Part shown: one piece after another, positions 1 through 64,000 of the stretch | How positions within the stretch are numbered: position 1 is the first letter of the stretch | Layout: every line of letters begins with the position of its first letter | DNA from: an uncultured Bacteroidia bacterium | GTDB taxonomy: Bacteria; Bacteroidota; Bacteroidia; Bacteroidales; UBA932 | Direction of reading: 5' to 3' | Assembly: GCA_902788095.1 (NCBI GenBank) | Contig: CADAIT010000009.1 | Span: forward strand, 1-64,000 | Length of the DNA: 64,000 nt | Made by a program: the position numbers and the translations under genes | Notes under the pieces: generated by a model | The model's input: the letters and a program-made list of their open reading frames with translations, nothing else | Told to the model about the DNA's origin: nothing | Database searches by the model: none

Positions 1-435
1 GTTTTCATTCTCAAATAACACATTCTCCAGGCGTCTGACCAGCGTCAGCAGCCAGGAGACAAAAGAAGACAAGGCATGTTTGTTCATCCAATGCCTCATA
101 CTGTACGCTGCGGCCATCATCGTATTGATGGCGTCCCCAAGGGTGCCCTTGAGGTTGTTCCGCATCATCCGGTGGTCTGATTTCAGGTGGCCGATCACCG
201 GCTCGATTCCGGCACGCTTGCAGAACTTCTTCCGAGCCTTCCGCTTCTGGTAGTAGCTCTGCCCGGGCGATCCGGATGAGGGAATTCGGATCGAGACACT
301 CGGGCGGCCATTGTCCGCGCAGTAGTACTCCGCGAACTCCGACTCCACCGCCTCCCAGTCTATCTGCTTGGACAGCAGGACCAGTTCATGGTTCATGTCG
401 ATAAAATTTTCCAATGCTACGTCAAAGATGGACAT
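1..435 (-). pseudogene. IS5-family transposase, internally deleted, runs off window
   Basis: An open minus-strand frame of 145 codons runs from ATG at 433-435 to base 1 without a stop. The first 50 residues match the N-terminal region of IS5-family transposases (ENFIDMNHELVLLSKQIDW, then DNGRPSVSIRI). After about residue 51 the protein jumps directly to the C-terminal region (SYYQKRKARKKFCKRAGIEP, then VIGHLKSDHRMMRNNLKGTL). The central part that carries most of the DDE catalytic domain, roughly 250-300 residues in full-length relatives, is missing, and the join near base 280 keeps the frame. It is therefore unlikely to be catalytically active. If its ends are intact it could still be moved by a full copy elsewhere. 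The outer end is not in the window. Confidence 0.8.
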
Positions 436-569
436 CTGCTGTTCCGCTGGTTATTTGCCTATCATGCTCTCAATTATTTGAGACTAAAGCAGGGGCGACT
501 AAGCTACGATTCCACACATTAAGGTTCCATTTTGTTTAAATCTTTCAAAGGTAATGCTTTTCCCGCGAA

Positions 570-602
570 ATTAAAAGCCCTGCCGCGTGAAAGCAGCAGG
601 GC
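570..602 (-). terminator. Terminator after the fimbrillin-like gene
   Basis: The arms GCCCTGC (577-583) and GCAGGGC (596-602) form a 7-bp perfect stem. Read on the minus strand it is followed by TTTTAATTT. It lies about 30 bases past the stop of the fimbrillin-like gene at 632. Confidence 0.75.
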
Positions 603-631
603 CGTCAGTTACAATATGAGGGAGCATGCGC

Positions 632-2278
632 TTACCGGGGACCGATCAGGCGGACAGAGCAGCCATTATATCGAGGGAAGTTGTAGAAATCAAAGAAATC
701 CGACTCTTCATCCCGTCCGAAGTTCAACATAATGGCATACGTATCGTTGAACGAACCTTTATTGGTCGTTTCCGTAGAGGTCCAATAATCCCCATATTCA
801 GTATCATATAATTTAAGCGTAACCGTCGTCCCATTACGGTAACCTCCCGCAGGCAGGAACACGGCGCCGGCCGCTTCCATCTTGTTCCAATCTGACACAT
901 GGAGTGAGACTGCATAGTTATGACAATTGTTGATATCCTCTTTTTTGAAAAGATCCGATAGCAGGCTGGGATGAATGTAGTTGTCCGGGAAGAGAACAAA
1001 ACCATAATAGCCAGACCCCCCCGTAATCCAAACTTTGGCGAAGCGAGCATTGCTTGCGCCCTTGACGGTGGAGGCAGAGCGGGTAGAGATCAGGTAGTTG
1101 AGTTCATCATAGCCCGGCGTGCGCCATTTATCTCTGCCACCGCCATTCTGGATGTTGGCTTTCCCCCAGTCGTAAAAGTCAGCGTCATAATACTCTTTCG
1201 CCGTGCTGCTGTTGATACCGAAATAGTTTTCGCCGTCATGGGTACTCCAGCCAAAGAGATCGACTTTATCGGGAGTAATAGGATTGTCCAAGCTTGTATT
1301 GCCGGGTGTGGCGCCAATAAAGTCGTACTGGTTCGCGGCAAAGTTGAAGTGGTCCCAACTATAGTTCGAAATTGACGAGTCCCAGTTCCACTCGGCCCGC
1401 AGGTTACCCTGCGAGAAATAGACCAGGTCGTGGCCGGCATTGACGCTGAAGAGTCCGGAGAGGGCTCCCGGCACCAGGGGTGCCGTCACCGTGATGGGCG
1501 TCAGCGTATTGGCCGCAAGGGTGGGTTCGCCGGTAACGGTCTTTCTGTAGAGTTCTTTGCCCTTGGCCGCATAAATGTCAATATCCCCCGAGGTGATGGG
1601 CTTCAGGGCCACCCAGATGGTGCTGAGCGACGAAGTATTGATGGAATACACGTCGGTTCCGTTCTTGACGGTCAGCTTGGTGACGCTGCTGGTAATGTCA
1701 TTGCTGTCGCCATCCCGGATGGTGAACTTGCAGAGGGCCAGCTGGTTTCTCATCGTACCCGCAGGCAGTTCCGTACCCGTCAGGGTGCCCTCGAACAAGG
1801 CGTAGTCGAAGGTGCCGGCAAGCGTACTGAACGTGCCGTCCTGTCCACCATAGAGTGCATCCATATTCGCGTCACCGTTATCCAGGGCCATATCGGCAGG
1901 ATAGATATACTTCACGACACCGTCTGTCTTGGGATCGGTAAGCGGGACGGTGATTGTAGCTGATTTTCCCCCTTTGGCAATATCCCCGGGAGCAAGGGTC
2001 GCCACCACTTTCGCATAAGAGCCGTTGTCCTTTTCGTACACCACGGCAATCTTTTCATCCGCGGCGAGCGTCTTCACACCCCCCTCGGTCAGGGCACGCG
2101 TGGGTTCACTGCCGTCCAGGCTGATGGTTGCGGTCCGGATCACGACGTTGCCGGAAGGGTCCTCGGGTTGCTGCTCGCGCGTGCAACCCAAGATCATAGC
2201 ACCGGCCCATACGAGGGATGCAATGCTCAGATATCTCATGATCTTTGTCATCTTTGTCATCTTTGTCATCGTTCTCAT
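632..2278 (-). CDS. Fimbrillin-like surface lipoprotein with C-terminal FISUMP-like domain
   Basis: A 548-residue lipoprotein. A hydrophobic signal ends in a lipobox with Cys32 (MILGC). Residues about 40-260 resemble the fimbrillin/Mfa-like beta-sandwich family of Bacteroidales (VRTATISLDG, a TRAL motif after the signal, LAAGTL-type turns). From about residue 290 the protein has a formylglycine-enzyme-like/FISUMP-type region: WSTHDGENYFGI, WRTPGYDELNYLI, a YWTSTE motif and a C-terminal SVRLIGPR. Such proteins are cell-surface adhesins or structural proteins; the ligand cannot be told. The N-terminus holds a 9-bp tandem repeat (TKM TKM TKI), so the true start may be any of several in-frame ATGs down to 2239. 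It is preceded by a 40-residue peptide gene and ends at a hairpin terminator. Confidence 0.75.
   Translation of the reverse strand: MRTMTKMTKMTKIMRYLSIASLVWAGAMILGCTREQQPEDPSGNVVIRTATISLDGSEPTRALTEGGVKTLAADEKIAVVYEKDNGSYAKVVATLAPGDIAKGGKSATITVPLTDPKTDGVVKYIYPADMALDNGDANMDALYGGQDGTFSTLAGTFDYALFEGTLTGTELPAGTMRNQLALCKFTIRDGDSNDITSSVTKLTVKNGTDVYSINTSSLSTIWVALKPITSGDIDIYAAKGKELYRKTVTGEPTLAANTLTPITVTAPLVPGALSGLFSVNAGHDLVYFSQGNLRAEWNWDSSISNYSWDHFNFAANQYDFIGATPGNTSLDNPITPDKVDLFGWSTHDGENYFGINSSTAKEYYDADFYDWGKANIQNGGGRDKWRTPGYDELNYLISTRSASTVKGASNARFAKVWITGGSGYYGFVLFPDNYIHPSLLSDLFKKEDINNCHNYAVSLHVSDWNKMEAAGAVFLPAGGYRNGTTVTLKLYDTEYGDYWTSTETTNKGSFNDTYAIMLNFGRDEESDFFDFYNFPRYNGCSVRLIGPR
2239..2274 (-). repeat. 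9-bp tandem repeat at the start of the fimbrillin-like gene
   Basis: Three consecutive TCTTTGTCA units plus partial flanking units span about 2239-2274 (plus-strand reading), coding for repeated Thr-Lys-Met. A change of copy number keeps the frame and only lengthens or shortens the signal-peptide n-region. Confidence 0.7.
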
Positions 2279-2292
2279 CGTTTAGCAGGTTA

Positions 2293-2415
2293 TTACCAAG
2301 AACGGCCAGGCTGTTCGATGTAGTTCTCTACGCCGGCACTGCTGGCAATCACCCCCTCAAGTCTCATTTCGAGGGCCTCACTCTCGGGCGTGAGGTACTG
2401 TTCTTTTTCTTTCAT
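2293..2415 (-). CDS. Small 40-residue peptide upstream of the fimbrillin-like gene
   Basis: ATG at 2413-2415 opens 40 codons ending at TAA 2293-2295, only 14 bases before the fimbrillin-like gene. The peptide starts MKEKEQYLTPESEALEMRLE and ends with a short Gly/Ser/Trp-containing tail. It resembles the many unnamed small Bacteroidales proteins of the form MKKxYxxPxxExxxxxxEG, then AAS, found beside fimbrillin-like and secreted protein genes. It has no signal peptide. A well-formed -33/-7 promoter lies 40 bases upstream, so it is probably the first gene of the unit. Function is unknown. Confidence 0.65.
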   Translation of the reverse strand: MKEKEQYLTPESEALEMRLEGVIASSAGVENYIEQPGRSW

Positions 2416-2455
2416 AAGGTGAATTCTAATTAGAAATGCAACACACTTCAAAAAT

Positions 2456-2487
2456 CAAATGTAAATAATTATTGGGACACCTGCAAA
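2456..2487 (-). promoter_or_regulatory. Promoter for the small peptide and fimbrillin-like gene
   Basis: Bacteroidetes-type promoter on the minus strand: -33 TTTG at 2484-2487, 20-bp spacer, -7 TACATTTG at 2456-2463. The leader to the small peptide ATG would be about 35 nt. Confidence 0.65.
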
Positions 2488-2660
2488 TCTCCGGGTATAA
2501 ATATTACTTTCTTCCCGATGAGCTGCTTGACTTCCCCGTACGCGACAATAAGTTGGTCCTGCACATCCATCGCAGGCGCTGGCTCCGTCCGGATGGCAGC
2601 AGTTGCGTGCTGGATGTATATCCCCGTCTGGTAGCAAAAGGGACGCGGTTCTCGGAAGAG
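2469..2660 (-). other. Unassigned open reading-frame tail
   Basis: The frame ending at 2469 stays open and has a protein-like composition over its last 60 or so residues, ending IGKKVIFIPGDLQVSQ. Upstream it merges into the galM region in another frame, so no start belongs to it. I read it as a possible remnant of a gene that once followed galM, but I do not recognise the family and it may be chance. Confidence 0.25.
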
Positions 2661-2754
2661 TTCGCCGGATGGTTCCCAGGACCGTTTTTCCGTACATTTT
2701 CTTCTCTCCCCAGGCGCCAAAGGCCTGAAGCATCTCGGTGGAGGTGTCCGACAG
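2659..2754 (-). pseudogene. bcp: Remnant of a Bcp/PrxQ thiol peroxidase
   Basis: About 32 codons just after the galM stop read LSDTSTEMLQAFGAWGEKKM, then YGKTVLGTIRRT. This matches the segment following the catalytic part of Bcp/PrxQ peroxiredoxins (LSD...VWGEKxMYGKxxxGIxRxTF in the family). The N-terminal half with the peroxidatic cysteine and the C-terminal end are absent, and the frame beyond is not protein-like. A deletion between galM and a former bcp neighbour is the simplest reading. Confidence 0.6.
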
Positions 2755-2770
2755 GCGGCGGAACGGGGCT

Positions 2771-3817
2771 TTACCGGGCGTCCAAGGCCCAGATGATGGC
2801 TTCCTCGTACACCTCGCCGGGGCGAAGGACGGTGGAGGGGAAATCCGGGCGGTTGGGAGAATCCGGGCAGTGCTGGCACTCGATGGCCACGGCATCGTAG
2901 TCCTGGTATGCGCGGCCTGTTTTTCCGGCGGGGCAGCCTACGAGCCAGTTGCCGGTATATACCTGCACGGCGGGCTGGGTGGTAAGCACCTCCAAATGGC
3001 GGCCGGACGTAGTTCCCCACAGCTCTGCGGCAGGAGTTAACTGGCCGGACATGGCGCCGTCAATGAGGTAGCAGTTGTCATAGCCCTTCCCATATTTGAG
3101 CGCGGGGAAATCGGCATGGATGTCCCGGCCGATTTCCTTGGCCTCCACAAAATCCATGGGGGTTCCGGCCACGTCCTGCGGCTCGCCGACCGGGATGAGC
3201 GTTTCATCCGTAGGCAGCCACTGGGAGGCGTTGAGCTCCAGTTTATGCTTGAGAACCGTGCCCGAGGCCTCTCCGTCCAGGTTAAAATATACGTGGTTGG
3301 TAAGGTTTACCACGGTGGGCTTGTCCGTTTCCGCGGTCAGCACCAGCTTGAGGGAGTTGTCCTCTCCCCAGGTGTAATGGGCCACGACTTTCAGGTTTCC
3401 GGGATAGCCGGCTTCCCCGTCCTCGGAAAAGTACATGAATTCCACGGCATCATCCGCAATGCGGCTTTCCCAAACCTGGTTTTGGAAGCCTTCCGGGCCG
3501 CCGTGCAGGTGGTTGGGGCCGTTATTGACGGGGAGCGTATATTCCACGCCGTCCAGGGTGAATTTTCCCTTGGCGATACGGTTGGCAAAGCGTCCGGGAA
3601 TTTTACCGCAGCAGGGGCCGTCGCCAAAATAATCGGCCGCATTTTTATAGCCGATGACAACGTCTTCCAGCTTGCCGTTGCGGTCCGGGACCACCATGCG
3701 TACGATGGCCGCACCCACGCTGCCCAGCTGCACATAGGCGCCGGAGGTATTTTTCAAGGTGTACAGGAAAATCTGCTTTCCGTCGGGCGCAGTGCCCCAT
3801 AACTCTTTGGTAATCAT
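2771..3817 (-). CDS. galM: Aldose 1-epimerase (mutarotase)
   Basis: A 348-residue GalM-family protein that interconverts the alpha and beta anomers of aldoses such as galactose, feeding the Leloir pathway. Family signatures are visible: GRFANRIAKGKF, then NGPNHLHGGPEGFQNQVW with a conserved His, a second conserved His in NLTNHVYFNLDG, and the catalytic-Glu region AIECQHCPDSPN near the C-terminus. Length is normal, and there is no signal peptide, so it is probably cytoplasmic. Its ATG overlaps the folA stop in an ATGA arrangement, so the two are translationally coupled. It is the last gene of a minus-strand run that begins with galK, so both galactose genes may share a transcript. Confidence 0.93.
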   Translation of the reverse strand: MITKELWGTAPDGKQIFLYTLKNTSGAYVQLGSVGAAIVRMVVPDRNGKLEDVVIGYKNAADYFGDGPCCGKIPGRFANRIAKGKFTLDGVEYTLPVNNGPNHLHGGPEGFQNQVWESRIADDAVEFMYFSEDGEAGYPGNLKVVAHYTWGEDNSLKLVLTAETDKPTVVNLTNHVYFNLDGEASGTVLKHKLELNASQWLPTDETLIPVGEPQDVAGTPMDFVEAKEIGRDIHADFPALKYGKGYDNCYLIDGAMSGQLTPAAELWGTTSGRHLEVLTTQPAVQVYTGNWLVGCPAGKTGRAYQDYDAVAIECQHCPDSPNRPDFPSTVLRPGEVYEEAIIWALDAR

Positions 3818-4311
3818 ATTCTTTTCCGATAAATCACGAATTCAAAGCGATAGCCGGTCTCCGGGTCCGTGAAGGTTTCCGAACAACTCTCGCGCTCCCA
3901 AATTTCCGGGTCGATGGGCGGGAAAAAGACATCGGCCTCGGGGACCGTCGCATGCACGTGGGTGATGTACAGCAGGTCCATCTCCGGCATGGCAGCCTTG
4001 TACACGGACGCTCCGCCCATGATGAAGCACTTTTCCGCGCCCGTAGCTTCCGCCTCCGCATAGGCCTCCTCGAAAGAATACACGCAGGAGACCTCCGGAA
4101 TGGGGTCTCCGCCCAGATTCAGGACGATATTCTTGCGTCCGGGAAGCGGCCGCAGCGGCAGGGAAAAATACGTGGTGCGCCCCATGATGACGGGAAATCC
4201 CCTGGTGGTGCGCTTGAAATATTGCAAATCGGCGGAAATGTGCCACGGAAGGGTGCCCTTCACGCCAATTTCATTGTTTTGGCCGATGGCCACAATCAAA
4301 CATTTTTGCAT
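3814..4311 (-). CDS. folA: Dihydrofolate reductase
   Basis: A 165-residue DHFR that reduces dihydrofolate to tetrahydrofolate with NADPH, regenerating the folate oxidised by ThyA. Visible are the N-terminal strand MQKCLIVAIGQNNEIGVKG, the substrate-binding Asp28 in LPWHISADLQYFK, the NADPH-binding IMGRTTYFSLP, the GG turn of CFIMGGASVYKAAMP, and YITHVHA. I chose the ATG at 4309-4311; the frame is open upstream, but that part is coded by a dispersed repeat and thyA sequence. It lies 31 bases after thyA and overlaps galM by 4 bases. Confidence 0.95.
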   Translation of the reverse strand: MQKCLIVAIGQNNEIGVKGTLPWHISADLQYFKRTTRGFPVIMGRTTYFSLPLRPLPGRKNIVLNLGGDPIPEVSCVYSFEEAYAEAEATGAEKCFIMGGASVYKAAMPEMDLLYITHVHATVPEADVFFPPIDPEIWERESCSETFTDPETGYRFEFVIYRKRI

Positions 4312-4318
4312 GGTCAAT

Positions 4319-4344
4319 GTCATTCTGAGCAAAGCGAAGAATCT
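4319..4344. repeat. Dispersed palindromic repeat copy 1 (thyA-folA gap)
   Basis: GTCATTCTGAGCAAAGCGAA plus GAATCT: arms ATTCT and AGAAT around an 11-bp loop. It starts at the thyA stop codon and fills the thyA-folA gap. Confidence 0.75.
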
Positions 4345-5137
4345 ACACCGCCACCGGCGCCTTGATGGCCGGCCACGGGTCATAAGCCTCCAGGGTAAAA
4401 TCCTCGTACCGGAAGTCGAAAACGGACTTGACATCCGGATTCAGATGCATGACAGGCAGCCTCCGCGGCTCCCGGGACAGCTGCAGGGCCACTTGTTCGA
4501 AGTGGTTCCTGTAGATGTGCGTGTCCCCGGTTGTGTGAATGAACTCACCGGGCTGCAGGCCGCAGACCTGCGCAATCATCATGGTAAGAAGGGCATACGA
4601 GGCAATGTTGAACGGTACTCCCAGAAAAACGTCGGCGCTTCGCTGGTACAGCTGGCAGGAGAGCTTGCCCTCCGCGACATAGAACTGGAACAGGCAGTGG
4701 CAGGGCGGCAGGGCCATTTTGTCCACCTCCCCGGGATTCCAGGCGGTGACCAGCATACGGCGGGAGTCCGGATGATGCTTAATCTGGTCGATCACCTGCG
4801 ACAGCTGATCGATGCTGCGTCCGTCCGGAGCAGGCCAGGAACGCCACTGGTGGCCATATACGGGGCCCAGTTCGCCGTCGGGCCCGGCCCATTCGTCCCA
4901 GATGGTGACGCCGTGCTCCTGAAGCCAGCGCACGTTGGTGTTGCCGGAAATGAACCACAGAAGCTCATAGATGATGGATTTAAGGTGTACCTTTTTGGTG
5001 GTAAGCAACGGGAAACCGTCCGCCAGGTTAAAGCGCATCTGATAGCCGAACACGCTCTGCGTGCCCGTCCCCGTGCGGTCTTCCTTCATGACGCCATGTT
5101 CCCGGATATGTTGCAGGAGCTCTAAATACTGTCGCAT
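4343..5137 (-). CDS. thyA: Thymidylate synthase
   Basis: A 264-residue ThyA, the exact length of the E. coli enzyme. It methylates dUMP to dTMP using methylene-tetrahydrofolate, producing dihydrofolate for the adjacent folA product. Visible are [16 protein letters not shown], the [10 protein letters not shown] segment, the nucleophile Cys146 in [22 protein letters not shown], and the dUMP-binding [19 protein letters not shown] start at MRQYLELL, which aligns with family starts, rather than five codons upstream. A -7 box ends only 4 bases before this ATG, suggesting a leaderless or very short-leader mRNA. Confidence 0.96.
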
Positions 5138-5141
5138 ACCA

Positions 5142-5149
5142 CAAATGTA
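5142..5149 (-). promoter_or_regulatory. -7 box directly before thyA
   Basis: TACATTTG fits TAnnTTTG and ends 4 bases before the ATG. No good TTTG is seen at the -33 distance. If used, transcription would start at about the A of the start codon. Confidence 0.4.
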
Positions 5150-5197
5150 CACATTTTTTCGGGAAGTTGACGCTTCGCCGCCGGCTCATCCACATTT

Positions 5198-6532
5198 TTA
5201 CAGAAGCAGGTTGGAGAGGAACACCACAGCAATGCCGATGGGTGCCAGGTAACGCACGAGTATGTACACCGCGCCGAAGATGCGCTTGTTGCAGGTGCCG
5301 CCGTTGGTGAGTTCGTCACGGACATCGGCCTTGGACATGCGCCAGCCTACGAAAAGGGTGAACAGCAGGCCGCCCAGCGGCATCAGCCAGTCCGAGCAGA
5401 GGGAATCCAGGAAATCGAAGAAGCCTTTTCCGAGCAGCTGCACATGCGCCATCGGCCCGAACGACAGTGAGCACAACACGCCCAGCGCCCAGGATGCCAG
5501 CGCCAGTACCAGCGTGCTGCGTTTGCGGCTCCAGCCTTTTTCCTCCACCAGATAGGCTACACCCACCTCCAGGAGGGAGATGGACGATGTGAGCGCCGCT
5601 ATGAGAATGGAAAAGAAGAAAAGGATGGCCACCACCGTCCCGGCACCGTGCATCTGGCTGAAAATATAGGGCAGCGTGTCGAACACCAGTCCCGGGCCCT
5701 GTCCGGGCTGGATGCCGGCGGCAAATACGGCGGGCATGACGGCGAATCCGGCCAGCAAGGCAAACAGCAGGTCCGACAGGGCCGTGTATGTCCCCGCCGC
5801 CACCACGTTATCCTCCTTGCGCATGTAGGACGCGTATGTCAGGATGGTGCCTACACCCAGCGACAGCGAGAAAAAGGCCTGCCCCATGGCCGTGGCAATG
5901 ACATTGACATTGATTTTCGAAAGGTCCGGCCTGACAAGGTATTCCACCCCCTTCCAGGAACCGGGCAACGTGAGCCCGTAAACAACGATGACAATAATGA
6001 GCAGGAAGAGCAGCGGCATGGTGATTTTGGTGAACTTCTCAATGCCGTTTTTAACGCCCGCCAGGATGACCGCCGCCGTAAACGCCATGAAGACGGTATG
6101 AGCGGCCAGCGGCTCCCAGGTGGAGGTAATAAAGCGTTCGAAAATGCCGGACGTGTCGCCCGTAAACTGCAACGTGACGGCCTTGAAAAGGTAATCCACC
6201 GACCAGCCCCCCACCACGCTGTAATAACTGAGCAGAAGGAGCGGAGCCGCCACCGTGATAAGCCCCATCCACTTCCACGCGCTTCCGGGCGCCAGTTTTT
6301 CCATGGCGCTGAAGGTATTGCCGCCGCCGCGCCGGCCGATAACCGCCTCTGCGAAGAAAATGGGCAAGGCCAGCACGAAACACGCCACCAGGTAAACCAG
6401 AATGAACGCCGCGCCGCCGTTCTGGCCCACCAGGTAAGGGAATCGCCAGATATTGCCCAGGCCGATAGCCGAGCCCGCCATGGCCAGGACTGCGGCCAGC
6501 TTACCACCGAATGTTTCTCTGGAGGCTGCCAT
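5198..6532 (-). CDS. Sodium-dependent transporter of the SNF/NSS family
   Basis: A 444-residue polytopic membrane protein of the neurotransmitter:sodium symporter family, which imports amino acids or related solutes with Na+. The diagnostic first helix is present (LAMAGSAIGLGNIWRFPYLV, then GQNGGAAF), as are about 11 further hydrophobic segments, including the unwound-helix region ATAMGQAFFSLSLGVGTILTY. The substrate cannot be predicted. It starts 11 bases after the CpXC gene and ends 60 bases before thyA in the same direction, so it is probably cotranscribed with the genes upstream. Confidence 0.9.
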   Translation of the reverse strand: MAASRETFGGKLAAVLAMAGSAIGLGNIWRFPYLVGQNGGAAFILVYLVACFVLALPIFFAEAVIGRRGGGNTFSAMEKLAPGSAWKWMGLITVAAPLLLLSYYSVVGGWSVDYLFKAVTLQFTGDTSGIFERFITSTWEPLAAHTVFMAFTAAVILAGVKNGIEKFTKITMPLLFLLIIVIVVYGLTLPGSWKGVEYLVRPDLSKINVNVIATAMGQAFFSLSLGVGTILTYASYMRKEDNVVAAGTYTALSDLLFALLAGFAVMPAVFAAGIQPGQGPGLVFDTLPYIFSQMHGAGTVVAILFFFSILIAALTSSISLLEVGVAYLVEEKGWSRKRSTLVLALASWALGVLCSLSFGPMAHVQLLGKGFFDFLDSLCSDWLMPLGGLLFTLFVGWRMSKADVRDELTNGGTCNKRIFGAVYILVRYLAPIGIAVVFLSNLLL

Positions 6533-6543
6533 ACTGCTTGTTT

Positions 6544-7158
6544 TTAGCGGAAAAACTTTTCAATCCATGCGGCGTCCACTTCCGCGAATCCGGCGGCGGG
6601 CCGGATGGCGGGATTGCGCAGAAGGATGCCACGGGCGTCCTCATAGACATTGAACCCCACGTTCACAACCTGCATCTGGCCGTTCAGGGGGAAGGCCATG
6701 ACCAATTCGTTGTCGGCCCCTTCCATGCGCAGGAATTTGAGAGAGGCCGTTGCGGCGGCAGGGTTTTTTGCCGCGAGTTCCCGGCGGGTTACCCATTTGC
6801 ACATCTCCAGGACGGTGTCTTCCAGGCCGGCATCGTGCAGGTTTACCTTCTCCACAAGTTCGCCGACGTCCCGTACGCGCCGGAGCGTGTAGTCTTCCAG
6901 CTCTTTCACGGCGTCTTCCACGGCCTGCGGAGGCTGCGCGTCCCCGGGAAGGAGCCATACCATGAGTTTGGCCTCCGGGTCGTGGTACAGCGTCTGGTAA
7001 CGGGCCAGGTTGCGCTGGCCGCAACAGGGGCACTCCCACAGGAATAAAGAGCCGTCCTTGACCCGGGCTTTGAGCTGTGGATCAAGGGCGACGTTAATAC
7101 TCTGACGGACTTCGATTTCCGTAGTCCGATGACACTTACTGCAGCTTGCGGGCACCAT
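6544..7158 (-). CDS. CpXC-domain protein
   Basis: A 204-residue protein beginning MVPASCSKCHRTTEIEVRQS, then INVALDPQLKARV, FLWECPCCGQRN and LYHDP. This is the CpXC domain, with two Cys-x-x-Cys-type pairs (CSKC, CPCC) that probably bind zinc. The rest is unassigned. The start lies 23 bases inside the 3' end of galK; no later Met precedes the first Cys pair, so the overlap seems real (a GTG one codon downstream is possible). Function is unknown. Confidence 0.75.
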   Translation of the reverse strand: MVPASCSKCHRTTEIEVRQSINVALDPQLKARVKDGSLFLWECPCCGQRNLARYQTLYHDPEAKLMVWLLPGDAQPPQAVEDAVKELEDYTLRRVRDVGELVEKVNLHDAGLEDTVLEMCKWVTRRELAAKNPAAATASLKFLRMEGADNELVMAFPLNGQMQVVNVGFNVYEDARGILLRNPAIRPAAGFAEVDAAWIEKFFR

Positions 7159-8281
7159 CGCTTATCACTACGTCGTAAATCTTGGGCGCATGGCCGAACT
7201 TGGCGGTGAACTGCTCCTTGGCAGCCTTGATGAAGGCATCGTACAGTTCCTCCTTCACCAGATTGATGGTGCAGCCGCCGAAGCCGCCGCCCATGACGCG
7301 GGAACCGGTGACGTCGCATTTGCGGGCCAGCTTGTTCAGGAAGTCCAGTTCCTCGCAGGAAACTTCGTACAGCCGGCTGAGGCCGAAATGGGTCTGGTAC
7401 ATCATTTCGCCCACGGTTTCGTAGTCGTCCCGCTCCAGGGCGTCGCAGACATCCAGCACGCGCTGAACCTCGCCAATCACATATTCCGCGCGGATGAAGT
7501 CCTCCTCTGAGATTTTGTCACGGACCTCGTCCAGCCACACGCGCTTGGCGTCCGACAGGAAGTCCACGTCCGGATGATTCTCACGGATGGCCTTGGCGGC
7601 ACGTTCGCAGGATTCCCGGCGCTTGTTGTAGGCGCTGGAGGCCAGTTCGTGTTTTACGCAGGAGTCTATAAGCACCAGCTTGTAGCCCTTGGGATGGAAG
7701 GGGAAGTATTTGTATTCGCCGGTTTTGCAGTTCAGGCGCATCAGGGCGCCTTCCTTGCCGAAAATAGACGCGAACTGGTCCATGATGCCGCACTTGACAC
7801 CGCAGTAATTGTGCTCCGTGCTCTGGCCTATCTTGGCTAATTCGAACTTCTCTATCTTGTTGCCGTTGAGTTCATTGATGGCATAGGCAAAAACGCTTTC
7901 AAGGGCGGCGGAAGAGCTGAGGCCCGCACCCAGAGGAACGTCTCCGGCAAACACGGCATCAAAACCGGCCACCTGGCCGCCCCGCTTGATGGTTTCCCGG
8001 CACACGCCGAACACATAGCAGGCCCAGGACTGCTTGGGTTTATCTTCTTCCTTGAGCCCGAATTCCACGTACTCGTTGAAGTCGATGGAAAACACCTTCA
8101 CCTTGTCCGTTCCATTAAGCTTGAGCTGCGCCATGATGCCAAAATTGATAGCACCCGGGAACACATAACCACCGTTGTAGTCTGTGTGTTCCCCAATCAG
8201 GTTAATGCGGCCGGAGGACATGAAAAGTTCACCACCCTCTCCGAAAAGTTCCTTGAATTTTGCTTGGATTTTCTGTTTCAT
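7136..8281 (-). CDS. galK: Galactokinase
   Basis: A 381-residue GHMP-family galactokinase: ATP plus galactose gives galactose 1-phosphate, the first committed step of the Leloir pathway. Motif 1 is GRINLIGEHTDYNGG at about residues 24-38, motif 2 is VPLGAGLSSSAALE, the region around the catalytic Asp is IMDQFASIFG, and motif 3 is MGGGFGGCTINLV. I use ATG at 8281, which gives the normal family N-terminus; an open 12-codon extension upstream looks non-coding. It heads the minus-strand run ending with galM; a -7 box lies 33 bases upstream. Confidence 0.95.
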   Translation of the reverse strand: MKQKIQAKFKELFGEGGELFMSSGRINLIGEHTDYNGGYVFPGAINFGIMAQLKLNGTDKVKVFSIDFNEYVEFGLKEEDKPKQSWACYVFGVCRETIKRGGQVAGFDAVFAGDVPLGAGLSSSAALESVFAYAINELNGNKIEKFELAKIGQSTEHNYCGVKCGIMDQFASIFGKEGALMRLNCKTGEYKYFPFHPKGYKLVLIDSCVKHELASSAYNKRRESCERAAKAIRENHPDVDFLSDAKRVWLDEVRDKISEEDFIRAEYVIGEVQRVLDVCDALERDDYETVGEMMYQTHFGLSRLYEVSCEELDFLNKLARKCDVTGSRVMGGGFGGCTINLVKEELYDAFIKAAKEQFTAKFGHAPKIYDVVISDGARKLQ

Positions 8282-8314
8282 ATCGTTTGTGTTTTGTGTT
8301 CTCGTTAGGTCATA

Positions 8315-8322
8315 CAAATATA
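8315..8322 (-). promoter_or_regulatory. -7 box for galK
   Basis: TATATTTG on the minus strand, 33 bases before the galK ATG. No TTTG is seen at the expected -33 distance. Confidence 0.45.
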
Positions 8323-8329
8323 GTATTTT

Positions 8330-9295
8330 TTAATGAATCTCCAGCCACACCGGACAATGGTCGGAGACGCCGCCCAGATAACGGGGGCCGGCGTAGGTCC
8401 GGAGGGGCTTGATGCCGGCATGGCCCTTGTCCGGGGCCTGTAAAAACGGGATGGAGATAATTTCCATTCCCCTTGTACGCACCTCCCGGCTTACGAAAAA
8501 CAGGTCTATCATTTCCCAGGCTCCCTCGTATTTGATGGTGCCCAGGCCACGCTTGTGCAGCGGTTCCGCCAGGTTGAGAAGGGTGGGCTCCAAACGCTTG
8601 TACAGCGGATTCACCGGGGTGTCGTTGAAGTCGCCCATCGCCACAATCTGTTCTGTTCCTGCGGCTTGCAGGGAGTCCGCCAGCTGCCTGAGGCGGTCTA
8701 TGGCGATTTGCCGCTTGGGTTCCGACACCGAAGCGCCGCCGTACTTGGAGGGATGGTGGTTCACCAGGAACGCTATCGGCACTCCGTCCTGCCGCATGAA
8801 CTCCGCCAGCAGGATGTCGCGTGTGCGCAGAAGGGTGGAATCGGCACGATACAGACGGCAAGGCTTGGCATGGCTAAGTTTGAGGCGGGAGCTTCTGTAA
8901 AACAACGCCACGTCTATCCCGCGCGGGTCCGGAGACTCGAAATGGACGATTTTATAGTCCAGCTTGTGCAGAAGCGTGTTGTAAAGGAGCCGGAGGAGCA
9001 CCCGTTTGTTCTCCACTTCGGCCACGCCAATCACATCCGGAAGACCGCCTTTCTCCCCGGCCGTCCACAGGATACTCTTGGCAATGGCCTGGCACTTCGC
9101 ATGGAATTTTCTCCTGCTCCAATGCCGTTCCCCGTAACTTGAAAACTCCGCGTCCGACACGCTGGTAGAGTCGTTCCGGTTGTCAAAGAAGTTCTCCAGA
9201 TTCCAAAACATAATCCGCAGGGCATCCCTCCCCTGACCATCGGCCTGCCATACCACCCCCAGGCACACTATCATGACCATTATCCACTGTCTCAT
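8330..9295 (-). CDS. Secreted endonuclease/exonuclease/phosphatase-fold protein
   Basis: A 321-residue protein with a signal peptide (MRQWIMVMIVCLGVVWQADG) followed by an EEP-fold domain. Active-site motifs of the family are in order: FWNLENFFD, the metal-binding Glu in IGVAEVENKRVL, a His in VNHHPSKYGG, GDFNDTP, and a C-terminal SDHCPVWLE. The family cleaves phosphodiester or phosphate esters; nucleic acid scavenging in the periplasm or outside the cell is possible, but the substrate is not shown. A -7 box TATCTTTG ends 4 bases before this ATG, so the transcript may be leaderless, or translation may start at the Met six codons in. Confidence 0.85.
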   Translation of the reverse strand: MRQWIMVMIVCLGVVWQADGQGRDALRIMFWNLENFFDNRNDSTSVSDAEFSSYGERHWSRRKFHAKCQAIAKSILWTAGEKGGLPDVIGVAEVENKRVLLRLLYNTLLHKLDYKIVHFESPDPRGIDVALFYRSSRLKLSHAKPCRLYRADSTLLRTRDILLAEFMRQDGVPIAFLVNHHPSKYGGASVSEPKRQIAIDRLRQLADSLQAAGTEQIVAMGDFNDTPVNPLYKRLEPTLLNLAEPLHKRGLGTIKYEGAWEMIDLFFVSREVRTRGMEIISIPFLQAPDKGHAGIKPLRTYAGPRYLGGVSDHCPVWLEIH

Positions 9296-9299
9296 GCCG

Positions 9300-9307
9300 C
9301 AAAGATA
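9300..9307 (-). promoter_or_regulatory. -7 box directly before the EEP gene
   Basis: TATCTTTG followed by CGGC and then ATG. Spacing to the start codon is 4 bases, the same as at thyA and at the barrel gene at 49732. Confidence 0.45.
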
Positions 9308-9374
9308 CAACACTGCCCATTATTCCCCCTTTCTCTTGTGACACCTAACATCCTGACAGTCAGTAAAATATAGA

Positions 9375-9407
9375 ATAATCCTCGTTCAAAATTTGAACGA
9401 GGATTAT
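9375..9407 (-). terminator. Hairpin after ychF
   Basis: Perfect 16-bp inverted repeat (arms 9375-9390 and 9392-9407, AATCCTCGTTCAAA and its complement) with one central base. It lies about 45 bases past the ychF stop. The bases after it on the minus strand are T-rich but not a clean U-run. Confidence 0.65.
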
Positions 9408-9449
9408 CACATAATATACTGTGTTACAAATGGTTGGCGATCACAAAAT

Positions 9450-10553
9450 CTAAACGTTAAAGAGGAAATGCATGATGTCACCGTCCTGGACTACGTAGTC
9501 CTTGCCTTCGATACCCATCTTGCCGGCGGCGCGGACGGCAGCTTCGGTCTTGTACTGGACAAAGTCATCGTACTTGATAACCTCCGCACGGATGAAGCCG
9601 CGCTCGAAGTCGGTGTGGATGACGCCGGCGGCGCGGGGGGCTTTGTCCCCGGCCCTGATGGTCCAGGCGCGGCATTCATCGGCCCCGGCCGTGAAGAAGG
9701 TGCGCAGTCCGAGCAGTTTGTACGCACGCTGAATAAGGCGCACTACGCCGCTCTCCTGCAGGCCCATTTCCTCCAGGAACATCTGACGGTCCTCGTAGTC
9801 CTCGATTTCTGCAATTTCGGCCTCCGTACGGGCGGCTATCACCAGAATCTGGGCGTTTTCCGCCGCAACGGCAGCGCGGACGGCCTCCACGTAAGCATTG
9901 CCCGTGGCAGCAGAAGCCTCGTCCACATTGCACACATACAGCACCGGCTTGTTGGTTATGAGGAACAAGTCCTTGGCCATCTGCTCCTCTTCGGCATTCT
10001 CCGGCACAACTTCCCGGCAGGAACGTCCCTGCTCCAGTACGGCCTTGTAGCGAAGCAGCAGGGACAGCAGTTTTTTGGCCTCCTTGTCCCCGCCGGTCGT
10101 TGCCATCTTCTCGACCTTCTTGATGCGGTTTTCCACCGTCTCCAGGTCCTTGATCTGCAGTTCGGCATCCACCACTTCCTTGTCCCGGACAGGATCCACG
10201 GAACCGTCCACGTGGACGATGTTGCCGTCGTCGAAGCAGCGGAGCACATGCAGGATGGCATCCGTTTCCCGGATGTTGGCCAGGAACTGGTTGCCCAGGC
10301 CTTCCCCACGGGACGCGCCCTTCACCAGACCGGCTATATCCACAATCTCCACGGTAGCGGGGATGGTACGTTTGGGCTGGCAAATGTCCGTGAGGACCTC
10401 CAGCCGCTTGTCCGGCACGTTGGTGGAGCCTACATTCGGCTCGATGGTGCAAAAAGGGAAGTTGGCGCTCTGGGCCTTCCCGGAACTCACACAGTTAAAC
10501 AAAGTAGACTTGCCCACGTTGGGCAAGCCTACTATTCCACATTTTAAAGACAT
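9450..10553 (-). CDS. ychF: Ribosome-associated ATPase YchF/OLA1
   Basis: A 367-residue Obg-like ATPase. G1 is GLPNVGKSTLFN near the N-terminus, the NFPFCTIEPNVG switch is normal, and G3 is DIAGLVKGASRGEGLGNQFL with the Leu typical of this family. The ATP-preferring G4 is TNKPVLYVCNVDE, followed by a coiled-coil insert and a C-terminal TGS-like domain with FFTAGADECRAWTI, FERGFIRAEVI and YVVQDGDIMHFLFNV. It acts on ribosomes in translation and stress control. It follows ppiD with a dispersed repeat in the gap and has no obvious promoter of its own, so it may be cotranscribed. Confidence 0.96.
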   Translation of the reverse strand: MSLKCGIVGLPNVGKSTLFNCVSSGKAQSANFPFCTIEPNVGSTNVPDKRLEVLTDICQPKRTIPATVEIVDIAGLVKGASRGEGLGNQFLANIRETDAILHVLRCFDDGNIVHVDGSVDPVRDKEVVDAELQIKDLETVENRIKKVEKMATTGGDKEAKKLLSLLLRYKAVLEQGRSCREVVPENAEEEQMAKDLFLITNKPVLYVCNVDEASAATGNAYVEAVRAAVAAENAQILVIAARTEAEIAEIEDYEDRQMFLEEMGLQESGVVRLIQRAYKLLGLRTFFTAGADECRAWTIRAGDKAPRAAGVIHTDFERGFIRAEVIKYDDFVQYKTEAAVRAAGKMGIEGKDYVVQDGDIMHFLFNV

Positions 10554-10579
10554 AGATTCTTCACTTCGTTCAGAATGAC
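10554..10579. repeat. Dispersed palindromic repeat copy 2 (ppiD-ychF gap)
   Basis: AGATTCTTCACTTCGTTCAG plus AATGAC, arms ATTCT and AGAAT. It begins at the ychF start codon and is followed by a partial second copy (CATTCGGAATGACAGAC) up to the ppiD stop. Confidence 0.75.
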
Positions 10580-10601
10580 AGACAGCATTCGGAATGACAG
10601 A

Positions 10602-12689
10602 CTAATAGAAACGGGCGCGGTTGTCGTTCACGGCCTTTTCCGACATCAGCGGGATAATCATCTGGGCGTGATAGGAGTCCATACGCTCCTGGGCGCTCTT
10701 GGCATCATCCTCGGTGTAGTAGGAACCGGTTTCGCGGCCATTTACCTGGAACACATAAGTGCCCATGATACCGGCGACGGGACCGCTCAGCACACCTTCC
10801 TTGGCAGCGGCCACGGCTCCCACGAAAGCGGGCTCCGTAGAAGGAGCTGAATTGGTGGAGAAGGTGACATCCGACAGGGTGGAGACAGTGGTACCGAGTT
10901 TCTCGGCAACGGCATCCAGGGAAGACAGACCGGCAATCTGCGTGGCTACGTCTGCGCAACGCTTGGCGGAGTACTTCTCACGGTAGAGCTGGTTCTTGAT
11001 GTTCTCGGAAACCTCGTCCACCTTGGCGTAACCCTCCTTGTGGGCAGCCTTCACGGCCACGACGAAGAAGTAGTTGTTATCTACGGTGATGATGCCGGAA
11101 GCCTTTCCGGGCTTGTTGTCAAAAGCCCAACGGGTCACTTCCTTGGCATGGCCGATGGAGCCGTAAGTGTCCGTTCCTTCGTTCACGGTGAGAGAACGGG
11201 AATAGGTTCCGGTGGAGTCGCAGGCGGCCTTGTAGTTGGCATACTTGCCGGCGGAACGCACGGCCAGGATATTGGCCTTGTTATACGTGTCTGCGTAGGT
11301 TTCCTTGCTGGGAAGGGTGGCTTTTTCGAAGACGGCCACTTTCTTCTTGGCAAGGGGCTTGGTTGTCTTGGTGACCTCCACGACGTGGGTTCCGTACATG
11401 GTGTTCACAATGTAAGGTTTGCCGATTTGAGCGGTGAGCACAGACTCGAAACCGGGAATCATGGCGTTCTGGGTCATCCAGCCCAGGTTGCCCTGCTCGC
11501 CGTCGTAGGCGTTGCCCTTGTCGGCCGAATAAAGCATGGCCAGGGTGGCGAAGTTGTTCTTGTTAACCACGCCCAGCAGGCTGTCCGCGGTATGGCGGGC
11601 ATCGGCACCCTGCAGCATGATGTGACGCACGTACACGGAATCCGGCACATTGGCCAGCTCCATGATACGGGCGGCATAGAAGGTGTTTCCGGACTGATAC
11701 ACCGGAGAAACGCCGGCGTTGTTATCGGCCACGAAGGTGTCGATGTCGCGGTTGACGCTGCGCAAATCGCCGCCCTTGTACCAGGCGTCCGACCACTGGC
11801 GGTCGCTGTTGCGCTGGAGGAAGGCACGCACGTTTTCCGTGCTCGCAAATTCGTCGTACAGGGTGACGAATTCCTCATTTTGGGCAGCCACGTCTTTGGG
11901 AGAGGGCGTTACCTCATACACGGCATACTCGATGTCGCGGGTGGCCTTCTGGCGGAAATTCTCCTTGTGGGCATCGTAGAACTTCTGGATGTCGGCCTTG
12001 GATACCACTATGCTGGAATCCAGCGGGAAGTAGGTATTGGGGGACATCACGAAACTTACCTGGGAAGTGGTGTTGTTTTCCGCGATGGCGCGGCGGCTTT
12101 CCACGGAGTTCACGTAGGAAGCGGCGCGGAACAGGCCCAGGTATTTTTCGTTGAAACGGTTGCTGCGCACGGCGTTTTGCAGATAATTGCGAAGCATGAT
12201 GCCGCGGCCGGTTTCGTCGTCCTGGACATTCTCCATGAAGTCACGGACGGCCGTGGCGGAGAAAGCGCCGTTCTCATCGTTGAAGATACCCATGCTGCTG
12301 AGCACCGGGGAGATTTCCTCACCGACAAACATGTCGATTTGCTCCTGCTGGCCTACACGGATACCGGCTTTTTCGATGGTAGGAATAACCAGGTAGCGAT
12401 CTATCAGGTTGTTCCAGGCCATGTCGCGGGTCTGACGCTGGGCCTGTTCGCTGGAAGCGGACTGGCCGGTGAGCATCTCGGTAATGTCGGAGAACTGCTT
12501 CACCTCAGACTCGAAGTCCTGATAAGAAACGGATTTTCCATTGATTTTACCGACATCGTACTTGGAAGAAGCGGACTGTACCGTCTGGATGATGTCGGAC
12601 GGGTTCACAAGGAAGAGTAAAAGACCGAAGGCAATGATGAGCGAAGCACCAATGCCGAATTTTGTTCTGATGGTCTCAAGAGCTGCCAT
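10602..12689 (-). CDS. ppiD: Membrane-anchored peptidylprolyl isomerase, PpiD/SurA type
   Basis: A 695-residue envelope chaperone. A single N-terminal membrane helix (about residues 12-30, GASLIIAFGLLLFLVNPSD) leads into a SurA-N-like helical region and then a parvulin-type PpiC domain at about 340-445 (VRHIMLQG, FATLAMLYSADKG, GNLGWMTQNAMIPGFE, YGTHVVEV). A further helical or second, poorly conserved parvulin-like region fills the C-terminus. It is expected to help fold outer-membrane proteins as they leave the Sec translocon. In many Bacteroidetes it is linked to coaX, an OM barrel, a TPR gene and lptC, as here. Confidence 0.88.
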   Translation of the reverse strand: MAALETIRTKFGIGASLIIAFGLLLFLVNPSDIIQTVQSASSKYDVGKINGKSVSYQDFESEVKQFSDITEMLTGQSASSEQAQRQTRDMAWNNLIDRYLVIPTIEKAGIRVGQQEQIDMFVGEEISPVLSSMGIFNDENGAFSATAVRDFMENVQDDETGRGIMLRNYLQNAVRSNRFNEKYLGLFRAASYVNSVESRRAIAENNTTSQVSFVMSPNTYFPLDSSIVVSKADIQKFYDAHKENFRQKATRDIEYAVYEVTPSPKDVAAQNEEFVTLYDEFASTENVRAFLQRNSDRQWSDAWYKGGDLRSVNRDIDTFVADNNAGVSPVYQSGNTFYAARIMELANVPDSVYVRHIMLQGADARHTADSLLGVVNKNNFATLAMLYSADKGNAYDGEQGNLGWMTQNAMIPGFESVLTAQIGKPYIVNTMYGTHVVEVTKTTKPLAKKKVAVFEKATLPSKETYADTYNKANILAVRSAGKYANYKAACDSTGTYSRSLTVNEGTDTYGSIGHAKEVTRWAFDNKPGKASGIITVDNNYFFVVAVKAAHKEGYAKVDEVSENIKNQLYREKYSAKRCADVATQIAGLSSLDAVAEKLGTTVSTLSDVTFSTNSAPSTEPAFVGAVAAAKEGVLSGPVAGIMGTYVFQVNGRETGSYYTEDDAKSAQERMDSYHAQMIIPLMSEKAVNDNRARFY

Positions 12690-12811
12690 TTTTTTATTTT
12701 TTTCAATAATTATTTTCGTTTTTCCCTCAAAAATTCCTCCACAAGGGGTAGAAACTTAAACAGAGGTTTCCATAAGGGCTGCGAAGTTACGAATTTTCTT
12801 CCAAACAATCA

Positions 12812-13438
12812 CTATTTTTTTAGCATCGGGCCCACAAAATTCACCGAATCCACAGCAACTTGCGTACTGTCGGACGTTATGATAAACTCGTTGTCGAAGG
12901 GACGCATGAGGATGGCGTTGCGTGCCATTTCGTCGGAGCGCATACCATATCCCTGCATGGTTCCGGAAGGGGAATACATGAGGATGTAGCAGTCTGTCCA
13001 AATCTCATGTTCCTTGCTGTCCCAGTACAGGGTGTCGGTTTTCATGGTTTCCTGCTTGATGATGTTGTGGATGACGACGTCGCCGTAGGCCGACCACTTG
13101 TCGCGCGCACCGTCCGGCGTTTTGTCGTGGCGGGCCTGCAATGCGTCGATGGTAGTCTCCAGCATGCCGTCCTCGCTGTAACCATACACGTGAATGCCGG
13201 CCGGGAAAAGGTCGTACGACAAAGTGTCGTGCTCGTAAACCTCCATTCTGGGAGATTCCACACGCATTTTCACTAGTCCGTTCTCCGACTGCACATAGAA
13301 CATGTTGTCCACTACCTGAAGCGGAATTTTATCCAAATCCAGCTTCTCCGCCTCCGAAAGGTTGCCCTTGCAGGAAAAAACGACGAAAGCAACCGCCGAA
13401 GCGGTTGCCAACATCTGAAGTATGTTCTTGCTCTTCAC
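12812..13438 (-). CDS. lptC: LPS export periplasmic protein LptC
   Basis: A 208-residue LptC-family lipoprotein with lipobox Cys23 (VVFSC). It carries LPS between the inner-membrane LptBFG complex and the LptA bridge. Recognisable segments are VDNMFYVQSENGLVKMRVES, then YDLFPAGIHVYGYSEDG and WSAYGDVVIHNIIKQETMKT, the beta-jellyroll of LptC. The start is GTG directly after the TAA of the TPR gene (TAAGTG), so it is probably translated by reinitiation; an internal ATG ten codons in is less likely because it would cut the signal. Confidence 0.85.
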   Translation of the reverse strand: MKSKNILQMLATASAVAFVVFSCKGNLSEAEKLDLDKIPLQVVDNMFYVQSENGLVKMRVESPRMEVYEHDTLSYDLFPAGIHVYGYSEDGMLETTIDALQARHDKTPDGARDKWSAYGDVVIHNIIKQETMKTDTLYWDSKEHEIWTDCYILMYSPSGTMQGYGMRSDEMARNAILMRPFDNEFIITSDSTQVAVDSVNFVGPMLKK

Positions 13439-14755
13439 TTACTGTACGCGGACAGTGGTGGTTGCAGTCATGCCGCCGCAGGATACGGTGTAGGACTGAC
13501 CTTTAGTAATATCATACATGAAAGCCTCGGAAGCTTCCGGATAGTAGCGGCTTACGCTGGCGATGGAGGAAGCGGCTTCGTCGGCAACGGAAGGATCCGC
13601 GTTGCGGGCTTTCTGATAATAGTCCGCGGCAGCCCAGTAACGGGCCCACTTGTCCACGGTTTCACCGCAGGTGGCGGAAGCCCAAAGGTTGCCCAGAATC
13701 AGATAACCCTTTCCGGCATAACCGTAATCCAGATCCACAGCCTTGCGGGCAGCCTCGGCTGCTTTGCCGCGCATGCCGTTCTTGTAGCAGAAAGCGGCCA
13801 TTTCGTAGTAGTACTGGGCGTCGGTGGCGTCATCGGACTCGGGGGAGGCGATGGCCTCTTCCAGGTAGCGGGCGGCGTCTGCCACATTGCCGCGGGCGGC
13901 ATTGAGGCGATACAGGCCGAAGGCGCTGCGGAAGGAAGGATCCAGCTTGTACATGGAAGTAACGGCATTGAGATACAAGTCGTTGGAGGCGCAGTCGTCG
14001 GCGGAGTTCATGAGCTTCACAATGTTGCTCACGAGCGCCAGGTTGTCGGGTTCGGCCTGATAACGGGGACCGAAAATGGCGATGAGGTTGTCGCAGGAGG
14101 CCACCTTGCTGTCCGCAAAGATGGTTTCGATGGTGGCTTTCACCTTCTGGTTGTCCTCCTTCTCGGCATCGCTCTTGGCGGTGGCGTTCTCCACGTGTTC
14201 AACCACTTTGTCGTACATGGCGATGACATCGTCGGCGCTGAGCTGGTTCTCACGGTACATGCTGATGGAAGCCTGCAGCAGGTTCACGAGCAGGGGACCA
14301 TTGGAATTGGGACCCAGTTCATCCACGATGGCGCCCACGTTCTTGTAGATATAGGGGGCGTCGGCGCCGCGGTAGTTGATCATGTACTGGCCCTTGTTGT
14401 TCAGGATGTCCTGACGGCGCTTGGGATAGGTTGCCATGCGCTGGTCCTGGAGCATGAGGATGGTATCCACGATGGCTTTCTTATGTTCCGCATCCTTGAC
14501 CTGGTTGTACACACGGGTCATGAGGGTGGTGCCGTGCACGAACATATTCTGCGAAGCCGTGGCGGGGCATATCGAATAGGCCTTGCGCCAGTTGGGCAGG
14601 GCTGAATCGTAATTCTTCTGCTTGTAGTACTCCTGATAATAGGACAGGTACTTGATGCACTCTGCGCTGTCTGCGCCGTATTTACCCTGGGCAGAGAGTT
14701 TCTGTCCTGCGAATACAGCCATTACGGCAAAGAAGATGAGTGTAAACTTTTTCAT
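13439..14755 (-). CDS. Secreted TPR protein
   Basis: A 438-residue periplasmic protein with a cleavable signal (MKKFTLIFFAVMAVFAGQ, then KLSAQG). TPR-like helical pairs follow (YYQEYYKQKNYDSALPNWRK, ARYLEEAIASPES, YYYEMAAFCYKNGMRGKAAE). A short beta-like tail ends MTATTTVRVQ. It belongs to a Bacteroidetes gene set with coaX, an OM barrel and lptC, which suggests a role in envelope assembly, but no activity is established. The start at 14755 gives the signal peptide; the frame is open upstream but begins inside the barrel gene. Confidence 0.82.
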   Translation of the reverse strand: MKKFTLIFFAVMAVFAGQKLSAQGKYGADSAECIKYLSYYQEYYKQKNYDSALPNWRKAYSICPATASQNMFVHGTTLMTRVYNQVKDAEHKKAIVDTILMLQDQRMATYPKRRQDILNNKGQYMINYRGADAPYIYKNVGAIVDELGPNSNGPLLVNLLQASISMYRENQLSADDVIAMYDKVVEHVENATAKSDAEKEDNQKVKATIETIFADSKVASCDNLIAIFGPRYQAEPDNLALVSNIVKLMNSADDCASNDLYLNAVTSMYKLDPSFRSAFGLYRLNAARGNVADAARYLEEAIASPESDDATDAQYYYEMAAFCYKNGMRGKAAEAARKAVDLDYGYAGKGYLILGNLWASATCGETVDKWARYWAAADYYQKARNADPSVADEAASSIASVSRYYPEASEAFMYDITKGQSYTVSCGGMTATTTVRVQ

Positions 14756-14801
14756 AACTTCCGTATTTTTGATTTTATTTTTTTCAACTATTGTGCCACT
14801 G

Positions 14802-16094
14802 TTATTCGTAAGGCCGTTTCTGGAACCAGATATCAAAGATATTGACACCGATATTGAAGCCGAAATACGTCTCTTTTACCTGGGACGACGCCAGGCCCCT
14901 GCGCCCCACGTCCAAGCCCACCGTTATGCCGTTATACCAGCGGAAAACGGGAATGGTCATGCCGAGGGTTATGCCGACAGCGTTCACATGCTCCCCGTCC
15001 ACCGTGTAATAGGACTGGTCGAAGTAGGCGCCGGCCCGGTAGGTGCACCGCCGCATGAAGTAGCGGATGTCGTTCCGGTTGGGCGTATAGGCGAAACCGG
15101 CCCGGACGGCCTGTCCCACGGAAGGAGCGAATACGACGTCTCCTACGTTGGAAAAGCCTTTTACCTGATCCATGCGGCTCCGGCTCCAGTCCGTTCGCGT
15201 ATAGTCCACTTCTATGAGCAGTTTGTCCGTATTGCGGTAACTCACGCCCACGCCGAGTTCGTCGCCCATGTACAGGCCGCTTTCCTTCAGGGTGGAAGAA
15301 GAGCGCCGGCGGTCATACGCACCCCGTTCTTCGTAGTGCATGCTGTAGCCGTTCAGGGGGGTGGAGAATTTGTAGGTGGCTCCGAAGGTAAGGGACCGCG
15401 TGGTTGTGAGCGGCTGCTCGTACTGCAGACCTATTTTACCCGTGAAATTGTTCACCTGCAGGGAGTCTCCCGAAGCCATGTCGCGGAAGGACGCGGCATC
15501 GTAGTCTATGCTGGCCTGCTTGTTGATGTTGCCGAAGCAATAATTGAACTGCGCGCCTATGGAAAGCCGGTTCCAGAATGTGGCGGCAAACGCGCCGAAA
15601 ACCTGGTAAATGCCCCCGTTTCCCTTGGAAGTAAAGGTGCGGTAGCCGGCTTCCGGATCCATCTCCGCATAGACTATGTTGTATCCTACGTCGCTCACGG
15701 GCGTAATGCCCACCATGGCGGCCGTGTGTTTCCACAACGGAAAGGAAATGACGAAATCGTCGATGTTGAACGTGGTGTTGAGGGCGCGCTTGTTCCCCTC
15801 GCTGAACAGGGAGATGCGGCCGCCCAGGCCGAAATCCCCCATGAAGGAAAGGGAGTCGCGCGCTGTCATGGAGGCAGGATTCAGGATATTGATATAGCGA
15901 TTGTTACGGGCAGCAATACCCACACCTCCCATACTGCGGTTCCAGGCAGTACCGGGCTGGTGCAGCTGTCCCACGCCGAAAACGGAATACGGTGAGAAAC
16001 CGCTGTACGTACCGTCCGTCTGGGCCGACAGCACCCAGGCAGAAAACAGCAGCAACAACGTTACCGATACCCTATGAATGAAGCTTCTGAACAT
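14802..16094 (-). CDS. Outer-membrane beta-barrel protein of the coaX-lptC cluster
   Basis: A 430-residue protein with a signal peptide ending FSAWVLSAQ. The mature part is rich in alternating aromatic strands and resembles OmpP1/FadL-like Bacteroidetes barrels (GVGQLHQPGTAWNRSMGGVG, then INILNPASMTARDS, which is the family hallmark NPAS). It has C-terminal strands ending IWFQKRPYE. It overlaps the 3' end of coaX by 23 bases and precedes the TPR gene by 46, so it is part of the same transcript. The function is likely OM transport or assembly; the substrate is unknown. Confidence 0.8.
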   Translation of the reverse strand: MFRSFIHRVSVTLLLLFSAWVLSAQTDGTYSGFSPYSVFGVGQLHQPGTAWNRSMGGVGIAARNNRYINILNPASMTARDSLSFMGDFGLGGRISLFSEGNKRALNTTFNIDDFVISFPLWKHTAAMVGITPVSDVGYNIVYAEMDPEAGYRTFTSKGNGGIYQVFGAFAATFWNRLSIGAQFNYCFGNINKQASIDYDAASFRDMASGDSLQVNNFTGKIGLQYEQPLTTTRSLTFGATYKFSTPLNGYSMHYEERGAYDRRRSSSTLKESGLYMGDELGVGVSYRNTDKLLIEVDYTRTDWSRSRMDQVKGFSNVGDVVFAPSVGQAVRAGFAYTPNRNDIRYFMRRCTYRAGAYFDQSYYTVDGEHVNAVGITLGMTIPVFRWYNGITVGLDVGRRGLASSQVKETYFGFNIGVNIFDIWFQKRPYE

Positions 16095-16800
16095 ACTCGT
16101 CCGCTATTAAAGCCATGCCCATGAGGACAAGGTTACAAATTGCAAAGATGGAACTTTTCATCCGTTTTGCAAAATAATTCGCATCGCCGCCCGTAAATAT
16201 AACAATGTTGTCCGGGTGCATATTCAGGTAGCCTTCTATTTCAAAAACAATGCCTGAAACAACTCCGCTCGCTATGGAGGCGGTTTCGGACAGACCCACC
16301 GGCTCCGGATTTTCCGGCATGTCCACCAGCGGCAGGGAGCGGGAATACCGGTTGAGCGCCTTGAAGCGCGTACGGCAGCCCAGGGAAATGTTGCCGCCGC
16401 GGTACGTACCGTCTTCCCCCGTGAAATCTACCGACAAGGTGGTGCCGAAATCCACGATGGTGCAACCGCGTCCCCGGAAAAGGTAACGGGCGGCCAGGAT
16501 GGATGCAGCCCTGTCGTACGAAAGGTATGAAGGCAGGCCATGTGCAACCAGAAACTCCCTGTTGTTGCTGTCCAGAATGAGCAGATAGGTACATTCTTCC
16601 CTGAGTACGGCTATGTCGGCCTCCGATACAGCATACACGGAAGACAGCAGCAGCACTTCGGGTTTTTCCCTCCTGGTGAGCGAAAGGATGAAGTCCATGA
16701 ACTTCTCTCCCTGATAGCGGAAAGTCTTTCCGAGGGTCATCCTCTCCGACCAGGCGGCCTTGAGCGCTGTGTTGCCTATTTCTACTAATAAATTGGACAT
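16072..16800 (-). CDS. coaX: Type III pantothenate kinase
   Basis: A 242-residue CoaX of the ASKHA fold that phosphorylates pantothenate, the first step of coenzyme A synthesis. The N-terminal phosphate motif LLVEIGNTALKAAW has the expected pattern, with Glu where many family members have Asp. Then come GLPSYLSYDRAASILAAR, TIVDFGTTLSVDF with the catalytic Asp, GGNISLGCRTRFKAL, and a C-terminal VIFTGGDANYFAK. A complete -33/-7 promoter overlaps the end of mfd just upstream, so coaX heads the run through the barrel, TPR and lptC genes. Confidence 0.93.
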   Translation of the reverse strand: MSNLLVEIGNTALKAAWSERMTLGKTFRYQGEKFMDFILSLTRREKPEVLLLSSVYAVSEADIAVLREECTYLLILDSNNREFLVAHGLPSYLSYDRAASILAARYLFRGRGCTIVDFGTTLSVDFTGEDGTYRGGNISLGCRTRFKALNRYSRSLPLVDMPENPEPVGLSETASIASGVVSGIVFEIEGYLNMHPDNIVIFTGGDANYFAKRMKSSIFAICNLVLMGMALIADEYVQKLHS

Positions 16801-16811
16801 ATAACCTGTTC

Positions 16812-16833
16812 AACTTTCGCACTTGCGAAAGTT
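16812..16833. repeat. Perfect palindrome between mfd and coaX
   Basis: AACTTTCGCA (16812-16821), CT, TGCGAAAGTT (16824-16833). It lies in the coaX leader, between the -7 box at 16844-16851 and the ATG at 16800. It has no U-run, so it is more likely an operator or leader stem than a terminator. Confidence 0.55.
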
Positions 16834-16843
16834 ATATAACCTG

Positions 16844-16874
16844 CAAATTTAGCTATTATTGCAGTTTTTTCAAA
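16844..16874 (-). promoter_or_regulatory. Promoter for coaX
   Basis: -33 TTTG at 16871-16874, 19-bp spacer, -7 TAAATTTG at 16844-16851, on the minus strand. The -33 box lies inside the last codons of mfd. Confidence 0.65.
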
Positions 16875-19800
16875 ATAGAATAGGCCTTCCGGAGGGAATC
16901 GACGCCGCGGGAAACGGTACGCAGGCGGCCGCCGTCCTGGTTGAATTTGTATTCCGTGGGATACTCGTTCACCCGCGAAAGTACGGTCTCGAACAGTTTG
17001 GACTGGTAATAACCTCCCATGGGATTGCTTACGAAAAACATGATTTGCATCCCGTTTTTGACGATGATTTTCTCGAATCCCATCTGCTGACCTAAATTTC
17101 TGATTTTCACCACATACAGCAGGTTTTCCACCTCCTGCGGAAGCGAACCGAAGCGGTCGGCCACCTGGGTGCCCAGGCGGTCAATCTCACGCTCGTCGTT
17201 CATGGCGTCCAGCATCTTGTACAGACGGATTTTCTCGGCGGTAATGTCAATGTAATCGTCAGGAATAAAGGCGGGCTTGTCTGTTTCTATGGTGCAGTCG
17301 TCCACGTATTTTTTCTGGGACGAGCGCGTCGTAAAGCCGGTTTCCACACCGAGCTCCTCCATGGCCTCCGACAGAATCTTCTGGTAAGTCTCGTAACCCA
17401 TGTCGGAAATGAATCCGCTCTGCTCGGCACCAAGCAGGTTGCCTGCGCCGCGGATATCCAAATCCTGCATGGCGATGTTGAATCCACTGCCCAGGTCGCT
17501 GAATTCCTCGATGGCCCGCAAACGCCTCCTGGCATCGTCCGTGAGGCTGACCAGCGGCGGAACGATAAGGTAGCAGAACGCTTTTTTGTTGGAGCGGCCC
17601 ACGCGGCCACGTAGCTGGTGCAGGTCGCTCAGACCGATGTTCTGCGCCTGGTTGATGATGATGGTATTGGCGTTGGGAATGTCCAGGCCGTTCTCCACGA
17701 TGGTTGTGCACAGGAGGAGGTCATAGTCGCCCCGCATAAAGGACAACATTTTGTCTTCCAACTCTTTGGACTCCATCTGGCCGTGTGCCACGCAAATCCT
17801 CATATCGGGTACAAGGCGGTGCAGGATGTCCGCAATGGCAGGCAATTCCTCCACGCGGTTGTGCAGGAAAAACACCTGTCCTCCGCGGTTGAGTTCGTAA
17901 TGGATGATGCTCTTGACCTCGGACTCGTCGAACAGAATAATCTCCGTCTGAATGGGAATGCGGTTGGGCGGAGGGGTCTGAATGATGGAAAGGTCCCGCG
18001 CCCCCAGCAGCGAAAACTGCAGGGTTCTGGGAATGGGCGTAGCCGTCAGCGTGAGGGTATCCACCGTGTGTTTGAGCTGGCGCAACTTTTCCTTGGCACT
18101 CACGCCGAATTTTTGTTCCTCGTCGATAATCAGCAGTCCCAGGTCCTTGAATTCAAAGCTGTCGCCCAATATTTTATGCGTGCCGATAAGAATGTCTATC
18201 TTCCCTTCCTTCAGGCGTTTCTTGATGTCGGAAATCTGTTTGGCACTGCGAAGACGGCTCACATATTCCACCGTGCACGGCAGGGAGGCCAGGCGGGCCT
18301 TGAAGGTTTCGTAATGCTGCAGCGAAAGGATGGTCGTAGGCACCAGCACCGCCACCTGCTTTGAATCCGTAGCGGCCTTGAAAGCTGCCCGGATGGCGAT
18401 TTCCGTCTTGCCGAAGCCTACGTCGCCGCAAACCAGCCGGTCCATCGGACAGTTGTCTTCCATATCCTCTTTCACGGCCTTGGTGGCCCGTTCCTGATCC
18501 GGCGTATCTTCATACATGAAGGAAGATTCCAACTCCTCCTGCAGGTAGGTGTCCGGCGAAAATGCGAAACCCTTGGAGGCGCGGCGTTTGGCATAGAGTT
18601 GAATGAGTTCCTTTGCAATGTCTTTCACGCGTGACTTAGCCGCTTGCTTGAGGTTGCCCCAAGTCTTGGAACCCAGTTTGTTAACGCGCGGCGCTTCCCC
18701 TTCCTTGGAACGGAAACGGGAAATTTTGTGCAGGGAATGTACCGACACAAACACGACGTCGCCGCCGCTGTAGAGCAGTTTTACCACCTCGTGCACGCGG
18801 TCGTGGTCGTCCTTCATCTTTACCAGTCCGCCGAACACGCCTACACCATGGTCTATATGCACGACGAAATCGCCCATGTTGAAGGCGCTGAGGTCGTTCA
18901 GTGTCAGCTGTTCGCTCTTTTCCACCGTCCGGCGCATGCGTACGCGGTGGAAGCGGTCGAAAATCTCGTGGTCGGTGTACAGGCAAATGCGGTCCTGATT
19001 GTCGATAAAGCCGCTGTGTACGTTCCTGCCTTTCACAAATTCCGGAAGCAGCGCATTTTCTTCCTGCAACATGATGGAGCGCAGACGTTCCAGCTGGCTT
19101 TCTTTTTCCCCTACTATATATACTTTATAATTATTTTCAATCCGGGAACGGATGTCACCTATGAGCAAATCGAAATTCTTGTTGAATACCGGCTGCGGGG
19201 AAATGTTGAACTGGATTTTATCCACATCTTCCTTCTGCAGCGGGATGTCCAGGTACACGTGCTTGAAGGCAAGAAGCGGCGCAAAGAAGTCCTTTTGTCT
19301 GTACATGTCCGACGAATCCAGCCACACGGTGGTTCCGGCAGGCAGTAAATTCACCAGGCTCTCTCCCTCTTCCGTTTCACGCGCGGCAATGTCCGGATAC
19401 ACATCGGCCTGGGGAATCCGGTCCACGGAAAGTTGCGTATTGCAGTCGAAGGTGTGTATTTTTTCCACCTCGTCGCCGAAGAAACTCAGGCGAAAAGGCT
19501 TGTCGGAGGAAAAAGAAAATATGTCGATGACGGCGCCGCGAAGCGCAAACTGTCCCGGAGCCGATACAAAATCCACCTTTTCGAAGCCCTCGTCAAGAAG
19601 GCGCGTACGGATGCTTTCATAGGCTATTTCCTGCCCTTCCTTTATGCTGAAAAGCGCATTTTGCAGTTTTTGGGCACTCGGAACCTTTTCTTCCATCGCC
19701 TCGGGGTAGGTGATGATGAAGAGAGGCGATTCTTCCACTTGAAGATGATCTGTCATCCTGCGCGAAGCGAAGGATCTCTCCATGAGTTTTCCGATGGCCG

Positions 19801-20083
19801 CCGTCCGCTGAACACCCAGGGACGATTTGTAATTGCTCCGCTCCACGCTTTTCCCGAGTTCCGGCAGGAAGAAGACACAGTCCCCCTCCACCATGTTGTA
19901 AAGGTCGGCCGAACAGTATTCCGCCGATTCACGCGTAGGCATCAGTATCAAATGCACTCCTTCCCGTGCCACCTGTGACAGCACCATCCAACGGGCAGAC
20001 AGGAAAAGACCGCTGCAAAAGACTTCCTCCCTTTTCTGGAGTTGTTCCTGCAGCTGCGCCGAAGATTTTTTACTTATCAACAT
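16856..20083 (-). CDS. mfd: Transcription-repair coupling factor Mfd
   Basis: A 1075-residue SF2 translocase that removes stalled RNA polymerase and recruits UvrA. In order: a UvrB-like N-terminal half (APGQFALRGAVIDIFSFSSD), the RNA-polymerase-interacting region (GDFVVHIDHGVGVFGGL), Walker A GDVGFGKTEIAIRAAF, Walker B DEEQKFGV, motif III TLTATPIPRT, motif VI QLRGRVGRSNKKAF, and the C-terminal TRCF domain. I prefer ATG 20083; the open 11-codon extension to 20116 is made of DnaA-box-like repeats. Bases 19752-19777 are a copy of the dispersed palindromic repeat read in frame as RSFASRRMT, forming an extra loop between RTAAIGKLME and the FIITYPEAMEEKV strand. I see no damage to the motifs, so it is likely functional. 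Confidence 0.95.
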   Translation of the reverse strand: MLISKKSSAQLQEQLQKREEVFCSGLFLSARWMVLSQVAREGVHLILMPTRESAEYCSADLYNMVEGDCVFFLPELGKSVERSNYKSSLGVQRTAAIGKLMERSFASRRMTDHLQVEESPLFIITYPEAMEEKVPSAQKLQNALFSIKEGQEIAYESIRTRLLDEGFEKVDFVSAPGQFALRGAVIDIFSFSSDKPFRLSFFGDEVEKIHTFDCNTQLSVDRIPQADVYPDIAARETEEGESLVNLLPAGTTVWLDSSDMYRQKDFFAPLLAFKHVYLDIPLQKEDVDKIQFNISPQPVFNKNFDLLIGDIRSRIENNYKVYIVGEKESQLERLRSIMLQEENALLPEFVKGRNVHSGFIDNQDRICLYTDHEIFDRFHRVRMRRTVEKSEQLTLNDLSAFNMGDFVVHIDHGVGVFGGLVKMKDDHDRVHEVVKLLYSGGDVVFVSVHSLHKISRFRSKEGEAPRVNKLGSKTWGNLKQAAKSRVKDIAKELIQLYAKRRASKGFAFSPDTYLQEELESSFMYEDTPDQERATKAVKEDMEDNCPMDRLVCGDVGFGKTEIAIRAAFKAATDSKQVAVLVPTTILSLQHYETFKARLASLPCTVEYVSRLRSAKQISDIKKRLKEGKIDILIGTHKILGDSFEFKDLGLLIIDEEQKFGVSAKEKLRQLKHTVDTLTLTATPIPRTLQFSLLGARDLSIIQTPPPNRIPIQTEIILFDESEVKSIIHYELNRGGQVFFLHNRVEELPAIADILHRLVPDMRICVAHGQMESKELEDKMLSFMRGDYDLLLCTTIVENGLDIPNANTIIINQAQNIGLSDLHQLRGRVGRSNKKAFCYLIVPPLVSLTDDARRRLRAIEEFSDLGSGFNIAMQDLDIRGAGNLLGAEQSGFISDMGYETYQKILSEAMEELGVETGFTTRSSQKKYVDDCTIETDKPAFIPDDYIDITAEKIRLYKMLDAMNDEREIDRLGTQVADRFGSLPQEVENLLYVVKIRNLGQQMGFEKIIVKNGMQIMFFVSNPMGGYYQSKLFETVLSRVNEYPTEYKFNQDGGRLRTVSRGVDSLRKAYSILKKLQ
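19752..19777. repeat. Dispersed palindromic repeat copy 3, inside mfd
   Basis: GTCATCCTGCGCGAAGCGAA plus GGATCT. Relative to the intergenic copies both arms changed together: ATTCT to ATCCT and AGAAT to AGGAT, so pairing is kept. It is in frame in mfd and adds about nine residues. Confidence 0.75.
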
Positions 20084-20320
20084 TCCCTTCGTTTTCCCTG
20101 TTGATAACCTGTTCATAACCCTGTTGATAACCCCTCATGCAATTGTCGGTAAAATTTACGCTCTCAATATTCACAGTCCATCCACACGATATCAGCAGGT
20201 TTTCAACAATTTAATTCTTACTTAATATATTGATTTTTAATAGGTTTAGAATGGTTTTAAACATATTGACAACACTATTAAAAAAATCAAATCTTAAAAA
20301 TAAAAACTATATTTGTATTT
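20074..20320. other. Candidate chromosomal replication origin (oriC)
   Basis: The region is between divergent mfd and ruvB. DnaA-box-like 9-mers (E. coli consensus TTATCCACA) are: TTATCAACA 20074-20082; TGTTGATAA 20099-20107 and 20122-20130 (the same box on the other strand); TGTTCATAA 20110-20118; and weaker ones at 20167-20175, 20178-20186 (core ATCCACA) and 20200-20208. About 110 bp of strongly AT-rich DNA follow (20209-20320). Genes on the left run minus and most on the right run plus, as expected around an origin. dnaA is not in the window, and rows sampled by eye showed no clear G/C skew, so this remains a candidate. Confidence 0.45.
20308..20315 (+). promoter_or_regulatory. -7 box for ruvB
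   Basis: TATATTTG, 26 bases before the ruvB ATG, at the edge of the AT-rich stretch. No clear -33 TTTG. Confidence 0.45.
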
Positions 20321-20341
20321 GAATTGATTAGACCTTGAGCC

Positions 20342-21382
20342 ATGACCGACTTTGATCCGCACAATCCGGCAGACCGCAAAGATAGTGAATTTGAAGGAAT
20401 TATCCGCCCCCAGGGACTGGACGATTTCACCGGACAGAAGGAAATAGTATCCAACCTGAGCATATACATAAAGGCTGCAAAAATGCGTGGAGAGGCCCTG
20501 GACCATGTTTTGTTCCACGGTCCTCCCGGCCTTGGCAAAACTACGCTGGCGCATATCATCGCCAACGAAATGGGCGTAAACATGAAGGTGACTTCCGGGC
20601 CGGTGCTGGACAAGCCCGGCGACCTGGCGGGGTTGCTTACCGGACTGGAGGCGGGCGATGTGCTTTTTATAGACGAGATTCACCGGCTGTCTCCGGAGGT
20701 GGAGGAGTACCTGTATTCGGCCATGGAGGATTATGTGATTGACATCATGATAGACAAAGGTCCGGGTGCGCGCTCCGTGCGCATCAACCTGAATCCTTTT
20801 ACGCTGGTGGGCGCCACTACGCGGAGCGGCCTTCTTACGGCGCCGCTAAGGGACCGTTTCGGCATCAACTGCGCGCTGGAATACTACGATACGGAGGATT
20901 TGAGGCATATTGTGATGCGCAGCGCCCGTATTCTTCAGCTGGAAATCGACGGGGATGCCGCGTATGAGATTGCCCTCCGCAGCCGGGGAACGGCCCGTAT
21001 CGCCAATGCGCTGCTCAAGCGCGTACGGGACTTTGCGCAGGTGCTGGGAGACGGCCGCATCAACTTGGAAATCACGCGTTTTGCACTTAATAAACTGAAG
21101 ATTGACAAGCGGGGGCTGGATGCTATCGACAATAAGATTCTGCGTACCATGATTCTGACTTTCAAGGGCGGTCCCGTGGGTGTCGGAACGCTTGCAACAT
21201 CCATCAGCGAGGATGCTGGTACGCTGGAGGAAGTATATGAGCCTTTTCTCATCAAGGAAGGCTTCCTTATCCGCACCCAGCGCGGCCGTGTGGCCACCGA
21301 ACTGGCGTATCAGCACCTGGGAATGGACGCCTATCTTGCCCAGCGAAAGTACAATCCGGACGAAAATGGTTCGCTTTTTTAA
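20342..21382 (+). CDS. ruvB: Holliday junction branch-migration helicase RuvB
   Basis: A 346-residue AAA+ motor that drives branch migration with RuvA in recombination and repair. Visible are the [12 protein letters not shown]-terminal motif, Walker [13 protein letters not shown] at about 59-70, Walker B DEIHRL from residue 111, sensor 1 [20 protein letters not shown] with the arginine finger, sensor 2 [16 protein letters not shown], and the C-terminal winged-helix domain ([20 protein letters not shown], then RTQRGRVAT). Length is normal. ruvA lies about 33 kb away on the opposite strand, so the pair is not an operon here. Confidence 0.97.
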
Positions 21383-21414
21383 GGAAAAGTCCTAATTTAT
21401 TCACGAAAAATGCT

Positions 21415-21422
21415 TAATTTTG
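21415..21422 (+). promoter_or_regulatory. -7 box for frdA
   Basis: TAATTTTG, 28 bases before the frdA ATG, in the 68-bp gap after ruvB. The -33 element is not clear. Confidence 0.45.
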
Positions 21423-21450
21423 CGAGCTAGCAAATACAATATCTAACTAT

Positions 21451-23400
21451 ATGGCCGATTCTAAACTTATTTCCAAGATTCCGGAAGGACCGCTCAAAGA
21501 AAAATGGTCCAAGCGTAAAGCCGAAATCCGGATTGTTTCTCCGAACAACAAACGGAAGCTGGAAGTGATTGTGGTGGGTACCGGTCTTGGCGGTGCATCC
21601 GCAGCTGCGTCCTTGGGCGAGATGGGATACAACGTGAAGATTTTCTGTATCAGCGACTCTCCCCGCCGGGCGCACTCCATTGCAGCTCAGGGTGGTATCA
21701 ATGCCGCAAAGAACTACCAGAACGACAACGATTCCATCTACCGTCTGTTTTACGACACCATCAAGGGTGGCGACTATCGTTCCCGCGAAGCCAACGTATA
21801 TCGTCTGGCGGAGGTGAGCGCCGCCATCATCGACCAGTGCGTGGCACAGGGCGTTCCTTTTGCCCGTGAATACGGCGGATACCTGGCCAACCGTTCCTTC
21901 GGCGGCGTGCAGGTGAGCCGTACCTTCTATGCCCGCGGACAAACCGGTCAGCAACTTCTGCTGGGTGCTTACGCTTCCCTGAACAAGGAAATTGCGGCAG
22001 GTACCGTCAAGAGCTACCCGCGTCACGAGATGCTGGATCTGGTGATTATCAACGGTGAGGCGAAGGGCATCATCGCCCGTAACCTGGTAACCGGTGAAAT
22101 CGAGCGTTTCGGCGCACATGCCGTGGTGCTGGCTACCGGTGGTTATGGTAACACTTACTTCCTTTCCACCAACGCCATGAATTCCAACGGCAGCGCCGCC
22201 ATGCAGGCGTACCGCAAGGGCGCTTTCTTCGCCAATCCTTGTTTTGCCCAGATTCACCCCACCTGTATTCCGGTACACGGAGACCAGCAGTGCAAACTCA
22301 CGCTGATGTCCGAGTCCCTGCGTAACGACGGCCGCATCTGGGTGCCTAAGAAGAAGGATGACGTGATGAAGCTCCGTAAGCATGAAATCAAGCCTTCCCA
22401 GATTCCTGAAGAGGACCGCGACTACTATCTGGAGCGCCGTTATCCGGCTTTCGGCAACCTGGTTCCGCGTGACGTGGCTTCCCGCGCAGCCAAGGAGCGC
22501 TGCGACGCCGGTTACGGTGTAAACGAAACCGGTCTGGCCGTTTTCCTTGATTTTGCGGACGCTATCAAGCGCCTGGGTCACCAGCGGGTGCAGGAACGCT
22601 ATGGCAACCTTTTCGACATGTACGAAAAGATTACCTCCACTTCCCCTTGGGAGGAACCCATGATGATTTATCCGGCCATCCACTATACCATGGGCGGTCT
22701 TTGGGTAGATTATGACCTCCAGACCACTATTCCGGGTCTGTATGCCATCGGCGAGGCCAACTTCTCCGACCACGGCGGAAACCGCCTGGGTGCATCGGCC
22801 CTCATGCAGGGCCTGGCAGACGGTTATTTTGTGCTGCCTTACACCATCGGCGATTACCTTTCCCATAAATTTGCCGAGCCCAAGACGGACACCAACGCCC
22901 CTGAATTTGCAGAGGCTGAGAAGGCTGTGAAGGAGCGCATCGCCAAGCTCTTTGCCGTGAAGGGTACGGAGCCCGTGGATGCCATCCACAAGAAACTGGG
23001 TCACATCATGTGGGAATATGTAGGTATGGCGCGCAACGAAGCCGGCCTGAAGAAGGGTATCGAGGAAATCAAGAAACTCCGCGAGGAGTTCTGGAAGACT
23101 GTTCGCGTACCCGGTACCAACGAGGAATTCAACCAGGAACTGGAAAAAGCCCTGCGTCTGGTGGACTTCTTCGATATCGGCGAACTGATGGCCTACGACG
23201 CCCTGAACCGCCGCGAGTCCTGCGGTGGCCACTTCCGCGAGGAAATGCAGACGGAAGATGGCGAGACCAAGCGTGACGATGAGAACTTCATGTATGTAGC
23301 CGCCTGGGAATACAAGGGCGAAGGCAAGGAGCCTGAACTGCACAAGGAGGAACTCAAGTACGAAAACATCAAAATTGCAACCCGTAACTACAAAGACTAA
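21451..23400 (+). CDS. frdA: Fumarate reductase/succinate dehydrogenase flavoprotein subunit
   Basis: A 649-residue catalytic subunit that interconverts fumarate and succinate. The dinucleotide-binding motif [17 protein letters not shown] is near residue 43, and His75 in [16 protein letters not shown] is the expected covalent FAD attachment. Then come the substrate-loop and active-site motifs ALVL-type [36 protein letters not shown] and [20 protein letters not shown]. It belongs to the class used by Bacteroidetes for anaerobic fumarate respiration, the route to succinate. frdB follows after 8 bases. The cytochrome b anchor gene that usually precedes frdA is absent; ruvB sits in its place. Confidence 0.95.
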
Positions 23401-23408
23401 TCCCGAGT

Positions 23409-24152
23409 ATGGAATATAATGTAAAAGTGTGGCGTCAGAAGAACGCCAAAGCAAAAGGCCATTTCGAGACCTACCACGTTACGGATGTGGAGGAAGATGC
23501 TTCGTTCCTCGAAATGCTGGATATCCTGAACGATCAGCTCATCCGCAAGGGAATTGAGCCTGTCGCCTTTGACCACGACTGCCGCGAAGGTATCTGCGGT
23601 GCCTGTTCCCTGTATGTTGATGGCCGTGCACATGGTCCGGATGATGCCGTCACCACCTGCCAGCTGTTCATGCGTCACTTCAAACCAGGCGCAACCATTA
23701 CCGTGGAACCTTGGCGCAGCGGCGCTTTCCCGGTAATCAAGGACCTGGTGGTTGACCGTACCGCATTTGACAAAATTATGCAGGCCGGTGGTTTCATTAC
23801 CGTCCGTACCGGCAGTGCCCAGGATGGCAACAACATCCTGATTCCGCACGATGATGCCGAATTGTCCATGGACGCTGCCGCCTGCGTAGGTTGCGGTGCG
23901 TGTGTGGCTACCTGTAAGAATGGTTCGGCCATGCTGTTTGTGGCTGCCCGCGTAAGTTCCTTGGCTCTGCTGCCGCAAGGCCGTCCGGAAGCCGCCCGAC
24001 GCGCCCGTGCCATGGTGGCCAAGATGGACGAACTGGGCTTCGGCAACTGCACCAACACCCGCGCCTGCGAGATGGAGTGCCCCAAGCACGTGACCATCGA
24101 CCACATCGCCCGTCTGAACCGCGAGTACCTGAAAGCCCGCTTCAGCGAGTAG
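23409..24152 (+). CDS. frdB: Fumarate reductase/succinate dehydrogenase iron-sulfur subunit
   Basis: A 247-residue subunit passing electrons between a quinone site and FrdA. The [2Fe-2S] ligands are Cys58, Cys63, Cys66 ([16 protein letters not shown]) and Cys84 (TTCQLF). The C-terminal ferredoxin-like domain holds [11 protein letters not shown] and later [17 protein letters not shown] for the [4Fe-4S] and [3Fe-4S] clusters. Length fits the type found in epsilonproteobacteria and Bacteroidetes. A hairpin terminator follows directly, so no membrane-anchor gene is cotranscribed downstream. Confidence 0.94.
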
Positions 24153-24173
24153 GAAGGTAATTTCATAATAATT

Positions 24174-24201
24174 AAACGGGACCCCTCCAGGGCCCCGTTT
24201 A
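24174..24201 (+). terminator. Terminator after frdB
   Basis: Stem AAACGGG...CCCCGTTT around GGACCCCTCCAGGG, followed by ATTGTATTTTT. The same 27-bp sequence occurs in inverted orientation at 25330-25357, where it ends the gene at 25385. Confidence 0.75.
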
Positions 24202-24209
24202 TTGTATTT

Positions 24210-25190
24210 TTACATGTTTTTTTGCAGTACAAGGACTTCCTCCTGTGGTAATTGGGTGTGCTTGGATACAAATGCGGGATCCAGACCTTCTGCAAGCATG
24301 CTTTTAGCCAACTCCCGTCGTGCTCTTGCTTCACCCTCTGCCATTCCCTCTGCTTTTCCTTTTTCCATACCATCGATGAAGCCGTCCTCGTAGTAGGCAG
24401 TACCTATGTCCAGTCTTTCTTCTTCGGTAATCATATTGCGGAAATATTTTGTCAATGCTTCTTCCGGAAATCCGGGCATGCGTGCCTCCTCTGCTATGAC
24501 TGCGTAGCGTTTGCCCATATCTTCCGGTTTTCCTGCAAATATACGCATATTTGCGAGAATATAAAACCAACTCTGCACTGGATCAAGCCCATCGATACCA
24601 GTTGCTTGTAAGCGAGGTAACTCGCAGAAATAAATGGATAGCAAGTCGTTGTAGCGCTCTCCGGAAGTTTGCTCGCAAATTGAGTATCTATACACCAGCT
24701 GGTCCGTCTCATGGTGCATCTTGAAGTCCATGAAACAAATCACGTACACAGGTTTCAGGGACGAATACGGCTCGCGGGGCTTTAACTGACTATGCAACAT
24801 GGAAGCGCCATAGTACAACATCCGGCTCTTGAACGACGTCTTTTTCTTCCTTTGCATTTCAACAATGAATTCCTTCCCATCCACGGTATGACACAGTACG
24901 TCCATGATTACGTTCTTGTCATCCGGGCGCATTTTGTCAATTTCGTTGGGCAACATCTGCACGGAGTCAATCTCTTCCGGCAGGAAGTCGTTAAGGAGCA
25001 TTTTCAGTATGTCTGTGTTTTGTAACACATGTTTGAATGCCCAGTCGCATCGGAGGTCCATGTACGGATGGTCCAGAATGGAAATAACAATCTGTTCCTT
25101 CTCTTTATCAGAGAGGTCTCTGTATCGTTCCACCTCATTGACGATGGCAACGAATTTGCGCATCTGCGCAGGAGTCATCTTCATGTTCAT
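24210..25190 (-). CDS. Rpn-family recombination-promoting nuclease/putative transposase
   Basis: A 326-residue PD-(D/E)xK nuclease-family transposase (Rpn type, formerly PF12784-like). Nuclease motifs are present: LRCDWAFKHVLQNTD near residue 47, then Asp97 (IMDVLCHTVDG) and Glu111-x-Gln113 (FIVEMQRKKK), the expected D...ExK-like core with Gln in place of Lys as in many members. The tail has the GKAEGMAEGEA low-complexity stretch and ends FVSKHTQLPQEEVLVLQ, shared with the pseudogene at 30988. Rpn enzymes nick or cut DNA and promote RecA-independent recombination. It sits between two inverted copies of one terminator sequence and behind an 87-bp leader repeated at 31544. Confidence 0.88.
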   Translation of the reverse strand: MNMKMTPAQMRKFVAIVNEVERYRDLSDKEKEQIVISILDHPYMDLRCDWAFKHVLQNTDILKMLLNDFLPEEIDSVQMLPNEIDKMRPDDKNVIMDVLCHTVDGKEFIVEMQRKKKTSFKSRMLYYGASMLHSQLKPREPYSSLKPVYVICFMDFKMHHETDQLVYRYSICEQTSGERYNDLLSIYFCELPRLQATGIDGLDPVQSWFYILANMRIFAGKPEDMGKRYAVIAEEARMPGFPEEALTKYFRNMITEEERLDIGTAYYEDGFIDGMEKGKAEGMAEGEARARRELAKSMLAEGLDPAFVSKHTQLPQEEVLVLQKNM

Positions 25191-25231
25191 AAGTATGATT
25201 GTTAGCGCCGGACGGAATTATCCGGCTCCGA

Positions 25232-25318
25232 CAAACATAGAACAAGGATACCGGAAAACCTACAATCGTAAAAAACATTGTGTTGTTTCACATGTTTTTT
25301 TGCGGTTTCAACCGATTT
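25232..25318 (-). repeat. 87-bp Rpn leader repeat, copy A
   Basis: About 95 percent identical, by eye, to 31544-31631 in the same orientation. Both copies lie upstream of an Rpn-family gene. The minus strand contains TATGTTTG (25232-25239), a -7 promoter box, so the repeat probably carries the Rpn promoter. Confidence 0.8.
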
Positions 25319-25329
25319 GAACATAAAAT

Positions 25330-25357
25330 TAAACGGGGCCCTGGAGGGGTCCCGTTC
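25330..25357 (-). terminator. Terminator after the SusCD-1 lipoprotein
   Basis: Read on the minus strand: AACGGGACCCCTCCAGGGCC plus CCGTTTAATTTTATG. It is identical over about 27 bp to the frdB terminator in its own reading direction. Confidence 0.7.
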
Positions 25358-25384
25358 GTGTGTGTAAAGGATGGTCTGTATATA

Positions 25385-26200
25385 CTATCGGGTCAGGTTG
25401 GTATAATCTTCACCGAAGTCATAACCATCATAATCTCCGCCTACAAGATAATAATGCAGTCCGGAAATGGTAATTCCGAGGGGAGACATGGTTGCCTGGA
25501 AGGTCTGATCGTCGGCTACGCCGGTGCAATACAATGTACCGCCATACGCTTCACCAAGAGGAAGCGGCCCCTGGAAGGTGATGGTCCGGCCCTCAAAGTC
25601 AACCGTTCCTTCTATATCAGCACCGGTACCCCAGATATTGGTAAATACTGCGGTAGTCTCGTCCTTCTTGGAAATGGCCATCACGTACGGATCGCCTTCG
25701 GAATCCTTGGCATTCCAGTTGCCGGTAAGCCAATCCCAGTCGATGGTAATCTTGTCACTCTTGACAGCGATGATGGAGGAAGCACCGTACGCGGAGTTGA
25801 TCAGGGACTGGTCCACACTGAGGACCAGTTCAAGAACAAAGCCTTCTCCGGTTGTATCATAAAGCACTTTTACAGGGAGTTTTGTCAAGTACTCCCCGGC
25901 CTTGATAGTAACGGACTTCGTGGGAATGGAGAAATCGACACCTTCTTCGCCGGTGGTGTTTTCGCCAAGAGAAACCGAGTAGGTTACATCCTGTTTAGGA
26001 GCCCTGGTGATGGCAACCACCACGTCGTAGTCGTAGGAATCATCGTTTTCTGTTACAACCCATGCTTCTGTCGCGTTTTCAAAGTGTACGAACTCAAGAC
26101 CTTCGCCTCCATAGGTATCAACGGCGATATCCTTCTTTGTCGAGCAGGATGTTGTTGCTATAGCAAGGGCGGCCATGCAAATGTATAATATCTTTTTCAT
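25385..26200 (-). CDS. SusCD-associated lipoprotein
   Basis: A 271-residue lipoprotein with lipobox Cys19 (ATTSC) and charged residues just after it (STKKD), as in surface-exported Bacteroidetes lipoproteins. Residues about 45-150 form a Calx-beta/DUF4843-like beta-sandwich (YDYDVVVAITRAPKQDVTYS, then VDFSIPTKSVTIKAGEY). The C-terminal half is a separate beta-rich region (DWDWLTGNWNAKDSEGDPYV) seen in many SusE/F-position proteins. It starts one base after the SusD stop and is probably a surface binding protein of the same uptake system. Ligand unknown. Confidence 0.75.
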   Translation of the reverse strand: MKKILYICMAALAIATTSCSTKKDIAVDTYGGEGLEFVHFENATEAWVVTENDDSYDYDVVVAITRAPKQDVTYSVSLGENTTGEEGVDFSIPTKSVTIKAGEYLTKLPVKVLYDTTGEGFVLELVLSVDQSLINSAYGASSIIAVKSDKITIDWDWLTGNWNAKDSEGDPYVMAISKKDETTAVFTNIWGTGADIEGTVDFEGRTITFQGPLPLGEAYGGTLYCTGVADDQTFQATMSPLGITISGLHYYLVGGDYDGYDFGEDYTNLTR

Positions 26201-26201
26201 A

Positions 26202-27626
26202 CTATTTCTTGCCTAAAGTTTTGTTATAGTTGATTTCGGCATCAGGGATGGGCCAGAAGTAATTGCTGGCGGTAGGAGCAACGTCAAGATCCACGGAATG
26301 GTAGTCCTTGACAAAGTTTTCGCCACGGCGGATAATGTCGATACCACGGATGCCTTCGCAGATAAATTCAAGGCGGCGTTCCTTGATGATGGCCGTGGTA
26401 AGGTTGCCTCCGGTCAGACCATCGACATCCAGCATGTCACGGGTAGGAATGGCGCGGGACCGCACTTCCTTGAGGGCGGCTTTTGCCTTTGAGGAGCCGT
26501 TGGCATCGTGCGTGTAGCACTCGGCAAGGTTCAGCAGAGTTTCTGCATAACGCATGAGCGGAATCCAATCCTGCTTCTGCGCCTTGTCGGTGAACTTCAG
26601 GGAGTATACGTAGCCATTGCTGTCTTTGTCGGAAATGAGGTCGGAAATACGCTTGTCCACATCCTGGGAATACGCGTCTTCGGCAAGGATGCCGGTTTCG
26701 GTATTCAGCCAGCAAACCTGGGCGTCGATACTGTAGTATTCCGCGCAGCTCATCTGGGTGTTGGGCTGGTCTCCGGGCTGGATGGACATAGGCAGGGCAA
26801 AGATAAGTTCCGGGCACTCATAGGTTCCTGCGCCATAAATCTTGGTCACATCCGGAGCCAGGGAGTAGCCGGTAATGGAAGTGCCTTCCGTAATGGCATT
26901 TCCCCATTCTTCCATAGCCATATAGACACGCATTCTGAGCATGTGTGCTGCTGCTGCGTTGGCGCGGGTTACACCGTCGAAAGTGCCGGGAGCGCTGGGA
27001 AGGTCCGCAGGGATGCAGTCTGCAAGAATCTGCGTATAAATGTCCTTGATGGGTGCTGCGGGGCAGTCGTTGTTACCGGAAGAAGTAAGGGCGGTAAGAC
27101 GCAGCGGCACGGCAAGGGCATCGGGATTGATGGAATACGGCAGGGAATAGAGGTTGGCCAGCACATAATAGCAATAGGCGCGAAGGAATTTTGCCTCTGC
27201 AATATACTGCTTGTAAAGGTCTTCGCCGATAACCTCCTTGCAATTGTATTTGTCCAGGTTCTCGATAAAGATGTTGCAGGTATTAATGGTCCAGTAAGCA
27301 TAGTTCCAAATGCGGCCATTCTCCTGGGTTGTGGACAGGACCCTCATTTCATAGGTGTCCTGCATGGTGACAGGGTTGGAGATGTTGACGATGTCTTCTC
27401 CGCGGCAGTCGAACACGATATAGGCGAGGCCTCCCATAAAGCTGGGATTGGTGCTCTTGAAAGCGTTGTAGCAGCCAAGGAGAGCAGTCTTTATATAGTC
27501 TGCATCGGCGAAGATGACACTCTCGGTCATGGAATACGGTTTATCCAGTTCAATGAATTCCTTTTTGCAGGAACCAAGGGAAACCACCGCAGTAAGTATA
27601 GCAAGAAGTTTGATGATATTCTTCAT
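26202..27626 (-). CDS. SusD/RagB-family surface lipoprotein
   Basis: A 474-residue SusD-family lipoprotein with lipobox Cys20 (SLGSC). It has the N-terminal TPR-like helices (YIAEAKFLRAYCYYVLANLY), the middle variable region, and the C-terminal SusD signature (KAQKQDWIPLMRYAETLLNL, ALKEVRSRAIPTRDM, then ERRLEFICEGIRGIDIIRRG). It acts as the lid of the SusC channel and captures substrate at the cell surface. It follows susC by 19 bases. The GIRGxDxxRRG motif is intact and the length is typical. Confidence 0.93.
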   Translation of the reverse strand: MKNIIKLLAILTAVVSLGSCKKEFIELDKPYSMTESVIFADADYIKTALLGCYNAFKSTNPSFMGGLAYIVFDCRGEDIVNISNPVTMQDTYEMRVLSTTQENGRIWNYAYWTINTCNIFIENLDKYNCKEVIGEDLYKQYIAEAKFLRAYCYYVLANLYSLPYSINPDALAVPLRLTALTSSGNNDCPAAPIKDIYTQILADCIPADLPSAPGTFDGVTRANAAAAHMLRMRVYMAMEEWGNAITEGTSITGYSLAPDVTKIYGAGTYECPELIFALPMSIQPGDQPNTQMSCAEYYSIDAQVCWLNTETGILAEDAYSQDVDKRISDLISDKDSNGYVYSLKFTDKAQKQDWIPLMRYAETLLNLAECYTHDANGSSKAKAALKEVRSRAIPTRDMLDVDGLTGGNLTTAIIKERRLEFICEGIRGIDIIRRGENFVKDYHSVDLDVAPTASNYFWPIPDAEINYNKTLGKK

Positions 27627-27645
27627 AATTTGGGTCTCCTTTTAA

Positions 27646-30600
27646 TTAGAATGCAACCTGAACGCCAAGGGTGTACGTGCGTGCCTGCGGCAGCGTGTTC
27701 TTGTAGTAACCGCCGGACAGCACAGCCTGGGAGGTATAAGAAGAAGTGATTTCAGGATCCAGACCGGTAAAGGCCGTGAGAACGAACACATTCTGGATCT
27801 GAGCGTAAGCGCGGATGGAAGACAGGCCGATAATCTTGTTCTTGGGCTTGTAGGTGTAGCCGAAGGTGATGTTCTTCAAACGGAGATAATCGCCTTTCTC
27901 GATCCAGTCGGTGATTTCCATGGCAGAGCCGTTGGAGGTGCTGTCACCGTAGATGGGCTTTGCATACTTTGCATTGTCGCCGGGCTGTTTCCAGCTCTTT
28001 TCCGCAACTTCGGCAAGGTTGTTCCACCAGCGGTTGTCAGAACCGGTCGCGGTCATGGCGTTGAGAATCCAGTTGCCGCCGGAGAACTGGAACATGAAGT
28101 TGAGGTCGAAGCCTTTATACTTGAAGTTGTTGGTCCAGCCACCGAACCAGGTAGGAAGGGTGTTACCGGCACGGACCTGAGCGATGTCGCCCTGGAATTC
28201 CGTTCCGTCTTTCAGGAACCAGGCGCCGGCCAGGTAGTCGAAGCGGGTCCATTCACCGTTGGTGCCATAGAAAATACGACAACCGGTTTCGGGGTCGATA
28301 CCGCCGGTAGGGTAGGCATAGAGCTGACCGACGGAGTAACCGGGAAGCGTAATGTTGGCGTCACTGTCGCCGTAAATCTGATCGACGCCCTGCGCAAGCT
28401 CAAGTACCTTGTTGTGAGCAGTTGTGATATTGAAATTGGTGGTCCAGGTGAAGTTCTTATTCCTGATTACATCGGCATTCAAGGTGATTTCAACACCCTT
28501 GTTCTCCATGGAGCCGGTGTTGGTAATCAGCGAACCGATACCCGTGGAGGGGCCCTGAGGAACAGCCATTACCAGATTTCTGGTCTTGGTGTAGTAGTAG
28601 TCGAAATCAAGGCTTACGCGGTTGAAGAGGCTGACATTAAATCCCACGTCCAGTTTACTGGAGGACTCCCAGGCAAGGGAAGAGTCGCCGATGTTGTCCA
28701 GACCCAGAGCGGGAGTGCCACCGTAGTAAACATCGCTGTAATAAGTCTGAGCTCCGTAGTAACCAATGTCGGAGTTACCCACGACACCGTAACTGGCCTT
28801 GATTTTCAGTTCGTCCACAACGGAACGGAGCGGGGCGAAGAATGTCTCTTCAGAGACACGCCATGCACCGGAAACACCCCAGAAATTACCCCATTTGTTG
28901 TTTGCGCCGAGGGAAGAGAGACCATCACGGCGGAAGTTGGCGGAGAGCATGTAACGGGACTTGTAGTCGTAGTTGATACGGCCAAAGTAGGAAACCATGG
29001 ATTTGGCACCTTCGCTACCGCCGGCCTTGATGGTGTTGTAACCGGCGCGGAAGCCCGTGTAGGCCTGGTTCGAGATGTCGCTCGCGTTGATCCAGTCGCT
29101 GCCATAAGAAAGCTTGTAAGCTTCCATACCCACCAGGAAGTCGAAGGTATTGTCCTTGAAAGCGAGGGTATAATTGATGGTGTTGGTCCAGGTCCAGCTG
29201 AGCATGTCGTTCATGGTACGCCAGGCATAACCGTTGTTGCTGACGCCCTGGCCATATTTGGGAGACCAGAAGGTTTCCTCGCCTTCCGACATGTAGTCTA
29301 TGCCGAACTGAGAACGGGCCACCAGGTTCTTGATGGGCTCAACCTGGACAAAACCGCTTGCAATGACACGGTCAGTGTTGATTTTGTTGAAAGATTCTTT
29401 CTGGCCCATCGGGTTGGGATAACCCAGGGAGGCGATATTCACACCACCTACGCCGATATACTGGCCTTTGTTCATAACGTACAGGGAACCGTCCTCATTG
29501 TACGGGAAGGTAATGGGAGGCAGAATCATCGCCTGACGGGGCAGACCGGCAGCGGAGAACACGCCGTCCTGACGGGAAGTGTCGTACACACTGGTGAAAG
29601 CCTTCGAATACTGGCCGTTGATGCCCACCTTGAGCCACTTGGTCACCTGCGTGGAGATGTTGGCCTTGAAGCCGTAGCGCCTGTAGTTATCGCCAATGAC
29701 GATACCCTGGTTGTCGGAGTAGTTGGCCGAAGCATAGTACTGCGTCTTGTCGGAACCGCCGGAAATGGCCACGGTGTGATTCATGACCAGGCCCTTCTTG
29801 TAAATGAGGTCTTTCCAGTTGGTCTTGATGTAATTGCGATTACCGGAAGCATCCAGGGTAAAAGGAAGGTTGAAGGCTTTGTCGCCATAGGGGTTGCCGG
29901 CGCCGCTGATAGCCCTTTCGTCGGTGCCATAGCGGTTTTTGACAGCCATGTTCTTGTAGGCCACGTAAGTGTCCGCATCCATCACGTCGTAGGTCTTGGT
30001 GGGCTCGGTAAAGCCGATGTTCATATCGTACGTTACCTTGGTTTCACCCTTGCGGCCCTGCTTGGTGGTGATGATGATGACACCGCTGGCTGCGCGGGAA
30101 CCGTACAGGGCGGTTGCGGCAGCATCTTTCAGGACGTCGATGGACAGAATGTCGGCCGGGTTGATGTCGGCCAGCGGGTTGGCTTCCATGTAGCTGGCGT
30201 TAACAACGCCGGACTGGATGGGAACGCCATCGACAATGTACAGCGGGTCCGTGCCGCCGGAGATGGAACTGACGCCACGGATGAGAACTTTAGCCTGGGC
30301 ACCGGCACCGGCGTTAGGCGTTGAGACCTGCACACCGGCAGCCTGACCCTGCAGCATAGAGTCGAAGCTCACGTTCGGGGCATCTTTGATGGCGTCTGCC
30401 TTCACGGAAGAGACAGAGGCCGTAACGGTTTTGGCACTCTGGGTGCCATAAGCAATCACCACAACATCATCCAGATATTCTGTATCTGCAGTAAGTTCGC
30501 AGTTGATGGTGGTTTGCCCGTTGATTTCAACCTCGACGGCCTTATAGCCAATCGTGCTGAATACCAGAACGCCCTTGGCAGGTGCAGTAAGGGAATACTG

Positions 30601-30780
30601 CCCATCCAGGTTTGTTGCGGCACCGTGGTTGGTTCCTTTCAGCATTACGGTTGCAGCCGGAAGCGGCTCACCGTTTGCACTGTCGGTAACTACACCTTTG
30701 ATGGTGATATTCTGGGCAAACGCCAGTGTCACGCTAAGAAGCATAGCTACAGACAGGAGAATAAACCTGACTTTTTTCAT
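27646..30780 (-). CDS. SusC/RagA-family TonB-linked outer-membrane transporter (SusCD-1)
   Basis: A 1044-residue TonB-dependent transporter. Signal peptide to about residue 23, a carboxypeptidase-regulatory-like beta-sandwich (ITIKGVVTDSANGEPLPAAT), the SusC plug (VLIRGVSSISGGTDPLYIVD, then GVPIQSG and KDAAATALYGSRAASGVIII), then a 22-strand barrel ending in an aromatic-rich strand (LGVQVAF). It imports the substrate captured by the SusD partner. I start at the second Met (MKKVRF); MLMKK is also possible. Its leader is related to that of the SusC at 32697 and the two genes diverge. No enzyme gene accompanies this locus, so the substrate is open. Confidence 0.93.
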   Translation of the reverse strand: MKKVRFILLSVAMLLSVTLAFAQNITIKGVVTDSANGEPLPAATVMLKGTNHGAATNLDGQYSLTAPAKGVLVFSTIGYKAVEVEINGQTTINCELTADTEYLDDVVVIAYGTQSAKTVTASVSSVKADAIKDAPNVSFDSMLQGQAAGVQVSTPNAGAGAQAKVLIRGVSSISGGTDPLYIVDGVPIQSGVVNASYMEANPLADINPADILSIDVLKDAAATALYGSRAASGVIIITTKQGRKGETKVTYDMNIGFTEPTKTYDVMDADTYVAYKNMAVKNRYGTDERAISGAGNPYGDKAFNLPFTLDASGNRNYIKTNWKDLIYKKGLVMNHTVAISGGSDKTQYYASANYSDNQGIVIGDNYRRYGFKANISTQVTKWLKVGINGQYSKAFTSVYDTSRQDGVFSAAGLPRQAMILPPITFPYNEDGSLYVMNKGQYIGVGGVNIASLGYPNPMGQKESFNKINTDRVIASGFVQVEPIKNLVARSQFGIDYMSEGEETFWSPKYGQGVSNNGYAWRTMNDMLSWTWTNTINYTLAFKDNTFDFLVGMEAYKLSYGSDWINASDISNQAYTGFRAGYNTIKAGGSEGAKSMVSYFGRINYDYKSRYMLSANFRRDGLSSLGANNKWGNFWGVSGAWRVSEETFFAPLRSVVDELKIKASYGVVGNSDIGYYGAQTYYSDVYYGGTPALGLDNIGDSSLAWESSSKLDVGFNVSLFNRVSLDFDYYYTKTRNLVMAVPQGPSTGIGSLITNTGSMENKGVEITLNADVIRNKNFTWTTNFNITTAHNKVLELAQGVDQIYGDSDANITLPGYSVGQLYAYPTGGIDPETGCRIFYGTNGEWTRFDYLAGAWFLKDGTEFQGDIAQVRAGNTLPTWFGGWTNNFKYKGFDLNFMFQFSGGNWILNAMTATGSDNRWWNNLAEVAEKSWKQPGDNAKYAKPIYGDSTSNGSAMEITDWIEKGDYLRLKNITFGYTYKPKNKIIGLSSIRAYAQIQNVFVLTAFTGLDPEITSSYTSQAVLSGGYYKNTLPQARTYTLGVQVAF

Positions 30781-30795
30781 AAGCATGAAATTTAA

Positions 30796-30815
30796 TTAAA
30801 CATAAATATTGATAC
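30796..30815. repeat. 20-bp inverted repeat, left arm (SusC-1 leader)
   Basis: Reverse complement of GTATCAATATTTATGTTTAA, identical to the right arm at 32661-32680. Together the arms enclose 1.85 kb with the invertase-type recombinase. Confidence 0.8.
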
Positions 30816-30833
30816 TCTGATCATTTTGCTCAA

Positions 30834-30871
30834 GCAATGCACAATTTAATGTCCGTATATCAGTGCATTGC
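30834..30871 (-). promoter_or_regulatory. Stem-loop in the SusC-1 leader
   Basis: Arms GCAATGCAC (30834-30842) and GTGCATTGC (30863-30871), a 9-bp perfect stem with a 20-base loop that contains the ATACGGAC motif shared with the SusC-2 leader. Confidence 0.5.
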
Positions 30872-30921
30872 GAAAACGTATCAAAAATTATGTTCCGCTT
30901 ACGGATTGTAAGCTGTACACA

Positions 30922-30958
30922 CAAAAAAAAGACGAAGCACATTTTTATGCCTCGTCTT
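30922..30958 (-). terminator. Terminator after the Rpn pseudogene
   Basis: Minus strand: AAGACGAGGCA, loop, TGCTTCGTCTT, then a run of eight T. It separates the Rpn remnant from the SusC-1 leader. Confidence 0.8.
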
Positions 30959-30987
30959 GCGCTTATGAATGTTGATGTTGCCGGATG

Positions 30988-31499
30988 CTATTTTTGCTCC
31001 TGGAGAACAAGAATTTCTGCCATCGGTATTTGTGTATATTTGGATATAAATGCAGCATCGATGCCATCCTCAAGCATGCGGATGGCAATATCCCGTGAAT
31101 TCTCTGCTTTTCCCTTCGCTTGCCCCTTCGCCTCTGCAGTGGCCAGTTGATTAACCTTATCTCTGATTGTAATCATTTGCTTGATAGATTCGGAACGTTC
31201 CCTGGGTGCAAATTTATTAATTTCGGCAGAATTAAACAATAAGTCAAAGATTTCCCCTTTCAATTCCTTGGGCCGCTCCTCCATCTCCGGCATGTTCTTC
31301 AGCGCATAGCAGAAATTGTCCAGTAACGATGCCTCCTTCGTCATCGCCTTGCTGCAATTGGGAATTTCCAGAAAGATATATTCAACAGGCACAGGCATAT
31401 CCTCCATATTTTCGATATCTCTCAGCCGAATGTCCGTTTGAACCATCTGTCCATCAACACATTGGCATACCTGCCAATCTTCAATTCATTTTGTTCCAT
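30988..31499 (-). pseudogene. Rpn-family nuclease gene with internal deletion
   Basis: ATG at 31497-31499 opens MEQNELKIGRYANVLMDRWF, then KRTFG and a stop: a normal N-terminus for PD-(D/E)xK transposases. In another frame the gene continues from about 31444 with TDIRLRDIENMEDMPVPVEY, then IFLEIPNCSKAM and the tail GQAKGKAENSRD...AFISKYTQIPMAEILVLQEQK. The middle, holding the D and ExQ nuclease core, is gone and the join shifts frame. The remaining 152-codon open frame could only make a fragment. Its tail is homologous to that of the intact Rpn gene at 24210. Confidence 0.8.
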
Positions 31500-31543
31500 G
31501 TTCTTTGGCTTAAGAGACGACCGGACCCGGAAGTCGGTTTGTG

Positions 31544-31631
31544 CAAACATAGAACAAGGATTCCGGAAAACCTACAATCGTAAAAAACATTGTGCTGTTT
31601 CACATGTTTTTTTTGCTGTTTCAACCGATTT
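31544..31631 (-). repeat. 87-bp Rpn leader repeat, copy B
   Basis: Direct copy of 25232-25318 with a few single-base changes, including one extra T in the poly-T run. The minus-strand -7 box TATGTTTG is at 31544-31551. It ends 31 bases before the recombinase ATG. Confidence 0.8.
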
Positions 31632-31662
31632 CGATAGATTCTATATACAAAAAAGTAGTCTT

Positions 31663-32298
31663 ATGATATACGCATATATTCGAGTGAGCACGGAATTGCA
31701 GTCCTATGAAGGACAGCGGTACGAGATAGAGCAATGGGCCGACAGGCGGGGTTGGAACTTGGACAAATGGGTGCAGGAGAAGGTGTCCGGTACAACGGAG
31801 TTGAGAAAACGGACATTGGACAGCCTCCTGAAAAGAATGAAGAAGGGAGATATCCTTATATGCACCGAACTTTCACGCCTGGGTCGCAACATGATGATGG
31901 TGATGGGCATCCTCAACACCTGCTCCCAGAAGGGAATCAAAATCTACTCCATCAAGGACAATTTTGAGTTGTCGGACTCGCTGAACGCCAAAATCATCGC
32001 CTTTGCTTTCTCGCTGGCGGCGGAGATTGAGCGCAACCTTATATCACAACGCACGCGCGAGGCGCTGGCCGCAAAGAAACAGGTGGGGTTCAAGTTGGGC
32101 CGACCCTGCGGAAAGAGTCGGGAACGGAGAAAATTTGAAGAAAGGGAAGCCTATATCCGGGAAGAGTTGAGCCACGGCGCCGCCATCAGCAGGCTGGCGA
32201 TAGAATTGGGGATGCACCGCAACACGCTGTCCCGGTATTTGAAGGAGAACTTGCGTGAGGATTCCTGCCCGGAATTCGCGCGCAAAGAACAGGTATGA
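31663..32298 (+). CDS. Serine recombinase of the Mpi DNA-invertase type
   Basis: A 211-residue small serine recombinase. The catalytic domain starts MIYAYIRVSTELQSYEGQRY with the nucleophilic Ser in RVST. It continues LICTELSRLGRNMMMVMGIL with the conserved Arg residues, then the E-helix IIAFAFSLAAEIERNLISQR, then TREALAAKK. The C-terminal helix-turn-helix (GAAISRLAIELGMHRNTLSR) binds DNA. The closest named relatives I recall are Mpi-like invertases of Bacteroides fragilis, which flip promoters at capsule loci. It lies between two divergent SusC genes whose leaders are inverted repeats. Length and motifs are complete; the frame is open upstream, but that part is the Rpn leader repeat. Confidence 0.9.
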   Translation: MIYAYIRVSTELQSYEGQRYEIEQWADRRGWNLDKWVQEKVSGTTELRKRTLDSLLKRMKKGDILICTELSRLGRNMMMVMGILNTCSQKGIKIYSIKDNFELSDSLNAKIIAFAFSLAAEIERNLISQRTREALAAKKQVGFKLGRPCGKSRERRKFEEREAYIREELSHGAAISRLAIELGMHRNTLSRYLKENLREDSCPEFARKEQV

Positions 32299-32326
32299 CC
32301 CCCGAAACATGCATAATTATGTAGTT

Positions 32327-32352
32327 ATTTCCGCTTGTGCAGAGGCGGAAAT
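32327..32352 (+). terminator. Possible terminator after the recombinase
   Basis: 8-bp perfect stem ATTTCCGC/GCGGAAAT with a 10-base loop, about 30 bases after the recombinase stop. It lacks a strong U-run. Confidence 0.4.
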
Positions 32353-32560
32353 TACAGGCATTTTAGGCAAACCAAGGGCCTGAAACGGGTAAAATAACGA
32401 TATTCTAAAAAAAATTAAAAAAATTTTAATGTTTTAAATTATCAAGAAAACTTGCAATATTTTCATAAATTATAACTATCTTGCCCCAAAGTTTAATAAA
32501 AAAAAGATTTAAAAACCGAAAAAGACTTAATTTATTGCATATAATGCACTTTTTGGCGGA

Positions 32561-32592
32561 CTTGCAAAATTAAAATTGTTTTCCAATATTTG
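32561..32592 (+). promoter_or_regulatory. Promoter for SusC-2
   Basis: -33 CTTG (32561-32564), 20-bp spacer, -7 AATATTTG (32585-32592). Each box has one mismatch to TTTG and TAnnTTTG. It would give a leader of about 90 nt. Confidence 0.5.
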
Positions 32593-32660
32593 CAGCTGTG
32601 TATCCGTCATTTTATACGGACGTATAGTAGTGTATTGCTTATGCAAAAACTATGACAATT

Positions 32661-32680
32661 GTATCAATATTTATGTTTAA
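32661..32680. repeat. 20-bp inverted repeat, right arm (SusC-2 leader)
   Basis: GTATCAATATTTATGTTTAA, exact inverted copy of 30796-30815. Confidence 0.8.
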
Positions 32681-32696
32681 CTAATCTATTGTGCTT

Positions 32697-35600
32697 ATGA
32701 AAAAAATCCGCATTTTTTTCACGGCCATGGTATTGCTGGCTCTCTCCGTTGCAGCCCAGGCACAGAATATCACTGTGAAGGGTACCGTGTTGAGCGCCTC
32801 CGGTGAGGCCATTGTGGGCGCCAACGTGCTCCTGCAGGGAAGCCGCACCGTTTATACCATGTCGGACGTCAACGGTGAATTCACCCTCAACGTTCCCGCA
32901 AATGGTGTTCTGGATGTGAACTGCATGGGTTACGAAAGCGCCCAGGTTCCGGTGAACAACCGCACATCCATCGCCATCGTCCTCGAAGAAGACAGCCAGC
33001 TGCTGGATGAAACCATCGTGGTTGCCTATGGTACGGCCACCAAGAGTTCATTCACCGGTTCCGCTGCACAGGTGGACAACGAGGTCATCGAGAAGAAAGT
33101 AGCCACCAGCGTTACCAGCGCCCTGGCCGGTACGACTCCCGGCGTGCAGGTTACTTCCTCCAGCGGCGACCCCTCCGGTGGCGGTGCTCCGACAATCCGC
33201 ATCCGCGGTATCGGCTCCATGAGTGCTTCCAACACTCCGCTCTACATTGTGGACGGTGTTCCGTACGATGGTGCCATCTCCGACATCAACCCGCAGGACG
33301 TTGAGTCCATGTCCGTCCTCAAAGACGCTGCCGCCAGCGCCATCTATGGTCACCGCGGTGCGAACGGTGTCGTGATTATCACCACCAAGAAAGGAAAGAG
33401 CGGCGATGCCCAGGTGAAACTGGACGCCCGTTTCGGCGTAAACTCCCGCCTTATCCCGCAGTACGACGTAATCACCGATCCCGGCCAGTACTACGAGACC
33501 CATTACACCATGCTGTACAACCAGTATCTGTATTCCGGTCACTCCGTGGCGGAAAGCTACGCTTACGCCAACAAGTACCTCCTGGATGAGAAAAACGGCG
33601 GTCTGGGTTATCTGGTGTACACCGTTCCCGAAGGACAGAACCTGATTGGTACTAACTTCAAGCTGAACCCCAACGCCAAGTTGGGTTACTCCGACGGTGA
33701 ATACTACTATATCCCGGACGACTGGTACAAGGAGACTTTCCACAATGCATTCCGTCAGGAATACAATGTGAGCGCCTCCGGCGGCGGCAACAAGTTCAAC
33801 TACTACGCCAACGTAGGTTTCCTGCAGAACAAGGGTATCGTAAACAACTCCGACTATAAACGTTATTCCGGCCGTATCAACGCCGACTATCAGGCAAAGA
33901 GCTGGATGCGTTTCTCGACCAGTCTGAGTTTCACGCACTCCGATTCCCAGGCGGCAAACTGGAGCGATTCCTTCGGTTCCTCCGGCAACCTGTTCTACAT
34001 CACCAACAATATCGGCCCTATTTATCCCTTGTATGTGCGTAAGCTGGATGCCAGCGGAAACCCGTACGTGGTAATGGACAGCGACCGTATTGTGTACGAC
34101 TCCAACAACACCAATCAGAAACGTCCTTCCATCGTGGGCAACGCTGTCCGCGACAATGAATTTGACCGCACGCGTTCCTACGCCGACGTCGTCAACGGAA
34201 AGTTCGGCCTGAACCTTACTCCCGTCAAGGGCTTGTCCCTGAGTGCCAACATCGGCTTCACCTCCGACAATACCCGTTCCAGCGCCCTGGGAAGCCAGTT
34301 CGCAAGCTCTTCCACCACGGACGGTTACGTACAGGTGTCGCACGGCCGCATGTTCACCGTGAACCAGCAGTATCTGGCCGAGTATAAGTTCGATATCGCC
34401 AGCCGCCACAATCTGGACTTCCTGGCCGGTTTCGAAAAGTACAGCTATACTTATCAGGCCCTGAGCGGAAGCAACGACCATCTGTTCAATCCGTATATCG
34501 GTGAACTGAACAACGCGGACGGTACCGGTTCCCGCGTGAGCGCAAGTTCCTACACCAACCGCTATGTGACCCAGGGCTTCCTGGCCCGCGCCCAGTACGA
34601 CTTCGACGGCAAGATTTTCGCCTCTGCCTCCTATCGTAGGGATGCTTCCTCCCGCTTCGCGGAAGGTCATCAGTGGGGTAACTTCGGTTCCGTAGGTGCC
34701 GCCTGGCTCATCAGCAAGGAGCCTTGGTTCCATGCTTCTTTTGTGGACATGCTCAAACTGAAAGTGAGCTACGGTGTGCAGGGTAACGACAACCTGAACG
34801 GCTACTACCCTTATGCCGACCAATACACCCACTCCTGGAATGAGGAAACCGGCTATGCCGTGGAACTCGCTTACGTGGGTAATGAAAACCTCACCTGGGA
34901 AACCTCCCATTCTTTCAATATCGGTACGGACTTCGAGCTCTTCAAGGGATATCTGAACGGTACCATCGAGTACTTCTCCCGTAAAACCACGGACCTGCTC
35001 TATTCCAAGAGCGTTCCGCTGAGCGCAGGTAACCCGACCGGCCGTATCCCCGTGAACGTGGGCTCCATCCTGAACAACGGTGTGGAACTTTCCCTGGACG
35101 GCGCCATCATCCGTAACCGCAACGTCAACTGGACGTGGAACTTCAACCTGAGCCACTACAAGAACACCATCCTTTCCCTGGATGACAGCGTGTCCGAGGA
35201 CGGTATCCGCGGCAGCAACTACATCTACAAGGTGGGCGGTTCCCTGTACGAGGCCTACATGTACCGCTATGCCGGCGTGAACAAGGAAACCGGCCAGGCC
35301 CAGTACTACGGTGAGTTCCTGAAGGAAGACGGCGACGACGGAAAGGCAGGCACCTTTGTACAGCGCCCCACCCAGAAGCAGATTGACAACCAGCTCACCG
35401 AAACCAAGGTGGTCACCAGCTTCTCCCAGGCTTCCCAGTATGACATCGGTACCGTACTTCCGGCCGTTTACGGCGGTTTCGGAACCAGCGTCAATGCATA
35501 CGGCGTGGACTTCAGCATTCAGTTGTCCTACCAGCTGGGCGGTAAATACTATGACGGTACTTACCAGAACCTCATGCACACCCAGGCTTCGGCTGGTAAC

Positions 35601-35966
35601 GCTTGGCACAAGGATATCCTGAACGCATGGACCCCTACCAACACCAATACCGACATTCCTCGTAACGACGGCGATATCCAGGTGGCCCAGAGCGCACTCG
35701 ACCGCTTCCTGGTGAGCGCCAGTTACCTGAGCGTGAACAACGTAACCCTCGGTTATACCTTCCCGTCCAAGTGGACCAAGAAACTTCATATCGAAGGTCT
35801 GCGCATCTATGTGGCCGGTGACAACCTGGCCGTCCTTACCGCCCGCAAGGGTATCGACCCGCGCTTCTCCATGGGCCTTGGTTCCATGACCAGCGGCACC
35901 GGTCTGAACAGCGGTTACTATTCCGCCATGCGGAACATCACCGGTGGTATTACCCTTACCTTCTAA
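32697..35966 (+). CDS. SusC/RagA-family TonB-linked outer-membrane transporter (SusCD-2)
   Basis: A 1089-residue transporter. Signal to about residue 23, a carboxypeptidase-like beta-sandwich (ITVKGTVLSASGEAIVGANV), plug motifs TIRIRGIGSMSASNTPLYIV, DGVPYDG and KDAAASAIYGHRGANGVVII, then a long barrel ending GGITLTF. The repertoire of aromatic surface loops differs strongly from SusCD-1, so the substrates probably differ. It is followed after 18 bases by its SusD and then by three lipoprotein genes, and downstream by a surface subtilase. MLMKK six bases earlier is an alternative start. Confidence 0.93.
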   Translation: MKKIRIFFTAMVLLALSVAAQAQNITVKGTVLSASGEAIVGANVLLQGSRTVYTMSDVNGEFTLNVPANGVLDVNCMGYESAQVPVNNRTSIAIVLEEDSQLLDETIVVAYGTATKSSFTGSAAQVDNEVIEKKVATSVTSALAGTTPGVQVTSSSGDPSGGGAPTIRIRGIGSMSASNTPLYIVDGVPYDGAISDINPQDVESMSVLKDAAASAIYGHRGANGVVIITTKKGKSGDAQVKLDARFGVNSRLIPQYDVITDPGQYYETHYTMLYNQYLYSGHSVAESYAYANKYLLDEKNGGLGYLVYTVPEGQNLIGTNFKLNPNAKLGYSDGEYYYIPDDWYKETFHNAFRQEYNVSASGGGNKFNYYANVGFLQNKGIVNNSDYKRYSGRINADYQAKSWMRFSTSLSFTHSDSQAANWSDSFGSSGNLFYITNNIGPIYPLYVRKLDASGNPYVVMDSDRIVYDSNNTNQKRPSIVGNAVRDNEFDRTRSYADVVNGKFGLNLTPVKGLSLSANIGFTSDNTRSSALGSQFASSSTTDGYVQVSHGRMFTVNQQYLAEYKFDIASRHNLDFLAGFEKYSYTYQALSGSNDHLFNPYIGELNNADGTGSRVSASSYTNRYVTQGFLARAQYDFDGKIFASASYRRDASSRFAEGHQWGNFGSVGAAWLISKEPWFHASFVDMLKLKVSYGVQGNDNLNGYYPYADQYTHSWNEETGYAVELAYVGNENLTWETSHSFNIGTDFELFKGYLNGTIEYFSRKTTDLLYSKSVPLSAGNPTGRIPVNVGSILNNGVELSLDGAIIRNRNVNWTWNFNLSHYKNTILSLDDSVSEDGIRGSNYIYKVGGSLYEAYMYRYAGVNKETGQAQYYGEFLKEDGDDGKAGTFVQRPTQKQIDNQLTETKVVTSFSQASQYDIGTVLPAVYGGFGTSVNAYGVDFSIQLSYQLGGKYYDGTYQNLMHTQASAGNAWHKDILNAWTPTNTNTDIPRNDGDIQVAQSALDRFLVSASYLSVNNVTLGYTFPSKWTKKLHIEGLRIYVAGDNLAVLTARKGIDPRFSMGLGSMTSGTGLNSGYYSAMRNITGGITLTF

Positions 35967-35984
35967 TTTAAAACCGTTCAAGCA

Positions 35985-37625
35985 ATGAAACTCAATAAAT
36001 ATATTCCGGTTTTATTCCTGGGACTCGTGCTGAGCGCTTCCTGCACCAAACTCAGCGAAATTGTCCCTGAGAGCGGCACCATGCTGAAGAGTCAGCTCCA
36101 GTCCACCAATGCCGCTGTACCCACCCGTGCGTCCGCATCGTTCAACGGTCTTTTCAATCCGCTGGGCATGCCCAACTATTACGGTTATGAAACCCCGGAC
36201 GACTTCGGCGTGCTCATGTTGCTCTTCTGCAACGACCTTGAAAGTGCCGATGCCACCGCATCCGACAACAACTACAACTGGTTCTCCGTGTGCGGCGAGT
36301 ATTCTTCCCGTAACGCCAACTACCGTAACCCGGTTATCCGTTACCGTGCTCCTTACAGCATCATTTCTTCCGTGAACGACTTCCTGGCCGGCTTCGGCGA
36401 GGATGTATCGGACGCTGAAAGTCTTGCCATGATGGCTCAGGCCAAGGCCCTTCGTGCCTACGCCTACATGCTGCTGGCCAGCGACTTCCAGTTCAACTAT
36501 ACGGATCACAAGGATGACCTTTGCGTGCCCATCTGCTCGCCGGATGTGGAGGATCCCACCCACAACCCGCGTGCTACCCTGGCCCAGATTTATGAGATTA
36601 TCATGTCGGACCTCAATGACGCTGTCGCCAATCTGGACGGATTTGCCCGTTCCAGCAAAAAGTACATTGACCAGCAGGTAGCCTATGGCCTTCGCGCCCG
36701 CGCCAACCTGAATATGGGCAAATATGCAGAGGCTGCCTCCGATGCCGAAAAGGCTGCTGCCGGCTACACCCCTGCCTCTATTGCCGAGGTGAGCGTCCCT
36801 ACCTTCCAGGACATCAATGAGCACAACTGGATCTGGGGCTTCGACATGACTGCCGATGACGCCAAGGCCTACAAGTATGCCAATACATCGTCCTGGCTGC
36901 GTTCCTTCTCCGGTTATGCTTATGCCGCCGGCACCGCCACATACACCTGTATCAACAAAATCCTGTACAACAAGATTGCCGATACAGACGTGCGCAAGGG
37001 CTGGTGGGTTGATGAAAACCTGTATTCCCCGCTTCTGGACGCTCTTACCTGGAATGCCGGTTCGCAGGGTTCCGCTTCCGGCCAGGGCATCGCCCTGTTC
37101 GAATACGATGACAAACTCGCGTTCGTTCCCTATACCAACGTGAAGTTCGGCTGCACCCCTATCGGCACCATCGACAACGCCGAGGACATGCCGCTCATGC
37201 GCGTGGAAGAGATGATTCTCATCCAGGCGGAAGGTTACCTCAAGAGCGGCAACGAGGGCAAGGCCAAGCAGATTCTGGAGAACTTTGTGAAGACCTACCG
37301 TGATCCGGCATACACTGCCGGCTTCGGCGGCCGTTCCCTGGCCGATGAAATCTGGTTCCAGCGTCGTATCGAACTTTGGGGCGAAGGTTTTGCCATTCAC
37401 GATACCAAGCGCCTGAACAAACCCATGGTGCGTTTCCTGGGCACGCCCGAGAGCACCAACGTATCTCCCGCTTTCCGCTTCAACATGGCAGCCAACGACG
37501 GCTGGCTTCTGATGCGCTTCTCCAGCAGTGAGCTGAACACCAACTTCAGCATCATTGACAATACGGACGGCGAACTGCCCAAGATGGACCAGAACGCCAA
37601 CCTCCGTGACGGTGTTACTGACTAA
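35985..37625 (+). CDS. SusD/RagB-family surface lipoprotein (SusCD-2)
   Basis: A 546-residue SusD-like lipoprotein with lipobox Cys20 (LSASC). TPR-like helices are visible (MMAQAKALRAYAYMLLASDF, then TLAQIYEIIMSDLNDAVANL), as is the C-terminal part (PLMRVEEMILIQAEGYLKSG, then EIWFQRRIELWGEGFAIHDT and KRLNKPM). This is the SusD-like 2/RagB type with WGEG where the classical family has GxR. It forms the lid of the adjacent SusC channel. Confidence 0.92.
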   Translation: MKLNKYIPVLFLGLVLSASCTKLSEIVPESGTMLKSQLQSTNAAVPTRASASFNGLFNPLGMPNYYGYETPDDFGVLMLLFCNDLESADATASDNNYNWFSVCGEYSSRNANYRNPVIRYRAPYSIISSVNDFLAGFGEDVSDAESLAMMAQAKALRAYAYMLLASDFQFNYTDHKDDLCVPICSPDVEDPTHNPRATLAQIYEIIMSDLNDAVANLDGFARSSKKYIDQQVAYGLRARANLNMGKYAEAASDAEKAAAGYTPASIAEVSVPTFQDINEHNWIWGFDMTADDAKAYKYANTSSWLRSFSGYAYAAGTATYTCINKILYNKIADTDVRKGWWVDENLYSPLLDALTWNAGSQGSASGQGIALFEYDDKLAFVPYTNVKFGCTPIGTIDNAEDMPLMRVEEMILIQAEGYLKSGNEGKAKQILENFVKTYRDPAYTAGFGGRSLADEIWFQRRIELWGEGFAIHDTKRLNKPMVRFLGTPESTNVSPAFRFNMAANDGWLLMRFSSSELNTNFSIIDNTDGELPKMDQNANLRDGVTD

Positions 37626-37642
37626 TTTAACGAGGAACACGT

Positions 37643-40339
37643 ATGAAAAAGTATGTTAATATCTTATTTGCAGCAGCCGTAGCAACCCTCGCCCTTGTTT
37701 CCTGCGCCAAGGAGCAGGAAGTGGCGCCCGGAACCCCGGATGCGGAAGACTGCTATGGTGTTTATTTCCCGAAGCAGGATGTGATTGAGGAAATGCAAGT
37801 CCTTGACCCCACCCAGGAGAAGGAAGTGATTATCAAGGTGGCCCGTGGCGTGAGCGACGGTGCTCTTACTATAAAGCCGACGGTTTCCCTGAGCGAAATT
37901 ACCGCCAACGGACTTGTGGACGGAGACGTCTCGCTCTTTACCGTTCCGGATATCGTATTCGAGGACGGTCAGGCAGAAACCGATCTCAAGATTGTTTTCC
38001 CCAATGTGAAGGAAGGTATTCAGTACTCCCTGCACCTGGCCGTCGAAGGGGATCAGTACACGTCCAAGTATTCCAGCAAGCTGAATTCCTGCGACTACAA
38101 ACTCATGTGCGTAGCCTATCAGGACTTCGTGATTCCCGAAACCGATACGCCTGCAAAGGTTACTTTTACGCATGGCTGGTGGGGTGAAACACACACTGCT
38201 TATATCAAGTATTATGAGGTTGACGGAATCCGCCACTGCCAGACGTATGGTGAAGAGCTTGTAGGGGAAGGCAACAAAAACGGCGGTTTCTGGGGAATGG
38301 GTGAAGATCAGCATCTTACCTTCCTTTGGTATCGTGAAGACGACCCTGATTGCTCTGAAGGTGACGGAAAACACCCCCATACCATTCCTGCTGGTTACGA
38401 ACCGGCCCCGGAAGGAGCTGAAGTTATTACGTTTGACGGTTACCAGGTATTCGATTTCGGCTGGTCTTCCGGTATGCCGACAGTGGTGGACTACTACTAT
38501 TATCAGCTCCAGGGAGGATACGCCCGGCCTTATCTCCATTTCCTTGCCGCGAATTCTAAGTATAACAATGCAAGCTATTACGACGGAAACGGCGGATTCT
38601 TCTTCTGGATTCTGGGCTATAACACGAATGCCAATCGCAATAGCGGTTGGGCTTTCCCTGAAGACTATGATATCATAGGTATCGCCGAAGGCTTTACCCG
38701 TGCGGATTACACCCTTAAACTGGATGCCGGCATAAGCGAGTATGACGAAGAATCCACAGCCAATGTGGTTCCGATGAGCTTCAAGATTGGTCCCGATGTG
38801 GACAAGGTAGGTTACACCGTTCTGAAGGGCATTGCTTCCGGTGCCGCTATCGACGCGGAGGTCGCCGCCATCGCCAAGGACGCGGTCGATTCCAAGTATG
38901 CCACGTTCGTAGAAGCCAAGGGTGAGTCCTTCGTGGACAAAATCGAACTTGACGAAACCGGTATCTATACCCTGGTGGCCGTAGGTCTGGACGCCAAGAA
39001 GAAGGCCCAGTCCAACGCCAGCATCAACTTCAAGTACATCCTGGCCGACGATCCGGATGCCGTGATTGTGAACGTGAGCGCCAGCACCACCGAGGCATAT
39101 GTTTCCAAGGGCTACAACCCTGACGCCAGCCTTGCATACACTATTTCCGGTGCGGGTGTTACGGGAGTCATTCCGATGTTTTATACTCAGGCGCAAGTTG
39201 AAGCAAAAGGCGGTATCGAGAAGCTTGTCAGCGAGCTTAAGGCCGATCCGAACTACTTCTACGACCTGCTGAAGGATGAGGAATTCACAGGTGCCCTTTC
39301 TGCCACCGATCTGGCAAGTGTAAACGATAACGGCTATACCGACATTTTTGCCAGCGGTGTTACTCCCGGCACGACGTACTACGTCGTTGTCTGGGCCACC
39401 AACGGCTATGGTACAGAAGTAGCATATGATACCATGACCACTACCGGTGATCCGCTGCCAATCTACATAAACTACGCTTATGCAGATTTGAATAAAGAGT
39501 ATGAACTGGCCGACGCCAGTGCATGGTGTGGTACATGGAACCTGTATGGTATTGACTATGACCATGGTGGCAGTCTCAGGTCTTATCTGGGCAAGGTAAA
39601 TATTTCCATGAGCAGCACTCCTACGGCTGGTCCGGACAGTGAGGGTCTGTATGATGAGTTTGTAGATGTCAAGGGGTTGTTCGGCAGCTTCAGTTGGCTT
39701 GAAAAATATGGAATTACCGGCTTCGACGACACTTATGAAATGGATGTTTACGGTGGTGCCATGTACACTTTCACAAATGCCCTTAAGAACGATATCTTTG
39801 AAGACTGCACGGTTTACTTGTATTCAAAAGGCCAAGGTACTTATGGCTGGGATTATGCTACTTCCTACTGGACATGCTTCATTCCCGTTGCAGACGGCTA
39901 TTATGCCTTTGTGGATAACAAATATGGCGCGAGCTACAACTTCTGCGGCTTGGGTGTTAACTCTGCAGAGAATGGTTGGCTGAACAGAGTTTCCGACCAA
40001 CTCCTGGTAGATCCTGCAAAGGATGAAAACGGTCTTGCTCCGAAATCTATCCAGCATGCTATCAATGCTGCCAAGAGTAGCTTCTCCGAGTGTGTGATTA
40101 AGGCGGAGGATATGGGCCTCACCGGTAAGGAAGCCGCTCGTGCCGCCATCAAAGCCTACATGAAGGGCTACGATATGAAGCGCCACGTCATCACTCCCTC
40201 CGGAGTCCAGGGCCTTGCCCCCGTAACCAGCGTCGTACGGCGAGTGGCTGCCAAGCACTCCATCTCTCTCAAGCCTGTCAAAAGCGCCAAGGAGGATCTT
40301 AGCTTGGAACAGTTTGACATGCGTAAAAAAATGAAATAA
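37643..40339 (+). CDS. Large multi-domain surface lipoprotein of SusCD-2
   Basis: An 898-residue lipoprotein with lipobox Cys21 (LALVSC) followed by AKEQE, an acidic surface-export signal. The N-terminal 150 residues look like a Calx-beta/DUF-type beta-sandwich (VARGVSDGALTIKPTVSLSE). Around 420-610 two fibronectin-III-like modules can be seen (DEYTLVAVGLDA-like turn, VTPGTTYYVVVWATNGYGTE). The C-terminal third is unassigned and ends with a basic tail. Its place after SusD matches SusE/SusF-type binding proteins. It could be a surface substrate binder; I see no catalytic motif. Confidence 0.7.
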   Translation: MKKYVNILFAAAVATLALVSCAKEQEVAPGTPDAEDCYGVYFPKQDVIEEMQVLDPTQEKEVIIKVARGVSDGALTIKPTVSLSEITANGLVDGDVSLFTVPDIVFEDGQAETDLKIVFPNVKEGIQYSLHLAVEGDQYTSKYSSKLNSCDYKLMCVAYQDFVIPETDTPAKVTFTHGWWGETHTAYIKYYEVDGIRHCQTYGEELVGEGNKNGGFWGMGEDQHLTFLWYREDDPDCSEGDGKHPHTIPAGYEPAPEGAEVITFDGYQVFDFGWSSGMPTVVDYYYYQLQGGYARPYLHFLAANSKYNNASYYDGNGGFFFWILGYNTNANRNSGWAFPEDYDIIGIAEGFTRADYTLKLDAGISEYDEESTANVVPMSFKIGPDVDKVGYTVLKGIASGAAIDAEVAAIAKDAVDSKYATFVEAKGESFVDKIELDETGIYTLVAVGLDAKKKAQSNASINFKYILADDPDAVIVNVSASTTEAYVSKGYNPDASLAYTISGAGVTGVIPMFYTQAQVEAKGGIEKLVSELKADPNYFYDLLKDEEFTGALSATDLASVNDNGYTDIFASGVTPGTTYYVVVWATNGYGTEVAYDTMTTTGDPLPIYINYAYADLNKEYELADASAWCGTWNLYGIDYDHGGSLRSYLGKVNISMSSTPTAGPDSEGLYDEFVDVKGLFGSFSWLEKYGITGFDDTYEMDVYGGAMYTFTNALKNDIFEDCTVYLYSKGQGTYGWDYATSYWTCFIPVADGYYAFVDNKYGASYNFCGLGVNSAENGWLNRVSDQLLVDPAKDENGLAPKSIQHAINAAKSSFSECVIKAEDMGLTGKEAARAAIKAYMKGYDMKRHVITPSGVQGLAPVTSVVRRVAAKHSISLKPVKSAKEDLSLEQFDMRKKMK

Positions 40340-40354
40340 TAAACCGTGATGATT

Positions 40355-41299
40355 ATGAAACGTACAACATACATTCTTGCGGCCATCTCTTTGTTCGCAG
40401 CAGTTGTCTCCTGCGAAAAGAAGACTGAGCCTTATGTTCCGGTCCTGAATCCGGACGGCGTACAGGTTACCGGCATCACGCTTGACAAGACTTCCATCAA
40501 GTTCACGGAGAAGAAAGAGACGGCCATCCTGACGGCGACCATCGCTCCGGCCGACGCTTCCGAAACCCGTATCCTGTGGAAATCGTCCGATGAAAGTGTG
40601 GCCAAAGTTTCAAACGGTGTCGTGGAGGCAGTGAACTATGGCGTAGCCACCATTACGGCTTCTACCTATGCCGGCGGATTCTCCGCTTCCTGCGCGGTTG
40701 ACTTCTCTCAGGTGAAAGTTGACTCCCGCGCCCTCGACATCCTGGGCGACAGTTCTCCCATTTACTGGTCCACGGTAAACTATGGCGCGGAAGCTCCCGG
40801 TGAATTCGGTGCTTTCCTGTCCTGGGCTGAAATTGTTCCCAAGAGCGAGTACACCTGGGACACCTACATGGTTCCGTTTGCCAGTTGGTGCGGCACCGAC
40901 AAGGATCCCCTGGCCAATGAGGCGATAATCTCCGGTAACGAGAACTACGACGTAGTAGCCGCCCGTTGGGGTGACGGCTGGAGAATGCCCACCGCCGCCG
41001 AGGTTGCCACCCTGGCAGGCAGCACGGTCTGGACCTGGACGTCCTCCGACGAGGGCACGTACGGATACAAAGTGGAAAATCCCAAAAACGGACGCTCCAT
41101 CTTTATTCCGGTCGCCGGTTATTACGACGGTGAAGTCCATGCCCACGCCGGTGCCAAGGGCCGTTACTGGACGGCTTCCCCGGCCAGTAGTGAAAATGCC
41201 TATTCGGCCACTTCCCTGGACTTCAGTTCCGACGGATTTGACTTCAATGAGCACAGCCGCTACATGGGCTTTGCCATCCGTCCTGTAAAGGATAAGTAA
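40355..41299 (+). CDS. Lipoprotein with Ig-like (BIG2) domain and FISUMP-like domain
   Basis: A 314-residue lipoprotein with lipobox Cys20 (AAVVSC, then EKKTE). Residues about 38-115 are a BIG2-type Ig fold (VTGITLDKTSIKFTEKKETA, ending VNYGVATITASTYAG). Residues about 130-310 resemble the FISUMP/DUF1566-like domain of the fimbrillin-like protein at 632: WGDGWRMPTAAEVATLAGS, a YWTASPASSENAYS block and a final YMGFAIRPVKDK. It is probably a surface adhesin or binding protein cotranscribed with SusCD-2. A strong hairpin follows. ATG 40355 is preferred; two earlier Mets are in frame. Confidence 0.72.
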   Translation: MKRTTYILAAISLFAAVVSCEKKTEPYVPVLNPDGVQVTGITLDKTSIKFTEKKETAILTATIAPADASETRILWKSSDESVAKVSNGVVEAVNYGVATITASTYAGGFSASCAVDFSQVKVDSRALDILGDSSPIYWSTVNYGAEAPGEFGAFLSWAEIVPKSEYTWDTYMVPFASWCGTDKDPLANEAIISGNENYDVVAARWGDGWRMPTAAEVATLAGSTVWTWTSSDEGTYGYKVENPKNGRSIFIPVAGYYDGEVHAHAGAKGRYWTASPASSENAYSATSLDFSSDGFDFNEHSRYMGFAIRPVKDK

Positions 41300-41320
41300 A
41301 TCCCTCTTTCAGAAACCATC

Positions 41321-41347
41321 AAGGGGCGATCATCCGGTCGCCCCTTT
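41321..41347 (+). terminator. Terminator of the SusCD-2 operon
   Basis: Arms AAGGGGCGA (41321-41329) and TCGCCCCTT (41338-41346) with an 8-base loop, followed by TTAA. It separates SusCD-2 from the subtilase gene. Confidence 0.75.
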
Positions 41348-41366
41348 TAACCATCACAACGAACCA

Positions 41367-43352
41367 GTGAGAAACTTTGCGATATATAGTATAGCAGCAC
41401 TTTCGCTGTGCGTTTCCTGCGCAAAAGTTGCGGAGGTTACCCCTGCCGGGCAGAGCGAAAAAGCGACCGTGCTTGCCACCAAAGCGGTGAATTCCGACAA
41501 GGAGGCCTCTCCGGAGAGTTTCCTCGTCAAATTCCATGCGGCACCCTCTGCGGAGGAAATTGCCGCCATGAAGGGAATAAAATCCGTAGAACCCCTTTTT
41601 ACCTCCATTGCCGAGAACGAGGCCCTGGAAAAACGTTTCGGCTTGGATTTGTGGTATGTCGTTGAACCGGAAGCCGGCGTTTCCCTTGTGAAGGCGGCGG
41701 AAACAGCGGCATCCCTGTCCAGCGTGAGCAAGGTGGAATTCAATACCATCGCCCGCAAGCCTGACTGCACGTTCCATCCTATGCCCGTGGAGGAAATGGT
41801 ACGGACGAAGGCCTCGACGGAGGACTTCAAAATCTTCAACGACCCCCAGTTCTCCAACCAGTGGCATTACATCAATGTGGGCGACATGACCATTTCCAAA
41901 AATGTGTATGCCGGCGGAGATATCAGCGTCAAGGATGTCTGGGCCAGCACGACCTGCGGCGACCCTTCCATCGTCGTTTGCGTTATTGACGAGGGCGTAA
42001 AGTGGTCGCATCCGGACCTTATCGACAATGCCTGGACCAACACCGGTGAAATTCCCGACAACGGGATAGACGACGACGGAAACGGCTATGTGGACGATGT
42101 CCATGGTTACAACTTTGTGGACAAGGGCGCCGTCTCCTGGGACGTAAAGGGTGACGGCGGTCATGGAACACATACTGCAGGAACCATCGCCGCTGTCAAC
42201 AACAACGGAATCGGCGTCGTCGGCGTTGCCGGAGGAAGCGGAAAAAACGATGGCGTGCGCATCATGTCGGCCCAGATTTTCTCCGGTAAAAACGGGGGCT
42301 CCGTAGCGCAGGTGGCCGCTGCCATCAAATATGCCGCAGACAACGGCGCTTCGCTCATTTCCTGTTCTTTCGGCTATGGTGCCGGAACATTCAAATCGGA
42401 CGGAGCTTACAAGGCACACGGCGGAGCCGAATACGATGCCATGCTTTACTTCAACAACAAGAAGAACAACAAGGCCATTGACGGCGGAATCATCATTTTC
42501 TCCGCCGGTAATGAAAGCACCGGTTATGCCGGTTATCCGGGCGCGTTGGAAAACATCATCAGCGTATCGGCGCTGGGCCCGGACTATCTGCCTACCTATT
42601 ATTCGAATTACGGCCCCGGCTGCAAAATTGCCGCTCCCGGCGGAGAAGTAGGACAGCCTGTCCCTTCCGGCGGATACAGCGTACGGGCGGAGGTGCTTTC
42701 CACCCTCCCCTCCGAATTGAGCGCCAACGGTGACGATTACGGCTACATGCAGGGAACCTCCATGGCCTGTCCGCATGTGACGGGTGTCGCCGCACTGGGT
42801 ATCGCCTATGCCCTCAAATTGGGGAAACACTACACCGTAGATGAGTTCAACTCCATGATTGTGTCGTCGGCCAAGGACATTGACGCCCGTATCAGTTCCG
42901 CCGGCAGCAAAACGGTTGTCAGGGCAGACGGAAGTGTCTATAGCACCCTGAAGTTGTCGGACTATTACCACAACATGGGCTCGGGTTGCATTGACGCCTG
43001 GTCGCTGATGATGAAAATTGAAGGCGTTCCCTGTTCCCTGATAGCAACGGGCAGTACGCAGTGGGTGGACCTGTCCCCTTACTTCGGAACGGCATCGACC
43101 AGCCTCACCTATACCGGCTTTGAGATGAGTAAGGAGGCTCGCGAGGCCCTGGGTGTTGTAGGCGAACCGGAACTCAAGCACGGCCGCCTGTATATCAACG
43201 CCTCCAAAATCGGGTCGGCAAAAGTTACCATCAATGCCATTGGCGGCGGCACTGCAGCCGGAACCGACACCACCATCGGCGGAATGGCCATTTCCCGTGA
43301 AATTTCCATCATAACCCGCGGCTTCACTTCTGCCACGGGCGGATGGCTGTAA
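41367..43352 (+). CDS. Surface subtilisin-family (S8) serine peptidase lipoprotein
   Basis: A 661-residue lipoprotein peptidase with a GTG start, lipobox Cys18 (LCVSC), a propeptide (SFLVKFHAAPSAEEIAAMKG-type inhibitor fold, about 45-130), then the S8 domain. The catalytic triad is complete: Asp208 in VVCVIDEGVKWSHPDL, His266 in GGHGTHTAGT, Ser465 in GTSMACPHVTG; the oxyanion Asn is in FSAGNEST. A beta-rich C-terminal domain of about 120 residues follows. There is no recognisable type IX secretion tail; the lipobox implies surface anchoring. It is likely to cut proteins into peptides for the neighbouring SusC/SusD transporter. It lies behind a terminator, so it may be transcribed on its own. 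Confidence 0.9.
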   Translation: MRNFAIYSIAALSLCVSCAKVAEVTPAGQSEKATVLATKAVNSDKEASPESFLVKFHAAPSAEEIAAMKGIKSVEPLFTSIAENEALEKRFGLDLWYVVEPEAGVSLVKAAETAASLSSVSKVEFNTIARKPDCTFHPMPVEEMVRTKASTEDFKIFNDPQFSNQWHYINVGDMTISKNVYAGGDISVKDVWASTTCGDPSIVVCVIDEGVKWSHPDLIDNAWTNTGEIPDNGIDDDGNGYVDDVHGYNFVDKGAVSWDVKGDGGHGTHTAGTIAAVNNNGIGVVGVAGGSGKNDGVRIMSAQIFSGKNGGSVAQVAAAIKYAADNGASLISCSFGYGAGTFKSDGAYKAHGGAEYDAMLYFNNKKNNKAIDGGIIIFSAGNESTGYAGYPGALENIISVSALGPDYLPTYYSNYGPGCKIAAPGGEVGQPVPSGGYSVRAEVLSTLPSELSANGDDYGYMQGTSMACPHVTGVAALGIAYALKLGKHYTVDEFNSMIVSSAKDIDARISSAGSKTVVRADGSVYSTLKLSDYYHNMGSGCIDAWSLMMKIEGVPCSLIATGSTQWVDLSPYFGTASTSLTYTGFEMSKEAREALGVVGEPELKHGRLYINASKIGSAKVTINAIGGGTAAGTDTTIGGMAISREISIITRGFTSATGGWL

Positions 43353-43363
43353 TAAAGGATGCT

Positions 43364-43795
43364 ATGAAGACAAAAAGTTTACTGTTAGTCCTGTTTACGA
43401 TGCTTGGCATCCTGGTGGGCTGTAAAAAAGAAGACGAAAAAACGCCGACGGGCCCTTCCTGTGTCGGTGAATGGGAACTTACCGACATTGCCGTGAAGAG
43501 CGTTACTTATGCCGGACAGGAGGTTTCCGTTTACCTTGCTTTCCTGGAAAACGGCAACTTTGAACTTTACCAGATGGTGGGTCAGGGCCGCTACAGAAAG
43601 TACACGGGAACCTGGACGCTGGACGGCACGACGCTTTCCGGAAAGTATTCTTCCAAAAAGGCCTGGGGAAGTTCTTATGAAATATCCCGCGACAATGACA
43701 AACTGGTGCTTACTTCCGCGGTGAGCGGAGAGGCGGACACGTACAAAGCGACCAGCATTCCGGAGAATGTCAAGTCTGCGGCGTTTCAGGAGTAA
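43364..43795 (+). CDS. Small lipocalin-like lipoprotein
   Basis: A 143-residue lipoprotein with lipobox Cys20 (ILVGC) and a KKEDE acidic export signal. The mature part looks like a lipocalin-type domain (CVGEWELTDIAV, then FLENGNFELYQ, KYTGTWTLDGTTLSGKYS and ISRDNDKLVLTSAVSG). It starts 11 bases after the peptidase gene and probably shares its transcript. Ligand and role are unknown; an inhibitor or binding partner of the peptidase is possible but unsupported. Confidence 0.7.
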   Translation: MKTKSLLLVLFTMLGILVGCKKEDEKTPTGPSCVGEWELTDIAVKSVTYAGQEVSVYLAFLENGNFELYQMVGQGRYRKYTGTWTLDGTTLSGKYSSKKAWGSSYEISRDNDKLVLTSAVSGEADTYKATSIPENVKSAAFQE

Positions 43796-43871
43796 AACAC
43801 TTCCATGCCGACGGGGGCTATCAAGTGTTCCCTTAAATGTAGAAAATGGCTGGTTAATCCGGCCATTTCCT

Positions 43872-43879
43872 TATATTTG
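43872..43879 (+). promoter_or_regulatory. -7 box for the receptor at 43903
   Basis: TATATTTG, 23 bases before the ATG. No TTTG at the -33 distance. Confidence 0.45.
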
Positions 43880-43902
43880 TGTCCGCGTTAATGTGAGGTA
43901 TC

Positions 43903-46900
43903 ATGAGAGTTAAGTGTTTCTTACAAGGAGTGTTACTGATGGCGGGGCTCATGGGGGCCGCCGGCGTGGTACACGCCCAAGACTATCTGGAGCAGGCGCA
44001 GGTTCTGTCCACCCTGTACCGGGGCCGTACGCCCGCGGTATATCCCTACCGCTACAACGGCACCGTGTACTGGGATACCGGTCGTTTCTCCCAGGGGGAA
44101 GTGCTGTATAACGGCAAAATATACAAGGGGGTCCTGCTGAATGTGGATGCCTTCACGGGCGAGCTGGTAACGCGCCCGTCGGAGCAGGCGGCTGCCGTTG
44201 TGCTGAACCGTGAACAGGTGGTCTGGTTCACCCTGGACGGCCGCAGGTTCGTCAATTTGCGGTATTTGGGCTATACGGACGCTCCGGAAGGCTTCTTCGA
44301 GGTGCTGCAGGACGGAAAAGAGCCCGTGCTGCGCCAGCGCAAAAAAGTCCTGCGGAACGAGGTGAACAGAACCAACGAGGATCCTGCCGACTGGGACGGA
44401 AACTACAGCCCGGACGTTATCACATTCTTTGTCCCCAACGATACGCATTATGCCGTCTCGGGGGGAAAGGTAAAGAAACTGGGCCGAGGCGCTTTCCGCA
44501 GGAAAATGCGGGAACAGGCCAACCCGGCGGAGAGCCCTTTCCCGGACAAAAACACGCTGGTGTGGCATCCTACGCGGGAAACGGAAGGCGGCATGGTGCC
44601 TGCCCGCACCGTGAATAAAGCGGGGCTGGGCCTGCCGGACGGTTATTTCGCCGAGATAAAGGAAGACACGGCGACGGTCTCTTACGCCCAGAACGCCCTG
44701 ACGGCCACCTACCGGAACAAAATCTACGAAATAGGCACGGAAAGCAAAGGCGGTTCCGCCCGCGTGAGCGGCACGGTGTTCGAGGCGGAAAGCGGCCTCC
44801 CTTTGCCGGGGGTGGTCATCTTCGACAAGAACACGTCCACATACGTGCGTTCCGATGCCAAAGGCCGTTACAACATCACCCTTCCGGTCGGCGACAACAA
44901 ATTGAGTTTCAATGCCGAGAACAAAAGTGACCTGGAGCTGAGCGTGGTCGTGCGCGGCCCGGGTGAGCTGGACGTGGTGATGAGCGAAAAGGTGACGCTG
45001 CTCAAAGGCGCCATCGTGTCGGCGGAAAGCATGGCGCAGCACCGCAGCACGGCCATGGGCGTGGAAAGCGTGAGCATGCGCACGATAGGCAAGATTCCCT
45101 CCGCTTTCGGCGAGGGCGACATTATCAAGGCCGTGCTTACCCTGCCCGGCGTGAAGACGGTGGGCGAGGCTTCCGGCGGCTTCAACGTCCGCGGCGGTTC
45201 GGCCGACCAGAACCTCATCCTCTATAACGACAACACCATTTACAACCCCAGCCACCTGTTCGGCATGTTCTCCAGTTTCAATCCCGACCTGGTGGACGAG
45301 GTGCAGCTGTACAAGAGTTCCATTCCGGCGGAATACGGCGGGCGCATCTCTTCCGTGCTGCAGGTGAGCACCAAGGAGGGCAGCCGCGACAGGGTGCATG
45401 GCTCGGTGGGCCTGGGCCTCCTTACCAGCCGTGCGCATGTGGAAGGGCCGATAGGCCGAAATACCACCTTCCTTGCCGGCGGCCGCATCACCTATTCGGA
45501 TTATATGATGAAGCTCCTGCCCAAAAACAGCGCGTACGCCGGCGGGAGCGCCATGTTCGGTGATGCGAACGCTTCCGTGACCCACCACTTCGACAGCGAG
45601 AACTCCCTGCAGGCGTTCGGCTATTTTGCCAGCGACAAGTTCGGGTTCAGCGGCGACACCACCTTCCGCTACACCAATATCAACGGCTCCTTCGCCTATA
45701 GGCACAAAGGGGCCGACGGCAAGAACTTCAAGCTGAGTGCCGGCTACGACCATTATGCCAATACCGTTGGCGCACATGCCTGGGAAACAGGTGCTTACGA
45801 CCTGCAAACCTTCATCCGCCAAGTCTTTGTGAAGGCGGGCGGCAGCATCCCCCTGGGACGGCACACCCTGGGGGCGGGCGTGGACCTGGTAGGCTACTGC
45901 CTGGACCCGGGCATCATGGCTCCTTTCGGGGACCATTCCCAGGTGAAGGCTGCCCGCCTGAACCGGGAGTGGGGTCTGGAACCGGCGCTGTATGTTTCTG
46001 ACATTTGGAACATTACGGACATCTTCTCCGTAGATGCCGGCATCCGCCTCTCGTCGTTCCTGGCCATGAATCCGTCCAAATTTTACATCGGCCCCGAGTT
46101 TCGTATTTCCACCAAGGTGTCGCCGGCGGAGAATTTCTCCCTCAAGGCCGGCTTCAACACCATGCGGCAGTATATCCACCTTATCTCCAACACGGCGGCG
46201 GTGTCGCCCATGGATACCTGGCGGCTGTCGTCGGCCGATATCGCGCCTACCACGGGCTGGCAAGGTGCGGCCGGCGTGTACTGGACGCTGCTGGGGTCGG
46301 GGATAGACCTGTCGCTGGAGGGTTATTACAAGCAGAGCCGCAACGCGTTGGATTACAAGAGCGGCGCCATGCTGTCCATGAACCCGCAACTGGCCGATGA
46401 TCTGGTCCCGGTTCTCGGGCGGGCCTATGGTGTGGAGTTCATGGTGAAACGGCCCGTGGGCAAAATAACGGGTTGGCTGTCGTACAGCTATTCCCGCAGC
46501 CAGCTGCGCGAGATGCTGGACCGCGGGGCGGAAACCATCAACGGAGGAGCCTGGTACAATGCCCCTTACGACAAGCCGCACGAGATTAAACTGGCGCTCA
46601 ACTGGGCCATGACGCACCGTTTCAGCCTGTCGTTGAACGTGGACTATTCCACCGGGCGTCCCACCACCATTCCCATCGGCCGATACCGGTATAACGGCGC
46701 CTGGCACCTGGCGTACAGCGAGCGCAACAGCTACCGCATTCCGGACTACTTCCGCATGGATGCGGCGCTGAACATAGACCCGGGACATTACAAAAAGGCT
46801 TGGGTGCATGCCTCTTTTACCATCGGCGTATATAACATTACCGGCCGGAAGAACCCGTATTCCGTGTTCTTCAAGACGGACCGGACCGGCCAGCTGCAGG

Positions 46901-46962
46901 GCTATATGCTCTCCGTGTTCGCCAGCCAGATACCTTACATTAACATTAATCTCCTGTTCTGA
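43903..46962 (+). CDS. TonB-linked outer-membrane receptor with long N-terminal extension
   Basis: A 1019-residue receptor. After a signal peptide (ending VVHAQ) comes a region of about 260 residues (YPYRYNGTVYWDTGRFSQGE, then VLYNGKIYKGVLLNVDAFTG) before the usual carboxypeptidase-like domain at about 287 (VSGTVFEAESGLPLPGVVIF). Then the plug (TLPGVKTVGEASGGFNVRGG, then LYNDNTIYNPSHLFGMFSSF) and a barrel ending INLLF. It is the type that accompanies DUF4249 lipoproteins, and the DUF4249 gene overlaps it by one base. The N-terminal part, with its Y-N-G-x-V-Y strands, is a secreted beta domain I cannot name. It probably senses or binds a substrate or a partner protein. Confidence 0.85.
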   Translation: MRVKCFLQGVLLMAGLMGAAGVVHAQDYLEQAQVLSTLYRGRTPAVYPYRYNGTVYWDTGRFSQGEVLYNGKIYKGVLLNVDAFTGELVTRPSEQAAAVVLNREQVVWFTLDGRRFVNLRYLGYTDAPEGFFEVLQDGKEPVLRQRKKVLRNEVNRTNEDPADWDGNYSPDVITFFVPNDTHYAVSGGKVKKLGRGAFRRKMREQANPAESPFPDKNTLVWHPTRETEGGMVPARTVNKAGLGLPDGYFAEIKEDTATVSYAQNALTATYRNKIYEIGTESKGGSARVSGTVFEAESGLPLPGVVIFDKNTSTYVRSDAKGRYNITLPVGDNKLSFNAENKSDLELSVVVRGPGELDVVMSEKVTLLKGAIVSAESMAQHRSTAMGVESVSMRTIGKIPSAFGEGDIIKAVLTLPGVKTVGEASGGFNVRGGSADQNLILYNDNTIYNPSHLFGMFSSFNPDLVDEVQLYKSSIPAEYGGRISSVLQVSTKEGSRDRVHGSVGLGLLTSRAHVEGPIGRNTTFLAGGRITYSDYMMKLLPKNSAYAGGSAMFGDANASVTHHFDSENSLQAFGYFASDKFGFSGDTTFRYTNINGSFAYRHKGADGKNFKLSAGYDHYANTVGAHAWETGAYDLQTFIRQVFVKAGGSIPLGRHTLGAGVDLVGYCLDPGIMAPFGDHSQVKAARLNREWGLEPALYVSDIWNITDIFSVDAGIRLSSFLAMNPSKFYIGPEFRISTKVSPAENFSLKAGFNTMRQYIHLISNTAAVSPMDTWRLSSADIAPTTGWQGAAGVYWTLLGSGIDLSLEGYYKQSRNALDYKSGAMLSMNPQLADDLVPVLGRAYGVEFMVKRPVGKITGWLSYSYSRSQLREMLDRGAETINGGAWYNAPYDKPHEIKLALNWAMTHRFSLSLNVDYSTGRPTTIPIGRYRYNGAWHLAYSERNSYRIPDYFRMDAALNIDPGHYKKAWVHASFTIGVYNITGRKNPYSVFFKTDRTGQLQGYMLSVFASQIPYININLLF

Positions 46963-48086
46963 TGAAAAAGTCGGTTATAACAGCATTGGCGGCGCTGCTT
47001 GTAGGCGCCTGCGTGTATCCCTACTCCCCGGAACTGGAGGAGAAGGATTTGGAGAAGCAGCTGGTTGTGGACGGAAAGATACTTCTGGGGGGCACCAGCA
47101 CCGTTGTGGTGAACTACCTGCAGCCGCTCGGCAACGTTTCTGCCGGCATCCCGCTGGCGGAGGCGTGGATAGAAGACGACCAGGGCAGGCAGTATTACCC
47201 CCAGACGGGATATACCAGCGGCAGTTATTTTTCCATCCCCACCCCCGACGGGGCCGAGGGCGCGAAGTACAGGACCGTCGTCAAGTGTGACGGAGAAACG
47301 TACGTGTCGGCCTGGCTCGCGCCGGACCCCGCACCGGAAATCACCGACATCCGTTTCACGGCCGACGATGTTAACGTACATGTGCAGGTGGACCTGGACA
47401 CGCACATGGAGCGTCCGGGCAACTATGGCTTCATGTATGAGGAAACCTGGGAGTTTCACTCGGACTTTTATCCGGAGCTGTTCATCAATCCGCAGACCTG
47501 GATGTATTACGAGCCCATGGGCGCATATCCGTTTTACTGGTGTTTCCGCAGCGTGGCTTCGCAGGGTGTCGTGTTGCTGGGGACAGGGTCGCTCCAGCCG
47601 GACAATGGTGTTATCCGGAATATCCCGGTCACCACTTTCCCGCGTACGGACAGCCGCAATCACCGGAAGTATTCCATCCTGGTGAAAGCCTTTGCGCTCT
47701 CGGACGAGGCCTATTCGTTCAACCGGCAGCTGGAGGAGATTTCCGAGGTTGGCGGCGACCTCTTTACGCCGGATCCGGGTGCGCTCCCCAGCAACGTGGT
47801 TTGCGAGAGCAACGCGGAGAAAAAGGCCATGGGCATGGTACTGGCCGGCCGCGTTACAAGCCGGCGGGTGTTCTTTACCAGCCCGTATTACATTCCACGG
47901 GTGCCCACGGTCGATTTTGTGGACGTGGCGCCGGAAGACATGTACATGTACTACAATGACTATAACTACAGGCCCGTGAAGAAAGTGGCCGGCGCCGACG
48001 GATATTTCAACGGCTGGGCTCCGCACCGCTGCATTAACTGCCTGGAAGCCGGCGGCACCCAGGAAGAACCGTATTTTTGGGAGTAA
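46962..48086 (+). CDS. DUF4249 lipoprotein
   Basis: A 374-residue lipoprotein with lipobox Cys17 (LVGAC). The DUF4249 pattern is visible: LEKQLVVDGKILLGGTSTVV, then LAEAWIEDDQGRQYYP, YVSAWLAPDPAPEIT, and a C-terminal INCLEAGGTQEEPYFWE with a conserved Cys. Family members are encoded next to TonB-linked receptors, as here (TGATG overlap with the receptor), and probably act at the cell surface with them. No substrate can be inferred. Confidence 0.82.
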   Translation: MKKSVITALAALLVGACVYPYSPELEEKDLEKQLVVDGKILLGGTSTVVVNYLQPLGNVSAGIPLAEAWIEDDQGRQYYPQTGYTSGSYFSIPTPDGAEGAKYRTVVKCDGETYVSAWLAPDPAPEITDIRFTADDVNVHVQVDLDTHMERPGNYGFMYEETWEFHSDFYPELFINPQTWMYYEPMGAYPFYWCFRSVASQGVVLLGTGSLQPDNGVIRNIPVTTFPRTDSRNHRKYSILVKAFALSDEAYSFNRQLEEISEVGGDLFTPDPGALPSNVVCESNAEKKAMGMVLAGRVTSRRVFFTSPYYIPRVPTVDFVDVAPEDMYMYYNDYNYRPVKKVAGADGYFNGWAPHRCINCLEAGGTQEEPYFWE

Positions 48087-48091
48087 ACGCG

Positions 48092-49711
48092 ATGAAAAGA
48101 CTGATTTGCACAACGCTTTTGCTGCTGGCCGCCCTTTCCGGCCTGGCCGGCGAGCGCATCTATATTGTTACGGACCGGAATGCGTATATTGCCGGCGACA
48201 TGGTGTACTGTTCCCTCTTCGTTGTGGACGATTCGGGCGCGCAGAGCAACTTCAGCGCCGTATCCTATCTGGAACTCATCAGCGCGGAAGGAACGGCCGT
48301 AGAGGCCAAAATAGGCCTCTTTGCGGGCCGGGGTGCCGGCGCGTTCCGTCTGCCCTCCGGCATGCCCAGCGGCAATTACCGGCTCGTGGCCTATACTTCC
48401 GGCAACGCGTACAGCCCGGACGGCGCCCGGACGCTGGCGGTGTTCAATACCTCGTCCCTGGCCAGGGTGAAAGGCGGCGTGCGCCTGAACAGCGGGTGGA
48501 AACCGGCTCCGCTGCCGGCCGAGGAAGCAAAGGGCGGTATCCGTGTGTCCATGCCCGGCCGCCGGCGGACAGGCCAGTCGGCTACGCTGATGATTCACGG
48601 GACATCGGCACAGGCCAGCGTGGCGGTTTCCGTCGCTCGCGAGGACGGGCTGGCACCCGCTGACGGCCAGTCGCTGGAGACATTCCTTCAAGGCGCCCCG
48701 GCGCCCCGTTCCGGCCGGCCGGGTGAATATGAGGGCGAGATTATCGAGGCTGCGGTAATGGGCCTTAAAAACGCGTCCGGGCAGCAAGTGACGGCCATTT
48801 TATCCACGGCGGGCTCTCCTTCCAGCGTATATCTGGGCCGCGATGCAGGGAAAGGTCATATCCGCTTCTATACCAGCAACATATACGGGGACCGCGAACT
48901 GGTGTGCGAGGTGCTTTCGCAAATGGACGAGACGGCGTACATCAGCCTGGCATCGCCCTTTACGCATCCCTCGCCGGGCGATATCGCCCCGCTGGAACTG
49001 GGGAGCGAACAGCGTTCTCTGCTGATTTCGAGGAAATCGGCCCTGGCCTGCGAACTGCAGCTGGACACCTTGCTGGAATTCCTGCCCAAACGCGAAGATT
49101 TGCTGCTGGATGAATCCACGCGGCGGCGTTACCACCTGGACGATTACACCCGCTTCCCTACCGTTCGCGAGATTTGCGTGGAGTTCATTCCTGAACTGTC
49201 GTTTGTGAAGCGTGACGGACGCTGGCGCATCCGCATGATGTCTTCCGACGGTGCGGAGCAGCGGCATTACATGCAGGAAAACGTGCTGGTGATGATGGAC
49301 GGCGTGGTGCTGTCGGACCATGGCATGCTGGAGTCGTTCGATGCCATGCTGCTGGAGGATATCGACCTGTATAGGCAGCCCGTGGTGATTGGCGGCGTTT
49401 CGTATAACGGCGTGGTCAACTTTATCTCCAAGAACAATTACGTGACAGCGCTTCCGTTTCCGCCCAGCGTGCGTGTAGTTGATTTCAAAGGCGTTTCCTA
49501 TCCGCTTGCCTACCCGGGCGGCGTTCCTTCCGACGGCGCCGACCGGAGGCATCTGCTGTTCTGGCATCCGGCGCTTGATGTTCCTTCCGACGGCATGCTC
49601 CGGATTCCGCTCACCATGCCGTCCTATCCGGGCGTGTTCCGCGTACAAGTGGAAGGCTGGACGGCAGACGGTCAGCCGGTATCGGCCTGCTACCGGTTTG
49701 AAGTCGAATAA
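48092..49711 (+). CDS. Secreted MG2-like protein with plug-like C-terminus, no barrel
   Basis: A 539-residue secreted protein. Signal peptide MKRLICTTLLLLAALSGLAG, then a macroglobulin-like start (ERIYIVTDRNAYIAGDMVYC, SLFVVDDSG) typical of Bacteroidetes MG2/TonB-plug fusion proteins. The middle has beta-sandwich modules. The last part carries a plug-like segment (VLVMMDGVVLSDHGMLESFD, then DIDLYRQPVVIGGVSYNGVV) without any following barrel. Typical relatives are 800-900 residues, so this is a short form. It starts six bases after the DUF4249 stop and belongs to the same unit. Confidence 0.68.
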   Translation: MKRLICTTLLLLAALSGLAGERIYIVTDRNAYIAGDMVYCSLFVVDDSGAQSNFSAVSYLELISAEGTAVEAKIGLFAGRGAGAFRLPSGMPSGNYRLVAYTSGNAYSPDGARTLAVFNTSSLARVKGGVRLNSGWKPAPLPAEEAKGGIRVSMPGRRRTGQSATLMIHGTSAQASVAVSVAREDGLAPADGQSLETFLQGAPAPRSGRPGEYEGEIIEAAVMGLKNASGQQVTAILSTAGSPSSVYLGRDAGKGHIRFYTSNIYGDRELVCEVLSQMDETAYISLASPFTHPSPGDIAPLELGSEQRSLLISRKSALACELQLDTLLEFLPKREDLLLDESTRRRYHLDDYTRFPTVREICVEFIPELSFVKRDGRWRIRMMSSDGAEQRHYMQENVLVMMDGVVLSDHGMLESFDAMLLEDIDLYRQPVVIGGVSYNGVVNFISKNNYVTALPFPPSVRVVDFKGVSYPLAYPGGVPSDGADRRHLLFWHPALDVPSDGMLRIPLTMPSYPGVFRVQVEGWTADGQPVSACYRFEVE

Positions 49712-49727
49712 AAAAGTAGTAACTTCG
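49697..49727 (+). promoter_or_regulatory. Promoter for the barrel gene at 49732
   Basis: -33 TTTG 49697-49700, 19-bp spacer, -7 TAACTTCG 49720-49727 (one mismatch), then CGGC and ATG. It lies in the end of the preceding gene and predicts a leaderless transcript. Confidence 0.55.
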
Positions 49728-49731
49728 CGGC

Positions 49732-50589
49732 ATGAAAAAGTGGACGCTCAGTTTATTGTTGCTGTCCTGGACCTGGCTTCTGCCGGCCCAGAATACAAGC
49801 ATGCAGTTCCTGCCGGTGGACCGCAACGCGGCTACCGTGGGCGGAACGCAGGCCCTGTCTTCCTTGTATAATCCTGCCGCTATTCCCTTCACGTACAGCG
49901 ATGTACAGCTGTCCTATCAGATATGGGCGCCGGCGGTGGCCAGGGCCAGCCATATCAACCTGCTTTCCGGTATCCAAATCGGCAAGCGTGCTGGCATAGG
50001 ACTTACGTTGGGCTACCAGATGGGCGAGGAGTTCGATATGGGCAGCGGCAACTTCTTCCGGCCCTCAGAGCTTTTGGTGAGTCTGGGAGGCGGTTTTGCC
50101 ATTACGGAGTATCTGTCGATAGGCGCCAATGCCAAATTCGCCCGCCAGGGGCTCACGAAAGACGTTGCCTATCAGGCGTTTGCGGCTGATGTCTTCGTTA
50201 TGTACAATATGAAAAACTTCAAGGCTGTCGCCGGTGTCGTCTCCTTGGGAACGAAGGTGAAGACAGCTGCCGGCGAAAGCTGTTCGCTGCCCTCATCGGC
50301 CAAGATCGGCGCGGGCTACAGCTTCGATTTCGGCCTTTCTCTACAGGCCGATGCCGATATTTATTTCCCCGGCGGTTTTTCCGCAGCGGGCGGCGTGCAG
50401 TACGGCTGGAAAGACATCTTGTTCGCCCGTGCGGGTTACCATTACGGTTCCGACAAGGCGCCGGTGCCTTCCTATCTGGCGCTGGGCCTGGGGGTAAAGT
50501 TTCTGGGTATTCACCTGGACGTGAGTTATCTTACAGCGTCCAAGGCGCTGGGGAACAGTGTCACGATAGGGGTGGGATACGCCTTTTAG
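49732..50589 (+). CDS. PorV/PorQ-like outer-membrane barrel protein
   Basis: A 285-residue protein with a signal ending LLPAQN and a small OmpP1/FadL-type barrel. The N-terminus of the mature protein reads MQFLPVDRNAATVGGTQALS, then LYNPAAIPF, the hallmark of the PorV/PorQ family, which in some Bacteroidetes works in type IX secretion. Alternating aromatic strands continue to LGNSVTIGVGYAF. No type IX C-terminal signals were recognised on neighbouring secreted proteins, so a general OM role is as likely. It ends one base before the convergent hflX gene. Confidence 0.75.
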   Translation: MKKWTLSLLLLSWTWLLPAQNTSMQFLPVDRNAATVGGTQALSSLYNPAAIPFTYSDVQLSYQIWAPAVARASHINLLSGIQIGKRAGIGLTLGYQMGEEFDMGSGNFFRPSELLVSLGGGFAITEYLSIGANAKFARQGLTKDVAYQAFAADVFVMYNMKNFKAVAGVVSLGTKVKTAAGESCSLPSSAKIGAGYSFDFGLSLQADADIYFPGGFSAAGGVQYGWKDILFARAGYHYGSDKAPVPSYLALGLGVKFLGIHLDVSYLTASKALGNSVTIGVGYAF

Positions 50590-50590
50590 C

Positions 50591-51775
50591 CTACCAAAGG
50601 AAGTTATTGAACGGGTATCGGCCCGCGTGAATCTCCGCGACAATTTTGTATAAATCGTTGCGGAGTTTTTCTATGCCGATTTTCTCCCGCGCGCTGATGA
50701 AGATGCAGGGCGTCTTTTCGCTGGCTATCCAGCTGCTCTTGAGCTCTTCCAGCGTCCGGTTGATGGCTTGCTTGGGCTGGAGGGAGAATTCGTCGTAAGG
50801 CACGTAGGTGTAGGCGTCCACTTTGTTGAAAACCACGTAAACGGGCTTGTTGGCGGCATTGATGTCCCGGAGCGTCTGCTCCACGACGGCCATCTGCTCC
50901 TCGAAGTCCGGGTGCGAAATGTCCACGACGTGCACCAGGACATCGGCCTCGCGGACCTCGTCCAGGGTGCTTTTGAAGGCCTCTACCAGCTGCGTTGGCA
51001 GTTTGCGGATAAAGCCGACGGTGTCGCTCAGCAGAAAGGGAACATTCTCGATGACCACCTTGCGCACCGTAGTGTCCAGCGTGGCGAAGAGTTTGTTCTC
51101 TGCAAACACGTCCGATTTGGCCAGGAGGTTCATCAGGGTGCTTTTCCCCACGTTGGTATAGCCTACCAGGGCCAGTCGCACCAGGGAGCCTCTGTTTCCC
51201 CTTTGCGTGGCCATTTGCTTGTCCACCTTTTTGAGGTCCTCCTTGAGTTTGGAAATGCGTTGCTTGACAATTCGGCGGTCTATCTCGATCTGGGTTTCAC
51301 CCATACCGCCGCGGGTTCCCATGCCGCCGCGTTGCCGCTCCAGGTGGGTCCACATGCCCGCCAGACGGGGAAGCATATAGTTGTAGTGGGCCAGCTCCAC
51401 CTGCATTTTGGCGTAGGAGGTTTTTGCCCGCTGGGCAAAGATTTCCAGAATGAGGCTTGTCCGGTCTATCACGTCCGAGCACGCAATCACCTTCTCGATG
51501 TTGCGCTGCTGCATGCCCGTGAGTTCATCGTCAAAAATGACGTATTCTATCTCGTTCTCCTGGCAGTAATCCTTTATTTCTTCCAGCTTTCCCGGGCCGA
51601 TATAAGTGGCTTTGTCCGGCCTGTCCAGACGCTGTGTGAAGAATTTGTCGCCTTCCGCTCCGGCGGTTTCCGCAAGAAACTTCAGCTCTTCCAGGTATTC
51701 CTGCACTTTGCGCTCACCGCCTTTCTCCAGAATTACACCCACGAAGACGGCTTTGTTGGTCTTGAATTCACTCAT
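50591..51775 (-). CDS. hflX: GTPase HflX
   Basis: A 394-residue ribosome-splitting GTPase. The N-terminal HflX domain (ATYIGPGKLEEIKDYCQEN, then IFDDELTGMQQRNIE and DRTSLILEIFAQRAKT) is complete. The Gly-rich linker GGMGTRGGMGETQIEIDRRI precedes the G domain with G1 GYTNVGKSTLMN at about residue 205, G3 DTVGFIRKLP and G4 NKVD. It rescues stalled ribosomes under stress. It converges on the barrel gene and diverges from ybeY, sharing a palindromic promoter region. Confidence 0.96.
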   Translation of the reverse strand: MSEFKTNKAVFVGVILEKGGERKVQEYLEELKFLAETAGAEGDKFFTQRLDRPDKATYIGPGKLEEIKDYCQENEIEYVIFDDELTGMQQRNIEKVIACSDVIDRTSLILEIFAQRAKTSYAKMQVELAHYNYMLPRLAGMWTHLERQRGGMGTRGGMGETQIEIDRRIVKQRISKLKEDLKKVDKQMATQRGNRGSLVRLALVGYTNVGKSTLMNLLAKSDVFAENKLFATLDTTVRKVVIENVPFLLSDTVGFIRKLPTQLVEAFKSTLDEVREADVLVHVVDISHPDFEEQMAVVEQTLRDINAANKPVYVVFNKVDAYTYVPYDEFSLQPKQAINRTLEELKSSWIASEKTPCIFISAREKIGIEKLRNDLYKIVAEIHAGRYPFNNFLW

Positions 51776-51781
51776 ATTGTC

Positions 51782-51800
51782 GCAAATTTAGTAAATTTGC
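51782..51800. promoter_or_regulatory. Palindromic bidirectional promoter core, hflX/ybeY
   Basis: GCAAATTTAGTAAATTTGC is a perfect palindrome around one G. It gives TAAATTTG on the plus strand (51792-51799, towards ybeY) and on the minus strand (51783-51790, towards hflX). The minus box ends 7 bases before the hflX ATG. Confidence 0.6.
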
Positions 51801-51815
51801 AGCAAATTATAGGGT

Positions 51816-52235
51816 ATGGTCAGTTATTTCACGCAAGATTGTTCGTTTTCTTTCAAGGACAAGCGGCTCACTTCCCGCTGGCTCAAGTTTGTGGCAGAGA
51901 GTGAAGCCAAGCGTCTCGGCGATATTTCCATCATCTTCTGTTCCGATAATTATATTTTGGATGTCAATATAAAATATCTGAAACACGATTATTATACAGA
52001 TATTATCACCTTCGACTATTGCGAAGGCAACAGGCTTTCCGGTGACCTGTTCATCAGCGTTGATTCCGTTCGTGAGAACGCCGCTTTTTACGGGACGGAG
52101 TTCACGGATGAATTGAATCGGGTCATCGTTCATGGCGTGCTGCATTTGATAGGTTATGACGACCATAGCGAGGAAGACATTGCCGTCATGCGTTCGAAGG
52201 AGAACTATTATCTCTCTCAGCGTCCGAATGTATGA
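51816..52235 (+). CDS. ybeY: Endoribonuclease YbeY (rRNA maturation)
   Basis: A 139-residue metalloprotein for 16S rRNA 3' end processing and ribosome quality control. It carries the zinc motif HGVLHLIGYDDHSEED (His-x3-His-x5-His), and before it LGDISIIFCSDNYILDVNIK and DIITFDYCEGN. Length is typical. Its TGA overlaps the mnmG ATG (ATGA), so the two are translationally coupled. Confidence 0.94.
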   Translation: MVSYFTQDCSFSFKDKRLTSRWLKFVAESEAKRLGDISIIFCSDNYILDVNIKYLKHDYYTDIITFDYCEGNRLSGDLFISVDSVRENAAFYGTEFTDELNRVIVHGVLHLIGYDDHSEEDIAVMRSKENYYLSQRPNV

Positions 52236-54106
52236 GCAATCGTTTCGATGTCATCGTAATCGGCGGTGGTCATGCCGGCTGTGAAGCGGCAATGGCCGCA
52301 GCCAAGATGGGCTCTTCCGTGCTGCTGCTTACGCCGGACCTGAACGGCCTGGCCAAGATGAGTTGCAATCCGGCGGTGGGCGGCATTGCGAAAGGCCAGA
52401 TTGTCCGGGAGATTGATGCCCTGGGAGGTTACTCCGCTTTGGTGACGGATGCGGCAACGCTCCAGTTTCGCATGCTCAACCGTTCAAAGGGGCCGGCCAT
52501 GTGGAGCCCACGGGCGCAATGCGACAAACAGCTGTTTTCGGCCACCTGGTTAAAATTCCTATTAAGTAATTCTAAATTAAGCATTTACGCTGATTTTGCC
52601 TCGGATTTTCTCTTTGAGAATAAAAAAATTTCCGGCATTCGGACTGTTACCGGGGCAATTTTTTACGCTCGTGCCTTTATTTTGACCGCCGGCACCTTCC
52701 TGAACGGCCGCATGTTTATCGGCCGGCATTCTTTCGAGGGCGGCCGAATCGGGGAAAAAGCATCGTATGGCATTTCGGACCAGCTGGCTTCCTTGGGTAT
52801 TCCGACAGCCCGGATGAAGACGGGCACTCCTCCGCGCATTGACTTTCGCTCTGTCGATGTTTCCCGTTTGCAGCGTCAGGCCGGAGACGCAGAGCCGGAA
52901 CGTTTTTCCTTTCTGAACGTCCCTTCTGCCGTACAAGGGGGAAATGCTCAGATGGATTGTTATCTGCTGCACACCAATGAAAAAGTGCACGATATCCTGC
53001 GTACCGGTTTTGACCGTTCTCCCCTTTTTACGGGCCTGATTCATGGCAAAGGTCCGCGCTATTGTCCCAGCATCGAGGACAAGCTCCGCACCTTTGCCGA
53101 TAAGGATTCACATCAGCTGTTCCTGGAGCCGGAGGGCCGAAATTCCCCCGAATACTACTTGCAAGGTTTCTCCTCTTCGCTTCCGCTTGAGGTTCAGCTG
53201 GAAGCCATGCATGCCATCGAAGGACTCGAAAATGCCGTTGTCTTCAAACCGGCTTATGCGGTGGAGTATGACTATTTCGACCCGCAGAGTCTGCATTATT
53301 CCCTGCGTTCCAAGTTGATTGATAACCTGTTTTTGGCCGGTCAGGTGAATGGTACGACCGGGTACGAAGAGGCCGCCGCACAAGGTATTCTTGCCGGAAT
53401 GAATGCGCATCTGTGGCTGCATGACAAGGAGCCTTTGGTACTTCGACGTGACCAGGCTTACATCGGCGTTCTCATCGACGACCTTATCAATAAAGGAGTG
53501 GATGAACCGTATCGCATGTTTACCTCCCGTGCGGAATATCGTATCCTGTTGAGGCAAGACAATGCGGATTTCCGTTTGACGGCCTTGTCACATGACTTGG
53601 GACTCGCCTCCGAGGAACGATACGCTGCCATGATGCGTAAACAAGAGGAGGTGGAATCCCTTACAGAACTATGCCGAAGTACGAAAGTGAAGCCTGCTGC
53701 GCTTAATGATTTTCTCATTTCGATTGGCTCTACTCCCCTTTCTGAAGGCAAACATCTGGAAGAATTGGTTGCCCGTCCTGAGATTTCTTTGGGTGAGTTG
53801 CTTAAATTTGTTCCACGTGGAACAAATAACGACGCGTCCTATAGTTCAGCGGTTGTCACTGCAGTAGAGGTTGCCATCAAGTATGCCGGCTACATTGAAC
53901 GGGAGAAACTTCAGGCGGAGAAAAATGCCCGGCTCGAATATATCCGGATTCCTGCTGACTTCAATTTTGATGAGCTCCAAAGTTTGTCCATTGAATGTCG
54001 CCAGAAGCTGAAAAAATATAAGCCTGAGACCATTGCTCAGGCTTCCAGAATTCCCGGCGTTTCCCCCGCCGATATTTCCGTTTTACTTGTCTATTTCGGG
54101 CGATAG
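52232..54106 (+). CDS. mnmG: tRNA uridine 5-carboxymethylaminomethyl modification enzyme MnmG (GidA)
   Basis: A 624-residue FAD enzyme that, with MnmE, modifies U34 of tRNAs reading two-codon boxes. The FAD motif is VIVIGGGHAGCEAAMAAAKM at residues 7-26. Conserved blocks include MSCNPAVGGIAKGQIVREID, TAGTFLNGRMFIGRHSFEGG, RMKTGTPPRID, GQVNGTTGYEEAAAQGILAG, FTSRAEYRILLRQDNAD and the C-terminal helical domain. It is often origin-proximal in bacteria. A parS-like palindrome is coded in frame at 53809-53824 (VPRGT). Confidence 0.97.
   Translation: MSNRFDVIVIGGGHAGCEAAMAAAKMGSSVLLLTPDLNGLAKMSCNPAVGGIAKGQIVREIDALGGYSALVTDAATLQFRMLNRSKGPAMWSPRAQCDKQLFSATWLKFLLSNSKLSIYADFASDFLFENKKISGIRTVTGAIFYARAFILTAGTFLNGRMFIGRHSFEGGRIGEKASYGISDQLASLGIPTARMKTGTPPRIDFRSVDVSRLQRQAGDAEPERFSFLNVPSAVQGGNAQMDCYLLHTNEKVHDILRTGFDRSPLFTGLIHGKGPRYCPSIEDKLRTFADKDSHQLFLEPEGRNSPEYYLQGFSSSLPLEVQLEAMHAIEGLENAVVFKPAYAVEYDYFDPQSLHYSLRSKLIDNLFLAGQVNGTTGYEEAAAQGILAGMNAHLWLHDKEPLVLRRDQAYIGVLIDDLINKGVDEPYRMFTSRAEYRILLRQDNADFRLTALSHDLGLASEERYAAMMRKQEEVESLTELCRSTKVKPAALNDFLISIGSTPLSEGKHLEELVARPEISLGELLKFVPRGTNNDASYSSAVVTAVEVAIKYAGYIEREKLQAEKNARLEYIRIPADFNFDELQSLSIECRQKLKKYKPETIAQASRIPGVSPADISVLLVYFGR
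53809..53824. other. parS-like site 1 (inside mnmG)
   Basis: TGTTCCACGTGGAACA, a perfect 16-bp palindrome matching the parS consensus TGTTnCACGTGAAACA at all but one position. It is the likely ParB-binding centromere element. Confidence 0.7.
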
Positions 54107-54116
54107 GCCGAAATGT

Positions 54117-54132
54117 TGTTCCACGTGGAACG
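54117..54132. other. parS-like site 2 (after mnmG)
   Basis: TGTTCCACGTGGAACG, 15 of 16 positions equal to site 1, 308 bp away, between the convergent mnmG and ruvA stops. Confidence 0.7.
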
Positions 54133-54720
54133 CTAAAGTTTCTGTAAGGCGGCTTTGATGATGTCCTCCACTTTAGCGTTGGGGTGTTCTTTGAGGATGC
54201 CCGGCATTACCTTGCTGATGTTTGCCTTGGAGAATCCGAGCATGCCCAGGGCGGTTGTAGCCTCGTCCACCACAGCGGAATTGTTCGTTTGGAAGATGGC
54301 GGGCGCATCTGCTCCTTCGCCCTTTGCAACTTTGTCTTTCAGCTCCAAAATAAGCCGCTGAGCACTCTTGAGGCCAATTCCCTTCACGCTCTTGATACGG
54401 TTTACATCACCGGCCAGAATGGCTTGTCGGATCTCTTCCGAGGTAAGCGTGGAGAGCATCATGCGGGCAGATGCAACGCCGATTCCGGATACGCCAATCA
54501 GCAGGCGGAAGAGTTCGCGCTCGTCCTTGGTAGCAAAACCGTAGTACAGTTCTTCATCTTCCCGGATGTAGTGATGGATGTACGCAACGGCCTGCGTCTG
54601 CAGTTGGAAAGCCTCGTAGGTTTGCAGCGAAATAAGGATGCTGTAGCCGATTCCCTGGTTTTCCAGAATAAGTTCCGTAGGAGTTAATTCAATGATTTGT
54701 CCTCTAATGTAGTCTATCAT
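54133..54720 (-). CDS. ruvA: Holliday junction DNA-binding protein RuvA
   Basis: A 195-residue subunit that binds four-way junctions and loads RuvB. Domain I starts MIDYIRGQIIELTPTELILE. The helix-hairpin-helix pair of domain II is visible (LIGVSGIGVASARMMLS, then SVKGIGLKSAQRLILELKDK), and the C-terminal RuvB-binding domain III ends VEDIIKAALQKL. Length is normal. It converges on mnmG; the gap holds parS-like site 2. Confidence 0.96.
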   Translation of the reverse strand: MIDYIRGQIIELTPTELILENQGIGYSILISLQTYEAFQLQTQAVAYIHHYIREDEELYYGFATKDERELFRLLIGVSGIGVASARMMLSTLTSEEIRQAILAGDVNRIKSVKGIGLKSAQRLILELKDKVAKGEGADAPAIFQTNNSAVVDEATTALGMLGFSKANISKVMPGILKEHPNAKVEDIIKAALQKL

Positions 54721-54727
54721 AGGTGTA

Positions 54728-54753
54728 AGATTCTTCGACTTTGCAGGAAATGA
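54728..54753. repeat. Dispersed palindromic repeat copy 4 (degenerate, ruvA-sufS gap)
   Basis: AGATTCTTCGACTTTGCAGG plus AAATGA: the left half matches the family, the right arm is degraded. Confidence 0.5.
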
Positions 54754-54777
54754 GATTAATTATTGAGCAAAATTATG

Positions 54778-54785
54778 TAAATTTG
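54778..54785 (+). promoter_or_regulatory. -7 box for sufS
   Basis: TAAATTTG, 17 bases before the sufS ATG. The -33 element is unclear. Confidence 0.45.
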
Positions 54786-54802
54786 CAGACTTATCCAAAG
54801 AT

Positions 54803-56020
54803 ATGGTAGAAGAGATTCGCAAACAGTTCCCTGCCCTTTCCGCACGCGTGTACGGCAAGCCTTTGGTGTATTTGGACAATGCAGCATCGGCCCAGCGGCC
54901 GCAGTCGGTCGTAGATACCTGGACGCAATCCGTGCTGGCCGGGAATGCGAATATTCACCGTGCCGTCCATTATCTGGCAGGCGTTGCCACGGAAGCCTAT
55001 GAGGGCGCCCGCGACTGCGTTCAGGCCTTTATCCATGCCGCGAGCAGGGAAGATATTGTCTTCACTTCCGGCGCCACTGCTGCCGTGAATCTCGTCGCTT
55101 CTTCTTTCGGGGAAGCGTTTCTTCAGGAAGGCGACGAAGTGATCGTTTCGCTTGCGGAGCATCACTCCAACATTGTCCCGTGGCAGCTTGTTTGCGAGCG
55201 CAAAAAAGCGGTCCTTAAAGTGCTTGACATTCGCGAAAATGGTGTACTGGCGGTGGATACGCTGGAAAAACTGCTTTCTCAGCGCACCAAAATTGTCGCT
55301 ATTTCTCACATATCCAATGTGTTAGGCCTTGTCAACCCTGTGCAAGAAATCGTTGCAGTCTGTCACAAACACGGCGTTCCCGTGCTGGTTGACGGTGCGC
55401 AGGGCGTCGTTCACGAGCCGATAGATGTCCAGGCGCTGGATTGCGATTTTTATGTGTTCTCCGGTCACAAGCTTTATGCCGCGACGGGAACGGGCGTGCT
55501 CTATGGAAAGCGGAAATGGCTGGACGCCATGCCTCCGTATATGGGCGGCGGCGAAATGATTAAGAGCGTCAGTTTTGCCAAAACCACCTATGCTCCCCTG
55601 CCGGAGAAATTCGAGGCCGGCACGCAAAATTTCAATGGCGTACCTACGCTGGTCCCTGCCATCCGTTTTGTACAAGCCTCACGGGAAGATTCCGACGTTC
55701 AGAAAGAGCAGGCGGCCATTACGGAGTATGTTTACACGAAACTAATGGAGGATAAGCGCATTACCCTTTACGGAACAGCGCGTGAATACAAGATTCCGCT
55801 CTTCTCTTTTGCCGTGAAAGGAGCTCACCATGAGGACCTTGCGCTTATTATGGACAAGATGGGAATCGCCCTCCGTTCCGGTCAGATGTGTGCGGAGCCG
55901 CTCATGGACCGCCTGGGCGTAACCGGCCTCCTGCGGGCCTCTTTTGCCCCTTACAACACCCTTGCGGAGGCGGAATTTTTTATCAGGAGCCTGAACAAGG
56001 CCATCGACATGTTGGTTTAG
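54803..56020 (+). CDS. sufS: Cysteine desulfurase SufS
   Basis: A 405-residue PLP enzyme of the SufS/CsdA class that takes sulfur from cysteine for Fe-S cluster assembly. The PLP Lys is in FYVFSGHKLYAATGTGVLYG, the catalytic Cys in GIALRSGQMCAEPLMDRLG, and the cofactor contacts in ISHISNVLGLVNPV and PVLVDGAQGVVHEP. It forms a cluster with sufE and a DUF59 gene; the SufBCD scaffold genes are not in the window. Confidence 0.95.
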   Translation: MVEEIRKQFPALSARVYGKPLVYLDNAASAQRPQSVVDTWTQSVLAGNANIHRAVHYLAGVATEAYEGARDCVQAFIHAASREDIVFTSGATAAVNLVASSFGEAFLQEGDEVIVSLAEHHSNIVPWQLVCERKKAVLKVLDIRENGVLAVDTLEKLLSQRTKIVAISHISNVLGLVNPVQEIVAVCHKHGVPVLVDGAQGVVHEPIDVQALDCDFYVFSGHKLYAATGTGVLYGKRKWLDAMPPYMGGGEMIKSVSFAKTTYAPLPEKFEAGTQNFNGVPTLVPAIRFVQASREDSDVQKEQAAITEYVYTKLMEDKRITLYGTAREYKIPLFSFAVKGAHHEDLALIMDKMGIALRSGQMCAEPLMDRLGVTGLLRASFAPYNTLAEAEFFIRSLNKAIDMLV

Positions 56021-56054
56021 AGATGTCCGGCCGGCCGGACATGACGCAAAGAAT

Positions 56055-56468
56055 ATGAGTTTAGAGGACAAAAAACAGCAGATTATCGAGGATTTCTCCA
56101 TCTACGACGAGTGGCTGGACAAATACGAGTATCTGATAGAGCTGGGAAAGAACCTGGAGGCGTTTCCGGAAGAAAAAAAGACGGAAGAAAGGCTTATTAA
56201 AGGGTGCCAGTCGCGGGTATGGCTGGACAGCGAGCTGCGCGACGGACGCCTGTATTTTACCGCCGACAGCGACGCCATCATTACCAAAGGCATCATTTCG
56301 CTGCTTGTCGGCGTGTATTCCGGCTGCACCAAGGAGGAGATCGTGGCAGACGATTTCGGTTTTATAGCGGAAATCGGCCTCAAGGACAACCTCTCCCCTA
56401 CCCGCGCCAACGGCCTGGTGTCCATGATAGAACGGATTAAAGAGCTTGCCGGTCAGGGCCGGCAATAA
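56055..56468 (+). CDS. sufE: Sulfur acceptor protein SufE
   Basis: A 137-residue partner that receives persulfide from SufS. The active Cys is in EERLIKGCQSRVWL, with conserved SDAIITKGIISLLVGVYSG and GLKDNLSPTRANGLVSMIER. It lies 34 bases after sufS, so it is probably cotranscribed. Confidence 0.94.
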   Translation: MSLEDKKQQIIEDFSIYDEWLDKYEYLIELGKNLEAFPEEKKTEERLIKGCQSRVWLDSELRDGRLYFTADSDAIITKGIISLLVGVYSGCTKEEIVADDFGFIAEIGLKDNLSPTRANGLVSMIERIKELAGQGRQ

Positions 56469-56469
56469 T

Positions 56470-56496
56470 GTCATTCTGAGCGAAGCCGAAGAATCT
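56470..56496. repeat. Dispersed palindromic repeat copy 5 (sufE-DUF59 gap)
   Basis: GTCATTCTGAGCGAAGCCGA plus AGAATCT; starts one base after the sufE stop and ends one base before the next ATG, filling the gap exactly. Confidence 0.75.
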
Positions 56497-56497
56497 T

Positions 56498-56884
56498 ATG
56501 AGTGAAGAGAAAAAAGATATTCTGACAGCTGAGGACGTAAAAGCGCTGCAGCCGCTGTATGCGGCCGTTATATCGGCCTTGAAAGAGGTGTACGATCCGG
56601 AGATTCCGGTGAATATTTATGACCTGGGGCTCATTTACGAGCTTACCATCAACAAGGCGCACGAGGTGTCCATCCTGATGACGTTCACCGCGCCTAACTG
56701 TCCCATGGCGGACCAAGTAATTGGGGAGGTGCAGCAGGGCGTGGAATCCGTCCCCGGCGTCGCCAAATGCAGCATAGAGCTTACATTCGAGCCCGAATGG
56801 GACCGCAGCATGCTCTCGGAGGAAGCCCGCGTGGAGCTGGGCTTGGACTACGAAGAGGACGATTACAGTAAGCTGAACGATTGA
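56498..56884 (+). CDS. sufT: SUF-associated DUF59/MIP18 protein
   Basis: A 128-residue protein with a DUF59 domain: EVYDPEIPVNIYDLGLIYEL, then TFTAPNCPMADQVIGEV, ending in an acidic tail (YEEDDYSKLND). Such proteins (SufT/PaaD-like) help mature Fe-S proteins. The single Cys in APNCPM is the conserved reactive one. It overlaps folK by one base (TGATG). Confidence 0.88.
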   Translation: MSEEKKDILTAEDVKALQPLYAAVISALKEVYDPEIPVNIYDLGLIYELTINKAHEVSILMTFTAPNCPMADQVIGEVQQGVESVPGVAKCSIELTFEPEWDRSMLSEEARVELGLDYEEDDYSKLND

Positions 56885-57366
56885 TGGAACGGGTCAACAT
56901 ATATCTGGGCCTGGGGTCCAACATGGGCGACCGGGATATGAACCTCCTGCGGGCCGTGAACCTGCTGGACGAGGCCTTCGGGACGCATCCGGAACGTATT
57001 TCCCGGATTGTGGAAACGCCCGCCTGGGGCTTTGAGGGGCCGGATTTCCTGAATCTGTGTGTATTGTATCGTCTCCCCCGCCTCGGGACACCCACCGAGC
57101 ACGGTCTGGAGATTCTGCACACGGTGAAGGCCGTGGAAAAAGCCATGGGACGCGAAGCGGAACCTCTTTTTGATGCCACGGGCCAGCGCGTGTACCACGA
57201 CCGTCTCATCGACATCGACATTCTCTGTTATGGAGCGGAAACCATTCAGACAGAGGAGCTTATAGTCCCCCATCCGCTGATTGCCCAGCGGGATTTCGTG
57301 AAAAAGCCCTTGTTGGAAATATCCAAACCGGAAATCCGCACGGCATTTCCCGAAATTTTTGCGTAA
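56884..57366 (+). CDS. folK: 6-hydroxymethyl-7,8-dihydropterin pyrophosphokinase
   Basis: A 160-residue HPPK, which transfers pyrophosphate from ATP to hydroxymethyl-dihydropterin on the folate pathway that ends with FolA. Signatures: NIYLGLGSNMGDRDMNLLRA, PAWGFEGPDFLNLC, and the metal- and ATP-binding DRLIDIDILCYG with VPHPLIAQRDFV. I use ATG 56884; a TTG one codon earlier is possible. Confidence 0.94.
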   Translation: MERVNIYLGLGSNMGDRDMNLLRAVNLLDEAFGTHPERISRIVETPAWGFEGPDFLNLCVLYRLPRLGTPTEHGLEILHTVKAVEKAMGREAEPLFDATGQRVYHDRLIDIDILCYGAETIQTEELIVPHPLIAQRDFVKKPLLEISKPEIRTAFPEIFA

Positions 57367-57419
57367 ATTTGCCGTTCTGAACGAAGTGTAAATTTGTCGT
57401 TCTGAACGAAGTGAAGAAT
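57365..57419. repeat. Dispersed palindromic repeat copy 6 (tandem, folK-glyS gap)
   Basis: Two tandem 25-bp units, AAATTTGCCGTTCTGAACGA and AAATTTGTCGTTCTGAACGA, each with AGTG; the second continues AAGAATA. Each begins with TAAATTTG (57364-57371 and 57389-57396), a -7 promoter match, so the repeat may also carry the glyS promoter. Confidence 0.65.
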
Positions 57420-57436
57420 ATAAATATCAACGTTAT

Positions 57437-58975
57437 ATGACACAGGATGAACTTTTTAAGGTGCTGGTAGCCCACTGCAAGGAGTATGGGTTCATTTTCC
57501 CCTCCAGCGAAATCTACGACGGTCTGGCCGCCGTGTACGACTACGGTCAGATGGGTGTACAGCTAAAGAACAACATCAAAAACTACTGGTGGGAAGCCAT
57601 GACCCGCCTGAATGAGAATATCGTCGGCATCGACTCCGCCATCTTCATGCACCCCCGCATTTGGGAAGCTTCCGGCCATGTAGGCGCCTTCAACGACCCG
57701 CTCATCGACAATAAAGACTCCAAAAAACGTTATCGTGCCGATGTCCTCATCGAGGACTTCCTGAGCAAAATTGAGGAGAAAATCGAGAAGGAAGTGTCCA
57801 AGGGTCGCAAAAAGTTCGGCGATGCCTTCAATGAGGAGCAGTTCCGCGCCACCAACCCCAACGTGCTGCGCGAAAAAGCCAAATGGGAGGAGGTCCACGG
57901 CCGTTACGTGGCGGCCGAGAAAGCCAACGACCTGGCGGAATACCGTCAGATTATTATCGACAACAACATTGTGTGCCCTATCAGCGGCACCTGCAACTGG
58001 ACGGAAGTGCGTCAGTTCAACCTGATGTTCCAGACCTCCATGGGCAGCACGGCAGAGGGCGCCAACACCATTTATCTGCGTCCTGAGACCGCCCAGGGCA
58101 TTTTTGTGAACTACCTGAACGTGCAGAAAACCGGCCGCATGAAGATTCCTTTCGGCATAGCCCAGATAGGCAAAGCCTTCCGCAATGAGATTGTGGCCCG
58201 CCAGTTCATCTTCCGCATGCGTGAGTTCGAGCAGATGGAAATGCAGTTCTTCATCAAGCCCGGCACCGAGCTGGATTGGTTCAAAAAATGGAAGGAGACC
58301 CGCATGAAATGGCATGTCAACCTGGGCATGGGGGCCGAGAATTACCGTTTTCACGATCACGAGAAGCTGGCCCACTACGCCAATGCCGCTACGGACATCG
58401 AATTCAATTTCCCCTTCGGTTTCAAGGAGCTAGAAGGTATCCACAGCCGCACCAACTTCGACCTGGGCAACCACCAGAAGTTCTCCGGAAAGAAGATTGA
58501 ATACTTTGACCCTGAGGAGAATACCTCCTATACGCCGTATGTCATTGAAACGTCCATCGGCGTAGACCGCATGTGCCTGGCCGTGCTGGCCCACTCCTAC
58601 ACCGTGGAGAAGCTGGAAAACGGCGAGGAACGCGTTGTAATGAAGATTCCCGCCCCGCTTGCACCCATCAAGGTGGCCGTGATGCCGCTGGTGAAGAAGG
58701 ACGGACTGCCGGAAATGGCCCAGAAAGTCGTTGACGAGCTCAAATACGACTTCTCCTACCAGTACGACGAGAAAGACTCCATAGGCAAGCGTTATCGCCG
58801 TCAGGACGCCATCGGTACGCCTTTCTGCGTAACGGTTGACCACGACACCCTGAATGACGGCTGCGTCACCGTACGCGACCGCGACACCATGACTCAGGAG
58901 CGCGTCAAAATTGAGGACCTCCGTGCCCTTATCGACAAGAAGGTAAGCCTGACCAACCTCCTTCGCAATTTGTAG
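57437..58975 (+). CDS. glyS: Glycyl-tRNA synthetase
   Basis: A 512-residue class II enzyme of the single-chain (eukaryote/Thermus-like) type. Motif 2 region FGIAQIGKAFRNEIVARQFI, then FRMREFEQMEMQFF; the eubacterial/eukaryal marker YLRPETAQGIFVNY; FDLGNHQKFSGKKIEYFDPE; motif 3 IETSIGVDRMCLAVL; and a C-terminal anticodon-binding domain (APIKVAVMPLVKKDGLPEMA, then GKRYRRQDAIGTPFCVTVDH). Length is slightly above the bacterial 460 norm because of an insertion near residues 100-180. It charges tRNA-Gly in the cytoplasm. Confidence 0.96.
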   Translation: MTQDELFKVLVAHCKEYGFIFPSSEIYDGLAAVYDYGQMGVQLKNNIKNYWWEAMTRLNENIVGIDSAIFMHPRIWEASGHVGAFNDPLIDNKDSKKRYRADVLIEDFLSKIEEKIEKEVSKGRKKFGDAFNEEQFRATNPNVLREKAKWEEVHGRYVAAEKANDLAEYRQIIIDNNIVCPISGTCNWTEVRQFNLMFQTSMGSTAEGANTIYLRPETAQGIFVNYLNVQKTGRMKIPFGIAQIGKAFRNEIVARQFIFRMREFEQMEMQFFIKPGTELDWFKKWKETRMKWHVNLGMGAENYRFHDHEKLAHYANAATDIEFNFPFGFKELEGIHSRTNFDLGNHQKFSGKKIEYFDPEENTSYTPYVIETSIGVDRMCLAVLAHSYTVEKLENGEERVVMKIPAPLAPIKVAVMPLVKKDGLPEMAQKVVDELKYDFSYQYDEKDSIGKRYRRQDAIGTPFCVTVDHDTLNDGCVTVRDRDTMTQERVKIEDLRALIDKKVSLTNLLRNL

Positions 58976-58978
58976 CCT

Positions 58979-59554
58979 ATGGGAGCCCTTGCGTTGCTTG
59001 TAACGGCCATTCTGGCCACGCTGGTCTTGTACTTTTGGGCAAAGAAAGCACAAGCGGAAAAGCAACTGCAGGAGGAACGCGAGGAAAACGAACGGATGAT
59101 GACGGTGGCTGAGGACCTGGAAAAGCGTCTCAGCCACCTTAAACAGCAAAAAAAGGCCACGCCTGTCCTGGGAATAGACATGCTGGACCGCCTTTGCGAG
59201 CAGTATTATATTTATGAGGGCACCGACAACCTGCAGCCCCGCATCGTGAAAGAAGTCCGCAACGTGGTGGAGGGCCTGCGGACCGATGTGAACATGCAGC
59301 GTACGCTGGAACAGACGCTCAATGCGCAGAATGACCAGGTGATGGAAAAACTGCGTGCCACCTTCCCCCGCTGGAAGGAAGAAGACTTTCTCCTGTACCT
59401 GTTTACCGCCTCCGGCTTTTCCTCAACAACGCTTTCCACGCTTTTGGAAAAGGATAAACCATACATTTACAATCGTTTATATCGATTGAAGGAGCGTATC
59501 AAGGTCTCAGGGACGCGCGATAGAGACCTTTTCCTTGGCTGTTTGGAGCGTTAA
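58979..59554 (+). CDS. Membrane-anchored coiled-coil protein with HTH-like C-terminus
   Basis: A 191-residue protein. A single membrane helix (about residues 4-20, LALLVTAILATLVLYFWAKK) is followed by a charged coiled coil (about 22-60, AEKQLQEEREENERMMTVAE). The C-terminal region from about 140 (KEEDFLLYLFTASGFSSTTL, then STLLEKDKPYIYNRLYRLKE) resembles the LuxR-like helix-turn-helix at the end of Bacteroidetes TPR/histidine-kinase-like regulators. There are no TPR repeats here, so it is a short form. It begins 3 bases after glyS. DNA binding from the membrane is possible but unproven. Confidence 0.65.
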   Translation: MGALALLVTAILATLVLYFWAKKAQAEKQLQEEREENERMMTVAEDLEKRLSHLKQQKKATPVLGIDMLDRLCEQYYIYEGTDNLQPRIVKEVRNVVEGLRTDVNMQRTLEQTLNAQNDQVMEKLRATFPRWKEEDFLLYLFTASGFSSTTLSTLLEKDKPYIYNRLYRLKERIKVSGTRDRDLFLGCLER

Positions 59555-59700
59555 TTCTTTTCGTGGAGAACGGCGGAAATTCGGTGGTTTTCGACAGCAG
59601 TTATCGCGTCTGCGAGATTTTTACAAACGCCATGCCGCGTAAATAACTAATAATCAGCCACTTGCGAAATTATTTTGCGAGATTGTTTTTTGTCGGACAG

Positions 59701-59731
59701 TTTGCGGGTCGAAAAAGTGGCCTTATCTTTG
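59701..59731 (+). promoter_or_regulatory. Promoter for tonB
   Basis: -33 TTTG 59701-59704, 19-bp spacer, -7 TATCTTTG 59724-59731, with 32 bases to the tonB ATG. The best match to the Bacteroidetes consensus in the window. Confidence 0.75.
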
Positions 59732-59763
59732 CATTCGGAATATTAACCAAAACACAAAATACC

Positions 59764-60456
59764 ATGGAAATCAAGAAATCGGAAAAAGCCAGTCTTGAAA
59801 ACAAGCGGCTTCTGTTCACCGAGATTGGCCTTGTGGTGGCCCTCCTGATTGTGTATTTCGCTTTCAACTGGGGCTCCCGTGAAGCCAAGGTAGCGGCCCT
59901 GGAAGACACCACCCAGGTGCTCGTGGAGGAAGAAATGATTGCTATCCAGAACGAACTTCCCCCGCCCCCGCCCGAGGCTCCTGCCATTCCGGTGCTGAGC
60001 GACCAGATCGACATTGTCGATGACGACATCAAACTGGACGAAGACCTGTTCATCAACCTCGAAGACAACAACCAGGCCGTTGAAATCCAGGACTACAAAG
60101 AGGCTGTCGTGGAAGAAGAGGAAGTGGAAGAGGAAGCCATTCCTTTCCAGCTGGTAGAACAAAAGCCTTCCTTCAACGGGGGCGATGCCAACGAGTTCTC
60201 CAAGTGGGTGAATTCCCGTCTGGTATATCCGGAAATCGCCAAGGAAAACGGTGTGCAGGGTCGTGTCACCCTCCAGTTCACCGTGGAGGCCGACGGCCGC
60301 GTAACCAACGTGAAAGTGCTCCGTGGCGTGGATGAATCCCTGGACAAGGAAGCCGTACGCGTGGTTTCCAGCTCTCCCAAGTGGAAGCCCGGCAAGCAGC
60401 GTGACCGCGCCGTAAAGGTAACCTATACCTTCCCGGTTATCTTCCAGCTCCGCTAA
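59764..60456 (+). CDS. tonB: TonB energy-transducing protein
   Basis: A 230-residue protein with one N-terminal membrane helix (LLFTEIGLVVALLIVYFAFN), a short Pro-rich stretch (ELPPPPPEAP), a very acidic periplasmic linker (about residues 75-130, many Glu and Asp), and the C-terminal TonB domain (FSKWVNSRLVYPEIAKENGV, then GRVTLQFTVEADGRVTNVKV, SSPKWKPGKQRDRAVKVTYT). It passes proton-motive force from ExbB/ExbD to TonB-linked receptors such as the SusC proteins here. exbB and exbD are not adjacent. I reject the longer open frame from 59662 because the promoter lies inside it. Confidence 0.92.
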   Translation: MEIKKSEKASLENKRLLFTEIGLVVALLIVYFAFNWGSREAKVAALEDTTQVLVEEEMIAIQNELPPPPPEAPAIPVLSDQIDIVDDDIKLDEDLFINLEDNNQAVEIQDYKEAVVEEEEVEEEAIPFQLVEQKPSFNGGDANEFSKWVNSRLVYPEIAKENGVQGRVTLQFTVEADGRVTNVKVLRGVDESLDKEAVRVVSSSPKWKPGKQRDRAVKVTYTFPVIFQLR

Positions 60457-60475
60457 CGTTCCCGCAGCAAAGAAA

Positions 60476-60508
60476 AGGCTCGCAAGGATTTGCGGGTCTT
60501 TTTTTTGT
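60476..60508 (+). terminator. Terminator after tonB
   Basis: Stem CTCGCAA (60479-60485)/TTGCGGG (60490-60496) with a small loop, followed by TC and a run of eight T. Confidence 0.85.
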
Positions 60509-60552
60509 GCCCATCCCCATAAATGAGGATAGGGAAGTCGTGGGAAAATACG

Positions 60553-60560
60553 TAACTTTG
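60553..60560 (+). promoter_or_regulatory. -7 box for the ABC operon
   Basis: TAACTTTG, 20 bases before the ATPase ATG. The -33 element is unclear. Confidence 0.45.
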
Positions 60561-60580
60561 CCGCTCTTAAACGCGTAATT

Positions 60581-61303
60581 ATGCAAGTAGAACCTGTGAT
60601 TTCCTGCGAGCATCTGACGCACTATTATGGTAAGCGGAAGATCTACGAGGACCTGAACTTTACGGTGCAGCCGGGCCGCATTGTCGGACTGCTGGGCAAG
60701 AACGGAACCGGCAAAACCACCACCATCAACATTCTCATGGGCTACCTGAAGCCCCAGAGCGGCAAATGCACCCTCTTCGGCGAGGAGGTGCAGCATATCA
60801 GCCCGGAAACGCGGCGCCGTATTGCCCTGCTGCTGGAAGGACATGTACAGTATTCCTACATGAGCATCAGTCAGATAGAGAAGTTTTACAGCGCCTTTTA
60901 CCCCAAATGGAACCGCGACGCCTACTACGGCCTCATGGAAAAGCTGAAGGTGGCGCCGGGGCAGAAGATTGCCCGCATGTCCAACGGACAGCGCTCCCAG
61001 GTGGCTTTGGGGCTTATTTTGGCCCAGAACGCAGACCTGCTGGTGCTGGACGATTTCTCCTTGGGCCTGGACCCGGGGTACCGCCGCCTCTTCTGCGAGT
61101 ATCTGCGGGATTATGCCAAGGCGGAAGGGAAGACGGTGTTCCTCACTTCCCATATCATTCAGGACCTGGAAAAGCTCGTGGACGAGGTAATTGTGATGGA
61201 TTACGGCAGCATTCTGGTGCAGGAGGAGGCCAAGTCCCTGATAGCCCGCTATCCCGGCCTCACCCTTGAGGATATTTTCATAGAACTCACCGGTAAATAT
61301 TAG
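60581..61303 (+). CDS. ABC transporter ATP-binding protein
   Basis: A 240-residue ATPase. Walker A GKNGTGKTTTINILMG, Q-loop within MGYLKPQSGKCTLFG, signature MSNGQRSQVALGL (the usual LSGGQ is replaced), Walker B LLVLDDFSLGLDPGY with Asp where the catalytic Glu usually stands, and a His switch in VFLTSHIIQDLEKLVDE. It resembles GldA/YxlF-type exporters. It forms an operon with a permease and a DUF4857 protein; a dispersed repeat pair separates it from the permease. The substrate is unknown. Confidence 0.9.
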   Translation: MQVEPVISCEHLTHYYGKRKIYEDLNFTVQPGRIVGLLGKNGTGKTTTINILMGYLKPQSGKCTLFGEEVQHISPETRRRIALLLEGHVQYSYMSISQIEKFYSAFYPKWNRDAYYGLMEKLKVAPGQKIARMSNGQRSQVALGLILAQNADLLVLDDFSLGLDPGYRRLFCEYLRDYAKAEGKTVFLTSHIIQDLEKLVDEVIVMDYGSILVQEEAKSLIARYPGLTLEDIFIELTGKY

Positions 61304-61328
61304 ATTCTTCGACTTCGCTCAGAATGAC
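61302..61328. repeat. Dispersed palindromic repeat copy 7 (ABC operon)
   Basis: AGATTCTTCGACTTCGCTCA plus GAATGAC, starting inside the stop codon of the ATPase. Confidence 0.75.
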
Positions 61329-61332
61329 ACTT

Positions 61333-61368
61333 GTCATTTCGACCGAACGAAGTGAGTGGAGAAATCTC
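61333..61368. repeat. Second short repeat type next to copy 7
   Basis: GTCATTTCGACCGAACGAAG, then TGAGTGGAGAAATCTC. A related longer form with arms GTCATTTC/GAAATCTC-like ends; it ends at the permease start and opens a spurious N-terminal frame. Confidence 0.6.
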
Positions 61369-61374
61369 ATGCCT

Positions 61375-62046
61375 ATGAACAAAATGATATTATACAAAGA
61401 GTGGCTAAAAACCCGTTGGCTGCTGCTGGGAATCCTGACAGCCCTGGCCGCTCTCACGTTTTATTGCTTCCTGAACCTGTCCAAGGTGGTGGAATTCAGG
61501 GGCGCCGGCCTGCTCTGGGAGGCCCTGGTTACCAAAGAAACCGTACTTACGGAAATTCTCCGCTATGTTCCGGCCGTCGCCGGCGCGCTGCTTGCGCTGG
61601 GACAATTCATTCCGGAAATCCAGCACAAACGCCTCAAACTTACTCTCCATCTGCCGTACCCGCAGGGGAGGATGCTGCTGATGATGGCCCTTTACGGCCT
61701 CACGGCCCTTACGTTGCTTTACCTCCTGCAGGCTTGCGTAAGCGCTTGGGTGTTAAGTGCTTGGGTTCCCGGGGAACTGGTGATGCGCGTGCTCCGCACC
61801 ATGGCCGTATGGTACCTGGCCGGCTGGGCGGCTTATCTGTTTACATCGGCCTTGTGCCTGGAGCCCACGTGGCGTTTCCGGGTGCTTATCCTGCTGGTAG
61901 CGGCGGGACTGCTCCGCCTGTTGTACCTGAGCGACATTCCGGAGGCCTACAACGGCTTTTTCGGCTGGCTGCTCCTGTACGTAGCGGCATCGGCAGGGCT
62001 GCTTTTTGCAGGCGTGGCGCGTTTCAAGGAAGGACATCAAGATTAA
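61375..62046 (+). CDS. ABC transporter permease-like membrane protein
   Basis: A 223-residue protein with about six membrane segments (WLLLGILTALAALTFYCFLN, VPAVAGALLALGQFIP, MLLMMALYGLTALTLLYLLQ, a segment near AVWYLAGWAAYLFTSALC, VLILLVAAGLLRLLYL, and GWLLLYVAASAGLLFAGV). It is the membrane partner of the ATPase upstream. I start at MNKMILYKEW; the open frame to 61324 is coded by the dispersed repeat and is not part of the protein. It precedes the DUF4857 gene by 6 bases. Confidence 0.82.
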   Translation: MNKMILYKEWLKTRWLLLGILTALAALTFYCFLNLSKVVEFRGAGLLWEALVTKETVLTEILRYVPAVAGALLALGQFIPEIQHKRLKLTLHLPYPQGRMLLMMALYGLTALTLLYLLQACVSAWVLSAWVPGELVMRVLRTMAVWYLAGWAAYLFTSALCLEPTWRFRVLILLVAAGLLRLLYLSDIPEAYNGFFGWLLLYVAASAGLLFAGVARFKEGHQD

Positions 62047-62052
62047 AGGCTT

Positions 62053-63069
62053 ATGAAACGATACGGACAAATTTTTCTGGGAATTTCACTGGCGGCGCTG
62101 CTTGCGTGGGTGCTGCCGTGGCTGTATAATCTCATTACCCTGAAGCCCTATTCCACGCCCTTTACGCTGTACAGCTGCACCGTGCACGACTTTACGTCCC
62201 TGGATCGCAGCGAGGGCAAGGGGTTCCAGTTCATAGACACCAAGGGCAATATCCATGGCGACGAAGCCCAGCCTACGTTCTATGCGTCGGTGCTGGCCTC
62301 CCGCGGCGCTTTGCCGGACACGCTCGAAGGCCGGAAAGTAAGCCTGGAGGAGATTGAGCGCAACGCCGTTTTCGTCACCAGCGAGCCCAAGGACCTCAAC
62401 CGTACGCTGCCGCCGGTGTATCTGCTGATGGAAAGCGTTCCGGAACGCCTGGAGCTCAAGGACCCGGAAGACGCCATGGTGAGCCGGAGGGAGAGCATAG
62501 ACATTATGGAAATGGCCACCAACACCGTCCGCGTGGAGAAAACGCGGCTGTTCAATCAGGCGCTTCGGGCGGAAGGCTTCGTGTATCCGGCCCGATTTTT
62601 CGCCGGCAAGCCCTCCCATAGGAAGGAGTATGACGAGGGTTATCTGGTGACGGACGCAGAAGACAAGGTGTTCCACGTAAAACAAATCAACGACACCGTG
62701 CATGTGCGCCGATTCCCGCAGGCAAACGGCCTGGGCGTGCATTGGATGCTCATCACCGAGTTTGAGAACCGTGCCACGCTGGGCTATCTGGCCGGTGCGG
62801 ACAACCACTTGTACATGTTGCGGCCGAGCGGGGAAGTGGTGAAGACGGAAGTGGCGTTCAATCCGCGCAAGGAGGACCTGATGGTGGTCGGCGACTTGTT
62901 CTACTACACCGTAAAAACCGCCACGGAAAAAGGAGAGCGTTTCTGGGCTCTCCGCAGCAACGACTTCTCGCTGGTGGACACGCTGGAGCGCCCTTATCCC
63001 CAAGAATGGTCTTTCCCCGGCCTGCGTTTCACCTCCGCTAACGACGGATGGGTAAAACCGCGCTTCTAA
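62053..63069 (+). CDS. DUF4857 protein of the ABC operon
   Basis: A 338-residue protein with an N-terminal membrane helix (IFLGISLAALLAWVLPWLYN) and a periplasmic beta-rich domain, matching the DUF4857 family that accompanies this ABC type in Bacteroidales. It has a C-terminal propeller-like region (NRATLGYLAGADNHLYMLRP, then DSFSL-type strand and SFPGLRFTSANDGWVKP). Role unknown; it may be an accessory or sensing subunit. Confidence 0.78.
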   Translation: MKRYGQIFLGISLAALLAWVLPWLYNLITLKPYSTPFTLYSCTVHDFTSLDRSEGKGFQFIDTKGNIHGDEAQPTFYASVLASRGALPDTLEGRKVSLEEIERNAVFVTSEPKDLNRTLPPVYLLMESVPERLELKDPEDAMVSRRESIDIMEMATNTVRVEKTRLFNQALRAEGFVYPARFFAGKPSHRKEYDEGYLVTDAEDKVFHVKQINDTVHVRRFPQANGLGVHWMLITEFENRATLGYLAGADNHLYMLRPSGEVVKTEVAFNPRKEDLMVVGDLFYYTVKTATEKGERFWALRSNDFSLVDTLERPYPQEWSFPGLRFTSANDGWVKPRF

Positions 63070-63085
63070 ATACCCAAAAATAGGG

Positions 63086-63117
63086 ATTGTCGCGCGTACG
63101 CGTAACAACTACCTTTG
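63086..63117 (+). promoter_or_regulatory. Promoter for the receptor at 63130
   Basis: -33-like ATTG 63086-63089, 20-bp spacer, -7 TACCTTTG 63110-63117, 12 bases before the ATG. Confidence 0.55.
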
Positions 63118-63129
63118 CCATCCGAATTC

Positions 63130-64000
63130 ATGACGGTTAAGGTAGTTCATACATTTACGTTTTTCATGTACCTCCTGGCTTTCTGCGCTGCTGCAGAGGC
63201 TCAGGAGGTTTTTTTCGGTACTGTCAAGGACGCCCGGACGGGAGAGCCTGTTCCCGGCGCCGCCGTCACGCAGGGGAAAAACTGGGCCATCACGGACACT
63301 TTGGGCGTTTTTTCGCTGAAAACCCACGAAAAATCTTCGTTTACCATCACATCTTTGGGCTATAAAACCCTCAAGGTCCAGCCTGTCAGAGGGGGTGTTT
63401 ACCTCCTTCAGCCGGATATTTTCGCCCTGCAGGAAGTCGTGGTGACGGCGCAGGAAAACCACGGACTTACGTCGTCGTCCAAAATTGGGGCCGATGCCAT
63501 TGCGCACATCCAGCCTTCGAGCATTGCCGATGTCCTGGAACTGCTTCCGGGCGGCACATCCAGCAACCCGGCTCTTGGTGCCCCGCAAATAGTGAACCTT
63601 CGTGCGGCGGGCTCCATGTCGTCGGACTATTCCACCAGCGCCCTGGGAACGCAGTTTTCCATTGACGGCAAACCCTTAAACAACAACGCCAATCTGCAAT
63701 ATACGCCTGCCTGGAGCAACCTGGGCTCCAATTATGTGAACCTGGGAACGGATATGCGCACCATCGGTACGGAAGACATTGAGTCGGTGGATATTGTGCG
63801 CGGTATTGCCTCCGTGGAGCATGGAGACCTTACCAGCGGTCTCATTCAGGTGAAACGCATCAAAGGCGGAAATGACTTCCGGGCCCGTTTCAAAAGCGAT
63901 ATGACCTCCAAGTTGGTGTACGCGGGCAAAGGCTGGGAATGGGGCGGGAAAGACCGCCGCACCATCAACGTGAGTGCCAATTTTCTGGATTCCCGCTCGG
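63130..64000 (+). CDS. TonB-linked outer-membrane receptor, 3' end beyond window
   Basis: The first 290 codons of a receptor. Signal peptide (MTVKVVHTFTFFMYLLAFCA, then AAEAQ), a carboxypeptidase-like domain (FFGTVKDARTGEPVPGAAVT), and the plug (ALQEVVVTAQENHGLTSSSK, then SIADVLELLPGGTSSNPALG and IESVDIVRGIASVEHGDLTS). The following ISLK-type strands start the barrel. It lacks the SusC-specific GVP.D motif and belongs to the CirA/classical-like class with a long plug insertion. It is preceded by its own promoter. Confidence 0.85.
   Translation, partial: MTVKVVHTFTFFMYLLAFCAAAEAQEVFFGTVKDARTGEPVPGAAVTQGKNWAITDTLGVFSLKTHEKSSFTITSLGYKTLKVQPVRGGVYLLQPDIFALQEVVVTAQENHGLTSSSKIGADAIAHIQPSSIADVLELLPGGTSSNPALGAPQIVNLRAAGSMSSDYSTSALGTQFSIDGKPLNNNANLQYTPAWSNLGSNYVNLGTDMRTIGTEDIESVDIVRGIASVEHGDLTSGLIQVKRIKGGNDFRARFKSDMTSKLVYAGKGWEWGGKDRRTINVSANFLDSRS

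Follow-up and report, generated by a model that had tools for sequence, protein, structure and literature searches.

In the flagellar phase variation of Salmonella, the gene of the serine invertase Hin lies together with a promoter within an invertible segment, the H segment, which has recombination sites at both ends. In the sap system of Campylobacter fetus, one promoter on an invertible segment serves either of two opposed surface-protein genes. The SusC/SusD shufflons of Bacteroides fragilis are associated with Tsr0667, a tyrosine recombinase, and to our knowledge what is known of invertible promoters in gut Bacteroidales comes mainly from cultured Bacteroides of humans. Such promoters, Mpi and the phase variation of SusC/SusD are not new in themselves, being already described in two published accounts (PMC12632263, PMC4747536). 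According to the excerpts of the second, Mpi inverts 13 regions in B. fragilis, and shufflon-type inversions affect nine regions besides three SusC/SusD clusters (PMC4747536).

How does the locus described here compare with these systems? The window, that is, the whole 64,000-nt stretch of DNA that was analysed, holds a recombinase gene between two divergent SusC/SusD operons, and very probably this arrangement is a toggle in which inversion of a single promoter chooses between the two. As with Hin, the enzyme gene and the promoter would lie inside a segment with terminal sites, but Hin toggles one operon (with a repressor gene) on and off, whereas the segment in the window faces a transporter operon at each end. 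As in the S-layer inversion of C. fetus sap, one promoter would serve two opposed genes; the proteins, the segment and the recombination system differ. The Tsr0667 shufflons have in common with the window the phase variation of SusC/SusD by DNA inversion, but in the excerpted source they span several clusters, whereas the window has a serine recombinase and a predicted two-way toggle. Mpi, the master serine invertase of the capsule promoters of B. fragilis, is the nearest curated family and also acts by promoter inversion; against the 13 regions given for it in the excerpts, the window would have a single pair of local sites, whose centre is specific to the locus, and two SusC genes as targets. 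Within the portions of the literature covered by our search there was no account of two SusC operons having a single promoter and a dedicated Mpi-like enzyme between them, which is weak evidence of absence, and our best reading is that the two-SusC toggle works like the Hin and Mpi switches and is a new form of invertible promoter. The genes concerned are the following.

26202..27626, minus strand: SusD-family gene of the left operon (Pfam SusD_RagB and SusD-like_3)
27646..30786, minus strand: left SusC/RagA gene, predicted OFF or weak here (NCBIfam TIGR04056, 826.9 bits)
30988..31446, minus strand: gene remnant of the Rpn/PD-(D/E)XK family within the segment, reduced to the C-terminal part (Pfam PDDEXK_2)
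31663-32298, plus strand: Mpi-like serine recombinase, 211 aa (Pfam Resolvase, Mpi-family model, PDB chains)
32697..35966, plus strand: right SusC/RagA gene, predicted ON in the assembly (NCBIfam TIGR04056, 771.5 bits; promoter upstream)
35985..37625, plus strand: SusD-family gene of the right operon (Pfam SusD-like_3 and SusD_RagB)

A recombinase between divergent SusC genes is what the initial annotation had proposed, and ORF and profile searches agree with it, placing SusC and SusD family genes next to each other on both flanks, with ATG at 32697 as the start codon of the right SusC. The recombinase belongs to the superfamily of Pfam PF00239 (Resolvase N-terminal catalytic domain; 122.4 bits against a cut-off of 23.3) and by sequence matches PDB chains of DNA invertases and of gamma-delta resolvase. 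Its nearest curated family is NCBIfam NF009949 (Mpi master DNA invertase), where it reaches 264 bits, under the equivalog cut-off of 272; seven same-genus relatives obtain 235.7-268.6 bits and, since all eight proteins tested fall below that cut-off, we class the switch as Hin/Mpi-like and not as Mpi itself. The source assembly (2.16 Mb in 28 contigs, 83% complete) contains 14 SusC genes above the family cut-off and one other moderately close recombinase paralogue (47% identity, contig C3), near which a search of the same assembly gave no SusC match.

The arrangement recurs widely. Our main sample consists of 79 loci, the window and 78 relatives from a scan of 84,980 species genomes with one genome per species; a same-genus sample of 20 stretches overlaps that scan by at least seven loci, and the main counts use the window and the 78 only. 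Carriers include Candidatus Cryptobacteroides species, one Candidatus Minthomonas and other Bacteroidales, many of them from ruminant or other animal guts according to record titles. At least 1.5 kb is available on both sides of the recombinase in 64 of the 79 loci, and there an outward SusC lies next to the recombinase on both sides in 48, on one side in 11 and on neither in 5, a strict count that excludes spurious left matches in L178 and L183. Two-sided SusC is found at 46 of 56 loci whose recombinase has at least 54% identity, compared with 2 of 8 below 54%; 10 of the 16 roomy loci that miss SusC on one or both sides have recombinases of at least 54%. Within the genus, the recombinase lies between outward SusC genes in all five stretches with at least 56% identity and room on both sides (L089, L091, L094, L095 and L096), while L092 and L093 are at a contig end with SusC present on the remaining side, and L100 (genome G005) has a broken recombinase fragment with SusC on one side only. 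No SusC adjoins the recombinase in nine same-genus stretches carrying paralogues at 42-52%; in L108 one lies 4.8 kb off, and in L098, L104, L106 and L107 one end of the stretch comes within 0.6 kb of the recombinase. In a tree of 85 recombinases (3 of the 79 left out as too short, 9 paralogues added), one clade of 72 rows has a branch support of 99/96, and outward SusC on at least one side accompanies 69 of the 72 rows inside this clade versus none of the 13 outside. Of the 78 loci, 12 have a contig end no more than 500 nt from the recombinase, compared with 2.4 expected, an excess that fits mixed orientations, though other causes exist; two of these 12, L146 and L176, are without a SusC neighbour.

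Which sequences would the enzyme recombine? One candidate was the repeat found in both SusC leaders.

30796-30815, minus strand: left copy of the 20-bp leader element, exact repeat GTATCAATATTTATGTTTAA, on the SusC side of the crossover core
32661-32680, plus strand: right copy of the same exact repeat

Both copies of this inverted repeat stand where they had originally been noted. Allowing up to three mismatches, GTATCAATATTTATGTTTAA is found at these two places only in the window, and none of 100 dinucleotide-preserving shuffles held two; the own assembly has one further place (C17:12943, 2 mismatches), at which the SusC search of that assembly found no SusC gene. As a crossover site the repeat was rejected, on two grounds. 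It is a general SusC leader element, at ON and OFF leaders alike: its 17-nt core TCAATATTTATGTTTAA, with up to two mismatches, gives 38 matches at ON leaders, 34 at OFF leaders and 2 elsewhere across the 79 loci, and in two other genomes (G019:C19 and G024:C9) the element precedes SusC genes with the recombinase gene absent from the fetched stretch. Moreover, in four pairs of loci in switched orientation the homology passes through repeat and core and stops 1-9 nt beyond. With the crossover core on one side of it and the start codon on the other, the repeat remains attached to its own SusC gene. The suggestion that the repeats might simply be shared leader ancestry is therefore supported for the 20-bp repeat, which is also present at SusC genes with no recombinase in the fetched stretch, but would not lead one to expect the core rule of the outer block described below. 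In the leaders, no RNA element was matched in Rfam at E up to 1, and compared with shuffles the right leader folds no differently (z 0.3) and the left slightly better (z -1.5). In Bacteroides thetaiotaomicron, FopS small RNAs are described, in the excerpt of the source, as binding susC translation-initiation regions (PMC11697453); by analogy, a role of the 20-bp element in translation or small-RNA control is conceivable.

The weaker outer block of the initial annotation is real (arms 30824-30859 and 32613-32648, 36 nt, 78% complementary) and contains what that annotation overlooked, a candidate crossover palindrome. Comparing arm with arm at each locus gives the short palindrome AAACG-NN-CGTTT, and the ACG-NN-CGT palindrome in the outer block is likely to be the crossover site. 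The candidate cores in the window are given below.

30847-30858, minus strand: left crossover core ATACG-GA-CATTA, second half-site imperfect (dinucleotide rule, 50 loci)
32614-32625, plus strand: right crossover core ATACG-GA-CGTAT, palindromic about its centre (arm comparison, dinucleotide rule)
31428-31439, minus strand: alternative left core AAACG-GA-CATTC, centre also GA (score 13 versus 12 for the SusC-proximal core)

Neither core of the window is the perfect consensus, and the centre is GA on both arms. The alternative at 31428-31439 is probably not the one used: 30847-30858 is preferred because the sister loci L109 and L112 have their best core next to SusC. As the automatic best left core, 31428-31439 stands for the window in the dinucleotide and promoter counts, and 30847-30858 was used for breakpoints and leader comparison. 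On each side the best match to AAACGNNCGTTT was taken with the centre ignored and core weights set by hand, and 50 loci could be scored on both arms (6 with a usable left arm only, 15 with a right only and 8 with neither were dropped). When read toward SusC, the best cores of the two arms have the same central dinucleotide in 48 of these 50 loci and the reverse complement in none; shuffling the pairing 10,000 times gave a mean of 11.7 equal centres and a maximum of 25. In the two misses, L148 and L162, the second-best right site matches the centre, but it scores 12 and 11, about background. A mismatch of centres in L094/L126 (GT versus AC) was rejected, since the right AC core has a partner in another AC core; an extra reversed core lies there beside the left SusC. 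The centres found (CT, CC, AC, GA, TC and GT) are all non-palindromic, and inversion-only recombination by serine recombinases needs a non-palindromic centre. Over the 50 loci, a minimum of 13 changes of the central dinucleotide must be placed on the recombinase tree, so that the matched centres are not one inherited accident.

Perfect AAACGNNCGTTT cores are also confined in space. All 45 that occur in the 1,004,676 bases of the loci are found in a region comprising 27% of these bases, from 2.1 kb ahead of the recombinase to 0.7 kb beyond it. Throughout 41 genomes of the genus they occupy 59 places, compared with 102 for the reversed control pattern, a count to which degenerate sites do not contribute; perfect cores are thus not abundant genome-wide, with no sign among them of a large Mpi-like remote target set. 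In the own genome ATACGGACRTWW is present at 4 places, two of which are the arms, and the one perfect core lies elsewhere, on contig C4. With regard to Mpi, its site ACGTTCGT had been named in the initial annotation as not seen; this is correct for the exact string, but the candidate site looks like a relative of it with another centre. The primer B_Frag_PSA_M, in the excerpt of its source, ends in ACGAACGT (PMC10939037), seemingly in the same frame as the window core.

The second element of the proposed toggle is a promoter that faces one end of the segment.

32561-32592, plus strand: outward promoter CTTG-N20-AATATTTG, Bacteroidota type, facing the right SusC (score 15)
30882..30912, minus strand: CTTA-N19-AATTTTTG, a weak promoter-like sequence directed at the left SusC and 23 nt inward of the left core (score 13; shuffled 5′ sides about 12.7)
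30929-30958, minus strand: hairpin terminator pointing at the left SusC (13-pair stem followed by a T run)

Candidates were scored, with a score set by hand, against the Bacteroidota-type motif, which we assume to be TTTG, 19-20 nt, TAnnTTTG. Of the two sides of the recombinase, the 3′ side gives the higher outward promoter score in 47 of 50 loci; the means are 15.7 (shuffled 12.9) there and 12.4 (shuffled 12.7) on the 5′ side, which across loci has no promoter enrichment. In 48 of the 65 loci with a right arm the promoter box ends 16-22 nt from the core. The median distance is 50 nt from the recombinase start to its core and 228 nt from the recombinase end to the other core; the 5′ side is therefore usually short of room for a promoter. 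No promoter driving the recombinase gene was found across the loci (score into the recombinase 12.7 versus 12.6 shuffled). Sigma-70-type promoters were as frequent as by chance (4 found, 4.3 expected). The hairpin folds at -20.1 kcal/mol (z -6.1), and it is the longer of two terminator-like sites in 30700-32750, where shuffles have 2.5. It lies upstream of the weak left promoter-like sequence, which is thus beyond the terminator and, with a score of 13 against 15 on the right, may leave the left operon weakly transcribed and not strictly silent.

A model of the switch can be drawn from these elements. The invertible segment, from about 30.85 to about 32.62 kb, would be self-contained, with the recombinase encoded within it. 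The enzyme would act on two inverted ACG-NN-CGT cores, one in each divergent SusC leader, with GA as the centre in this locus. By sequence, a single clear promoter points out of the segment, located past the 3′ end of the recombinase gene and some 20 nt inward of the right core. It is predicted to drive the right SusC-SusD operon in the assembled orientation, in which the left operon would be behind the terminator with at most a weak promoter-like sequence; in the inverted orientation the same promoter would serve the left operon. In consequence, each cell would mainly express one of the two transporters. The initial annotation had supposed that inversion exchanges the upstream regions of the two SusC genes, a core idea that the relatives strongly support; the two arms are, however, unequal, and with a clear promoter at one end of the segment, inversion would move expression from one SusC to the other. 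Comparison of sequences supports the switch through its recurrence, the site rule, the polarity of the promoter and the switched orientation seen across species, and from it we infer catalytic activity, inversion in this organism, ON and OFF transcription states and any benefit, which may concern a nutrient niche or escape from phage or immunity.

Orientation differs between species. Among orthologous SusC genes of at least 80% identity, 23 between-species pairs are in the same state and 24 are switched, counts that are not independent as the loci are related; where both flanks reach 50%, 4 of 7 locus pairs are switched. Bases 1-6493 of L132 match L134 inverted (84%) with the recombinases in the same orientation, which means that the recombinase is inverted relative to the shared 6.5-kb arm. 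Breakpoints were measured on all 24 switched pairs. Four of them have arm homology that stops 1-9 nt beyond the inner edge of the core. It falls short of this edge by 46-91 nt in 8 and, uninformatively, by 240-400 nt in 11; in 23 of the 24 pairs, switched-arm homology thus has its end at the site or ahead of it. The remaining pair, L152/L170, crosses the core by 64 nt; on the OFF side of L170 there are an additional core and a promoter-like stretch. The sequences inside the core agree to 58% in switched pairs and to 57% in random ON-OFF pairs; same-ON pairs agree to 73% (66% without the near-identical L171, L173 and L175), compared with 62% for random ON-ON pairs, and same-OFF pairs slightly better than random (62% versus 58%). 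Outside the core, leader identity, a noisy measure, amounts to 71% for same-ON pairs, 60% for switched pairs, 43% for same-OFF pairs and 49% for random pairs. Taken together, strict site pairing, polarity and breakpoints have inversion as their best common cause.

Could the switch be present in this species but locked, with the right SusC fixed ON? This reading, which has the mechanism in common with the toggle and does not exclude it, seems unlikely to us. It would be in keeping with the left core ATACG-GA-CATTA, whose second half does not follow the palindrome, with a left gap to SusC (856 nt) longer than in most loci, and with the Rpn gene remnant, whose PDDEXK_2 match (36.6 bits) covers profile positions 128-229 of 229; L109 and L112 have long ORFs at this place. 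The recombinase ORF is nevertheless open, and its YIRVST and SRLGR motifs, presumably catalytic, are kept in the window and six aligned relatives. Non-identical arms are, besides, common (28 of 50 loci, from picks chosen for equal centres), and the central dinucleotides of the window match.

The turnover of transporters at these loci bears on another possibility, that the locus is mainly a platform for cassette exchange, in which SusCD operons come and go by recombination at the cores or close to them, promoter inversion being secondary. Twenty-eight locus pairs have both arms in both loci and one SusC of at least 80% identity, and a single one of them (L173/L175) also has the other SusC in common at 50% or above; this rapid change of partner means that some switched arms may reflect cassette exchange. 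In L120/L157 and L148/L156 a common SusC cassette is on opposite sides of conserved flanks, and for L120/L157 the orientation of the two chromosomal flanks is unchanged between the loci. Exchange of this kind can coexist with the switch, but as the main function of the locus we hold it to be rather improbable: strict pairing of centres and promoter polarity are explained by inversion and unneeded for exchange, and homologous recombination in the conserved flanks and the recombinase gene would swap cassettes too. Finally, shared SusC leader ancestry alone, with the recombinase acting elsewhere or being the stranded resolvase of a mobile element, would account for the exact 20-bp repeat at SusC genes that have no recombinase in the fetched stretch, but is highly implausible, given that the recombinase clade adjoins outward SusC in dozens of species, that core rule, promoter polarity and breakpoints are unexpected from it, and that perfect cores (59 versus 102 in the control) do not point to a large, Mpi-like set of remote targets in the 41 genomes.

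Returning to the single-promoter inversion toggle, we tentatively propose an extension that is possible but less than probable, a two-slot expression site in which the invertase keeps mainly one SusCD cassette transcribed and cassettes are exchanged between slots and species. If this were true, a lineage would sample new transporter pairs under one promoter, and, the central dinucleotide being specific to the locus, each switch would be compatible with itself only. The toggle as such is a compact and self-contained transporter switch that recurs in dozens of Bacteroidales assemblies, many of them from animal guts. Because its candidate sites are defined to the base, the state of the switch may be readable from existing metagenomes, which would make bet-hedging on transporter choice, be it for reasons of diet, phage or immunity, directly testable.

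Of the 78 loci, which were taken from one genome per species, 12 have a contig end no more than 500 nt from the recombinase, against 2.4 expected, as if assemblers were tripping over mixed orientations at this point. In two pairs of loci a common SusCD cassette (87–90% DNA identity) is found on opposite sides of the recombinase: both flanks are conserved and in the same orientation in L120 and L157, and the left flank is in L148 and L156. L148 also carries an inverted repeat of roughly 70 bp at the outer ends of its two cassettes.

Within the subclade of the window, an Rpn/PD-(D/E)XK gene is carried inside the proposed invertible segment. The remnant, its equivalents in two other loci, assigned by position and by eye, and a further family member elsewhere in the window are as follows:

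window 30988-31446, Rpn/PD-(D/E)XK remnant, C-terminal part
L112 5845-6873, long ORF of 342 aa, position equivalent to the remnant
L109 5957-6943, long ORF of 328 aa, position equivalent to the remnant
window 24210-25190, longer member of the same family

Two further elements were located away from the window:

L090 (G019:C24) 6186-8538, paralogous recombinase bracketed by inverted copies of GTATCAATATTTATTCTTAT
own genome C17:12943-12962 (stretch L003), intergenic GTATCAATATTTATGTCTGA, a variant of the 20-bp SusC leader element

The L090 paralogue shows about 48% identity, and no SusC match was found in that stretch. In L003, GTATCAATATTTATGTCTGA forms an inverted repeat, and its neighbours, named by eye, resemble genes for a YitT-type membrane protein and a HAD-type hydrolase. 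The variant is also present in the related genomes G005 and G019 (two places in the latter) and, with one further change, in G028.

Additional sites resembling the predicted crossover core occur between the OFF SusC and the recombinase, for example in L126, L170, L150, L136, L124 and L138. Those in L126 and L170 apparently flank promoter-like sequence, an arrangement that would make more than two switch states possible.
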